From Haematobia irritans (lineage: Eukaryota; Arthropoda; Insecta; Diptera; Muscidae): a DNA stretch of 64,000 nt. This document shows positions 1 to 64,000 of the stretch, piece after piece; position 1 is the first letter of the stretch; each line of letters begins with the position of its first letter. The notes below the pieces were generated by a model. It worked only from the letters and a program-made list of their open reading frames with translations, did not search any database and had not been told where the DNA came from. The position numbers and the translations under genes were made by a program. Location: assembly GCF_050003625.1 (NCBI RefSeq), contig NC_134398.1:68394891-68458890 (forward strand), read 5' to 3'.

Positions 1-1271
1 GTTAGTGGTAGGCTTATTCGGTTCTTCATTTCTAGGTTGTAAAGAAGTTGTGTATTATTGACATTCATCTCATGTACCATCTCCAATGAAAGTGTTTTTG
101 TCAGGTCGGTCTTTTCCATTGGTTGTACTAGGGCCGGTAGAGGCTTGGTGCCTGAGACCTGTGATGCCAAGTTGGTTTTGTTGTTGATTTCAATAGTTGA
201 GTTATTGTGGTGTATTAAAAAGGTGCAGTTTAGCAATAGTGGTGAGTGGTCAACTTTTATTTCTCCGTCAAATTGGTTTGGCATAAGAGTTACTTCTTCG
301 ATTTCCTCGACCGTAGGGATGTGTTCGTTGTTGGTGGCGGTACATTTAGAGCTTCGACTTCTCACGAGATTCGGTATACAATCGGATTCTGATATTTCTA
401 TAACATTTTCATTATTGCAAATACTTAAGCTATTATAAGACTGGCCAGTTTCTTTTATACCAAATATTTTATTGTCACAATCCAAAACATGATTAAAATT
501 TATTCTAGTAATACTATTTCCATGTTTTATAGGTTTTATTAGAATTTTCTTACAATTTTTTGATTCTGTGGTGGGAATACTAATAATGTAAATAATGTTT
601 TGTCCTTCAGTAGCTATCTTTATTTTTGAAAAATTTAACAATTCATCTGTACTCTTAAATGGTATGTCTTCTTTATCAAATATTTTATTTAGAATTTCTA
701 TTTCAAGGGATGATAGGATAAATGAGTTTACAACATTTACTTTAGCTAAGTGTATGGCCAATTCTATATTTGAAATTTCGTCTTTTAATATTTCCAATTT
801 ATACTTAATTTCTAACATTTTTTTCGTTTTCTTGAAAGTTTTCAGAATTTAAGAATTTCACAATTTCGTTTGATATTTTTGTAAGTTCAGACATTTTATC
901 GATTGTTAGTCTATTGATTATTACTTGATTGTTGGTATTAGCCAGGACATTTTCCTCTGAATAATTTCGAAATCATGGTGGTCTGGGCTGCCAGCCAGCC
1001 ATTTCCAAGCTGTTCCAAGAAAATCTATTGAACGTTTTGATTTCAATTTTGGTTTGAGTCTTGCTATATGTGTTTTGATTTGTGTAATGGTGAAGGAAAG
1101 GTATGGGATTAGGGGATGACGGGATGTGTTCCTTAGGATGTTGGCCTCGAATTGTCCGACAACGTCCTCGTAGTTTTGTAGGTCGATGGTGTGAATTATC
1201 TTGAATGTACCTGATTGAATTTTTGCTAATCCAGAATGCATTGCTACCAAATTGGAATTAGAATAGTCCAA
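1..1271 (-). pseudogene. env-like fragment, second tandem unit
   Basis: Errantivirus Env-like remnant. A minus-strand frame from 1271 to 921 has the look of an Env N-terminal domain followed by a furin-type basic site (KSKR) and a glycine/tryptophan-rich stretch, as in gypsy Env. A second frame, from a Met at 818, stays open to base 1 and is Asn-rich with several N-glycosylation sequons. The two pieces are in different frames, and the start is fused to truncated RNase H sequence. The C-terminal membrane anchor would lie beyond the window. Not expected to be functional. Confidence 0.65.
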
Positions 1272-2074
1272 TATTTGGACCTCCCCTTGGAGAGCACGGT
1301 TAGTGCTAGAAGTCTAGAAGCAGTGTTAAACGCGTGAGTGTAGAGGTGGAATTCTTTTTCATAGTCCGGGTAATAAAGCATTACATCCTTAGAAAGTAAG
1401 GCATTCTTCAATCCATCGATTGACTTTTTCTCTAAATCACCCAGTGTTATTTTGACCTTGCTTGATTCCGACTTGGGTATATTTCCGTATGGACCTCTTA
1501 ACATGGAAGTTAAGGGTTTCGCAATATCTGCATATCCCTGTATGAAACGCCTATAATAATTGCAAAGATCCAGGAATGATCTCAGTTTTCGTAGTGTATT
1601 CGGATATGGTATATCAACTATTGCGTCGACCTTCTTTCGAATAGTTTTCACGCCCTCGACTGATACTAAGAAACCCAAAAATTCGACGTCACTTTTAAAG
1701 AATTCACATTTGTCTAATTGTATTTTCATGTTTGCCGCATTGAGCGTTTTAAATATTTCCTGTAGATGCATTAAGTGGGATTCCTCGTCTCTGCTAAATA
1801 TTATAATGTCATCAATGTAGACATAGCAGATTTTACCTATGTAGTCCCTAAGTATGTCATCGGGTGCTCTCTGGAATATCGAAGGTGCATTCTTCAATCC
1901 AAATGACAACCTATTGAACTCATACTTCCCATTATTAACTGAGAAGGCAGTTTTCTCTATATCCTGCTCTTTTAATGGTATTTGATGGAAACCACTTTTT
2001 AGATCGATGACAGTAAAGAACTTATTACCACCGAGACGAGACAAAACTTCCCCAACTTCTGGTATTGGATACCT
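1244..2074 (-). pseudogene. partial reverse transcriptase, duplicated copy
   Basis: Second copy of the RT segment at 3152-3982. It starts inside the RT fingers, without the upstream protease, and contains the palm YIDDIIIF active site. It breaks off in early RNase H exactly as the first copy does. It differs from that copy by several substitutions, for example Ser versus Pro in the FGLKNAPS region. It arose with the tandem duplication and has no start of its own. Confidence 0.85.
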
Positions 2075-3179
2075 AAATACTTAAGCTATTATAAGACTGG
2101 CCAGTTTCTTTTATACCAAATATTTTATTGTCACAATCCAAAACATGATTAAAATTTATTCTAGTAATACTATTTCCATGTTTTATAGGTTTTATTAGAA
2201 TTTTCTTACAATTTTTTGATTCTGTGGTGGGAATACTAATAATGTAAATAATGTTTTGTCCTTCAGTAGCTATCTTTATTTTTGAAAAATTTAACAATTC
2301 ATCTGAACTCTTAAATGGTATGTCTTCTTTATCAAATATTTTATTTAGAATTTCTATTTCAAGGGATGATAGGATAAATGAGTTTACAACATTTACTTTA
2401 GCTAAGTGTATGGCCAATTCTATATTTGAAATTTCGTCTTTTAATATTTCCAATTTATACTTAATTTCTAACATTTTTTTCGTTTTCTTGAAAGTTTTCA
2501 GAATTTAAGAATTTCACAATTTCGTTTGATATTGTTGTAAGTTCAGACATTTTATCGATTGTTAGTCTATTGATTATTACTTGATTGTTGGTATTAGCCA
2601 GGACATTTTCCTCTGAATAATTTCGAAATCATGGTGGTCTGGGCTGCCAGCCAGCCATTTCCAAGCTGTTCCAAGAAAATCTTTTGAACGTTTTGATTTC
2701 AATTTTGGTTTGAGTCTTGCTATATGTGTTTTGATTTGTGTAATGGTGAAGGAAAGGTATGGGATTAGGGGATGACGGGATGTGTTCCTTACACGCAGAG
2801 AAGGAATATGATCACCTCAAACATATTTCAAGAGCAAAATGTTATTTTTGTGTGGTGACCATGTAACATGTTTGTCACTAAAATGTTATTTTCTCGTCAA
2901 ATATAACCTGCTTGCCGAAATCAGATACATGATTTCCGAGAAAATAACATGGTTGCGAAAACCATGTTACATGGTCACCACCCAAAAATAACATTTTGCT
3001 CTTAAAACATGTTTGAGGTGATCATATTCCTTCTCTGGGTGTAGGATGTTGGCCTCGAATTGTCCGACAACGTCCTCGTAGTTTTGTAGGTCGATGGTGT
3101 GAATTATCTTGAATGTACCTGATTGAATTTTTGCTAATCCAGAATGCATTGCTACCAAATTGGAATTAGAATAGTCCAA
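2075..3179 (-). pseudogene. env-like fragment, first tandem unit, interrupted
   Basis: Env-like remnant homologous to 1-1271. The N-terminal frame runs from 3179 and is interrupted by a MITE at 2792-3041. The continuation, minus strand 2474-2073, is an alpha-helix-rich segment ending at the tandem junction. Upstream it overlaps the truncated pol frame by 28 bp, the product of a deletion that removed integrase. Non-functional. Confidence 0.65.
2792..3041. mobile_element. Tc1/mariner-type foldback MITE (250 bp)
   Basis: A 250-bp insertion with long, nearly perfect terminal inverted repeats (about 80 bp each) starting CACGCAGAGAAGG / CACCCAGAGAAGG. It is flanked by a TA duplication (2790-2791, 3042-3043). 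The other tandem unit has the uninterrupted site with a single TA near 1135, so the boundaries are exact. No coding capacity; presumably mobilised by a Tc1/mariner transposase. Confidence 0.9.
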
Positions 3180-5092
3180 TATTTGGACCTCCCCTTGGAG
3201 AGCACGGTTAGTGCTAGAAGTCTAGAAGCAGTGTTAAACGCGTGAGTGTAGAGGTGGAATTCTTTTTCATAGTCCGGGTAATAAAGCATTACATCCTTAG
3301 AAAGTAAGGCATTCTTCAACCCATCGATTGACTTTTTCTCTAAATCACCCAGTGTTATTTTGACTTTGCTTGATTCCGACTTGGGTATATTTCCGTATGG
3401 ACCTCTTAACATGGAAGTTAAGGGTTTCGCAATATCTGCATATCCCTGTATGAAACGCCTATAATAATTGCAAAGATCCAGGAATGATCTCAGTTTTCGT
3501 AGTATATTCGGATATGGTATATCAACTATTGCGTCGACATTCTTTCGAATAGTTTTCACGCCCTCGCCTGATACTAAGAAACCCAAAAATTCGACGTCAC
3601 TTTTAAAGAATTCACATTTGTCTAATTGTATTTTCATGTTTGCCGCATTGAGCGTTTTAAATATTTCCTGTAGATGCATTAAGTGGGATTCCTCGTCTCT
3701 GCTAAATATTATAATGTCATCAATGTAGACATAGCAGATTTTACCTATGTAGTCCCTAAGTATGTCATCGGGTGCTCTCTGGAATATCGAAGGTGCATTC
3801 TTCAATCCAAATGGCAACCTATTGAACTCATACTTCCCATTATTAACTGAGAAGGCAGTTTTCTCTATATCCTGCTCTTTTAATGGTATTTGATGGAAAC
3901 CACTTTTGAGATCGATGACAGTAAAGAACTTATTACCACCGAGACGAGACAAAACTTCCCCAACTTCTGGTATTGGATACCTATCGGCTATGGTAATGGC
4001 ATTCAATTTCCTGAAATCTACAACGATACGGTATTTCTTTTTTCCCGATGAGTCCTCCTTTTTTGGTACGACCCATATTGGCGAGTTGTATGGTGAGCGG
4101 GAAGGTCTTATAATTCCGTCTCTAAGTAATTTACTAATTTCTTCGTCAACTACATCGTTTAAAGCCATCGGGTATGGATAATTCCTAGTGTATGTAGGTG
4201 AGTCAGTTGTAGTTCTAATCTCTCCCATCACTCTTGTGGTGTACGTTAGCCTTTCGTCAGGATCGGCAAACAAGTTTCTAAACTTTTTAACCATTTCCAT
4301 AAGTCGCGAGGTTTGATGAGGGGTTAGATGTTCCATACGTATTTCGATGTTATTAACATTTTGTGTTAGATATTGATGTATTGGTATTTTGAGGCCATTT
4401 TTTACCGAAAAGTAATTTTCGGCAGAATAAATGACTGCTGACAAATCTTTCAAAGTGTCATTACCCAATATTTCATCAAAGGTCCTTAATCCTGGTAGGA
4501 TATAGAATTTGATGGGTCCGGTGTCCTCACCAAATACGTCTATGATGGTATGATGGGTAACTAAAACGTTTCCCGAGAAGGCATTTGCCGAAAATATTTC
4601 CTGATTAGGTAGGGGTTCTTTTACTAAACTCGATTTGATATAATTTTTATTACTGCTTGTGTCCAATAAAATTTTAAGGTCCAGTCTGTTCCTCGTTTTG
4701 ATTATAAAATATGGCAACGAGGAACTATTTAACCAAAAAAAATTAAGATCCGTATTTAATTCATTGGAAGGGTAATCAATATTTTTGTTGTATTCCTCCT
4801 TGCCGTAATCAAATGGATGGAGATAATCTTCAACTTCTTCCCTGACCATGACTTCGTCGTACTCCTCAGAGCATACGGCGTCAATCTCCCATGATCCTGG
4901 ATTCGTTGAATCATGAGTGTCATTAATCTGATTATACTCTGAATCTTGATTACCCATTGTTTCCAAGTGGAAATTCCTTTGAATTTTATTTATCGGACCC
5001 TGGAAAGGTCCTGCTGGTCTTTTAAAGGTATTAAATTGTGGCCGATTTACATAATTAACTTGTCTAGTTTGAATAGATTGGTCAATTTCCAT
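3152..5092 (-). pseudogene. gypsy pol: protease and reverse transcriptase, truncated
   Basis: A 646-codon frame. The N-terminal part overlaps the Gag end. A retropepsin-like segment has LLDTSS where DTG is expected. From about residue 290 there is a gypsy-type RT with WVVPKK, RIVVDFRKLN, FGLKNAP and YIDD motifs. The frame ends shortly after the start of RNase H, at a deletion that fuses it to env, so connection, full RNase H and integrase are absent. It overlaps gag by 46 bp in another frame, as expected for frameshifted gypsy pol. The altered protease triad and the deletion argue against function. Confidence 0.88.
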
Positions 5093-6110
5093 GGGTTGAG
5101 GTCTCTGTTGCTGTTGCCCGAAGGATTATTTCGGAAAAATTGCGGCCCCTGTTGATATGGCTGTCTAAATTGTTGTCGGTACCCGAAGTTGGGCACAGAT
5201 GGACGATTTTGATCCCAATTGTTCACATTAGTGGGAAACATTGGCTTCTGCATCCTTGGTGGAAGTGGAGGCCTAGGCTGATGCCGTGGTGGTCCTCCTA
5301 CATGGGTCAATTCTGGGAAAAATCCTTGTTTTGGTAAGGGATTAGGATGATTGATTCCTGGTCCCCTTAGGTGACCGAGAGCATGACTAGTTCTCAGATT
5401 CATATTTTCCAATTTGAGACAAATATGTAATGCCTGTGGTAAAGAACTAGGAGCGGAGATTGCTAATAGTTTCGGCAGTTCTCCCTTCAGTCCTCTAATA
5501 AAGGTGTCTAACGCTTTATCCCTATAGGCATTAGTCATGTTCGTTAAACTTTTATCATCATAATCGAGACATGAAATTTTGTCCAATATCAATGACAGGT
5601 GTTGGTATACGGCACGGTAGAATTCCGTAATTGTCATATTCCCTTGCCATAATGAGGTCATTTGGTACTCCAAGGTACTAATGTCGCGTCTGTCCGAATA
5701 GTGCATCATGAGACACTTTTTTATCCTACCCCAGTCAAGCGGTGTCCGCGTCCCCAACTATTTTCGATCTAATCGTATAGCGATGGCGAAATATTTTCCC
5801 GATCCTTTTATGCCATCGAATAGTTCTAGTATTCTATCCACCGACTTCCGCCAGGAATTAAATTCTCCTGGATGACCAGAGAACTCTCTTAGACTCTTAA
5901 CAATGTCGGGAATCTAGTTCCTTTATATTAATCTGACCGATAGGATGGTCCCCTATCTCTTCGTGAATATCCCTTCGGAAAAAACTGGCTATGATGGAGC
6001 GGACATCTTCCTGTTGTGTGGGCGTTAAGCCCCCTACTTTCGAGGTAGCACCCGTGGAATTTGGGATGGGGTTAGAAGGATTTTTGAAGCCTTTCAGTGA
6101 TTTCGTCTAT
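5047..6110 (-). pseudogene. gypsy gag, frameshifted
   Basis: Gag-like region. A plausible start codon lies near 6110, just after an AT-rich leader, but the first 350 bp are frameshifted with stops. The long open part (5757-5047, 236 codons) carries a gypsy-type capsid segment, then a Pro/Gln/Asn/Arg-rich C terminus without a zinc knuckle. That C terminus is usual in errantivirus Gag. It overlaps the pol frame at its end. Confidence 0.75.
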
Positions 6111-6750
6111 TTCTGTCATTTTTTTTGCGTTTTCTTTTCTTATATTAATAAATCTCCTAAATTATAAAAATTCTTATTCTAAAAATTCTTACATAAAAAT
6201 GCTGCTTTCCATTGATGAATATTGTTCATTTAATAATTTTTACACGTTTTATTTTGCTTTGGTTTTGTTTCACAAATTATTTTATTTAATTGTATTTATT
6301 TTTATTGTCAATTTAATCACTTTAACAAAGTTTTTTTCACCTTTAATTTCCATTTAGTTCCATTGCTCATTAATTAAAATTCTCACAGTGTTTTTTTATT
6401 TATTTATTCATAATTCAATTGTTATTTTCTTGTAGTTATATATTTTGTTCAATATCACCTTTATCTTTTTTATTTCAGAATTAACATTCGTATCAGTTTT
6501 AACACAATTATATTTTTCTTTTTTCTCTTTTTTTTTAAATTATTCCAAGTTTGTCAATTTTATTTATTTTTCCATTAACACAATTTATTTTTATTTTTTA
6601 TGCTATTGTTCCTGCCAATGCGGCTGACACATTAAATGTCTCCCGTTTACTTGCGTTACTAGGGGGCCTTATTTCCTCGGACTTTTTTTACACTTTATCA
6701 CGAGTTTCTGATTTATCACTTGACCCTTTTTTTGTTTGTGGGGTCTTATC

Positions 6751-6768
6751 CTGACACGTTGGGCGCCA
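6751..6768 (-). promoter_or_regulatory. primer-binding site, tRNA-Lys type
   Basis: On the minus strand TGGCGCCCAACGTGTCAG directly follows the LTR remnant. Its first 14 bases are complementary to the 3' end of insect tRNA-Lys, the primer used by gypsy. The region 6110-6750 between it and gag is an AT-rich untranslated leader with nothing else recognisable. Confidence 0.8.
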
Positions 6769-6769
6769 A

Positions 6770-7540
<771 letters not shown>

Positions 7541-7991
7541 ATATATATAGGAACCTTTCCATATACAGTTGCGGGTTCACCTGTAGCCGTGCGTAATCTG
7601 ACTCCAATTAGTGGTGTAACTTTTCCTCTTACTAAATCGGATATAATGATAGATTTCCATGCACCAGTATCCAACGTCAAAGTTCGCTTGTAGCCATTAA
7701 TACCACCCACAATAGTCAAATTGTTATTTTTCTGTTGAACTATTGCTATAGAGATTGTGGGGCCATCACATGTGTGAGCCAGCTCTTGCCCCGCTGAACT
7801 ACCTCGATTTAGTTTAACTGTGAATCACTGGACTGTGGGTTCACCCACATATGGCTATTGTTTGGTGGTGAAGGCGATTTCGATCTTGATCGCTTACGAC
7901 GTGCTTTACATTCACGAGCAACATGTCCAGGGTTATCACAGTTATAGCACTTTATTCTGGATTTAGTTGTCTCCTGCTTTATTTCTTGCAT
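7541..7991 (-). pseudogene. gypsy nucleocapsid and protease fragments
   Basis: Continuation of the gag at 7995-8993. A single CCHC knuckle (CYNCDNPGHVARECK) is followed by an Arg/Ser/Lys-rich tail (7991-7809) and, in another frame, a retropepsin segment with the intact catalytic LDTGA (7719-7545). It breaks off mid-protease against the LTR fragment of another copy. Its plus-strand homologue is complete at 27785-29853. Confidence 0.82.
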
Positions 7992-7994
7992 TGC

Positions 7995-8993
7995 CTACTT
8001 AACGGCTTCTTTCACTGAGTCAATCACGGAATTTGATTCATCTTGCTCGGTCTCCACTCTGCGTACCTTGTGAATTTGAGGTCGTGCTAACAATCTCGCA
8101 GTTTCTTGTGCAAGTGCAAATGTTACTGTTTCTGAGAATGTAGCCTTTTGTGACGCATATGTTGCACATTTTATATCAGGGTCTCTAATTCCATTCACAA
8201 AGGTCTCGATCTTGATGCGGTCCACAAGTGGATGACTTTCTCCTGGATATGTCAAAAGCACCAACCGCTCAACCTCTGTTGCAAAGTCTTGTAGAGTCTC
8301 ATTTGACTTCTGGACTCTTCCTCTTAATTCCATTCTGAAGATGTCTTGCTTATGTTCTCCGCTGTACTTACGTTGAAGTGCCGCTATTACTTCATTATAA
8401 TTATTTCTAGAGGCAGCGGGAATGCTTTGTATCACATTACCGGCATTGCCCTCTAATGCCAATAGAAGTTCAATTGCTTTGTCATTGTCATTCCATAAAT
8501 TTCTAGAAGCAACCATTTCGAATTGGAATTTGAATACATCAAATGAAATTGAGCCATCGAAAACAGGAGGTTTGGTTTTCGAGCCCTCGATAACGCGCAC
8601 TAGTCCACCTTTAATTTCCAGCTCTGACATTTTTCTTTCAATGTGTAGAAACTTCTCATCATGAACCATAATTTTCTCATCCACAGAAATAATCTTCTTA
8701 TCCAGCTCCCTAATTTGGCTTTCGATATGGTCCACACGTTTTTCCATGCCTTCAGCAATTTGTTGAATATTCTCATTTAGAATTCTAGAATTTTCGTCCA
8801 TCGTTTTTGAATTTTCGTCGAATTTTTCTTCCAATTTTCTAGAATTCTCTTGCATTTTTAGAGAATTTTCTTCCATCATTTTTCTAGAATTCTCTTGCAT
8901 TTTTAGAGAATTTTCTTCCATCATTTTTCTAGAATTCTCTTGCATTTTTAGAGAATTTTCTTCCATCATTTTGCTCAAAATATTGACCATCGA
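7995..8993 (-). CDS. gypsy-type Gag, C-terminal 331 residues
   Basis: Open gag frame, structurally the capsid of the SAP-Gag element. It begins with a coiled coil of 14-residue repeats (42-bp DNA units, core [14 protein letters not shown]), then heptad-rich Asn/Glu sequence. From about residue 135 a retrotransposon capsid domain follows (FKFQFEMVASRNLW, LLALEGNAGNVI). The frame stops just before the zinc-knuckle frame at 7991. The natural N terminus is not here: the gag continues at 25462-25402, because a 16.4-kb hAT transposon sits at codon DYT/S. The listed Met is therefore an internal methionine. Confidence 0.82.
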   Translation of the reverse strand, partial: SMVNILSKMMEENSLKMQENSRKMMEENSLKMQENSRKMMEENSLKMQENSRKLEEKFDENSKTMDENSRILNENIQQIAEGMEKRVDHIESQIRELDKKIISVDEKIMVHDEKFLHIERKMSELEIKGGLVRVIEGSKTKPPVFDGSISFDVFKFQFEMVASRNLWNDNDKAIELLLALEGNAGNVIQSIPAASRNNYNEVIAALQRKYSGEHKQDIFRMELRGRVQKSNETLQDFATEVERLVLLTYPGESHPLVDRIKIETFVNGIRDPDIKCATYASQKATFSETVTFALAQETARLLARPQIHKVRRVETEQDESNSVIDSVKEAVK

Positions 8994-9355
8994 TGTGTAA
9001 TCAAGGCCATAGCCAGGATTTTAATTCGGGGGGGGGGTTCAAAATATTCATATAATCTCATGTGTACAAAATGTTATTTATGCATAGGTGTGTATACAAT
9101 ATTTTTATACCCTCCACCATAGGATGGGGGGTATATTAACTTTGTCATTCCGTTTGTAACACATCGAAATATTGCTCTAAGATCCCATAAAGTATATATA
9201 TTCTGGGTCGTGGTGAAATTCTGAGTCGATCTGAGCATGTCCGTCCGTCCGTCCGTCTGTTGAAATCACGCTAACTTCCGAACGAAACAAGCTATCGACT
9301 TGAAACTTGGCACAAGTAGTTGTTATCGATATAGGTCGGATGGTATTGCAAATGG

Positions 9356-10180
9356 GCCATATCGGTCCACTTTTACGTATAGCCCCCATATAAACGGACC
9401 CCCAAATTTGGCTTGCGATTGCTCTAAGAGAAGCAAATTTCATCCGATCCGTCTGAAATTTGGTACATGGTGTTAGTATATGGTCTCTAACAACCATGCA
9501 AAAATTGGTCCATATCGGTCCACTTTTACGTATAGCCCCCATATAAACGGACCCCCAAATTTGGCTTGCGATCGCTCTAAGAGAAGCAAATTTCATCCGA
9601 TCCGGCTGAAATTTGGTACATGGTATTGGTATATGTTCTCTAATGACCATGCAAAAATTGGTCCACATCGGTCCATAATTATATATAGCCACCATATAAA
9701 CCGATCCCCCGATTTGGCTTGCGGAGCCTCTAAGAAACGAAAATTTCATCCGATCCGGCTGAAATTTGGTACATGGTGTTGGTATATGTTCTCTAATAAC
9801 CATTGGTCCATATAGGTCCATAATTATATATAGCCCCCATATAAATCGATTCCCAGATTTGTCCTACGGAGCCTCTTGGAGGAGCAAAATTCATCCGATC
9901 CGGTTGAAATTTGGAACATTGTGTTAGAATGTCGTCTCTAACAAGCACGCAAGAATTGGTCCATATCGGTCCATAATTATATAGCCCCCATATAAACCGT
10001 TCCCCAAATTTGATCTCCGAAGCCTCTTGGAGGAGCAAAATTCATCCGATCCCGTTGAAATTTGCAACGTGGTGTTAGTATAAGGCCGCTAATATCCATG
10101 CCAAAATTGGTCCATATCGGTCTATAGTTATATATAGCCGATCCCCAATCACACAAAAATTGGTCCATAACGCTTCATAT
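9356..10180. repeat. tandem repeat, about 150-bp period, six copies
   Basis: Units begin near 9356, 9510, 9663, 9810, 9960 and 10110 with variants of tggtccatatcggtcc and include tatagcccccatataaac and catccgatccggctgaaa. Copies are diverged, with periods of 146-154 bp. Open frames of this region merely read the repeat and are not genes. Confidence 0.85.
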
Positions 10181-10408
10181 TCATGGTTGCCACTCGAGCC
10201 AAAAATAATCTACCAAAATTTTATTTTTATGGAAAACATTGTCAAAATGTTATTTCTATAGAAAAGTTTGTCAAAATTTTATTTCTATAGAAAATTTTGT
10301 AAAAATTTTATTTCTATAGAAAAGTTTGTCAACATTTTATTTCTATAGAAAATTTTGTCAAAATTTTATTTCTATAGAAAATTTTTTCCAAATTTTATTT
10401 TTATAGAA

Positions 10409-11131
10409 GGTTAGGTTAGGTTAGGTTACAGTGGCAGCCCGATTAAGATTCAGGCTCACTTAGACTATTCAGTCCATTGTGATACCACATTAACTAAAAG
10501 TACCTATTGCATATGGGCACTTCTAGTTTTAACCGTTGAACCTTCTCGATTATTTTCTTCTGTTGAACCAACCAGATTGTTCCAAAAACATTAGCAGACT
10601 GCTTAAGTTAACGTTTTCCAGGTCCGCCAGTAATCTGAAGCCCCTAAAATTTGCTTACGCCTTACACTCACACAAGAGGTGTTTTATTGATTCCTTTTCC
10701 TCCGCATCATGACAGCTCATACAATAGTCATTATACTTCGCACCAATAATTTTTGCAAAATCGCCTATCAGGCAGCGACCCGTTATAGCAGATATCAGGA
10801 GTGAAATCTGGCGTCTCGAGAACACTAGCATATCTAGTGTGCGGTTTAAGTTTAAATGGGGCCATATTTGCTTGGTGTCGTTACAACCCTTACAATTCTC
10901 CAATCGAACATTTACCATCATGACAGCCTTCTCACGCAGTAAGAGCTTGCAGGTAGCCAGAGGCACACCAACAGATTCTAGTTCCCCTGGAATATGTAAG
11001 GTAGTTCCTAGCCTTGCTAGCTCATCTGCTTCGCAGTTCCCCGGTATGTTCCTATGGCCAGGCACCCATATTAGGTGAATATTATGCTGCTCAGCCATCT
11101 CATTGAGAGATTTGCGGCAGTCGATGGCGTC
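10409..11131 (-). pseudogene. 5'-truncated LINE, RNase H end and 3' tail
   Basis: Minus-strand LINE fragment. The frame 11098-10655 has the end of RNase H (WVPGHRNIPGN, EADELARLG) and the C-terminal CX2C-X9-H-X4-C segment. The 3' tail with TTAGG-like repeats ends at 10409. Flanks share TATAGAA, a likely target duplication, though this also occurs in the surrounding minisatellite. It is the same family as the LINE at 61025-64000, with small deletions. Confidence 0.88.
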
Positions 11132-11520
11132 TATAGAAAATTTTGTGAAAATTTTATTTCTATAGAAAATTTTGTCAACATTTTATTTTTATAGAAAATT
11201 TTTTTCCAAATTTTACTTCTATAGAAAATGTTGTCAAAATTTTATTTTGTCAAAATTTTATTTCTATTGAAACTTTAAACTTAATTATATATCTATTTAA
11301 TCGGCCTTTTTTAGTTTAATACATACTACGTATGGACTACCTTGTAATTTAGAAGACGGTGTTAGGAAGTTTTAAGATACCTTGACATCGGCAAGTGTTA
11401 ACGCAACCCAAGTAATTCGATTGTAGATGACAGCCTTCAGTAGAAGTTTCTACGCAATCCATGGTGGAGGGTACATAAGCTTCGGCCTGGCCGAACTTAC
11501 GGCCGTATATACTTGTTATA

Positions 11521-11714
11521 ATATTAAATTGAGCCGACGGGCTTTTTGGGCAGCAAATAAATCAATTACTTCTTCAGTCGGCACATTTATTCGGCGATGA
11601 ACCGATATTAATGCCAATCCTTTGAGTCTACTCTCGCTAGTCGAATTTCTAAGATACGTCTTTAATCTCTTCATTGTTGAAAATGAACGTTCGGATGAGC
11701 ACGTAGTGACTGCA
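11521..11714 (-). pseudogene. hAT transposase C-terminal dimerisation fragment
   Basis: Minus-strand translation gives about 64 residues with the hAT C-terminal signature: CSSERSFSTMKRLKTYLR, then SRLKGLALISVHRR. This hATC region closes the transposase fold and mediates dimerisation; it resembles the ZMYM1-like subgroup. The rest of the transposase is absent or unrecognisable upstream. The identification supports the hAT assignment made from the 8-bp target duplication. Confidence 0.8.
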
Positions 11715-12157
11715 GGGATGGAAACTATAGTACTTTTTTCAAAACTTTTTCACCCCGGTCAGTACCGTTGTACCCCCGCGAATGATTTAGTACCTTTTGT
11801 GTATACATTTTTGAGTCGATATCAGATTTATGGTACAAAAGCTTTGACAAAATATTTTAATATTTTGAGAAAGTCTTTATCAACCTTATTTGCTAATAGT
11901 CTTTTACAAATATGGCAAAACAGACATGTTCATGTTGGAAGAAAATCTCGATTTTGTGAAAGACATAGTCAAAAACAGGATTTTATTGAACTTCAAGAAT
12001 GTTTTAGTCGAAAAAAGAATGCGATTCTATATTATCGATTTTTTATTTCGGTAGAAAATGTCAAAATTTTATTTCTATATAGAATTTTTGCAAAATTTTA
12101 TTTTTATAGAAAATGTTGTCAACATTTTATTTCAATTGAAAATTTTGTAAAAATGTT

Positions 12158-12586
12158 TGTACAAATCCGTGAGGTGTTTCCTTTAGTGGACTGTAGATAA
12201 AGATTAACTCTCGGAAATGTAAAGATTTTTGTTGTAACGAGAAGAGAAGAAAGCAAAAGGCAAAGTTTAAGTTTAAGAATTCAAAAGTATGGTTTTATTC
12301 AGGATGACGGCAGCTTACCAAGGGCAATGACGAAGCACAAGTGAAGTTTTACAACAAACGAAGTGTCAGTCAGACATTATGATTTAGAATTTACAACAAT
12401 TAAATTCATTTTGAGTAAAAGCTTTAGAGTTATCGCATAAAGGTTGAATTCAAGTATCGATAACAATAATTCATATTATGTATTGGCAATTCAATTATTT
12501 TCGTTAAATTCAAATATTCAAACATTATTCAAAATTTTCAAAAAGTTAATAATAACCTAAGAACAGTTGTGGAACGGAGTTCAACA
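12158..12586 (-). repeat. 3' LTR of BEL element
   Basis: 429 bp, same as 24593-25021. Just inside it (12587-12599) lies the polypurine tract, AAGGGGGGCGGCA on the minus strand, which primes plus-strand synthesis. The outer flank is target duplication ATGTT. Confidence 0.95.
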
Positions 12587-12612
12587 TGCCGCCCCCCTTG
12601 CAGCAATGCAAT

Positions 12613-13500
12613 TCAATAAGAACAGGCTCCAGATATTATCCATCCAAACACAGAACTTTGGGCGATGGGCATTGAGGTCGATGTCTGAATGAGGCCAGCC
12701 AACAAGATCTTTGACAACTGATCGTTTCCAACTACAAGTTCTATGTCAGTTGGTTTAAAAAAATGTGGATCTGCCAAGTTAGGCAGATGGTTGTAGACGG
12801 ACTGAAGTTTCTTATTCTTAAATTGGTTCTTCACTATGCCAGTTATTTGAATTTTTACGGTTGGATCATAGTAAGACTGCAAATTCAGTGTGCAGAATTC
12901 GGTGTTGTTTTTCCTGGTTGTACGTAGATGAAGACGCTGTACCAGTGACTTCAGAACCAATGTTTGTAGACCAGCTGAGTTTAACATTAACCGTGCTTTT
13001 ATGGGACCGTTTGGTGTCAAAACTCGGGCTAGAGCGGTTGGCAGGAAGATGTGTCTCTTTGGTCTTTGGCTCAGTCTTTCACGTACTAGCGGTGGAGAAC
13101 TTCTGTTTAGCGTATGAGGGGATTTCCGATGGTTTTTTCTGGCGCTCTCATGGTGTGGTTGGTTATCTCGTCGTCCTTTCCTTCTCATGTGATCATCGAC
13201 ATGGAGCATTGTGTGGTGGTTGTAATTGCATACCACGCAAGTTTTTCTGGATCTGCACCATTCGCGTGTGTGGGAAGCACAGAGGCATTTAAAACAAAAG
13301 CGATGTTCTTTCATATGCTTTCTCCGTTCAAGGACGTCCATCCGTTGAAATTCGGGGCAGTCTTTTAAGATGTGGCGGTTATGGCAGATACGGCATTTCG
13401 GCTGACTAAATGAGGTACTGTAACGTAAATTTATTAACTTGTGAACTTGAGAATAAAGATTATGAAATTTAGTTGGCAACGGGTAGAATACACAGTTTAA
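12613..13500 (-). CDS. BEL second ORF: zinc knuckles plus inactive protease-like domain
   Basis: Open minus-strand frame in the position where env would be. It overlaps the end of the Gag-Pol ORF in the +1 frame. It opens after a stop at 13503-13501 and has no ATG before about residue 47 (the first possible start is TTG at 13479), so frameshifting, reinitiation or splicing would be needed. Residues 31-93 hold three knuckles ([40 protein letters not shown]). A DUF1758-like protease domain follows, ending FGWIISG. The same module occurs in ORF1 (about residues 326-602), but the catalytic FIDQGSQ is LNSAGLQ here, so Asp is Asn. No signal peptide or membrane segment. Function unknown; a nucleic-acid-binding accessory protein is possible. 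Confidence 0.75.
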
Positions 13501-16500
13501 CTATTGGACGCAAAAGCGTACCAGATTGTGTCTTAACTTCAGCAACGCGGACCTTTGAGTCAGGACCGCGAAATACCTTAATAACACGTCCCAAACTCCA
13601 TTCAGTCGGCGGCAAGTTATCGTCTTTAATAATGACTAAGTCGTCTTCTTTAAGATTTTGCTGTTCTGTCTTCCATTTATATCTCTTCTGCAAGTTGGAG
13701 ATGTACTCGTTCTTCCATCTCTTTGCGAAATTAAATTGGATCGTTTTCAATCTTTGCCATCGATTTATTAAAGTCAAGTTATCAGTACATTGTTCTGGTG
13801 CAGCAATCAATGCGGACCCTCTAAGAAAATGGCCAGGTGTTAAAGCAGTAATTTCCGAAGGGTCTTCGCTTATAGGAGACAAGGGCCTAGAATTCAGTAC
13901 ACTTTCTATTCTAACTAGTAGAGTAGAGAATTCCTCATAAGTAAATTTAATATTGCCTGCGGCTTTTCGAAGGTGGGATTTCATGCTTTTGACAGCAGCT
14001 TCCCATAGTCCACCCATGTGAGGTGCATGTGGTGGAATAAAGTGCCAAGTGAACCCGTGAATATTGTATTTGTCAACTAGACCTTTCTCAGAAGATTGTA
14101 TAAAGTTTCGATATTCTCGAGAGAGTGCTTTGCTGGCACCAACAAAATTGGTCCCATTATCAGAGAATACTTTATTAGGTAAACCACGTCTCCCTACAAA
14201 TCGATCAAATGTGGCTAAGAAAGCTTCAGTAGTCAACTCGGAGCACGCCTCCAGATGCACAGCTCGAGTTGATAAACAAATGAAAACAGCGGCATAACCT
14301 TTATGAAGTTTCGCGTTTCGTAATTTCGAAGTTTTCAAATCGAATGGGCCGGCAAAATCCAAACCCGTGTTGGTAAAGGGCAGTGAAAAAGTACAACGCT
14401 CTTCAGGCAATGCAGCCATTATCTGATTTCGAATGCGCTGTTTATATATTGTGCAAGTACGGCAATTTCGAATACAAGATCGGACAGAGTTCTTCAAACG
14501 TATCACATAGAATTCAGCTCGTATTGCCCGTAACATACCTTGATGTTCGGCATGTAAAAGAATTTTGTGGGTAAAAGTTAAAAGCAATTTAAAAAAGTGA
14601 GAATGTTCAGGCAGAATGATCGGATACTTCTCGTTGTATGGAAGATCCGAGTTCGCTAAACGACCATTTACCCTAAGTAAGTTTCGTTCATCTAAAAACG
14701 GGTTCAGAGTCAGAAGTTTGCTCTTAGAAGATATGGGTTGTTTATTTTCCAATGCATGATATTCCGCATGAAAAAATTTAAGTTGTGCCAGCCTAATTAA
14801 TTGAAATTTGACCGTTCTAATTTCCGCTGAAGTAATAAGTTGATCCCCAAATGAGTCAGAATTCCGCTTTTGACATTTCCTTATAAATCTGTACATAAAA
14901 CATACAACTCGTAGAGCTCGGCTGAAGGAAGAGAATCTTTCAAGTACGTCTTCCATATGTGTCTCGATTTGGAAGTTAACAGTTTTTCGCTCAAGTTCTG
15001 GCTCCTGAAATGTTTTAGACTTTGGCCAACATTCTGAAGGTTGTACCAACCACTTTGGTCCATGCCACCAGAGATGATTATTTTTCAGTTCTGCCGCAGT
15101 ACAGCCTCGCGTTCCAATATCGGCTGGGTTTTCAGTAGTTGGAACATATCGCCAAGTTACATTTCCCACATTATCCAAAATTTCTGAAATCTTATTTGCG
15201 ACAAAGGTTTTCCAATGGAAAGGCGGTTTATCTAACCAGGCCAAAGTAATAGTTGAGTCGCACCAAAGATAAACACCGGTAACAGGAAAAGTCAGATTTT
15301 GGGATATTGATTTCAAAAGTCTAGACAGTAGTGCCGCGCCGCACAATTCTAACCTGGGTAAGCTCACTGTTTTCAAAGGTGCCACCTTAGTTTTTGAAAC
15401 AAGTAAGTTTGATGTTATACAGTTCTCAGGTGATATAATGCGGATATATATACATGCGCAGTATGCTTTTTCGGAAGCATCGCAAAATCCGTGAATTTGA
15501 ATACGCCTGTCGGGTGCGTAATAAATCCAACGAGGTATTCGGATATACTCAATGTCAGAAAAATTGGAGATGAAAGAATTCCATTTTTGAAAAGAGTGAG
15601 GCTTGACTTCCTCATCCCAATCAGTTCCATCAAGCCAAAGTTGTTGTAAAAGCATCTTTGCTACAACTATAATCGGCGCCAACCAACCAGCGGGATCGAA
15701 TATCTTTGCCACAATAGATAATATTTTCCTTTTCGTCATCGGTGAGGTAGGAAGAGCAATATTTGAAACGACATAGAAAAAAGAATCTGACATGGCATTC
15801 CACCGAATGCCTAATGTTTTTGTTTCGCTGGTATCTTCAAGTTTCAAGAAATCTTCATTTAGAAGATCTTCCGGGGGCACATTGCGAAGAATATGTGGGT
15901 GATTAGCCGTAAGCTTTTTAAGTGGAAACCCAGCAGAATTAAGTAGATCTATAAGTTCTAACAAGTAAGCCTTGGTCTCAGTTAATGAATGTCCCCCAGA
16001 AAGAATATCGTCAACATATGTTTGGTTTCGTAAAATATGTGAAGCTGTGGGATGAGTAGTTTTTCCTTCTTCGGCTAATTGTAAAAGTGTGCGAATAGCC
16101 AAGTATGGAGCACAGTTTACTCCAAAAGTAACAGTCTTCAAGCAAAAGTCTTTGATCCCTTCGGTCGTATTTTCCCGGAATAAAATGCGCTGATATTGTC
16201 TATCATCCTGATGAACATAAATTTGGCGATACATCTTTTGAATATCGCCATTAAACACGTATCGGAAGAAACGCCAGCGTAGTACAACATTCATCAGTTC
16301 ATTTTGTAGTATCGGTCCAGTATGCAGAATATCATTCAATGCGACTCCCGTCGAAGTTTTCTTCGAGGCGTTAAATACCACACGTACTTTTGTAGATGAC
16401 CTTTCAGGTTTTACGACTGCATGATGTGGAAGATAAAAGGAAAAATATGCAGAGTCACGACAGATTTCTGAGGAAGACGTTATCTCCATGTGGTCAAGTG

Positions 16501-18649
16501 TTAAATATTCAGATAAAACAGCAGTGTATTCTTCAGCAAGTTGAGGCGATTTTTTCAAGTTCTTTTCCATATGAAGATATTGACCGAGGGCAGCTGGTCT
16601 TGAAGGTCCTAGAGCTAAGTCTTTGGGTAGATCCTGACGAAAGGGTAATCTAACTTGATATCTCCCGTCAGATTGGCGAACAGTAGTTTTCCGATAAAAA
16701 TCTTCACACCACATGTCAGTTTCAGACAAATTTTTTGAAGTTGGAACTTCTTCAAGTTCCCAAAATTTTCTAATTTCAGTATTAAGTGAATCAGTACAAG
16801 TCACAAAATTCGCAAACACTTGAGTAGATCTAGTTTTTGGAGGGCCACTCAAAATCCAACCAAATTCAGTTTCTTGTGCAAGAAGACTTCCAGATATATT
16901 TCTTCGCACGCCCGATTTCAAGATGAATGGAAGAATGTCGCTACCTAATAACATGTCTATTTGCGCGGGTTTGTAAAAGTAGGGATCAGCTAAGTCAATA
17001 TTTTCCAAATCTGACCAGTTAGAGATCTGGGTTGGGTAAGAGGGCATTAAGTGATTCATATTTGAAATAACTAACGCAGTTGTACGAATTTTGAAATCAG
17101 ATTTTCGAGATTTTAAAATCAGATGACAAAGTTTCGAAGAATTCTCAAGAAGAGTACCCCCTAATCCCGAAATGGTAGTAAATGACTTCTTGGTCGGTAT
17201 TAAGTATCGCTTTACAAGTCTGCTTGAAATAAAAGATTCTTGGGATCCTTGATCAATAAAAGCCCGTATTGTTAAATTAGTTCCTAAGTGTTCTAAATAG
17301 ATTAACGCCGTTGGCAAAATAGTAGAATCTGCAGAACTAGTAAAGTTAGATTGCACATGTGAAACTGAATTTCCATAAGCAGCAGCTGATGTCGAAGGTT
17401 GATTATCATATGCAGTTTCCGTATGAAATGTCGTGACTTCAGGTGGTGGACTACCTTGTGGCTCCTGAACAGAATCTGGGTGTAAAAGTGTATGATGTTT
17501 CTGATGACACTTCTGACAAACATTTTCGCTTTGACAATTTTGCGCAGTGTGGCCGTAACACAAACAATTTGCGCATACTTTGTTGTCCTTGACGAACTTT
17601 CTCCTTTGTGCAAGTGACCAAGTTTTGAATTTAAGACAGGCTCTCAAAGAATGATTAAGTTTGCAAGCTTTGCAAGATCGGACTTTGGAATCAGTTTTCG
17701 TGTGATAAGTCTGAGTTTTCTGAGTCACATTTGTATTATTTGAAGGCTTCCTCATGTCAGAAATAGATTCCAACATATTTAATCTTTTTGAAATAAAGTC
17801 GTCCAATTGCTCCCAAGATGGCATTTCTTTATGATCGCTTAACGAATTTTCCCAGGCTGTCAAAGTTTCATCCGGAAGTTTTGATGAAACCCAGAAAACA
17901 AGGAATGGATCCCACGACATGACCGATATATTGTAAGTTTTCAATATAGAAAGACAATTGTTTATAGTGTACTGCAAGTTTCGTAGAGCTTTTCCTTTTT
18001 CCGAAGTTACGCGCTCAGTTTCAAATATTTTCCTGAGCTGATGATTAATAAGTATGCGCTTATTTTCGTAACGTTGACGTAGGGATTCCCAAGCTAAGTG
18101 AAAGTTGTCATCAGTTAATGCGAATTGTTTTACAATCTGATTAGCCTCCCCACGAGTCTTTGCCCTTAAGTGAAATAACTTTTGTGCCGGAAACAATTTT
18201 GGGTGATTGACATAAATGGCTGAGAACATGTCTCGAAAACTGGGCCATTTGTCATAACCACCACCAAACATTTCAGTATCGCATGGAGGGACTTTCAAAG
18301 AATACCCAGTCACCTCCTGCGATGTGGTCCCAAGTATTTCTTGAGGACGCGCAGATCGCTCCATCGCTCTTTTTTCTATTTCAATCAAGTCCAACATATC
18401 AGCTTTGCATTTCTTATAAGCCCTTATAGACTCATTAAACTTCGCGTGTATTGACTCTTTCTCCGCCTTAGCGCTATCAGTAACCATCTCTGTCTCGTAT
18501 ACCTGAGTGAGAGTCTGCCAACGCCGTTCTAAGTCTTCAAGATCAACTTGCAGACTTGAAAGTCTGTGCTCAGAAGTATCAATAGCACTGAAGTTGGCGC
18601 AATAAGTGACGACTTGGTCCGAAAAAAATATGAACTTTTGTGAAGCCAT
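13469..18649 (-). CDS. BEL/Pao Gag-Pol polyprotein
   Basis: Uninterrupted 1726-codon ORF starting at ATG (MASQKF). Rough order: coiled-coil N terminus; DUF1759 Gag-like domain (about 125-290); three zinc knuckles (326-392); DUF1758 aspartic protease with FIDQGSQ (Asp about 465); Pao RT (about 730-960) with the YVDD active site near 878; Pao RNase H (about 1030-1200); H2C2 zinc-binding and DDE integrase (catalytic Asp in GLDFAGPF, Asp in SDNGTNF, Glu in GLWEAAVKS); DUF5641 C terminus. All key residues are present, so the protein could be active. It overlaps the second ORF by 11 bp past the TTG. The encoding element is young. Confidence 0.96.
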
Positions 18650-21600
18650 TACAAATCGTAAACAAGTAATTGGGGTTCAGTATTTTTGCAGTAAATAAAA
18701 AAAACAAAGTTCCAAAACTCAAAGTCAATATGTAATATGAATGTGCAGACTCAATTCCAAAGATGTGCCAGTAGCTTGAAATAACCGCGTTTTATAACCC
18801 AAAAAAGGATTTAAACGACAAGAAATTTACTTGATATTTACCTCTAAAAAATGTTAAATTGAGGTAAGACAGAGTAATTGTACTATTAAAAACTTTTAAC
18901 TCCACGAGAGCAATATATTAAAAAAATTTCCAGTAAAGTATAAGTATACAGTATAAGTAAACTAGTATCAAAAATTCAGCAAACCAATCAAAGTTTCACA
19001 CGCAAAGTCAATTCGCGTATAGGAATAAGTAAAACTTCGTTCCAGATAAATAAATTCAATTCATATATATGTTTAAACTCCACAAGAGCAATTTCAAATA
19101 AGATGGCAAGAAATCAGTATAAAATCCAACAGTGAACCACTTCATAAGTAATTTCCTCAATATCAACTATATAATATCCAGAAAACTGTGAGCGTCGAAA
19201 AGAATTCATGAAAATATTCACAGTGTAATACAGTGTTGTGACAAATCGTGAAAAATATGTCGTAATGTCAAATTCTCCAATCATATGCTATGATCACATT
19301 AAACAAAAAGCATACAGTAATTCCATCAAACTCAATTGAGTCAGTTCATAAATAAAATTCTTCTCCCGTAGAGGGTTGAACATCAAATCCACAAGTGATT
19401 TACGCCGACAAAGAGAGCCAAAATAAAAAGAAACAGTGAAATCTAACAAAGTTGAAATTTCTCGCTAGAGAATCTCTTAGAAGTCAGCATATAACTTTGT
19501 ATTGATATGTATTTTCTCTCAAAGCAACTTTAACCGCAAATGTGATCATAAGAATCCATAAAAAGTTTGTACGAAAGCTTCGATCAAGTGTGACAATCAA
19601 GATTTTCTTTGAAACATTCAATCGTAAATTCAGATTGTGATCAAAATCTATTGAGAATGGATTGTCACAAACATAATTCAAATTTTACCATAACAACTTG
19701 TGCAGTTGCGCGTTAGCACAAACCACTTTCCCAAATGTCGGCAAATCCCACAATGTGTATGCGTATCGTCGCGTAAATATTACCTCACCCAAATGCTTTT
19801 GGGCTATGACAATTTTATCCACGAACTTGGACAATAGCGATCAAACATACGCCTTATTCAAATGAAGAGTAATAAATACAAAAAATTCCAAGGAATATCG
19901 AGCACAACTTTCCTCCTTTTGTGCTACAAATAAATTTGATAACGTCAACTTGTAGTCACCTATGGCAATTCCAGAGATTCAAAGTACGAAACTCGTAAAG
20001 AATATCCAATTGACTCAATAAAAGAGGATTGCCCAAATGAAATAAATACAAATGCCTCAATATGTAAAAAAAAGTCGCCAAAACTGGTGCTAAGTGAACT
20101 TCTCCTTATCGTAGAAAAAATAATGTTGCATTAGTCAATTTTCAAAATTTCATATGACTCTTCCAGCTAATGAAATTCTTTATTGTAAGTATGCCCCAAA
20201 ATTGCTCATGAATAAACTTGGAATAAAATAAAGACAATGCTAACTCAAGCCGGAAAGAAAATTTCGTACACCTTTCACAATTGAAATAAACTACATCGTA
20301 GTTAATATGGTAACGATAATAACAATGATGTTAGCATTCACTTTTATTCAATCTTTATTGCCACGATAAGGAACAATCCAGTTCACTTTTCTTTCTGTGT
20401 AAACCAACACCCGAATTCAAAGAAATACAAAATTCATTCTTAGAATTAAGAATAGCAATTTCAGGCAAGTAAGTAGCCTCAATTTTGATGTGCTATATTC
20501 TCACTTTCATATGTAGGTATTTCGTATTATAGGCATATATTTTCTTTACACACTGACAACCCAATGAATCCACCAAGAAGAACACTTTCGGTTACTTTCA
20601 GAAAATTCTGAATATTTTTAGAAAATTCCTACTAAACAGTATTAAACGCTGGCAACTTGTCGATACCACAAATAAGTATATATTTTTCGACAAATTCAAT
20701 TTTCACTTTTCGAAGAAAATTTTGTAGCTCGAATGAAAAAAATTGATAATTGCAACTTGCAAGAATGCCTTTAGTGACACATGAAGTTTACGATGATCGT
20801 ATTTGCAGTAAAAATTACAAACTCAAATAAATAATGTACTATTTTGCGAGAAATACGAATTAGGTAATGCTTTTTTTTTTTTTTTTGAGTAATTTTTTCA
20901 CGCCTCTTAGTTCATTTATCGAATGTACGCAAGAGATTATTAGAGTAAAGGAAACTTTTTCCAAACTCCATGAACTAAAATAAAGTTAAATTGGCTTTAG
21001 TGAAATATAAAGTCACTTTTTCTCCGAGTGTAGGTAAGTATTTTTCCGAGTGTAGGTAAGTATTTTCTCCAGTGTCCTAAATTTCAAAGGTAAGTGTTAT
21101 TTTTTCTTGAAGGTAAGTATTACGAATTTCTGAAATGAATATTTTCACTCATAAGTAAGTATTCCCTGTGTAACTTGCATATGCCAATATGAAATCGGAT
21201 GGGATATACTTATATCTGATGACCTTTGGTACAAACGTTAGTAAAATTATTGAAAAATGTTTTCAAATATTCCCGTGTACAAACACAAAATTAGAAAAAA
21301 AAATTTTTATGTAGAGCAATTTTCCCAGAGCCCAGGGAAATTTCAGTTAACTTTATATATAAACATACATATGTGTATATATTTGCCTCCAATCTTTATG
21401 AATTGAAAACCAGCATCCAAATAGGTTTCTTAGATATATTTTCCAGTGTATAATAAAATTGTATGTTTTCTATATAATTTTCTTTTGAAATTTTTTTCAG
21501 TGTAAAATTCAGTGTTATAATTTGCATATAAATTTCATATAATTTTTCGTATAAATTTCAATTTCTTTCCGTATATAATTCAATTGTGTATCATTGAGTA

Positions 21601-22818
21601 AATAATTATTGAAATTTGAAAAGCCTTCAAATCAATAGTTCCAATATATAATAATGATAATGGTAATTATATTTCTTCCTGTCAGAACAATGTTGTGACT
21701 TCAAAACCCTCACAATTTTTGTGAGATTTTTATTTAAGCACTTTTCTTCTAGTCGTGTTATTGATTGATACCTTGTTGGCAACTCTACATACGTATCAAC
21801 ATCCACTCACCAATGTACGTATTGATGTTCCCTTTTCGTCTTGTTGATGCTACCAACCCACAATCAATGAGGAATGTATACTTCACACCGTCCAAGCACC
21901 GTTAGAAAAAACATCAAATCGTCCACATTTCAACCAGAATACCAAGCAATAGAAATTTCGTCCACATCCATAATCCATTCAACCATCCAATCATCAGTCA
22001 ATAGGCAATAGGCAATCCAAAATAGTAGGCAATTCTTTCAAATTCAATATTTACTTTATGTATCTCCAATTCAATATTTCCTTTATGTGTCTCAGTTTTC
22101 AAATTCATAAAACATTCAAATTTTAGTTCTTAGGTTTTACTTTTGACTTTTTCTTAAATTCGTTTTTTTTCTTTCAGCTCCTCAACTTTACATGTTCACT
22201 CTAAGAAATTCTTATCCAAATGACACTCTACCGGCTTTGACACTCTACCTCTCTCTATTTTTTTTTTTCGACGAAAGCAGAGATGCCAACTCGTTTGGCA
22301 CACTCTATGATTTGTAGTGTGAATTCGGGATTGCAATATTAACTTTGAATTTATTATATTTCCCAATCACCAACAATTTTCAGACAAAAGCAAAGTAAAT
22401 TTTTAAAATTAAACTTTTTAAATGTTGGCTGTCTTCTATACACAATTAGCTTCTAGAGAATAAATATACTATGCCTCAATTAGCATCCAGTTGTGCCCAA
22501 AAGTCGGTAAGTATGTGGCAACTATGAATCAGAGAACAAGACAAATCATCTGAAGTATTGATTGGTGGCATGTGCAATGTGCTTCAAAATAAGAGAGTAA
22601 TGTTAATATTCTGACTGTCGTTTTAACTTTGGCTGCGCAGTCAGCTTTCGAGAGAATTTTTGCAAACTGGTAACTTAAGAGAATTCACTTATGTGTGTAG
22701 AGTATGTATCAAAGCATAGGTCAGTGTTGCCAACTCCCCTAGGCCAAAAAGCACCAAAAATATGTTATAAATTGTAACATACCACCTTCCACCACAAAAT
22801 CGAAATTTAAATGCTCTA

Positions 22819-22861
<43 letters not shown>

Positions 22862-22879
22862 TCCGAAGATGTATTATAG

Positions 22880-22960
22880 AACTTTTGTGAATTGAATTTT
22901 AAGAAGTTAAGGTGGGTATTAACATCGAGTTAACTTCTTAAAATTCAATTCACAAAAGTT
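22880..22960. repeat. perfect 31-bp inverted repeat around a MITE terminus
   Basis: Arms 22880-22910 and 22930-22960 are perfect reverse complements. The 19-base loop (ggtgggtattaacatcgag) matches the terminus of the TTA-target MITE family that begins two bases further on. It looks like a template-switch product at the MITE end. Confidence 0.85.
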
Positions 22961-22961
22961 A

Positions 22962-23165
22962 ATGGGTATTAAGATCGAGTTTAGCTGCTAAAATAGCAAA
23001 AATTACTTTTCATTCATTGTAAGGAATACAAACTTTGTGAAAATTTGATTTTGGCTATTCCCCATCAATTTATAATAAAATTTGCAACAAATATGCATAA
23101 TTTTATGCCTTTTTTACTAATATAGTTTTCACTTTAGCGGCAAAATTCGAACTTAGTACTCACCA
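22962..23165. mobile_element. TTA-target MITE, copy 1 (204 bp)
   Basis: Inverted ends related to AGGTGGGTATTAAGTTCGAG, each flanked by TTA (22959-22961, 23166-23168). It is homologous to copies at 40968-41129 and 52315-52546, with slightly worn terminal bases. A 3-bp TWA duplication suggests PIF/Harbinger-type mobilisation. It is nested in the hAT MITE. Confidence 0.8.
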
Positions 23166-24577
23166 TTATGAACCGCTATTCAAGTATACGCTTTGATCAG
23201 TTTTAATGCTTTCGTCCAATTCATTTTGATCAGTGATGTTTTTCAACTTTCAAAATATTAATATATGGAAGGAGTCTATTGCTTATTTCAGTTGTGCGTG
23301 CTTTTGTGAATTTAATACAAACGTTTTTAATGACATCTTTACCAAATTCAAAAATTCGGCACTCATCGCTCGACTTTCCTACAGAATACCCTAAATAACA
23401 ATATGAATTAAAAAAAAATCAATACCAACTTCATAACAATCAAATTCTATATTTGGCAATAAATTTGAGTTTCTTCGGCTCTTGAAAGTCTAATCAAAAT
23501 TTTTGTATCAATTAAACTTAATACTGTTCAAAATAAAAAAAAACACCAAAAGCACTAAATGAAAATGCCAGAAAGCACCAAGTTGGTGCTTTTTTTGAAA
23601 AGGCACCAAAAAGGCAATTTGGTGCTTTTTAGAAATCAAAAAGCACTAAATTTGGTGCTAAAAGCACCAAATTGGCAACACTGGCATAGGTAGTGTATGT
23701 ATCGCTGTATGTATGCTAATTCGATGTTTGTCAGCGGACAAACAGAAAATTTCTATGAATGTTGAAAATTATATCGGAGAGTGACTGAGATTACATATAA
23801 CGTTGAAGATGGATGCTTTGTTGAATATGGCTGTTAACGCGTTTTGTGGTTGAGTGTGGATAACATGGGTAAGTATGTTAGGGCTGCAGTGTGGATAGCA
23901 TAGGTAAGTATGTTAGGTTTGCATATCAAGGTAAGTATCTTAAAATGTTGCAAACAAATGTTGCGGTTTCGTAAACTATATACACAATTGTAAATGTTGC
24001 AAATATTTCTGGTACGAATGTTAAATATGTTGAAGGTAAGTATCCACGAATGTCGTAAACATAAACCGTGGGTAAGTATGTAAGGGTAAGTAGTAAGGGA
24101 ATTTATGTTAGAGTTGCTCGTAAAGCAAACTTTTTACAATTTACAGTGGTTAATGTTAAACAGCTTTTTGCTTCTTTTGCAAAGAATTTAACAGAGTTCA
24201 AATTTGCATTCTGTAACAACAATCTGTGTTACAATTAACATCGATCACTTGTAAGAAGAATTTCTGACTATGTGCTTTCTGGTTAAAGTTTCGAGATCAG
24301 AACCATAAGTCATGTAAAAAATAATTATTCAGATCACAAAGTTATTCTACCGTTGCGTTGCCACTAAATCATAAGCCAAACACTGATATTCTCAAACGTT
24401 CACAATATAATAAATTTCACGTACCTTTTGTCCATAATGATTTTGAGAATATGAAAAAATGGATAGGCAAGTCTGCGGTTTGTGTAATGTGGAGGACGTA
24501 ATCCCAAGTTAAATGCAAACGCTTTTCCAAGACAGTGGACGTAATCCAAGATTAAAAGTTTCTTCTCAGTTCCTTGA

Positions 24578-24592
24578 CGGTTTGAAGGATCA
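24578..24592 (-). promoter_or_regulatory. BEL primer-binding site, degenerate tRNA-Tyr type
   Basis: Directly abutting the 5' LTR, the minus strand reads TGATCCTTCAAACCG. The complement of insect tRNA-Tyr 3' end is TGGTCCTTCGAGCCG, so 12 of 15 bases match and all three differences are G to A. Another tRNA primer cannot be excluded. Confidence 0.55.
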
Positions 24593-25021
24593 TGTACAAA
24601 TCCGTGAGGTGTTTCCTTTAGTGGACTGTAGATAAAGATTAACTCTCGGAAATGTAAAGATTTTTGTTGTAACGAGAAGAGAAGAAAGCAAAAGGCAAAG
24701 TTTAAGTTTAAGAATTCAAAAGTATGGTTTTATTCAGGATGACGGCAGCTTACCAAGGGCAATGACGAAGCACAAGTGAAGTTTTACAACAAACGAAGTG
24801 TCAGTCAGACATTATGATTTAGAATTTACAACAATTAAATTCATTTTGAGTAAAAGCTTTAGAGTTATCGCATAAAGGTTGAATTCAAGTATCGATAACA
24901 ATAATTCATATTATGTATTGGCAATTCAATTATTTTCGTTAAATTCAAATATTCAAACATTATTCAAAATTTTCAAAAAGTTAATAATAACCTAAGAACA
25001 GTTGTGGAACGGAGTTCAACA
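24593..25021 (-). repeat. 5' LTR of BEL element
   Basis: 429 bp, which I read as identical to 12158-12586; it presumably carries promoter and polyadenylation signals. The outer flank is target duplication ATGTT (25022-25026) inside a tctatagaa array. Confidence 0.95.
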
Positions 25022-25401
25022 ATGTTATTTCTATAGGAAATTTTTGCAAAATTTTATTTCTATAGAAAAAATTTTTTTTATAGAATTTTTTTGCAAAATG
25101 TTATTTCTATAGAATTTTTCTGCAAAATTTTATTTATATAGAAATGCATTTTCCAAAAATGAAATTTGTGGTGCGAGAACAAAAACAATTTGTTTTTTTT
25201 CGACCGTCGTTTGACGGGCTTTTCAACTAGTATTGTATGAATTGTGCAAGTTTTATAGGTAAGCGTTTTTCAAAATAAAACGTCCAGCTTTTCTTCAACA
25301 TCTTCGCAGCTCAAAATATATATTTGTTTATATAAAAATATTCATTCATTGCGGGGGGGGTTTGATCCCCCTCACCCCCCCCCCTGAATTCGGCCTTGTG
25401 T

Positions 25402-26305
<904 letters not shown>

Positions 26306-26564
26306 TGAGAAGAAGCCTAAAAGTTTGTGCGCCATATCACCTGTACAATAACGCCCCATAGAAAGTTATAGATGGCCGAGACAATGAACATTAGTCGATA
26401 AATATGTGCGATGTGTAGGCCAATTAGCGAGAACATTCGAAATCGTTACATTTCGGTATATAAACCCCTAGAACTGTGTTTTAATTATCGGGTAATTAAA
26501 TATGCCTCAATATAAAAACGTAACAATTGGTGTCGGAAGTGAAATAACGGGAAAAAAATCTACA

Positions 26565-27784
26565 ATGAAGTTTAATCAGCTTTGAGTGGAAGACTTGAAG
26601 AAGGAGTTGAGCAAAATGGAGCAGCCGACTACAGGAAACAGGGCTCAATTACAAAAGCGACTACTGGAAGAGTTCGAGCGGCGAAGTATTGATATCGAAA
26701 CACATGAGTTCGATTATAAAGAAGATCTTGACGAATCAGTAATAGCCAGCGCCTTGGAAACTCTATCTGTAGCTTCTAATGTTGTTGATTACACATCGAT
26801 GGTCAATATTTTGAGCAAAATGATGGAAGAAAATTCTCTAAAAATGCAAGAGAATTCTAGAAAAACGATGGAAGAAAATTCTCTAAAAATGCAAGAGAAT
26901 TCTAGAAAAATGATGGATGAAAATTCTCTAAAAATTTTAAAAAATTGGAAGAAAAATTCGACGAAAATTCAAAAAAGATGGACGAAAATTCTAGAATTCT
27001 AAATGAGAATATTCAACAAATTGCTGAAGGCATGGAAAAACGTGTGGACCATATCGGAAGCCAAATTGGGGAGCTGGATAAGAAGATTATTTCTGTGGAT
27101 GAGAAAATTATGGTTCATGATGAGAAGTTTCTACACATTGAAAGAAAAATGTCAGAGCTGGAAATTAAAGGTGGACCAGTGCGCGTTATCGAGGGCTCGA
27201 AAACCAAACCTCCTGTTTTCGATGGCTCAATTTCATTTGATGTATTCAAATTCCAATTCGAAATGGTTGCTTCTAGAAATTTATGGAATGACAATGACAA
27301 AGCAATTGAACTTCTATTGACATTAGAGGGCAATGCCGGTAATGTGATACAAAGCATTCCCGCTGCCTCTAGAAATAATTATAATGAATTAATAGCGGCA
27401 CTTCAACGTAAGTACAGCGGAGAACATAAGCGAGACATCTTCAGAATGGAATTAAGAGGAAGAGTCCAGAAGTCAAATGAGACTCTACAAGACTTTGCAA
27501 CAGAGGTTGAGCGGTTGGTGCTTTTGACATATCCAGGAGAAAGTCATCCACTTGTGGACCGCATCAAGATCGAGATCTTTGTGAATGGAATTAGAGACCC
27601 TGATATAAAATGTGCAACATATGCGTCACAAAAGGCTACATTCTCAGAAACAGTAACATTTGCACTTGCACAAGAAACTGCGAGATTGTTAGCACGACCT
27701 CAAATTCACAAGGTACGCAGAGTGGAGACCGAGCAAGATGAATCAAATTCCGTGATTGACTCAGTGAAAGAAGCCTTTAAGTAG
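26565..27784 (+). pseudogene. gag with SAP-like N terminus, disrupted
   Basis: Homologue of the minus-strand gag. The start MKFNQL is followed by TGA at codon 7, where the other copy has Arg. The SAP-like motif (LKKELSKMEQ, then GNRAQLQKRLLEEF) covers roughly residues 8-40. Coiled-coil 14-residue repeats come next, with a frameshift near 26940, then a capsid domain that stays open to 27784. SAP domains usually bind AT-rich DNA; a role in targeting the integration complex to chromatin would be inference. Confidence 0.8.
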
Positions 27785-29550
27785 GCAATGCAAGAAATAA
27801 AGCAGGAGACAACTAAATCCAGAATAAAGTGCTATAACTGTGATAAGCCTGGACATGTTGTTCGTGAATGTAAAGCACGTCGTAAGCGATCAAGATCGAA
27901 ATCGCCTTCACCACCAAACAATAGCCATATGTGTGTCCAGTGATTCACATTTAAACTAAATCGAGCTAGTTCAGCGGAGCAAGAGCTGGCTCACACATGT
28001 GATGGCCCCTCAATCTCTATAGCAATAGTTCAACAGAAAAATAACAATTTGACTATTGTGGGTGGTATTAATGGATACAAGCGAACTTTGACGTTGGATA
28101 CTGGTGCATGGAAATCTATCATTATATCCGATTTAGTAAGAGGAAAAGTTACACCACTAATTGGAGTCAGATTACGCACGGCTACAGGTGAACCCGCAAC
28201 TGTATATGGAAAGGTTCCTGCAAAGTTAACCATTGCAAACAAATCCGTTAATTACGAATTCATTGTGGCCGATATAGTGGACGAAGTTATAATTGGAGCG
28301 GATTTTATGATTGCTTTTGGTCTCAACTTGGATATGAAGCGTCGTGTAATGACCTGGTGCGATAGCGAAATACCGGTAAACGTAGGCTACAGTGAGAATA
28401 CACCTGTCAGATGTTTGACAATGAGCCATCCAGAGTTAATACCACCAAATGCCGAAACAATTATATGGGTTTCTATGAATGGAGATTGTGAAGTCGGCAA
28501 ATTGTGGGTTGTTGAACCAGCAGAAAATAAAAACAACAACATCCAGGAGAAAGTCATCCACTTGTGGACCGCATCAAGATCGAGATCTTTGTGAATGGAA
28601 TTAGAGACCCTGATATAAAATGTGCAACATATGCGTCACAAAAGGCTACATTCTCAGAAACAGTAACATTTGCACTTGCACAAGAAACTGCGAGATTGTT
28701 AGCACGACCTCAAATTCACAAGGTACGCAGAGTGGAGACCGAGCAAGATGAATCAAATTCCGTGATTGACTCAGTGAAAGAAGCCTTTAAGTAGGCAATG
28801 CAAGAAATAAAGCAGGAGACAACTAAATCCAGAATAAAGTGCTATAACTGTGATAAGCCTGGACATGTTGTTCGTGAATGTAAAGCACGTCGTAAGCGAT
28901 CAAGATCGAAATCGCCTTCACCACCAAACAATAGCCATATGTGTGTCCAGTGATTCACATTTAAACTAAATCGAGCTAGTTCAGCGGAGCAAGAGCTGGC
29001 TCACACATGTGATGGCCCCTCAATCTCTATAGCAATAGTTCAACAGAAAAATAACAATTTGACTATTGTGGGTGGTATTAATGGATACAAGCGAACTTTG
29101 ACGTTGGATACTGGTGCATGGAAATCTATCATTATATCCGATTTAGTAAGAGGAAAAGTTACACCACTAATTGGAGTCAGATTACGCACGGCTACAGGTG
29201 AACCCGCAACTGTATATGGAAAGGTTCCTGCAAAGTTAACCATTGCAAACAAATCCGTTAATTACGAATTCATTGTGGCCGATATAGTGGACGAAGTTAT
29301 AATTGGAGCGGATTTTATGATTGCTTTTGGTCTCAACTTGGATATGAAGCGTCGTGTAATGACCTGGTGCGATAGCGAAATACCGGTAAACGTAGGCTAC
29401 AGTGAGAATACACCTGTCAGATGTTTGACAATGAGCCATCCAGAGTTAATACCACCAAATGCCGAAACAATTATATGGGTTTCTATGAATGGAGATTGTG
29501 AAGTCGGCAAATTGTGGGTTGTTGAACCAGCAGAAAATAAAAACAACAAC
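27531..29550 (+). repeat. perfect 1010-bp tandem duplication in gag-protease
   Basis: 27531-28540 and 28541-29550 are direct copies joined at the shared trinucleotide atc. I saw no difference between them. Each holds the capsid end, one CCHC knuckle and most of the protease. Very recent, or an assembly duplication. Confidence 0.9.
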
Positions 29551-29853
29551 ATCTTTATAGCAAATGCCCTGGTAACAACAAATGAAGAGGGACTTATACC
29601 AGTTCGAGTTTTGAATTTATCTGACCATCAAGAGCAAATTGGAAAATGTTCGGACATTGGCAAGTGTACTCCCGCCGAAGCAATAGTCAACTTGGAAAGC
29701 AAATCGCCAAAGAAGCATAATGAAGTGATGAAACATCTGGAAGGTTATGTCGAAACTTGGACACATCATCTATCACCGTCCAAGAAAAATAAAGCCAAGA
29801 AATTGTTATCGAAAAATGCCTCCGCCGTTGCCATTGAGAAGAAAACAAGGTAG
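28049..29853 (+). pseudogene. nucleocapsid and aspartic protease, duplicated
   Basis: Each tandem copy carries a zinc knuckle (CYNCDKPGHVVRECK) and a retropepsin domain with intact LTLDTGAWKS and an IIGADFM flap-side motif. The first copy fuses out of frame into gag at 28541. The second (29059-29853) continues into the protease-RT linker before a stop. The catalytic residues look sound, but the surrounding pol is broken. Confidence 0.82.
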
Positions 29854-29859
29854 AACATC

Positions 29860-32253
29860 TGTGGTGAAGCATGAAATAAATGCCACAGAAGAAAGACCCC
29901 ATAAAACGGGCACCACGAAGTGTCCCTCTAGCAAAACGGGATGAGGTTCAAAAGCTCTTTAAGGAAGAGTGCTGTGATCGAACCATCATCAAGTCCTTGG
30001 TGCTCGCCAGTTGTGCTGGTCAAAAAGAAAGATGGAAGTACCCGATTTTGCGTGGACTTCACAAAAATTGAATGATGTTACCAAAAAGGACAGTTATCCG
30101 CTTCCACGCATTGATGACACGTTGGACACACTAGCCAGTAAAAAGGGGTTTCCACGCCTGATTTGCACAGTGGATACTGGCAAGTAGAGATCGCCGAGAA
30201 AGACATATAAAAGACAGCTTTTGGCGTTAATGGCGGTCTTTGGCAATTCAATGTAATGCCATTCGGTCGCTGCAATGCTCCGGCTACGTTCGAGCGATTG
30301 ATGGAGCGGGTGCTAAAGGGATTGGAAGTCCTGCTTGATATACCTCGACGATATCATAGTTATGGGCGAAACATTTGACGAGCACCTTAAGAACTTGAAG
30401 GAGGTTATCCAGCAACTGTCAGCCGCTGGTCTACGACTTAACGCTAAGAAGTTCTCGCTTTTCCAGCGAGAAGTTAAGTACCTGGGTCATCACTTTACAG
30501 CAGAGGGCATATAAAAGATTGGCCACCTCCCAAAAATCTCCATGAATTGCGAAGCTTCCTTGGGTTATGCACTTATTATAGACGATTTGTGCCAAACTTC
30601 GCCAGCATATCCGCTAGTCTCTATAAATTGACGCAAAAAGGTCAGAAGTTCCAGTGGAGGACGGTAAAGAAAAGGTCATCGGATATTTTAGCCGAACGTT
30701 ATCCAAGCCCGAGAAGAACTATTGCGTAACAAGAAGAGAGCTGTTTGCTTTCATAGAAAACGTAAAGCATTACCACAAATACTTGTATGGGCAGAATTTC
30801 TTGCAAGGACTGATCATTCAGCTCTACGATGGTTGCTTCAAGAATCCGGAAGCTCAGTTGGCACGTTGGATAGAAAGACTCCAAAGCTATGATTTCAGTA
30901 TCGAGCATAGAAAAGGTGGCAAACACGGCAACGCAAACGTCTTGTCACGTCGACCTTGTAATGTCGAATGCAAAAACTGTTCGAAAGCTGAACATAAGGA
31001 AGAAATCGTGGATATCCGACTGTTGCACGTCGAATCTGGAGTGGACTGGCTAGCAGAACAGCGTAAAGATCCCATTTTGAGCAAGATTATTTCGGCGAAG
31101 GAAGATGATAAGAAACCCAGAAAGAAAGACATCGCAGCCGAAAACCCACTTATGAAATCATACTGGGCTCAATGGGACAGTCTATGTCTGTTCAATGGAA
31201 CCCTTCAACGTAAATGGGAAAGTGAAGATGGTAAGAGCAGCCGAAATGTAATCATCGCACCGGATTATAAAATAAGAGATGTTTTGACGGAATTCCACAA
31301 TGGACCTAGTGGAGGTCACTTGGGAATAACCAAAACAGCCGAGAAAGTGAAGCAAAGATTCTACTGGGTTGGATGCCAGAAATCAATTGCTGAATGGGTG
31401 GCAAATTGTGAGAAGTGCATAAAGGCGAAAGGGCCAAGACGAAAAAGAAGAGGTCTTATGCAAGAGTATAGGCCAGGAGCGCCATGTCCAGTGGCCAGAA
31501 GTTTATGCCATTCCAAACCAAGAGGCGAAAACGATTGTAGACGTAGTCGACAAGAACTGGATATGTCGCTACGGTGTGCCGTCCGAGATACACTCAGTCC
31601 AAGGAAGAATTTTTGAATCGGCCATATTCCAAGAGATGTGTGACTCCCTTGATATCAAGAAAACAAGGACTACGCCATTGCATCCACAGTCTGATGGCAT
31701 GGTATAAAGTTTTAATCGCACTCTGGAAGAACATCTTCGAAAGGTGATAGATAACGGCCATGTACCAAAGTTTTTGCTGTCGTATATATCAGCCATGCAT
31801 GATTCTACGTCACGAGCACCGGCCAAGGTCCTATTCGGAACGGAATTGAAGTTGCCCGGAGATTTGATATTCGGCGCTATACCCAATGAGCTCGCCATGG
31901 AAGAAACCAGTAACGACATACCAAACACATTTGGTAAAGTTCACGAATCAGTGCGAAACAAAATAAAAATGGTCAACAACAGGATGAAGGCGAGATATGA
32001 TCGTGCAGCAGATCGTGAGGGCTTTAAAGAAGGACAACCGGTTCTGCTATTCAACCCGCAACGAAAGAAAGGATTATGTCCTAAAGTACAAACACAGTTG
32101 GAAGGTCCATATAAAGTCATCAAGAAGATCAATGATGTTGTATACCGCATTCAAAAGGACGACAGCCCAAAGTCAAAGATGAAAGTCGTTCACCTGGAAC
32201 GTTTGGCTCCATACGGAACGGGTTCTGTGCCTGTTCGGGACGAACAAGCTTAA
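29860..32253 (+). pseudogene. gypsy RT, RNase H and integrase, multiply broken
   Basis: Pol remnant in shifting frames: RT (about 29990-30650, with FNVMPFG- and YLDDI-like stretches), RNase H (30654-30950), HHCC and catalytic integrase (about 31250-31740), and an integrase C-terminal region (31744-32253) ending near HLERLAPYG. Numerous stops and frameshifts. The last frame ends just before the polypurine tract. Confidence 0.85.
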
Positions 32254-32306
32254 GCCGGAGGCAGTGTTACGAATTTGATATTTCTAGATTTAAGTTTATA
32301 GTTTAA

Positions 32307-32470
32307 GGAAAGTACTAGAAAATAAAGAAATGATTTTGAATGTGATGACGTAATTTGACCGTTACAATTTGAAATTTTAAATTAACGGAAACTAATTTAA
32401 AATTTCAAATTGTAACGGTCAAATTACGTCATCACATTCAAAATCATTTCTTTATTTTCTAGTACTTTCC
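32307..32470. repeat. perfect 78-bp palindrome with 8-nt loop
   Basis: Arms 32307-32384 and 32393-32470 are exact reverse complements around acggaaac. The left arm begins 42 bp inside the 3' LTR, so this is an inverted duplication of LTR sequence. It would extrude as a cruciform or fold as a long RNA hairpin. Confidence 0.93.
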
Positions 32471-33210
32471 TAAACACCTTTTGTGTCCTTAGTTTCACAA
32501 TAATTGTAGTAACCCCTTGTGGGTCCACTTTTGCCGCACTTAATGTTTGTCCCCGTAAAAACACTAAAACTGTGGAACGAGAAATACATGGAAAAAAGTT
32601 ATATGTTTTATTTACGGAGAGTATATTTTGACGTTACTAAAACTTATGTGATCTAGACGGACGGACGGGAAGACATTACACTGAGGAAAGGAATTCGTGG
32701 GTTCCTGACGAAATGTTTCTGGATGAGAATGATCGAGCTGTCTATGGGAGAATTTTTAGCATTATTTTTTTATGAATTTAAATTGTTTTGATTAGATACT
32801 TATCTTTTATGAATTGTTTGTTTTATTGGAGAATCACTGTAAATTTTTGACCTTTGTTAACTTTTCTTTCCAAGTTCACGATTCCAATTTATCTGAAAGA
32901 GAAAAAGGGATTATAAAAATATTTTTATAATAGGGATGTTTTCTTTTAGCACTGGATACACTAAACCGTGAAGGACTAAAAGAAAACAGAGTACTCGTTT
33001 ATCCAGGACATCTCCAAAAATATGCAACACTGTCATCAGCTGTTTAAAAACAATCACAGAAAAGAAGTGAAATCTTGCATTTTTAATGTATGAAATGCTC
33101 AAATTAGTAATAAATATTTACTGCTGCGATTATTTATGACACTGTACCACTTTGGATTTCTTGTTTTTCGATAAATTAGTCACAATAAAGTACTATTGTG
33201 AATCGAAGAA
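32471..33210. other. unassigned intergenic sequence
   Basis: AT-rich sequence after the palindrome with no convincing ORF, TIR pair or RNA. It may include further LTR or old repeat sequence that I cannot recognise. Confidence 0.5.
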
Positions 33211-34632
33211 CCCAATAAACACAAACGTTTGAAAAATGCTAAATTTCAACAATTTTTCAAACATTTTTTCAAAGGATTAGGGTAATATTCAAGTTGAGAA
33301 ATTGTTGAGAAAATCGCGTTCTCAACAAAAAACAGACATTACCCTCAACAGTGAAATTCAACACATTAGCAATAATATCTCAAGTGTTATCCTCAAATTG
33401 AAATGCATCGCTACTCAATAATTTGTCAAACAATTTTCGATGCGAGTCAAATTCAAAATTAACATCGTTGAAAATACTTTTCAACCTAAATTTGTATGAA
33501 TGATATCCCCACTTCAAATTGAAAGTCAAAGCCAAAATTCTATGAATTTTGTATAATTTATTCATTTTCATCGAAATAAAATATATAATAATACACTACA
33601 CTACATAATACACTACAATACCAATTGATAAATAATAATCTTATTAAACATATCAACAAATAAGAACAAAAAAAAAAACAAACAACAAAACTTTAAATAT
33701 CTTAAACATTATTAGCAAACACTTTTGCATTGATAATTCGATTTCCTTCCTTTTGGTGTCATAAAACAGCATTAAAATTTATTAACAAGCGGGCAATTTG
33801 AAATTAGGAACGTACTGGACCGCGTGTTAGAATTGATTTCCAGCAGAAGGAATTCTCAAAATATCCATTTTAAACTGATAAAAGCATATGAAATAAACTG
33901 ACGATGTGATGCACATTTTCATCCAGAAGTTGTTGATTTCAACAATTTGTTGTTTTTAACAATTTTAATTGGTTTCACTTGTAATGTTTCTGGAAACTTT
34001 TTCTTGTCGATAAGCCACTCATTTTTCATTGGTCAGCTTCTTAATATTTGCAAGAATGTAGCATCCAAAGATTTTAGTTTTCTGCAAAGAGATATAAATT
34101 TAGTGACTGCTCTTTAATTTTTCATATTGACGTACCAATTATTATAAACTATTTGAAGCAGTTCCAGTTAATTGTCCACCATTTTTCCATCGGTCAGCTT
34201 TTTAATGTTTTCAAGAACGTAGAATCCATAATTTTAGTTTTCTGCAAAGATATATACATTTAGTGACTTCCTTAAAGTTTTATTTAATTTTTTATTTTCA
34301 CTTACCTATTTTTATAAACTATTTGGTTATTTGTCTAAAATTTTCCATTTCTTTTATTTCTTGCAATTGACCACGAACTTCGTTGCACAAATAAGTATTG
34401 AAAACCACATGATTTTTTCGTTGCATTTTAGGGTAGTGTTTTGTCAAAGTTTTCTCATTTATCTTCAACACCTTTTCAAATATTTCGTTAACATTTGGCA
34501 AATTGGAAGTAATTCGCAAACAATTTGAAGATGATATATTTCAGGTCAAGTTGATTTTATGTTGAAAATTATATTTAGCCTCAAACTGAAATGTTGGTGC
34601 ATTTGAAAAACGCTCATCCTGTGTTTATTGGG
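33211..34632. mobile_element. TIR element with CCCAATAAACACA ends (1422 bp)
   Basis: Left end CCCAATAAACACAAACG and right end the inverse of CCCAATAAACACAGG. Many internal runs resemble caatttttcaaa. I see no clear target duplication and no transposase, so it is a non-autonomous element of unknown superfamily. Confidence 0.65.
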
Positions 34633-34757
34633 AAGCGTCACTTTATAAAAATACAATCTGGAAACATCGGCGCGACTTGCACTGATGAGATGTTCTGGAT
34701 AGAACACCAGTGCAACGGTATTCTGGATAGCTCATACAAATGTTGCATCCAGTGCTA

Positions 34758-35904
34758 CACCCAGAGAAATGGTTGGTTGCAATTCGATCATTACAATGAC
34801 GAAATGATGTCAGTAACGTATTTTTTGTTACAAGAACAATGTTTTGATTATTTTCCCCACTATACATCTAACATAACCATAAAAAAGTTCACAGGATCAA
34901 AACGAAATTCCCATAACCATTCAATTGTTTGCAATAACCAATGACAATAAATTTGGTTTTATGCTGCATAAAATTGTTGAGCTAACTACCAGCATAGTGA
35001 GACCTACATCATGGGAATCAACAAATGGTTGGTACAACCAAAAGTTGAGTATACCAATAGAATCTTAGTTCAATTATAGGACGGGCGTAAGGTAGTTGTT
35101 GCAACAAATAAATATTTATATCAACATCGACATGGTAAATGGTATGACGCTACAAAATTTGCAAAACGGGGAACAGCATTTACTTGATAATAGTCCGCAA
35201 TACATTGAATAAAGTTTATCCCATAGAAAAGAAGTTGCCTTCAGGTAAGTATCGCACCGATTTATAAAAAAGGAATATTACAAAATTTCCATAAAAATTG
35301 CAGGATTCATACACCAACAAACACAAATACTTTTTACGGCAAGCGAGCTTTTTTATTGTATAAAGCACACAGGACGAGCCTAAGTCGATCTGTATTTATT
35401 TTTAGAGGCTTAAGGAAGAAATTTCTGGCAAGTATATATTGAATTAGGTTCTGTAGTTTGACCACATAATTGCAACCTAATAACCATCTGTCATTGGTAT
35501 ACAAACATTACCTATAAAAAAATTGTAAATTGTAATGTAAATTGATCTCACATATATGTAGATCAAAAGCCTTTGTCGTTAGCAACTTTTGTATTTATTT
35601 TCGTAGTTTATTATGATTGTAAATCTTGTAATAAATTAATAAAATCTCAATATAATCTGCCCTTTCATTTAATATTGGAATTTGGTTAGGATAATAATAA
35701 AGAAAATCGAGGGCGGTTGCACCAACAAACAAAACAATTAATTTGAGATTGCGACAACCAATGTAAAGTTGATCCAACATACTACCATGCAGTTACAATT
35801 GCCAAATGTTAGTTGTGCTGACAGATATCATTGATAGTTGATGGAACCACCTGCTTTCGGTTGGCAAATAATTCGGTTGAGGCAACGAATTTGTTTTCTG
35901 GGTG
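34758..35904. mobile_element. Tc1/mariner-type element with CACCCAGA ends (1147 bp)
   Basis: Ends CACCCAGAGAAATGG and (inverse) CACCCAGAAAACAAA, flanked by TA on both sides (34756-34757, 35905-35906). The terminal octamer resembles the MITE at 2792-3041. No transposase frame is visible. Confidence 0.65.
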
Positions 35905-35919
35905 TAAAAGAAAACAGCC

Positions 35920-36165
35920 CAAGGCATATTAAAGAGGTAAAGTCATGCAATCAAGTGACTAACATCGACATTCATCTTGTCAAAGGCTTTGTTTACGTTT
36001 AGTAGGTTTGTTTACATTCTTTGTGTACATAAATATTACAATACAACAACACTACACATACACAAAATGTCAACTTAAGTGACCTGCCAATTTAGTTTGA
36101 CTTTTTAAATATCATGGGGTGTACACACGTTTGCTCGTGACTTTACCTTTAATTAATATGCCTTG
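35920..36165. mobile_element. small TIR element with 9-bp target duplication (246 bp)
   Basis: Inverted ends CAAGGCATATTAA with subterminal GGTAAAGTCA also inverted. Exact flanking 9-mer AAAACAGCC (35911-35919, 36166-36174). Nine-base duplications suggest a Mutator-type MITE. Non-coding. Confidence 0.75.
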
Positions 36166-36307
36166 AAAACAGCCCTAATGTTGTTTGAAAAGAAATAATA
36201 TGGGTGTTACATTGTTGAATATGGAAGGCTAAAGAAGTTATAAGGGAAAAGGGGATGTAAAGGACAGGTAAGTAGCATTTGGGATGTCCCGAATGGGTAG
36301 GCCACGT

Positions 36308-36673
36308 CCTGCCAGCATTTCAAAGTTCCATTTCATCCTCATCGCTACCACAGACTCGTAAATGTCACTACAACAATCGCCAACTGTGATGGAGGAAGCA
36401 TATCAAAATCATTGTTAATCAACCACAATGATTCTTTTACAGCTACCTTAAAATGCACTTTTTCTGATAGTTTGAAGGGGCTCTTATTGGCGTCGTTCTA
36501 AATTGACCTAAAAATGCACCTAATTATTGCACTGATGAGAAACTTGTAGAACCTTGGCGTGGTACAACTTCTCAATAGTGACGGCGCTTTTCCGACGAGA
36601 TTTTGATGTCATATACGATTGTTTTCGACGTGGCGGCGATTCTCAGCCATCAAATTCAAAAAATGTTGGCAGG
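36308..36673 (+). mobile_element. CCTGCC-family TIR element, copy B
   Basis: Both termini present: CCTGCCAGCATTTCAAAG at the left and the inverse of CCTGCCAACATTTTTTG at the right. It is internally deleted relative to copies A, C and D. Target duplication not clear. Confidence 0.8.
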
Positions 36674-37014
36674 GTGGGGACACCATGGTTGGGGAGGGTT
36701 AGGCCACGGCATGCTTTGGGAATCCGGCATGCAAGGGAAACAATATGAGTGGAGATTGTCTTACGATTTTTGATACGTACCTGTTGTGTTTTGTGATGTC
36801 CATCAAAGGCTGGTTATTTGTTTTTTTTTGCCAGAGGACTGAGTTGCCTATGAACCGCGCCCCATATACTGAGCCAAAAGCCGGCAACATCGTTCAGCAA
36901 CCAGCGCATGGCAACTCGGTTCCTCACTCCAGATGGCAGTACCCCAGGGCTGTGACAGAATTTTATAAAAAGCTCATCAGATTACGGTAAAAAGAAAAGG
37001 AACGCAGGAAGAAA

Positions 37015-37890
37015 AGGCAAGCTCACATCCCGAGATAAGCGCAGAATAATCAATTGCGCCAGAAACACCATAAAAACTACAAACCAAATAGCGTGTGATT
37101 GTGGTCTGAATGTATCACGTTGGACTGTAAATCGAGTGCTGAAAAAGTCTACAGTTATTCGACGACAGAAATTGCAGAATGCACCAAGATTGCTTCAACG
37201 GCACAAAGCAGCACGCTTAGTTTTTGCTAGAAATAATATTAGTACGAACTGGAACAACGTAAGCCTAGCTAAGTAACTCATAGTTTACGTTCTATGTAAT
37301 TTTTTTTTTCTATGTAGATAATTTTTCCTGATGAGAAAAAGTTTAACCTAGATGGTCCGGATGGATACAATTGGTACTGGCGAGATTTACGAAAAGAGCC
37401 ACGCTATTTTTCCAAAAGGAATTTCGGTGGGGGATCTCTTATGGTTTTGGGGAGCATTTTGTGCCGACGGTAAGCTTGAGCAGGCTTTTCCAAGCACCAG
37501 AATAAATTCAACAGAATACACGATACTTCTTCAGAAAGATCTGTTGCATTTCTTGAAAGAAAAAGTGAAAGTAATTTGATTTTCCAGCAGGATAACTCTG
37601 CTGTGCATAAGAGCAACCAAACTCGTAGGTGGTTAGAGGGCCACAACATACAACGATTGGAATGACCAGTCTGTTCTCCTGACCAGAATCCTAAAGAAAA
37701 TATTTGGGGAATCATGGTACGTAAAATTTATGGTGGGAATAAACAGTACGACAAGATTGAGGAGCTTAAATCTGCAATAATTAAAGCCTGGGAAGCAAGC
37801 GCCAATGGTGTTCGTGCGAAACTCATCGGCAGTATGCCTCAAAGAATCTTTGAGTTAATTTCCAAAAAAGGTGGTCCTGCACACTATTAG
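37015..37890 (+). pseudogene. Tc3/Minos-like transposase with intron, inactivated
   Basis: Helix-turn-helix region (from about 37015), then a 59-nt GT-AG intron (37259-37317), then the catalytic domain: IIFPDEKKF (Asp), NFGGGSLMVWGAF, QQDNSAVH (Asp), PDQNPKENIWG (Glu), i.e. DD34E spacing, ending at TAG 37888-37890. Broken by a frameshift near 37576 and a Trp-to-stop change near 37664. Minos has a comparable intron of about 60 nt. The right terminus of the element is at 38315-38346 (inverse of CACTGCGGTACAAAAC, then TA); the left terminus was not found. Confidence 0.87.
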
Positions 37891-37915
37891 AATAAGAAAA
37901 AATGTTACCTTGTAA

Positions 37916-38136
37916 AGCTGAGTACTATGTTCAGTTTTCAAACTGAAAACCAGCTTGTTTTCACGGTTACTTTTTTTTATTAACTAATTTAGAAATATAA
38001 AATTATTTGCAATCAATTCCTTGTATGTTTTCCATCCATTATTTGGCAAGACTCGATCAAAATATAACGACTTCATAAATATATTTGTACTTTTAATTTA
38101 TTGTTTTGTTGAAAAAACCGAACATAGTACTCACCT
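37916..38136. mobile_element. TWA-target MITE, AGGTGAGTACTATGTTC type (221 bp)
   Basis: Inverted ends AGCTGAGTACTATGTTC and AGGTGAGTACTATGTTC flanked by TAA (37913-37915, 38137-38139). It sits between the Tc3 transposase stop and that element's right end. The terminus is homologous to those of the other TTA-target MITEs here. Confidence 0.75.
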
Positions 38137-38348
38137 TAACTCGGAAAAATATTTTACGGATATAATTTTGCTCCACAAAAAATGGATTTTTTGTTTTAAC
38201 TTAAAATAAAATTAAAAATTTGTTATGAAACCTAAATCATTTTTGTTATATTGTCTAAAATTGATAGACATTGGATTATTCCTAACACATTACTAAATGT
38301 GAAAACCACAAAAAATGTAGTGCGGCTATAGTTTTGTACCGCAGTGTA

Positions 38349-38762
38349 TAAATCGGATTGGTTACAGTTATCGAAAACCTTGTCATCACTAACGGCGAAT
38401 TGAAAAACGAGTAGAAAACTGTTATCGCCGTCAAAGGCGAGCGGGTAAGCTTCAATCTTCGGCAACGCGACAATACCCTGTGAAGAAACGCTCCAATCGC
38501 ACCCCCACCCCCGAAAACCCGTCTAACCAATCATCAATCATCGGTCCTGGGGTGTCAGTGACTGCCGTCGGGTCAGACGTATTCAGTGATGTGGTGAGGG
38601 GAACGATGGAGCGCTTTTGAATTTGATAATTTACATCTTCGTATGTATTTGTCAGTTCCGAAGTGAAGTTTCGTGGAGAAGAAAACTCTTTGAAGCTGCG
38701 TTTGCAAAAGTTAATAATTTTTAGTATTCAAAGTTACCCCAAGACAAAAGAAAACTAAAAAA
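38349..38762 (+). promoter_or_regulatory. Gdi: Gdi upstream region and 5' UTR
   Basis: 414 bp between the end of the Tc3-like element and the Gdi start codon, less AT-rich than its surroundings. It must hold the proximal promoter and 5' UTR unless there is an upstream non-coding exon. A TCAGTG at 38583-38588 could be an initiator, with no clear TATA box. Speculative beyond its location. Confidence 0.45.
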
Positions 38763-41700
38763 ATGAATGAAGAATACGATGCAATTGTTTTGGGTACCGG
38801 CCTAAAGGAGTGTATCTTGAGTGGTATGCTTTCTGTATCCGGAAAGAAAGTACTTCATATTGACCGAAATAAGTACTATGGAGGTGAATCTGCCTCTATT
38901 ACACCGTTGGAGGAGCTCTTTCAACGCTTTAATATCGATGTTCCCGGTGATAAATATGGGCGCGGCCGTGATTGGAACGTAGATCTGATACCAAAATTCT
39001 TGATGGCCAATGGACAGCTGGTAAAATTGTTAATACATACGGGCGTCACCCGTTACCTAGAATTCAAGTCAATTGAGGGTAGTTATGTCTACAAGGGAGG
39101 AAAGATTGCCAAGGTCCCCGTTGACCAAAAGGAAGCCCTGGCATCAGATTTAATGGGTAAGTTGTATTAAAGTAAATTTTAATTGGCTTATAAACCCAGG
39201 GCACTTGTCTGGTAAAGTGTCCTCTACTCCGCCCCTCAGTGAATAATTTTTGTGACACGTATATGATGTTCTATGGTAGTAGTGGTATAATGGAATCAAA
39301 AGACGAGAAAGGGAGGTTGCAATTGTAGAGTGATAAGATGACTGTGCAAAACAGTTATGTACATTGTATTTCGGCAATAATAGCATTTTCTGTTTCGAAT
39401 GAAAGTATCTCAAGGAAATTTTTATTTTATTTTATTACGCTGTTATTTTTTACAAGTGAATTGAAGTTAAATGCTATTATTGGTTTGTGTCGTCCGTACG
39501 GAATAAATTTGTAGTTGCCACTTCGATAGAATTTACAATAACTTTTAAATCAGACCCAAACGAAATGTATGTATATTTGCAAACGAACATTCTATGAACG
39601 TTATTATCGATTGCTTGCACTTTTCAGAGATGAAACATAGAAATATAAATCTAGTACATATTTCGGAGATTACGAACAACCATTTGTATGTTCAAAACAT
39701 TCTCAAATTAAGAGAACTCTTTTTAATAATTAAGTTGAAAAAGACAAAACCTTCTAAACTCATTGTTATAAACAAAACATATGTAAATGTGTAAATAAAA
39801 TAAATTAATAAATATATGTATTATAAGAAGAAATATTGGGAAAACCTATTTTAGGCAAGCTACATTTCTTTGGTGTTACCTGTTCAAGAACACTGTATAA
39901 AACCGACCTGTACACACGCAAGAATATTCTTTCAAAATCATATCTGGTACCCGTTATCTTATATGGCTGCGAATTATTTAGCAAATGCGACGAAAGCAGA
40001 AAACGACTAGATCATCGCTTTTTACAATGTTCTGGACATTAGAAAACTTTTAAATAATATATAGTGAAATACTATATAATGAAAATCATGTAAGTCTCTT
40101 CAATAGACTTACTGTTGGTAGATCCAACAGAAGAATCAATGGTACCTATCGTCATCGTCTACTGATATCTGAAAGGCGTTTTTTCACTATACAATTCGTC
40201 TATGGATCTCACTGACCACTCAAATTAAATTCATTGGCAAGACAAATTCTATTATAAAATATTTTTATATTTTAATTCTTTATTTCCTATTATTACGTTC
40301 ACTTTGTTTTGTTAAATGTATGAACTTTTGTATTTTTTGATGATCAATGTATCTATTTAATCTTTCAAAAGTATTCAATTTTTTGATTATTTTTTAACTT
40401 ATTAATTATTATTTAATTTTTTATTAATTATTAAAAGAAGTAAGTTTTATACTCTCATATTTCTACCACTAATATCCACGTACTGTAAGATTTAAAATCT
40501 TGATGTTTGTGCAAATAAATAATATAAAATCAATGTCAAACATAAAATAAATACTATAACTGCTGGGATTAAAGCCCTCATTAACAATAACGAATAACAA
40601 CACAAATTAACGGATACCGTAGCTAATATAGAATACAGTGCATTATGGGATCAAAACTAATGGGGTTTTCTGAAAAAAAAATTATTTTGAATTACAGAGA
40701 GTACACTTTTAAAATGCTGGCGGTAAGCTTAAAATATGTTATCACTTTAACGGATAGAAAAGAATTCAAAGAATTCGTAAAATGAACAGCAACAAAAATT
40801 ATAAATATAAACATTCTCGTGTGTTCCTTATTTCTGTCCAATACATTGGTATAAAATAGGGATAAATACACTGTTCATTGAAATTATTTAATTTTCATTA
40901 ATTAACGTCACCATGAAAAGCCATCTCTTCATTCACGTTTGTCGGCAGTGCTGAAAATGCCATCTTAAGGTGAGTATTAAGTTCGAGTTTAGCCGTTAAT
41001 TTTCACTAAAGTTAAAACTAAATCAGTAAAAAAAAGTCATAAAATTATATATATTTGTTGCAGATTTCATTATAACTTGATGGGGATGGGGACGATTTTA
41101 GCGGCTAAACTCGAACTTAATACCCACCTTTAGCATGAAATTATTTTCACAACAGAATTAGAAGCCTTTACGAACAGCTGGTTTTTATCATGGTCTGGGG
41201 ATTATTGGGACCATTTTTTCATGCGGCTGCAGAGTGCATGAAATAATATATTACAGGATGCTGATAGAAAAAAAAACAAGTGGAAATTTCGATTCAGCGT
41301 CCTAAATAACTCTTAAAACAACATTCAGTTCTAAATCAACAGAACCATTGTTCCCTTGTTTAATCTTTAAATTCGGATAATTGATGTTTTCCAAATTAAT
41401 AAAATCTTAGATATTGGCATGACTAAACATTTATCTTCCAAATAAAACTACGATCTTTTTGAGGATAGTCCCCCTCCTCCTGATTTCTCCGTATACACAC
41501 AAAAATTGCGGATATTTTTAATTCAATCTTCATCTTCAATCACGAAAATTATAGTATCAATCACCCACTTTGATTGAAAACCAACACCATTTTCAATTAA
41601 AAAGTTAATTGACCTTTGTCACGGAATCAATTATCCTGCCAACATTTTTTGAATTTGACGGCACTACTCGAAAACAATTGTGTACGACATCAAAAACTCG

Positions 41701-44700
41701 CCGGAAAAGCGCCGTCACTATTGAGAAGTTGTACCACGCCAAGGTTCTACAAAAAAGTTTCTCATCAGTGCAATTATTAGGTGCCTTTATTAATAAATCT
41801 AGAACGACACCAATAAGAGCCCCTTCAAACTATCAGAAAAAGTGAATTTTAAGGTAGTTGTAAAAGAATCATTGTGGTCAAGTAAAACACGATTGTGTAG
41901 ATGTTTATTAATTTGATTAAATATTTATAAATTCTTATAAATATAAAATCTTTCCGTTTTTCTCATCACATTTAACATAACTTTTTCCATTAATAAAAGA
42001 ATGATGTTGATTTACACGTAGCAAGTTACATGTTGCAGCGTCTATCAGCCGTTTGTTTATTCTCGATGGAAGCAGCGTGTCTTGAAAGTCTGTGATAGCG
42101 ATGAGGATGAAATGGAACTTTGAAATGCTAGCAGGGTGTGATTGAATCAATTGAAACATTTATTGGGTTTTGACATAAAATTCAATCAACATTTTAATTG
42201 AATCAATTAAAATTTTAATTAATTTCGAAACAAAAAATCAATCAACTATTTGCTTTCAAAATATGTATGCACACATTTCGAACGCAGCAGCCAGACCCTG
42301 CCAGCATTTCAAAGTTCCATTTCATCCTCATCGCTACCACAGACTCGTAAATGTCATCACAACCATCGCGAACTGTGATGGGGGAAGCATATCAAAAAAT
42401 AACAAAATGTACATGAAAGTATTTTGCCATCACTACTGTTAGAAGAGCCATTTTATTTTTTGTGAGACGCCAAGCGCAATCAGCTTGTTATATTTTATTT
42501 AAATAAAAACGAAAATAAAGTTCTGAAAACATAGATATTACGCTTAAAATTGTGAAAGGTATATGGTGAACAATTTTCGACTTTCCAAATAGAATAAAGT
42601 GATCGTTTTTCAAATATTTTTCCAGGCACGCTGTCTCCATCGAAAATAAACAAACTGGCTGATAGACGCTGCAATATGTAACTTGCTACTTAAAACTCAA
42701 CATCATTCTTTTATTAATTCAAAAAATTATGTTAAATGTGATGAGATAAACCGAAAAATGTTATATTTATAAGAAATTATAAATTCGTTTTGTTTGTTAT
42801 TGTTGGCTTTTCTTCAATCGTTATTGTTGTTTTTGATCTCAGCTTAAAGCCATGCATTGACTAAACTACAAGTGTAGCTTAACCAACAGAGGAAAAGTAT
42901 GCTTGTCAAATTTATTTGGGCAAAGCCCTATAGACTGCAAGATGGTTGGATGTACAGCTGTTTCGGAATTACCACATTCCTCATCAGCATCCTCTACTTG
43001 CAGCAAAACTATCAACCAATTATCAGAATAAATTCGGGTAATTCACTCAACCCAAAGTGAACTACACTTGAACCTTCCGAAAAAGGGTTTTGATAGTCGG
43101 CTACTGCCTAAAACAAATTCGCAAGCATATCTCTTTTCCTTTGCCAAATCATCGATTTCGATTTGAATGTAAATGGCTGGGTTACTTCCACAGACTGATC
43201 TCACCATCATACGTTGTTGAATAAATACTAGGGCTGTCATTCGGGATCGATTTTTATAAATCCCGGGATTTCAAAATATAGAATTCCAACAGCGCCAAAA
43301 ATTGTTGTAATTCAATTTTATTAACAAAAAATAACAAAAGAACATAAGAGTAAATTAATACCAATTACAAATTGCTATCATAATTAACGAACACTGAACA
43401 ATATGAAGAAAAGAAAATCAAAATTAGGACAAAAATTAAATACATTTCATATCGCTATCTTACTCAGCAAAACATTTTAAGGACTTTGATTAGATTAGGT
43501 CTATTTTCGTGCACTGTGTTAATTCTTTTGTACTTCATCGTTTTAAGTAACTTCTTAAAAATACCAATGCATCCAAATTTTTATCAGATAAACGCGATCT
43601 TGCCATATTCTCGACAGACCTTTTATCATTGCTTTTTGTTTTATGTAGCACAAATTCCAGTTCACATGAACGCATTGTTCTCATGTATAATACATTCTTA
43701 CTCAAGGTGTACCATAAAAGTTTATTAACTCAATTTGTCAGGCACTGAATGAAGACTCCAAATTATGAATAAATAATGCTAAAAAGACACCAATTAATAA
43801 AATTGGTATTAGTTTTTCGGGATCCCGAAAAATCCCGGGATTCAAAATAAAAACCCCGGATTTCGGGACGGGATTTATCCCGGTTGACAACCTAATGAAT
43901 ACACATTCTCTTGTTCTCTTTTCGCTCCAGTTTATTATTAAATTTCAATTACAAAGGTGATTTAATCAATTACATGTTTAATTGGGAAAAGTTTTCAATC
44001 ACGTTTGCAATTGAAAATTAGTTCCGAATTGCTTAACAAATTAATTGGAAAAAATTAATATCATTAATTTTAATTAATCATTTTTAATTGGTTTTTAATC
44101 GGATTTGATTAAATAATTAATTGTATCAATTAATATATTAATTGAATCTGTTTTCAAATTCACTTAAGTGATAATTTTTTGTGTGTATTTAAATGTCTAG
44201 CCCATAGAAATATAAAAAAACCAAATGTAACTAGATAATAAAAATTTTATAATTATGGTATGGGTACAGTACATTTAAAGTTGCAAAAATCGAAGCACCC
44301 TGTTTTGGAACTTCGGTAAACTTTTTACGTCGTTCCCATAAATGATATTTTTTGTTTAAACATTATCCTATTAGATAAAAGATCAGCAAATAAATACATA
44401 CACACACAAAATATTTTTTGTCTTCATTGATCCAATTAATTTTTAATTGAAATATCTTTAATCACAGAAATGATAGTATCAATCAGAGAACGGCTGCGAT
44501 CTACCGCAACCGACCAGTGTATTTAGTAAACACCAACATTTGCAATCTTAAAACACCAATGGGTAAAACAAATTTCAACCACCAATGCAACCGACGACTG
44601 TCGGTGTTTGTTAGTATGAGTGTTGGTCTCTCGAAAACACCGTAGTAAAGCAATCACACCAATTGGTTACCCATATCTCAGCAGTTTGGTATTCTCTTAT

Positions 44701-47239
44701 TTGGTACTCTCTCACTTCTCTTGAGTTAATGCCAACTGCTAGTAATTGTTGTTGTTGAGTGCAATCACACTTAAGTGCCAACCTCGTTTTTTGTTTACCG
44801 AGCGTTGTTACGATGTCGATTGGTTTAAGATTACAAGACACTGCATACGAACATTGTTATATTCGCATTTGTATCAATGTAAAAGATCGCTTGGTAATTG
44901 GTGTCTTACTCACTGCCACCGACATTTTTTGGGTAAGATTGCAATAAGAAAAAAGCCACCGGTTGCAGTTCTCTGGTATCAATTCAAAAATTAATTGAAA
45001 GTCAATTAATTTTTTTTTTTTGTGATTGATTTTTGTTTCAATTAAAATTTTTGTTAAGTCAATTAAATTTTTAATTGAATATTTTTAAAACTCAATTATG
45101 AATTTAATGGGAAAAATTTTCGTGAATTTTTTTCTGTTTATGATGTAAAATTGTTCTTGTGTCGCAAACTATTTATCACTCATAACGGACATCGAAATGG
45201 CCATATGCCTGTACGAAATGTGGTAAACTCACTATCTTTGTTTTGAGAAAGGTTTGATTTGGATCAACTGCAGTTTATGGGCATGAACAAAAATAATAGT
45301 TTTCTCACGATAGTATATTTCTATGTTAACCTTTATGATTATGTTAAGAGAATAAAATAAAGAAATGTTCATACACAATTATGGACCAAACGTCATACAA
45401 ACGAAAAGTGAAAGTGGGTTAACGCAAGCCATTTTGATTCACTCATTTTAAACTCTGCCCCAGATTCAAATTGGCCTAACGCGAACTCAAAGTGGTATCA
45501 TTGACCGGCATTGTTTTTGAGTGTTCCTCGTATGGACAGATTTCAAATTACGCTAAGAGTTTCAAGTGACCAGCCTTTATCCGTGGTGTGAGATTTTTTC
45601 CTATGAATAGTGAGTTTTGGACCATGGTTTGAAACTGTCTTCTATGAATGGAGTCTAAAATAAGTTAGCCTACTTTTCTAAGTACATTTTATACTCAGAA
45701 TTGAAGCGGAAAAATATAACTCAACAAAGAAAAAATTATAGGCTATAGTCGAAAGCTTTTTGAGATACAGAAATTTTTTTGATAACTATAATCAAATTTC
45801 GCAATATAGTACGTCAAATTCAGATAGCTCGATGTGATGTCCATAAGCAACAACAGTATGTAAAATGATTCGGTGAGTGAAGGCTTTTAAACTGATAAAA
45901 ATTTGAAAATATCCCTTGAAAGAGAAAAAAACAAGACTTACAAAAAGAATACTTATTTGAGGAATTTAATGTTTTAAATTATATATTACACAACAACATA
46001 GTCTTGGTGCATAAAAATAACTGAAACATTTGCATATAGTATTTAACTAATATTGCTATAACACATAAATATCAAAATTTTTTCCCATTTTTGTACTAAT
46101 GGCTATTTTTTTTTTAAATACATACATATGTATATTAACAATTATTTTCTAAAATTATGGAAAATTATGAACTTCAATATTGAATACATATCAAAATTTT
46201 AATTGCTCGCTTTTTCCATTATGTTTTATTTAAAGGAATGTTCGAAAAACGGCGTTTCCGCAACTTCTTGATCTATGTCCAAGATTTCAAAGAAGATGAT
46301 CCAAAAACCTGGAAGGATTTCGATCCCGTGAAGGCGAACATGCAGGGGCTCTATGACAAGTTTGGATTGGATAAAAATACACAAGATTTTACCGGACATG
46401 CTCTAGCGCTATTCCGTGATGATGAATATTTAAATGAACCAGCTGTTAAAACCATACAACGCATTAAATTATATTCTGATTCGTTAGCTCGGTATGGCAA
46501 ATCGCCATATCTCTATCCAATGTATGGTTTAGGTGAACTACCACAGGGTTTCGCTCGTCTGTCTGCTATTTATGGTGGCACTTATATGTTGGACAAGCCA
46601 ATTGACGAAATTGTGGTAGGAGAAGGTGGCAAAGTAGTTGGCGTTCGTTCTGGAGATGAAATAGCTAAATGCAAACAGGTCTATTGCGACCCTAGTTATG
46701 TTCCCGATAAGGTAATTTGAAATTATGAGTACTGTTTAAATACTTGTATATGACTTTGGAATTTATATAAACTATAGGTACGAAAGAAGGGACAAGTGAT
46801 CCGTTGTATTTGCTTATTGGATCATCCAATTGGAAACACCAAAGATGCTCTATCAACACAAATTATCATTCCACAAAAGCAAGTTGGTCGCAAATCTGAT
46901 ATTTATGTCTCTTTGGTTAGCCATGCCCATCAAGTTGCAGCCAAGGGTTGGTTCGTCGGTATGGTGTCTACAACCGTTGAAACTGATCAGCCAGAAAATG
47001 AAATAAAACCTGGTCTAGAACTCTTGGAACCGATTGCACAAAAATTCATCTCGATCTCTGATTACTTTGAACCAATTGACAACGGTTCCGACTCTCAAAT
47101 ATTCATTTCAGAATCCTACGATGCTACCACACATTTTGAAACCACTTGTCTTGATGTTTTGGATATTTTCAAACGTGGTACTGGTGAAGACTTCGATTTT
47201 TCGAAGATAAAGCATGAATTGGGCGATGAAGATCAGTAA
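38763..47239 (+). CDS. Gdi: Rab GDP-dissociation inhibitor (3 coding exons)
   Basis: Coding exons 38763-39156, 46236-46711 and 46778-47239; 1332 bp in all, 443 residues, the same length I recall for Drosophila Gdi. It extracts prenylated GDP-bound Rab GTPases from membranes and recycles them through the cytosol for vesicle transport. The N terminus [14 protein letters not shown] is the conserved Rossmann-like segment; [29 protein letters not shown] and [16 protein letters not shown] are conserved GDI/REP motifs. The C terminus ends HELGDEDQ with no prenylation site, as expected. Splice sites are canonical: donor GTAAGT at 39157 (phase 1), acceptor AG 46234-46235, donor GTAATT 46712, acceptor AG 46776-46777. 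The ATG follows the AAAA context typical of flies. Intact. Confidence 0.97.
39836..40290 (+). pseudogene. non-LTR retrotransposon RT C-terminal fragment
   Basis: About 65 codons resemble the region after the RT palm in LINEs ([15 protein letters not shown], then [10 protein letters not shown]). After a frame change comes a tail with [12 protein letters not shown] and ISERRFF, as in LINE C termini. Degenerate, with stops and frameshifts. Clade not determined; different from the LINE at 61025. Confidence 0.6.
40968..41129. mobile_element. TTA-target MITE, copy 2 (162 bp)
   Basis: Ends AGGTGAGTATTAAGTTCGAG and (inverse) AGGTGGGTATTAAGTTCGAG, flanked by TTA (40965-40967, 41130-41132). Internal part shorter than in copy 3. 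Confidence 0.88.
41635..42135 (-). mobile_element. CCTGCC-family TIR element, copy C
   Basis: Inverted relative to copies A and B. Starts CCTGCCAACATTTTTTG and ends with the inverse of CCTGCTAGCATTTC. It shares the block with the gagaagttgtaccacgcc motif. No target duplication recognised. Confidence 0.8.
42297..42783 (+). mobile_element. CCTGCC-family TIR element, copy D, right end missing
   Basis: Begins CCTGCCAGCATTTCAAAG. It follows copy A over the segment with acgcttaaaattgt and gctgatagacgct and stops near gaaattataaat, just before the Penelope-type fragment. Confidence 0.78.
42795..43220 (-). mobile_element. Penelope-type retroelement fragment carrying a ribozyme
   Basis: The sequence looks like a non-coding repeat I recognise from muscid and tephritid genomes. 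It carries a hammerhead ribozyme fold (42935-43003), a known feature of Penelope-like element pseudo-LTRs. No RT or GIY-YIG frame is present, so the family assignment rests on the ribozyme. Boundaries are approximate. Confidence 0.5.
42935..43003 (-). ncRNA. hammerhead ribozyme (type I, short stem III)
   Basis: On the minus strand all invariant core bases are present. CUGAUGA (42987-42981); stem II GGAAU/AUUCC with loop GUGGUA; GAAA (42964-42961); stem III CAG/CUG with no loop; U then A before the predicted cleavage site (between 42953 and 42952). Stem I is GGAUG/CAUCC, extended beyond an internal loop by CTGCAAG/CTTGCAG (7 bp). The self-complementary stem III suggests activity as a dimer, as proposed for Penelope-type hammerheads. 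It lies antisense in Gdi intron 1. Activity untested. Confidence 0.85.
43229..43894. mobile_element. hAT-type MITE with TAGGGCTGTC ends (666 bp)
   Basis: Ends TAGGGCTGTCATTCGGGAT and inverse TTAGGTTGTCAACCGGGAT, with subterminal inverted cccggga motifs. Flanks ATAAATAC (43221-43228) and ATGAATAC (43895-43902) match at 7 of 8 bases, so an old 8-bp duplication. No transposase. Confidence 0.8.
44401..45138. mobile_element. AATTAATT-type Tc1 MITE, copy M2
   Basis: Left end CACACACAAAATATTTTTTG after TA (44399-44400). Right end the inverse of a CAGAAAAAAA terminus before TA (45139-45140), slightly worn. Interrupted by a hobo-like element (44484-44975). Confidence 0.65.
44484..44975. mobile_element. 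hobo-like hAT MITE (492 bp)
   Basis: Right terminus is the exact inverse of CAGAGAACTGCA, the 12-bp hobo terminus; the left end is CAGAGAACGGCTGC. Exact 8-bp duplication GTATCAAT (44476-44483, 44976-44983). Internal (cac)caat/ggtgt motifs repeat. No transposase; the short frames are not genes. Confidence 0.9.
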
Positions 47240-47400
47240 ACTCCTCTTGAGAAGCTTCTATAACAACACATCCACAACATCAAGCTCATCTGGTAGTTAA
47301 CAGGGGGAATAAAAATGGCTTAATGGAAATAAATTTGAAACTCAACAACATATAGAACATCATAAACAATGTATTAATACTACTATGCATATAATCGTAA

Positions 47401-47461
47401 AATAAAAAAAACTTGTGCTTTGAGAAGAAACATCAATAAATAAAAAATGAAATGAAATAAA
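47401..47461 (+). terminator. Gdi: Gdi polyadenylation signals
   Basis: AATAAA occurs at 47401, 47435 and 47456, 160-220 bp after the stop codon, in the expected 3' UTR position. Which one is used cannot be told from sequence. Confidence 0.6.
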
Positions 47462-47479
47462 GTTTGTTCTTTAATAAAT

Positions 47480-49239
47480 TCACAAATTAAGTTAACATTG
47501 TTAATTTTTTTTTAAATTTGCGCAGAAAACGAAGCCCTTGTAGAGGGAATAATTTAAAATTAATTTAAGATAAAATCATTTTCCTGTAATAAGCCCTAAA
47601 ATATGTAACACCATTTAACGAAATGATTATGTCAAAATAGGCAAATTTACTTTAATTGTTGAAGAATATCACAGAATAAAAGTATGTCCCCACAAATACT
47701 CCATCGTCCTCGATGTCACTCTTGACATGTCTAAACCGAAAACTATTGCCAATTGTATAAAACAACGTTGACATGGGAAATAGTCTGATTTTGTCTATAC
47801 GCACGTTTTAGAACTATAATTGTTTGCAAAATGATGTTACTTTTTACTAGATGCTTTTAAGATGATTGTAAAAATTATTCCAAAAATAAAATAATTCCAC
47901 TCGAATGAATTTTATTATAAATTTATTAAAACTTCTTCTCGTATAGAATATATTTGGACATATACTATTATTAAAAATAATAAAAGGATATGTCATCCAA
48001 TATTTCTTTTGGCTTGGAACAACTTATTAAAACAAAAAACAAGACATTCTAAATGTAAGAATGTTAGAAAAAATATACGTACATATATATAGAAAATTCA
48101 ATTTTATAGACCCCCTAAATAAATATGAAACAAAGAAGTTGGCAGAAGTAATTACAGAATGAAACCAACCGATAACTAATGGAAGCACATGAAAAATTAA
48201 TGTTAATTTTTTAAGTCAACATTTAGCATACAGCTTAAAAGAGCAACGTTTGTATCTATCACAAAAAACACACGTTTTTATAGGAAACAATAAAAAAAGA
48301 AATAAACATAAATGAACGGAGCAACATCATTGCTTCAGATCAGTAGAAAATAAACGTTTTTAATCATGAATTTTCACGCTAAGACGAAACCAAAAATGTG
48401 AACATTTCAACGATTATGAATACATATATTCTAATATATTTGTGTTTCATAAATTCCATGTATCAGTATAAAATCTAAAGATAAACATGCATAAAATACA
48501 TAACTGTATACCCACTTAATTGTCTTTCTATCTAGAAGAAAAGGAGAGATTTGATTTTAGTTTAGGCACCAATGTTTTTCTACATTATCTGCCACTATTT
48601 ACACATGTAAATATTTTGTTTCTCTTGTTATTTTTAACTTCATAACCGCTTTTTTATGTTTGTTTTGCATTCTGATATTCGCTACAGAAAAAATACTGTT
48701 GTTTTTAAACATTATCTGTTCGACATTATTGAAATCGGTTCAGAGTTAGATATAGCTCATATTATCACATATTACCACAGATGCCAAAGTTTTGCAAGCC
48801 CAGCAAGCCTTGATTTTGAAAATTTGAGAGAAACACAAAAAAAATGACTGTGAGAAACAAGAGACAGAGGCTTCGATTAAAAAAAAATACTTGAAATTGG
48901 ATAGACAGACATTTATTACCAAGAAAATAAAAGCAAGAAAATTAATAAAACTACATATTTAATAAACAAAAAATTGATAGAAAAACGAGCTGAACAGAAA
49001 TGAATTGTCAATAAAAGTTTACAAGAACATTCATTATATAAAAAGTGATTTGAAAATTGCAATTCGAACATTATAAAAGCCGTGAAAGGAATTTAAATTT
49101 TTGTGTGCGATGTCTAAATTTTAAACTGACCATATAAAGAAAATCAAACTGGAAATTATGTGTTCCTGACCAATGACCAATGGTGATGCATTAAAAATTT
49201 TGAAAGCAACAAACTTGGCTAAAATTACAATTTTGCATA
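47480..49239. other. intergenic, nothing recognised
   Basis: AT-rich sequence downstream of Gdi. It contains several further AATAAA-like signals but no convincing ORF, repeat ends or RNA. It may include distal 3' UTR. Confidence 0.5.
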
Positions 49240-50113
49240 CACCCAAAAAATTTTGTTACTCATAATAGCAAAAATGTTTGCTAAAACAGCAGTTTTTGTT
49301 TGCTGAAAAAGGGACAGCAGTAGCATGTAGTTGTTTCAGCAAACATTCGTTAGTTGAAACAGCAAAAATTTTTACAGCTAAAATAGCAAACAAATGCTGC
49401 TGAATTAGCAAACGTGTTTGCTAAAAGTTTTTGACAAACATCGCTGCTATAGTAGCAAACTGCATTAGTTGAAATAGCTAACATTTTTGCTGCTATAATA
49501 ACTACAAATGTTTGTTGTCCCAGCAACACAATTTGTCGTTTTTTAACGATATGTTGAAATGAAACCCGTAAACCATTTAATACTTTAACTTCTACATTTA
49601 TTAAGTGTGTGAAATAAATTGAATTCCATCAAAGTATTGGAAGTCGAGTTGGATTGTTGTCTAGGATTTATTTTCGTTTGTTTTTCTTCTTTGGCCTTAT
49701 ACACGCGGATAAAACATAACAATGTTAAGACAATCTGTAATGAAAAGTAAAAAAAAACAATTAGTAATTACACTAGCTTACACTAAAATTTACATTTGAT
49801 GAGAGTTTGCTTTTTATGTGTTTTCATGTCCTGAATTCGAAAAAGTGGTTATATTTTTATAAGGATATCTCAGAAACATGCCATAACAAAAATTTTATTT
49901 TGTAAACTATTTTTATTTATAGGAATTATATTGAACGATGTCATCAATAAAATATGTGCTTTAGCAAAAACTCAAATTGATTCATACTAAAAGCATACAT
50001 TATTCTCTTAAGGCCGTGGCATTATTTCGCTAAAATAGCAACGTTTTAATGTTATCCTGGTTTTAATACTAACATTTAAGGTGAACTTTTCCAATTATGA
50101 TAGATTCGGGTAC

Positions 50114-50461
50114 AGTTTGGGTTAGCTATAGTGGCAGCCCGTTATTTCAGGTTCCCTTTGACTATTTAGTCCATTATGATACAGCAGTGTTGAACTTCTT
50201 GTCACTGAGTGCCACCCGATTCCATGCAGGAAGCTCAAAGACAAGGAATCTCCTTTTTATAGCCGAGCCTGAACATGATTTATCATTGCGATGAAAATTT
50301 TAGAATGCCTTTGAAACACTCAGAAAGGTCACCATCATTACAGAGGGAGTAATTCACCAGTCCACCGTTGCAAAACTTTATGGTGTTTGGTCGAAACTAG
50401 GATTGAATCCATAACCGTTTGTCTGCACAGCGGGTATGAACAATTGTACGACGGTTGCTCC
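50114..50461 (-). mobile_element. tRNA-derived SINE
   Basis: On the minus strand the 5' end (50461 downward) is tRNA-like: GGAGCAACCGTCGTACAATT in the A-box region and GGATTCAATCC matching the polymerase III B box. The 3' tail (50190-50120) closely matches the tail of the LINE at 61025: AGTGGCAGCCCG, then TTCAGG, GACTATT and AGTCCATT in the same order (plus-strand notation). The copy is diverged. Confidence 0.8.
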
Positions 50462-51115
50462 CATATATCAATGTATAATAGTCATTTTCCAAACTAAAAA
50501 TGATTAAAACAAATTATTAAAAACAAAAGTACTTTAAAAAGAATACAATATTATACAATACAATACTTACCAAATATAATAAAAAAAATTGGAAAATATA
50601 TTCCAAAACACAAAATAATTTTTACATTTTCCCGGCTTGTCTCGTGTTTTCGTTTAAAAGTGATGCTTTGACGGCGTTGGCGTTTGACATATCGACGTTG
50701 GCATTTGTCAAAACCAACAATAGGTCTGTTCGCGTATTTTTCTAGCAATAATTATCCAATAAAAACTAGCAAGAGAGTAAAGGTGGCAGAGATTTTATTT
50801 TTTTAATGGAAACATAGCTGCGCTGCTCCTTTGTATTCGCGATTCAATAACATATGGAGGAGTTAAAAATAATTTTTGCTGTCACAGAATCCGGCCTTTC
50901 ATCGGAAAATCATCTTGACAATTGAGGCTCATTTCCACCTCAGCGTATATGTCCAAATGCAAAATTATTTTATATGAGGGTCCTCTATTCTCAATGAACA
51001 ACTGTTTAGTTTGGTTAGTGGCCTTGTGGAGTTACTTGATTTTTTCACAAATGAACTTGTTTTATGGTTGGAGCTGGTTGGTATTGAACTGGATAACGGT
51101 AACTTTTAACAGTTA

Positions 51116-52034
51116 AGGCCGGTACTCTGTTTGTTGGTGCGAAAAAAGTTCCCCTAAATCATTGTTTCGCGTTGAAAAATGATAGTGTTGACAATATATT
51201 TTGAGGGGAAAAAACAGCCATTTTGGGACTTTTTTGCGTTTATTTCGTCGAAATATATTGACAACATCGCAGACTGTCACGAAATGATTACATATACATA
51301 CGCAACTAGTTGCTCGATTTACACACACACGCATACAAAATAAATAATTTGAAAAAGAAGAAGCAGGCGAAGTTTTTTTTACAATATCTTTTTTTTACAA
51401 ATATCTTTGGAATTAAAAAAATAATTTTACAGTGCTGCATTTTATTTTTTGGAACATAGCAATTAATTCTTGTGATTCCATTCATTGCTACATCGGTACT
51501 ATACATGTTGGTTGAAGTGCTAACGCTTGTTTGGAACATCAATTGCTGTGACTCCTTTTGTTTAAATTATGTTTTGTGTTTATTATCCCGATGCCCAGTA
51601 CAAATGAAACGATTGTAAAATATAATTCACAAAATAGCTTTTATTTTGTTAACATTTGTGCTTAAATTTCATATTATATAAATTATTTATATTCTACCAT
51701 ATAGTAGGGAGCGGCTAGATGTCGGTTGCTAGTTTATTATGGAAATACAACTCTATGTTATACTTTGTTTTATCAATCATCAGATTACATTTTTAAATAA
51801 TAATCAGATCCACTTTTGTGTTATAAATTCACAAAAATCAGTTTAATAAATAAATTATTTCTTAATTCACATTGCAAATGGCGCCATGTTATGAAAATAC
51901 TGAATACGCGAGTTACGTCAGTTTTTCAACTCGAAAAAAACAAAGTACCACAAATGGAAAAAATTTCACAAGTTTTTCGCATGTTTTGGTTTTGTATGGA
52001 GTTTCAACGCGAAAACCGAACAGAGTACCGGCCT
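51116..52034. mobile_element. PIF/Harbinger-like MITE with AGGCCGGTACTCTGTT ends (919 bp)
   Basis: Sixteen-base inverted termini AGGCCGGTACTCTGTT at both ends, flanked by TTA (51113-51115, 52035-52037). No transposase; overlapping short frames at 51816-52192 are not supported as genes. Confidence 0.87.
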
Positions 52035-52314
52035 TTACGTGTCACACAAGCAACTCTTTTGCAGGAAACGTTTCCAAGCTGGGTAATCATAATAAGCCAC
52101 CAAGATATTGCGACTCTAAAACCTTCCTGTCGGATGAAAGAATGCTATCAACCCAGCGTCGAATTACAGCCTCAACGATAGAACTCACATGAATATATTT
52201 GGTTTAAATTGCTTTTCATTATCAACTGCATACTTTTCGCTTTATTATGAAATAAACATCCGAACATTTATCTCAAAACATTAAATTTTTCTTCGAATAA
52301 GATACCAGCTCTTA

Positions 52315-52546
52315 AGGTGAGTATTAAGTTCGAGTTTAGCCGCTAAAATCGCTAAAGTGAAAACTATACCAGTAAGAAAAAGGAATAAAATTATAAATAT
52401 TTGTTGCAAATTTTATTATAACTTGATGGGGAATAGCCCAAAGTAAATTTTTAAAAAGTTTGTATACCTTAAAATTGATTATTAAAGAAAAGTAATCGTG
52501 AAAAAATGACGATTTTAGCTGCTAAACTCGAACTTAATACCCACCT
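52315..52546. mobile_element. TTA-target MITE, copy 3 (232 bp)
   Basis: Ends AGGTGAGTATTAAGTTCGAG and (inverse) AGGTGGGTATTAAGTTCGAG, flanked by TTA (52312-52314, 52547-52549). The longest of the three copies, with the shared core around gatggggaatagcc. Confidence 0.9.
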
Positions 52547-53829
52547 TTATTGGAAAATAGTTCACAAAAATATAGAGCCCTTTTAGAAGATCTTCATCAA
52601 ATTGAGTTTTGTCTGCAGCTGTTTTGTTAAAATTGTAGAACAGCCATATATCGACTATCGAAGACATTGACATGTTAGATTTGTCGTTCGGGATAAATAT
52701 TTATGTTAGCCACATATTCATAGAAGTTAAGCGTATACAAATCCCAATTCATTAAAAAAATGTAAATTACTAAAAAGGGTAGTTTGTTCACAAATGTTAT
52801 TACATAATAAAAAAATCGAATTGTTTTTAATTTTCCATGTTATATAATGTGTACCATTTTACTATTTTCCATTTGACCGGAGTGAATTTATAATTTTATT
52901 CGGATCAGCAGAAAATTTCAGCAAACAACTGACTTTCCTGCAGTATGTTTGCTGTTCCAAAATAAGAGATTGTTTGCTGCTAAAACAGCAGCATTTTGTT
53001 TGCTGAAAAACAGCAGACAGCGTTTGCTATTAACAACAGACTTTTTTCTATGAGTGTAGGGAATCCATTTCGGAAAATCATGAATTTTATTTGAAATTTC
53101 AATATCAGATTAATATATCAAAACCAAATTTAAATTGATGGGAAGACGTCTGATATTGTGAATTTTTCGCTCCTGATATTGAGAAATTTTGGAAACTTCA
53201 AATGCCGTGGAAATCATTGTATCAAAACTTATATTACACTATACATTAATTTCATTCGTTTAATAATTTTGTAAATATCCACTTATATCAGAAGTCAACA
53301 AGCGCTTGTCGGCGGATTCTCAAGATATATGTGAGTATGAGTAATGTAAATTATAAGACACCCTACACTTATAAACTAAACGTTATTTTAATAAATTACA
53401 TTTAACTGACATATTAAAAATTTTCTTTTAATTTAAAACTATTGAATTTCTATTCCATTTTTACAATATTTCAAAAAAATTTTAATAATGTAAGTTTTGT
53501 TATTCAAATTTTTAAATTCATGACAATACTTTCATTTGCTATAAAATTTCATTTGCACATTGTACATTTAATTATTTTAATATAATTCTTTTGAAAATAT
53601 GAATTGCTAATTTTGTTTACGAAATTAGAAATTAGCAATTCAATAAAAAGGTTAGTGAGCTGACAAAATTATTAAGTCGCAAGGTTGGGTGGGATATCCG
53701 GCAAAATAGGAGTTAACAACATCAGGCTCCTCTATGCGATCTTTTCTTTCCAACTTAAATTTATTCAACGACACATAATTATGATTATAATTAGCTACCT
53801 ATAATCTTAAATTAGTTGTAACGGATCTA

Positions 53830-54920
53830 CACACAAAAAAATTTTTTTCTGATTCAATCACCAAATTAATTGATCCAATTAATTTTTTAATTGCAATGTC
53901 TTCAATCACGAAAATGATAGTATCAATCACAGTTTTAATTGGACATAGAAAAAATTCTTGATTAAAAAATTAATTGATTTTTTCAGCAAATTTCAATTAA
54001 TTTTTTAATTGATTCAATTAAAAATTTAATTGATGTTGATTGCAAAACTCAATTAATTTATTAATTAAAAAAGGTAACTATTTTTAATTACTTTCTGAAT
54101 TGGCTTAGAGTTTTTATTTGAATTAACAAATGATTGTTTGAAATACATTTTTAATTAAAAATTAAAAAAAGTCAGCACTTTTTTTAACCCTTTCACTACC
54201 GATGTCCGCTTTGAACGACATTCGAAAAAGACACCAAATTCTATTTTTCCACTTAGTTTTGATTTATTTCTCGATGTTATTTTAAAGTAGAGGCTTTAAT
54301 CTAAATAACCTATAAATATTTTCTATATTGGTGAGGTCCAAAATACATTTTTGTAAACATCTTTAGAAATAAACGAAAAATACGAAAATTTGAGACAATT
54401 TTTCTACTGTATGTTTCTAGTAAATGGACATTCATACGAAAACTATAGCTGACACTTTTTCGGGTTCTTTTTTGTATTTTTGCTCACACTTTGAAGGACA
54501 TTATAGGCCAAATTGCGCTTATTTTCGTAAGGCCACTTGGTCACAATTCAAGAATGAAACTTTCAAAACAAGCTCATATATCTCTTGAAGTATTTGAAGT
54601 AGGTTTTCAAAATGGCAATTTTTGTTCTACATGCTGGTAGTACAAGTAAAAACAGAAGAAAAATTAAAGTTTTTAACATTAGGTTTATTTCGGTAGTGAA
54701 AGGGTTAACAGAATTAGTCTTCCGAATTTGATTAAAAAGTTAATTGTATCAATTAATTTTTTAATTAAAAATTTAAAAATTTTCAATCATTGACTTAATT
54801 AACTTAATGTTTCTATCATGATTAAAAAGTTAATTGTATCAATTAATTTATTAATTGAAAAAATTTTCAACTTCAATTAACTTTTTAATTGGAAATATTT
54901 TGGTGATATTTTTTTCTGTG
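53830..54920. mobile_element. AATTAATT-type Tc1 MITE, copy M3
   Basis: Ends CACACAAAAAAATTTTTTTC and (inverse) CACAGAAAAAAATATC, flanked by TA (53828-53829, 54921-54922). The body is made of aattaattg-like units. A piggyBac MITE is nested at 54188-54704. 53059-53829 before it has no recognised feature. Confidence 0.8.
54188..54704. mobile_element. piggyBac-like MITE (517 bp)
   Basis: Perfect 15-bp inverted termini CCCTTTCACTACCGA, flanked by TTAA (54184-54187, 54705-54708), the obligatory piggyBac target. No transposase frame. Confidence 0.93.
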
Positions 54921-55034
54921 TAGGCTTATACTTTCTGAAGAACACCCCCATATGCCCTGAGCACGGCCGGATTGAAAGGTAGCAAGGGCGGAAAGTATAA
55001 GGACAGTAGTATAGTGGATCGTTACATAATTTAA

Positions 55035-55052
55035 TGGCGCCCAACGTGGGGC
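55035..55052 (+). promoter_or_regulatory. primer-binding site, perfect tRNA-Lys match
   Basis: TGGCGCCCAACGTGGGGC is an 18-base exact complement of the 3' end of insect tRNA-Lys (ending CCCACGTTGGGCGCCA as I recall it). It marks the start of the internal region. Confidence 0.88.
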
Positions 55053-55508
55053 TATGTCAGTGCAATTCTATAATAATACAAATGTTTAAACTGAAAATTT
55101 GACAGGATTTGTACTTTTGCCAGAATTTTTTTTATTGAATACTGATACCCCTTATTATTTTATGATTTCGTTGATGTGTTATAAATTTGTATTTCATTAT
55201 TCGTTCTTTCAGATTTCTGAGCTCGGTTCGTATCGTAAACAGTACCAAAGAATATATATTGTAATTGTAAGTGGTGAAGTGACGGGAATTATATTACTTT
55301 GAAATTTTTAATTTTGGATAATTATTGAGATTTTACTTGGTATTTAGTTCATGTGTTTATTTGGCATATATATCAAAATTTGGTTTGTTTCAAAAGACTA
55401 GGGTTCCGTTTAATTGAGATTTGATCGTTGGAAGTGCGGCGATAACTCTTCAACCTACTCTAGTTACGATAGATTATTTTGTTTTGACCAAAAGAGAGAA
55501 AAGAATTT

Positions 55509-56227
55509 GTGTACAGAGTAAGTGTATTTACTTCCAATAACTTGGGTGGCCAATTTGAAATATTGACCAGACATGCACATCTTTTGTTTGAAGGAAAGGC
55601 ACTTGAATGGTATTGGAGATACCACCGCCGAAATGACGATATTAGTTGGGACTCATTGACAAGAGCTTTAAAACTTCAGTACAAGGATGATAGGAATGAC
55701 TATGATGTGTTAGATGATATTAGGAACCGGAATCAGGGTGCAAACGAAGGCATTGATGATTTTTTGAATGTGATTTCAGGTATGTCTGACAAATTGAGGG
55801 ATCCTTTAAGTGATACCGATTTGTGTGAAATAATTTTCAGGAATTTAAGAACTGAAATACGTCACGAACTTTTGCACATGAGAATTGAAAGTGTTTCACA
55901 ACTTGGCAAAGAAGTTAGAAAACATGAGAAATTTATGAGGGCATTCAGGCAGCCGATAATAGGAAGGCTAGAGTTCGGATTGCCGAACTTGATGTTTGTC
56001 ATGAAATGTATGACGTGAAGACGTCGAAATGCTGGAACTGTGCGGGCATTGGTCATACGTACCAAAATTGTATGGGGCCTAGAAAAGTGTTCTGCTATGG
56101 ATGCGGAGCACCCGATACCTATAAATCAAGTTGTCCTAAATGTGCATCCACAGGTAGGCAGGGAAACGGGATGGCGGATGTCCGCAGGAAGCAAGCAGGA
56201 CATCCGGAATTTGAATTTACCAGATGA
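55509..56227 (+). pseudogene. gypsy-type gag with zinc knuckles
   Basis: Capsid-like helical region (ALEWYWRYHRRNDDISWDSL; LRTEIRHELLHMR) followed, after a frame change near 56010, by two knuckles (CWNCAGIGHTYQNC; CYGCGAPDTYKSSC). No convincing ATG at the frame start. The second knuckle lacks the usual His. Degenerate. Confidence 0.75.
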
Positions 56228-56294
56228 GAAATTTATTGATAACGATTTAACTAAAACCCAGATTGTATCACATGAAGTGAAGTGACTCAAATAC

Positions 56295-58354
56295 ATGTCA
56301 CAAATTTCAAGCAAATTCAGTAAACCCGATACAAAGAAGAGACGATCTTCTTTACGTATAAATAAATATTATAAGAAATTGAGATTATATAATTCCGTTG
56401 TGATATCGGCCATTGTTAACAAAGATTCAGACAATCGGCCATATGTTAGTATTGGGATAGATAATATCAGGATTCTTGCTCTTTTGGATAGTGAAGCTAA
56501 CCGAAGCGTCTTGGGGGGAAAATTAGCTCAAAGAATGCAGGAACGAAAAAACTTTAAACGACTAGTAGGAAATTTTAGAACTGCTGATGGACAACGACAA
56601 ACTGTTTTAGGAAATATAATTTTGGACATAACTTTTCTTCAGCACACAAAACCTTTGAAATTCATTTTGGTCCCCAGTATTCAGCTGGATATTATATGTG
56701 GCTGTGATTTTTGGGAGTCCTTTGGCTTAATAATTTCCCTACCTCCATCTATAAGCGAACTACAATATGAAGAGACTTTGGACCCAGATAGACTCATATT
56801 ATCACCTGAGCAGAAACGGGGTTTGGACAGTGTTGTAAAGTCATTTCCGAATTCAGAGGTGGATGGTCTTGGCTGCACATCACTTATAGAAAATGAGATT
56901 GACACTGGCTCGGCTAAACCTATTAAGCAACGTTATTACCCGGTTTCTCCCGCGGTAGAGCGACAATTGTGCCAGGAGTTAGATAGGATGTTAGAGTTGT
57001 GTGTTATTGAAGAGGCTTCATGTTCACCGTGGTCATCACCTGTTAGTAATAAAGCCAGGAAAGGTCAGAATGTGTCTTGACAGTAGGAAACTTAATGCAG
57101 TGGCGGAAAAGCATGCGTATCCGATTCCCCATATAAATGGTATACTGTCGAGATTGCCACCGGTATATTGCATCTCCAAAATAGATCTAAAAGATGTCTT
57201 TTGGCAGGTGAAATTGAGTGAATCTTGCAAACCAAAAACTGCGTTGCCGCTATTTGTTGTTTTTGTTATGTAAGGGCTTATTTTCTTTGTAAAAATTTCA
57301 GCTATACGTAAAAAACCACATTTTTACTAAAAAAACGCCGTTTTTGAACCTTTTTAAGCCGCCAACATCCAAACTACTTACTCGATTTGAAAAATTTCTG
57401 AGAATGAGTTGTAGACGGCTCAATTTTCTTTAATTTGAGTAGTAGTAGGATCATATAGGTGAAAGAAGACGAAAGATATGCTCAAAATTGTAAGTGTACC
57501 TCCAAAAATTAAAAAAAAGTTTAAAAATTTGTATCTCGAAAACCAATCGACAGAAAATTTTTTAAAACTCATTTTCGTGTTTAGTAGGTCAAAATCAATG
57601 AGAAAAATTATGCTAGAACCAATTCACAAAACGACTGTTGGCTAGTGTTATATTTCATGTTAGCCTGATACTGAATTTATTTAATTTTACAATTATCAAC
57701 ATTAGTAGTTAACACACCATTAGGCCTATTCGATTATCAGCGCTTACCTTACGGAATCGTAAGTGCTCCCGCAATATTCCAACGCTACCTTGAACAACTT
57801 TTAAATGGAATTGAAGGATGCGGAAACTATCTTGATGATATAATCTTTACGGCTCCTACAACCGAACAGCACTTACAGCGTATTGAACAAGTTCTAAATA
57901 TTTTAAAAGTAAATGACATCAAATGTAAAAGGGATAAATGTTGCTTCCTTAAAAATGAAATTGAGTATTTGGGTAGAAGAAGTTCAAATGGTATTCTACC
58001 AGACCAAACAGGGTTGTTGGCAGTTAAAGAAATGAAGACGCCCACTAATCTACAAAAACTAGAGGCCTTTATGGGGAAAGTGAACTACTATTGCAATTTC
58101 ATTCCAAAATTTTCGCAGCTGGCTGCACCGCTAAACAGACTTCGAAAAAAAAAAATACGGAGTTCATTTGGAATACCGAACACGAAAGAGCATTTATAGA
58201 GTTCAAATCACATATAGTAAACGCAACCCAATTAGCTCATTTCAATGAAGATCTACCATCAGTGCTGGCTACCGATGCTTCATCGTTTGGGTTAGGTGTC
58301 GTGCATTCTCAAATAGATCAAAACGGAACAGAGCGACCGATTGCATTCGCGTGA
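56295..58354 (+). pseudogene. gypsy-type protease, RT and partial RNase H
   Basis: Protease with LLDSEANRSV where DTG or DSG is expected. RT begins in 56295-57080, changes frame at about 57055, and is interrupted at about 57257-57715 by sequence unrelated to RT. It resumes with DYQRLPYGIVSAPAIFQRYL, the active site YLDD, and FMGKVNYYCNFIPKFSQL. RNase H starts with LATDASSFGLG, and TDHKP is reached near 58480. Several stops. Dead. Confidence 0.85.
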
Positions 58355-58491
58355 AAAACATTAGATAAACATCAAGTAAGATACAGCCAAATTGAGAAAG
58401 AGGCACTTTCATTTGTTTTTGGAGTGAAACGATTTAATCAATACCTTTATGGGAGGAAATTCACTCTTATAACAGACCATAAGCCTGTGTA

Positions 58492-59202
58492 GGTCTTGAT
58501 ATAAAACATATAACCACAGCACCATTTCATCCAGCTTCAAATGGGCTCGCTGAACGCTTCGTGCAAGCATTTAAAACATCAGTCAATAAATACTTCAAAC
58601 ATGGCTATCCAGTGCACACCGCTGTTACAAAGTATCTCGCTTCATATCGGCTTACTCCTAATGCAGAAGGGAAAACGCCAGCTGAATTACTTCACGGTCG
58701 CCCTGTACGTACAAAACTAAGCCAGTTATTTGAGAAGCCTTATGAGGGTAATAATACTCCTTGTACAGGTAAATACAAATCAAATCAAAATGTGTTCGCT
58801 CGGAATTACGGAAGAGGAGAAAAGTGGGCGGAGGCAACGATTCGTAGGCCAATTGGGAAAATGTTATACGTCGTACGAACCGCAACGAGTTGCTATAAGC
58901 GTCACGCAAACCAGCTGAAACCCCGATCCAATCCCACAGAATGTGATGACAAAACCCATGATATTCCTTATAATTGGTTTGACCACAATAATCAGACAGC
59001 TGAGAGTCATATCGAAAACCAGTCAACAAGTATACAAACAGGAGTTGGCATACCAGGCGGTTTACTACTTCTAATGTTCAAGATGGCACGCAATTGGGAA
59101 CAAGTACACCAACTAGAAGCAGTAATCGTAACAGGAAAGAAATTAATCGCTACTCACCGCCAGATTTTAGACTTCGTAGGCGTAATAACAAAAAGTAAAT
59201 TT
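58492..59202 (+). pseudogene. integrase C-terminal fragment
   Basis: Resumes after the deletion with TTAPFHPASNGLAERFVQAF, the integrase stretch holding the catalytic Glu (GLAERF). It continues with an SH3-like C-terminal region (AELLHGRPVRTKL; VRTATSCYKRHANQLKPR). The N-terminal zinc domain and first two Asp residues are missing. It ends just before the purine tract. Confidence 0.82.
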
Positions 59203-59214
59203 ACGGGGAAGAAG

Positions 59215-59404
59215 TGTTATGTATATATATATATATATATCTAATACCATCTAACTATAATGTGGTTATTATGTACTTGCACATACATGTGTATGTTATA
59301 TGTAATCCTTCTCACTCTACATTACAAACTCATTTCGTTAAATAAATTCAGTCGTGTTTTAACTCTAAACCTGAACAGAAGCTTTTCAATACACGGACAT
59401 AACA
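59215..59404 (+). repeat. 3' LTR of third gypsy-type element (190 bp)
   Basis: Starts TGTTATGT and ends with its exact inverse ACATAACA. Contains AATAAA at 59341. Preceded by GGGGAAGAAG. An (AT)n run of about 20 bp follows the start. 59405-59724 holds nothing recognised. Confidence 0.75.
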
Positions 59405-59724
59405 TATTAGACAAAAAAGTTATGTATAGGTTCTTGGAAGTAAATTCCCTTATATTTGCCTTTTAAGTGGAACACACGAAGATATTCAATTTTGAATAAA
59501 ATTTATTAAAGAGAAAAACTAAAAACTATTTGACAAATTAGAAATCAGAAATCAGAACAAGACGTACTTCAATCAGGAAAATATATTGTATGACATATTC
59601 AAATTGCAATGCAAATATTTTCAAAGAAGAATATGTACGTTGAAATAAATTAAGGCAAAGTATTTTAATACAAAGTGTTTTCCCAACACTCCACTACAAC
59701 ATGCATACTCTTTACATTTTAGAA

Positions 59725-61024
59725 TTATTTTAAATTAATTAAATTCACAAATTTTTGATGCATCGACTTTGCTAAGTTCTTCGTAAATATATCAGCCACC
59801 ATTTCTTCCGTTGGACAATAAACCAATTTTATTGAATTTGATTTTATCAGATCTCTGATATGATGATATTTAACATCCACATACTTTGTTCTTTTATGAT
59901 GTACAGGGTTAGATGCCAATTGCAAAGCTCCTTGGTTGATTGTAACAAACTCTTCTTTCATGGAAATAACACAATTACCAATAAAAAATACTGATCCTGA
60001 AAATGACTTTCTATCTGTAGTGCATCCTCCCCAATCAGCATCGGCATAACCAATGAGTTTTCCATTTCCACAACTAAAATGTAACTTCATATTGTTAGTT
60101 CCTTTTAAATATCTCAAAAATTGTTTTGCTGCTGTTAAATGCTCCACGTGCGGGTCTTTGTGTCTTTGAGAAAGCTTGGAAACTGAATGGAGTATATCAG
60201 CGCGCGTTGTCAGGGCTACGTACAGTAAGGAACCGATCAATGATTGGTATTCGGTGGTATCTGTTTTTCTGCAGTTGTTTTCATATTTAACTTGGAAACC
60301 AGGAGTTGAAGGTACTGCAGCTGGCTTACAGTTTTCCCTTATCGGTTACTTCAAATGTTTTTGAAATTTCCTCCTTTAATTCTTTTTCACTTTCACATCC
60401 AATAATTAAGTCGTCCACGTAAACAGCTATTAACATTAAATAACCATTTCGATTTCTCTTTGTATAAACAAGGCTCATTGTCACATCTTTGAAATCCAAT
60501 CTTGCACATAAAATCATTTAACGTTCCATTCCCGACCCGCTTGTTTAAGGCCATAAATGGATTTGTTTAAACGCAGGACTTTATTTTTGTTCTTCTCATC
60601 GACAAATCCTTCTGGTTGACTCATATAGATTTCTTCATTCAATTGCCCATTTAAATATGCTGTGACAACGTCTAGCTGATGCAAGTGCATTTTGTTTTCT
60701 ACGGCTAATGCAAGTAGCAAACGAATAGCAGAATATCTTGCTACAGGCGAAAATGTTTCGTTGTAATCTATGCCGAATCTCTGGCTACAACCTTTGGCGA
60801 CCAGCCTTGCTTTATAGCGCTCCACCTGTCCGTTCTTATTCTTCTTTGTTGCACTTGCAATTTATAGGCTTACACCCACGAGGAAAATCCAACATTGTCC
60901 ACGTATTCTTGTGTTCATGAGACAGCATCTCATTTTCCATGGCTTGTTTCCATTCATTACATAATTTACTGGATAATTCTTCTTTACACGTTTTAGGTAT
61001 AATATCCCTCACCACATTATTCAG
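59725..61024 (-). pseudogene. copia-type pol remnant (RT and RNase H)
   Basis: Minus-strand Ty1/copia fragments in changing frames. RT start (60825-60514: [32 protein letters not shown]), RT palm with VYVDDLIIG (60517-60326), and RT end plus RNase H (60240-59725: GYADADWGGCTTDRKSFSG, ending near KNLAKSMHQKF). The start is cut by the LINE at 61025. No integrase, gag or LTR seen. Confidence 0.9.
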
Positions 61025-61162
61025 TAGGTTAGGTTAGGTTAAAGTGGCAGCCCGATTAAGATTCAGGCTCACTTAGACTATTCAGTCCATTGTGATACCA
61101 CATTAACTAAAAGTACCTATTACAAATGGGCACTTCTAGTTTTAACCGCTGAACCTTCTTGA

Positions 61163-62319
61163 TTATTTTTCTTTGTTGAACCAACCAGATTGTTCCAAAA
61201 ATATTAGCAGACTGCTTAAGTTAACGTTTTCCAGATCCGCCAGTAATCTGAAGCTATATGCTCCTAAAAGTTGCTTGCGCTTTACACAAAATGCAGGACA
61301 CTCACACAAGAGGTGTTTAATTGATTCTTTTTCCTCCGCATCATGACAGCTCATACAATAGTCATTATACTTCGCGCCAATAGTTTTTGCAAAATCTCCT
61401 ATCAGGCAGCGACCCGTTATAGCAGATATCAGGAGTGATATCTGACGTCTCGAGAACATTAGCATATCTAGTGTGCGGTTTAAGTTGAAATGGGGCCATA
61501 TTTGCTTGGTTCGTTACAACCCTTGCAATTCTCCCATCGAACATTTGCCATCATAACAGCCTTCTCACGCAGCATGAGCTTGCAGGTAGCTTGGGGCATA
61601 CCAACAAATTCTAGTTCCCCTGGAATATGTAAGGTAGTCCCTAACCTTGCCAACTCATCCGCTTCGCAGTTCCCCGGTATGTTCCTATGGCCAGGCACCC
61701 ATATTAGGTGAATATTGTACTGCTCAGCCATCTCATTGAGAGATTTGCGGCAATCGATGGCCGTTTTCGAGTTGAGGAACACAGATTCCAAGGATTTTAT
61801 TGCAGGTTGACTGTCTGAGTATATATTAATGCCCACATTTTTTGGAACATTACTTCTCAGCCAATTCGCCACCTCTCTTATTGCTAATATTTCAGCCTGA
61901 AAAACACTACAGTGATTAGGTAATCTTTTCGCTATTTGAAGTCCCAGATCATTAGAATATACTCCGAAACCCACTTGTCCATCCAATTTGGAGCAATCAG
62001 TGTAGAAATCTATATATTCTTTATCCCCCGGGGTCTGTGTGCACCACGCCTCACTGTTGGGGATTAGAGTCTCAAACTTTTTGTCGAAAAGTGGACTCGC
62101 CAAAGTGTAATCCACTACGTTAGGCACATCTGACATTATTTTGAGGACAGAACTGTGACCGTAACCATTTTCCGACCACAGCGATAGTTCGCGCAACCGC
62201 ACAGCCGTTGTTGCAGCTGACTGTTTGGCCAAAATGTCTAAAGGCAATAGATGCAGCATGACATTAAGGGAATTTGTTCCTGTCTTGCTGAATGCGCCTG
62301 AAATACACAAACACGCCAT
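61163..62319 (-). pseudogene. LINE RNase H and C-terminal Cys/His region
   Basis: RNase H with DFYTDCSKLDGQVGFGVYS (first Asp), VFQAEILAI (Glu), NIYSDSQPAIKSL (Asp) and WVPGHRNIPGN plus EADELA (His and last acidic residue), so all catalytic positions are present. A frameshift near 61490 separates it from the C-terminal segment with CMSCHDAEEKESIKHLLC. Confidence 0.9.
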
Positions 62320-62329
62320 ACGCTGAACT

Positions 62330-63346
62330 TTATCTAAACCAGACTACAACACCATATAGCATTATAGGTCTAACCACTGCCGTGTATAGCCAATGCACAA
62401 TTTTTGGTTTTAGTCCCCACTTTTTTCCTATTGCCTTTTTGCACGAGTACAAAGCTACAGTTGCCTTCCTCGCCCTTTCTTCAATATTAAGCTTAAAGTT
62501 CAGCTTCCTGTCCAAAATAACGCCAAGGTATTTTGCACAATCACCAAAGGGAATTTCAATACCCCCTAAGGAAATAGGCCTAACCGTGGGAGTTTTGCGA
62601 TCTTTGCAGTACATGACTAATTCTGACTTTGCAGGATTTACCCCAAGACCATTGTCTTTCGCCCATTGTTCAGTCATCCGGAGGGCCCTCTGAATAATAT
62701 CTCTGATTGTGAATGGGAATTTTCCCCTGACTGCCAGAGCCACATCATCTGCGTATGCCACCACTTTTATCCTTTCTTTTTCTAGAGTAACCAGAAGGCT
62801 ATTTATAGCAACATTCCAAAGAAGAGGTGATAGAACTCCTCCTTGGGGAGTGCCTCTGTTCACATACTTTTGTATGTTTGCTTGTCCTAGTGTGGCTGAA
62901 ATACGTCTCTTCATTAGCAGTTCGTCTAACAGCCTGAGTATACATGGATCAACATTCAGAGTTGTCAGTCCATTTAATATCGAGCTCGGATGGACATTAT
63001 TGAACGCCCCTTCGATGTCTAGAAACGCCACGATTGTGTATTCTTTGACAGATAGTGAGCTTTCAATAAAGCTGACTAGTTCATGTAGTGCGGTCTCAGT
63101 AGACCTGCCCTTCGAGTATGCATGCTGTCGTTTCGAGAACAAACTTGAATCGATGCTAGTTCTAAGATAAATATCTATCATCCTCTCCAGAGTCTTAAGT
63201 AGGAATGAGGATAAGCTGATTGGTCGGAAATCCTTCGCCCTCGAGTGAGAGGCTTTTCCCGCTTTAGGTATGAAAACGACTTTTGTTTCCCTCCACTTTC
63301 CTGGGATATATGATAAGTTGATACATCCTTTATATATCACCGACAA
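62330..63346 (-). pseudogene. LINE reverse transcriptase
   Basis: 338-codon frame with RT motifs in order: KDFRPISLSSFLLKTLERM, AFLDIEGAFNNV, GTPQGGVLSPLLWN, the active site VVAYADDVAL, and KYLGVILDRKLNFK. The catalytic YADD is intact. The frame starts after a premature stop caused upstream by AGA-to-TGA and ends in a frameshift before RNase H, so the full ORF2 is broken. Confidence 0.92.
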
Positions 63347-63381
63347 CCAGGGGATAATTTTGTCAGTTACAGCTTGTAACT

Positions 63382-63531
63382 CCGCCGGAGTAATTCCATC
63401 AGGTCCAGGGGATTTGAATGGTCCAAAGCTATTTAGCGCCCATCATATTCTAGTTTCCGCCGGAGTAATTCCATCAGGTCCAGGGGATTTGAATGGTCCA
63501 AAGCTATTTAGCGCCCATCTTATTCTAGTTT
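63382..63531. repeat. 75-bp in-frame tandem duplication in LINE
   Basis: 63382-63456 and 63457-63531 are direct copies differing at one visible base (catcatatt versus catcttatt). That change makes an Arg codon a stop on the minus strand. It duplicates the FKSPGPDGITPAE region at the RT start. Confidence 0.93.
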
Positions 63532-64000
63532 CCGATACAATTTCCTCGACAGGAAACGACCGCTGAGCAACTGTGGCACCGCCAGTATATGGTTCAACCG
63601 TCTGATTTCCAGGAAAATGTGTGTCCAATAGTACCTCCAGCGTCTACTCACTGGACGTTGTCCAATTGCCCTCCGATGTTTTAATGAAACCTGGAGGGGA
63701 GTTGGTGGATGCTAGAACCTTCCGTAGTCTGGAAGCCTCGGACGTATTCTCAATACTGCTGCAGTAAGCATTCCAAGAGTTATGCTGAGCCTTTCTCAGT
63801 TCTCGCTTGTATCCTCTCAGATTCTTCTTGTAAGCGTTCCAGTCCTCAGGGGCTCTGGTGGACTTTGCCTTGTTAAAGAGCTTCCTGCAGGATTTCCCCA
63901 TATTACTTAATTCCGTAGACCACCATGGTGGTCGATGTTTCCCCCTTGGCTTTCCTCTAGGGCATGCAGCTTTCAGTGAGATGTTGAAGGCCTTAGTAAT

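Follow-up and report, generated by a model that had tools for sequence, protein, structure and literature searches.

The first coding intron of Gdi in Haematobia irritans holds, on the strand opposite to the gene, a short sequence that reads as a hammerhead ribozyme. Two questions follow: whether the motif descends from a working ribozyme or is a chance assembly of pairings, and what kind of element may have brought it there. The analysis covers a window of 64,000 nucleotides, which is the whole stretch of DNA studied, and all positions refer to it. The coding ORFs of Gdi lie on the plus strand from 38763 to about 39156, from about 46235, and at 46796-47236, with Pfam GDI matches on the three exon ORFs. 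Since the exon ends, taken from splice borders read by eye, fall at about 39156 and about 46235, the motif is antisense in the first coding intron, where the sequence-only reading had placed it.

Structure of the hammerhead motif

Read directly on the minus strand, positions 43004-42934 form a complete type I hammerhead with every published invariant position present. The 5' half of the RNA is GCUGCAAG UAGA GGAUG CUGAUGA GGAAU GUGGUA AUUCC GAAA, and after GAAA the 3' half continues as CAGCUGU A/CAUCC AACCAU CUUGCAGU, the slash marking the predicted cleavage point. The parts of the motif are as follows.

42934..43004, minus strand: whole type I hammerhead motif (direct reading, descriptor scan)
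42997..43003, minus strand: distal extension of stem I, 5' arm CUGCAAG, partner 42935-42941 (reading, folding)
42988..42992, minus strand: proximal stem I, 5' arm GGAUG, partner 42948-42952 (reading, folding)
42981..42987, minus strand: core CUGAUGA, C3 to A9 (descriptor scan)
42965..42980, minus strand: stem II hairpin GGAAU-GUGGUA-AUUCC (folding)
42962..42964, minus strand: core GAA, G12 A13 A14 (descriptor scan)
42954..42961, minus strand: palindrome ACAGCUGU, with A15.1 = 42961 and U16.1 = 42954 (folding); stem III, 2 bp in the monomer and 8 bp between two copies (predicted folds)
between 42953 (H17 = A) and 42952, minus strand: predicted cleavage point GUA/C (hammerhead consensus)
42948..42952, minus strand: proximal stem I, 3' arm CAUCC (reading, folding)
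42935..42941, minus strand: distal extension of stem I, 3' arm CUUGCAG (reading, folding)

All 13 core positions listed in PMC3088659 (C3 U4 G5 A6 N7 G8 A9 G12 A13 A14 A15 U16 H17) are present, and the motif also fits the GAAAY box and the RUH cleavage triplet (here GUA) of PMC7936874. Stem I (GGAUG/CAUCC, 5 bp), its extension (CUGCAAG/CUUGCAG, 7 bp), from which an internal loop separates it, and stem II (GGAAU/AUUCC, 5 bp) are paired entirely by Watson-Crick pairs, while stem III of the monomer has only an A-U and a C-G pair, closing AGCU inside the palindrome. Three stems surround the core with the open end at stem I, and the segments run, from 5' to 3', stem I, core, stem II, GAAA, stem III and stem I, which is the type I arrangement. 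Type III hammerheads are described from dipteran genomes, namely housefly, fruit flies and soldier fly (PMC7936874), and share with the intron motif a hammerhead core in a fly genome, but differ in the open stem; as they open at stem III and have stem I closed, the segment order excludes this class here.

A strict descriptor (CUGANGA, GAAA, A15.1-U16.1, H17, at least 4 bp in stem I and at least 3 bp in stem II) matched the intron motif only, on both strands of the 64-kb window, and no second site appeared in the window when one core mismatch was allowed with stems I and II of at least 5 and 4 bp. A covariance-type model built from the intron motif alone gave 17 matches at E<=10 in the window: the motif itself, at 107 bits by construction, one at this site on the opposite strand, and 15 more, none above 15.9 bits. 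Most of the core was skipped in each of the three weak matches shown aligned, and descriptor scans of the window found no further core. Direct reading of the minus strand and the descriptor scan thus confirm both the complete fold and the coordinates that had been claimed, and the claim of a minimal stem III holds for the 2 bp of the monomer within the palindrome. Very probably, the motif is a real remnant of a dimer-type, type I hammerhead with a predicted cleavage point; that it descends from a working hammerhead is, as a judgement for which no figure was computed, likely.

Chance, covariance models and predicted folds

In order to estimate how often such a motif arises by chance, 8.05 Gb of sequence were simulated under an order-2 Markov model. 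They held 1,159 sites with stems I and II of at least 4 bp and 155 with the core and stems I and II of at least 5 bp (2.5e-3 per window, about 38 per Gb), of which 51 also had a stem III of at least 2 bp (8.1e-4 per window, about 13 per Gb); four sites combined stems I and II of at least 5 bp with an extension of at least 6 bp. A second simulation of 7.84 Gb, with code that recovers the real site, used four models (order 1 on either strand, order 2 and order 3), which gave 31, 36, 44 and 48 sites with stems I and II of at least 5 bp (159 in total), stem III reaching at least 2 bp as well in 11, 11, 19 and 22 sites. The corresponding rates are 2.1e-3 to 3.1e-3 per window for stems I and II, and 7.2e-4 to 1.4e-3 with stem III. 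The full descriptor, including an extension of at least 7 bp, occurred neither in the 8.05-Gb run nor under any of the four models of the 7.84-Gb run, and zero events in the combined 15.9 Gb set an upper bound of under about 2.4e-5 per window on both strands, for null models that leave out the palindrome-richness of repeats. On the real window sequence, 6,909 of 400,000 random placements (1.7%) had an extension of at least 7 bp, and this rate multiplied by 8.1e-4 gives about 1.4e-5 full motifs expected per window. Small early simulations had yielded three sites with the core and stems I and II of at least 5 bp in 12.8 Mb, and none in 24 Mb and 26 Mb; the 12.8-Mb rate, about ten times higher than in the large runs, is superseded by the 8.05-Gb and 7.84-Gb runs.

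At these rates the bare motif is expected tens of times in a fly-sized genome, so that the core and three stems alone are no proof there; a warning that sequences fitting the hammerhead consensus are expected by chance in large databases is given in PMC3088659. A chance origin becomes unlikely when the 7-bp extension of stem I is counted. The sequence-only reading, which had called a chance match very unlikely, is therefore upheld with the extension included and fails for the core and stems I to III alone.

The search with Rfam covariance models that the same reading had proposed did not bring support. No Rfam family reached its gathering score in the window, and the hammerhead models gave no match at E<=10 in scans of 501 and 79 bases, run without a minimal-stem-III positive control, so these models either lay beyond the E limit or were filtered out. 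The only match at E<=10 in the 501-base scan was the snoRNA sn2343 (14.4 bits against a cut-off of 60), on the strand opposite to the motif and off it, and in the 79-base scan the snoRNA sR47 (8 bits against a cut-off of 40). Both were rejected, as their scores are far below the cut-offs.

Folding predictions, whose energies exclude tertiary contacts for monomer and dimer alike, give the 71-mer alone an interrupted hairpin of -24.1 kcal/mol in which the core CUG is paired with CAG. The hammerhead fold of the monomer has -17.9 kcal/mol, and -18.2 without stem III, so stem III gives the monomer no added stability; the ensemble constrained to the hammerhead lies 5.3 kcal/mol above the free ensemble. 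With two copies, the minimum-energy fold is a double hammerhead (-53.5 against 2 x -24.1 kcal/mol). In this prediction stem I, its extension and an 8-bp stem III form between the copies and stem II within each, and all core bases and H17 are unpaired. The dimer fold would be partly generic to any imperfect palindrome, but the core identities would not. A single copy is predicted to be nearly inactive by itself. The minimal stem III and dimer competence that characterize Penelope hammerheads are thus found here at the level of predicted folding. According to the review PMC6466107, double hammerheads are found in Penelope-like elements and go together with a stem III that is short and unstable; the loop of stem III has to be palindromic, and in eukaryotes the motifs must also stand in tandem. 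The intron motif has the palindrome, whereas a tandem partner is absent from the window.

Against this background it is unlikely that the motif was never a ribozyme and is only an imperfect palindrome in which the internal loop matches the hammerhead core by accident. Such an origin would agree with the single long interrupted hairpin as the best fold of the monomer, with its folding z-score of only -1.73, with the lack of a hammerhead match in Rfam and with the rate of about 13 per Gb for the core and stems I to III. It accords poorly with the absence of the 7-bp extension from 15.9 Gb of simulated sequence, from which palindrome-rich repeats are left out, and with the GAAAY, RUH and 8-bp stem III palindrome that also fit.

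The ribozyme-bearing piece and its neighbours

The motif lies in a piece of the intron that is bordered by a repeat copy and an insertion; the piece and two features within it were delimited.

42785..43228, minus strand: piece with the ribozyme motif, flanked by a repeat-family copy and a hAT-type insertion (blastn, border reading)
42856..42887, minus strand: downstream 14-bp hairpin with 4 G-U pairs (folding; stable on the minus strand only)
42785..42838, minus strand: A+C-rich 3' end of the element-like piece, up to the start of the repeat-family copy

On one side, a repeat family common to 25633-25887 and 41923-42087 stops at 42784 in blastn, which sets the border at 42784/42785. On the other, a non-autonomous element at 43229-43894 has the ends TAGGGCTGTCA and TAGGTTGTCA and is flanked by an 8-bp duplication (ATAAATAC and ATGAATAC, one mismatch); we take it to be hAT-type from this duplication and its ends. 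Palindromes AATCCCGGGATT lie near both ends of this element. The neighbouring repeat copies are 85-89% alike and are therefore old, and the piece 42785-43228 itself probably belongs to an older mobile element. Copies of the repeat family with CCTGCCA(A/G)CATTT ends are found at 41635-42140, 42292-42784, 25601-26142 and 36307-36675; two copies that face opposite ways make up a large inverted repeat next to the motif, and the second of these is truncated at 42784.

On the ribozyme strand the last 48 nt of the piece, a window length picked after looking, have an A+C content of 0.81, which few 48-nt windows reach (0.016% on this strand, 0.10% on the other). The region 42840-42900 folds with -14.3 kcal/mol on the minus strand (z -1.71) against -6.9 on the plus strand (z 0.44). 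Over 221 nt both strands fold equally well in comparison with shuffled sequences (z -2.37 and -2.40), and 43006-43228 has a folding z-score of -1.08.

Comparing 42400-43900 with the window by blastn gave no other copy of 42785-43228, only the piece itself and stretches of about 20 nt at E>=0.28; the relatives found were those of the flanking repeats, outside 42785-43228. A 30-nt core pattern with 3 mismatches allowed matched only the motif itself in the window. There are no tandem copies or array at the motif locus, and no pseudo-LTRs or tandem partner of the motif in the window. Neither patterns nor a peptide found relatives in viral contigs (16 pattern matches, none a relative), and there were none in bacterial genome contigs, plasmids, phages or the protein database; as these collections are bacterial, viral or metagenomic and may omit entries close to this genome, misses there say little about flies. 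Six DNA words of the piece had no match in the papers searched. Sequences like 42785-43228 may be repeated in higher-fly genomes.

The sequence-only reading had also stated that no Penelope coding sequence is nearby, and this was borne out. No ORF of at least 120 aa lies in the intron between the Gdi exon ORFs, and no GIY-YIG domain was detected in the 17 of the 32 window ORFs of at least 120 aa that were scanned against Pfam. Reverse transcriptase (RT) matches, typed by Pfam alone, occur in four of these 17 ORFs (at 1244, 3152, 13469 and 62330), one of them just below the Pfam cut-off, and all lie at least 19 kb from the motif. Among ORFs of at least 120 aa, then, the motif has no adjacent coding sequence with RT and GIY-YIG. 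Because Penelope coding sequence, pseudo-LTRs and tandem copies were not found in these scans of the window, we do not class the motif as a Penelope element, though it would work like one.

Elsewhere in the window, identical 429-bp direct repeats (12158-12586 and 24593-25021) stand on either side of a Bel/Pao-type ORF by Pfam (13469-18649, minus strand, 1726 aa), and are perhaps the LTRs of a very young element. A head-to-tail duplication of 1013 bp within a retroelement (27531-28543 and 28541-29553, 100% identical) is either a recent event or an assembly artefact. The region 419-3983 resembles an LTR retroelement with duplicated blocks more than 99% identical (419-1135/2075-2791 and 1134-2075/3042-3983), and 9353-10139 is a tandem repeat of 5.2 copies of a 153-bp unit.

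Possible origins of the motif

The explanation we favour, with moderate confidence, is a genuine type I hammerhead, weak in stem III and acting as a dimer, which survives antisense to Gdi, in its first coding intron, within the decayed remains of a mobile element; these would most likely come from the 3' part of a Penelope-like retroelement or a non-autonomous relative of one. In our judgement, and not by computation, the parent element has about an even chance of having been Penelope-like. The core, the stems, the palindrome and the double-hammerhead fold predicted for two copies are the observed basis of this account. In tandem transcripts of the parent, two motifs would have paired through an 8-bp ACAGCUGU helix, each supplying part of the active site of its partner, and would have cut at GUA/C, releasing units from the multimer. 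Today a single copy would be left at the locus, preferring the inactive hairpin, and would thus probably stay silent except where two transcripts come together; the sense pre-mRNA of Gdi would carry only the complement.

The parallel with dimer-acting Penelope-like hammerheads that had been drawn from the sequence agrees with the descriptions in the literature. Hammerheads of the minimal type I form are described as common in animals, where most lie scattered through non-coding DNA, some of them in Penelope pseudo-LTRs (PMC7761336), so the intron motif adds to an already known type. It shares with those of Penelope-like elements and Terminons the type I order, the minimal stem III with its palindrome, the expected action as a dimer, and an A+C-rich stretch that follows and adjoins AT-rich DNA; unlike these elements, the fly window is without Penelope coding sequence, pseudo-LTR or tandem copy. 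Penelope hammerheads are usually without helix III and tertiary contacts (PMC6155905), whereas in the fly motif stem I is lengthened by a further helix beyond an internal loop.

The anole Penelope-like element PAc (PMC11167929) has its hammerhead at the junction of pseudo-LTR and ORF, with the ORF starting at stem II; reverse transcription begins 111-118 bp downstream of the ORF start, within a stem loop rich in A+C, and the targets that are cut are AT-rich. The fly piece shows a like order of hammerhead, hairpin at 98-129 nt, A+C-rich end at 147-200 nt (counted from the core AUG) and AT-rich repeat copy, a likeness of layout that would count as resemblance and not as a test. Unlike in PAc, no stem loop holds the A+C-rich part, and where PAc has an ORF, the AUG within the hammerhead core opens 18 codons only. 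The PAc hammerhead gave no cleavage without the protein of the element, its mutants left insertion in vitro unaffected, and reads with an end at the cut site were absent (PMC11167929), so the inferred role of the hammerhead is not shown even in PAc; the review PMC7761336 calls the role of hammerheads in Penelope-like elements unknown.

Hammerheads of animal retrozymes usually have a long stem I interrupted by an internal loop. The piece could be an animal retrozyme or SINE-like monomer, a short non-autonomous unit whose transcripts, made by read-through or by Pol III, would be cleaved by pairs of type I hammerheads, closed into circles and inserted again with the help of borrowed enzymes; we regard this as possible but rather doubtful. 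Type I hammerheads of animal retrozymes, amphibian ones above all, have a weak helix III that favours dimers (PMC7229834, PMC7761336), and insects are listed among the genomes with such repeats (PMC7229834). The motif thus shares with amphibian satellite DNA and animal (non-LTR) retrozymes the type I order and a preference for the dimer, and with the amphibian ones a weak stem III, but theirs stand in tandem repeats while the fly motif is a single copy in the window. Retrozymes are described as tandem units of about 150-450 bp with a type I hammerhead, and no tandem repeat exists at the locus; moreover, most invertebrate retrozyme hammerheads are described with a stable helix III, acting as monomers. 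As to Pol III, the only A-box/B-box-like pair that the chosen pattern found in 128 kb falls in this piece, on the minus strand (TAGCCGACTATC at 43103 and GGTTCAAGTGT at 43074, starts 29 nt apart), though the pair is poorly matched at its ends and was looked for only post hoc. No tRNA in the window was detected by ARAGORN, and with two box-like words only, a tRNA-derived SINE was rejected as a firm identity and kept within the retrozyme reading. The Schistosoma Sm-alpha element is SINE-like. Like the fly piece, it has a type I hammerhead inside a small non-autonomous element, but the fly motif is without a proven Pol III promoter or family.

We consider it highly improbable that the ribozyme was co-opted on an antisense Gdi transcript, for example to cut or end it: all helices are intact and Watson-Crick paired although the neighbouring repeat copies are old, yet a lone copy with a weak stem III should be nearly inactive. 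Another conceivable but tentative origin is an undescribed non-autonomous family of flies with a dimer-acting type I hammerhead, in which a Penelope-like minimal stem III and A+C-rich tail would be joined to a retrozyme-like extended stem I. Among the papers searched, no title concerned type I hammerheads of higher flies or of Gdi; insects in general come up in PMC7229834 and mosquitoes in PMC3088659.

Most likely, the single intronic copy is a relic. With its intact palindrome and extended stem I, a copy of this kind in a fly would lend itself to testing whether tandem transcripts are cut through dimerisation, and whether Penelope hammerheads and retrozymes are kin. If an undescribed fly family of this kind exists, it would be a link between Penelope-like hammerheads and retrozymes.
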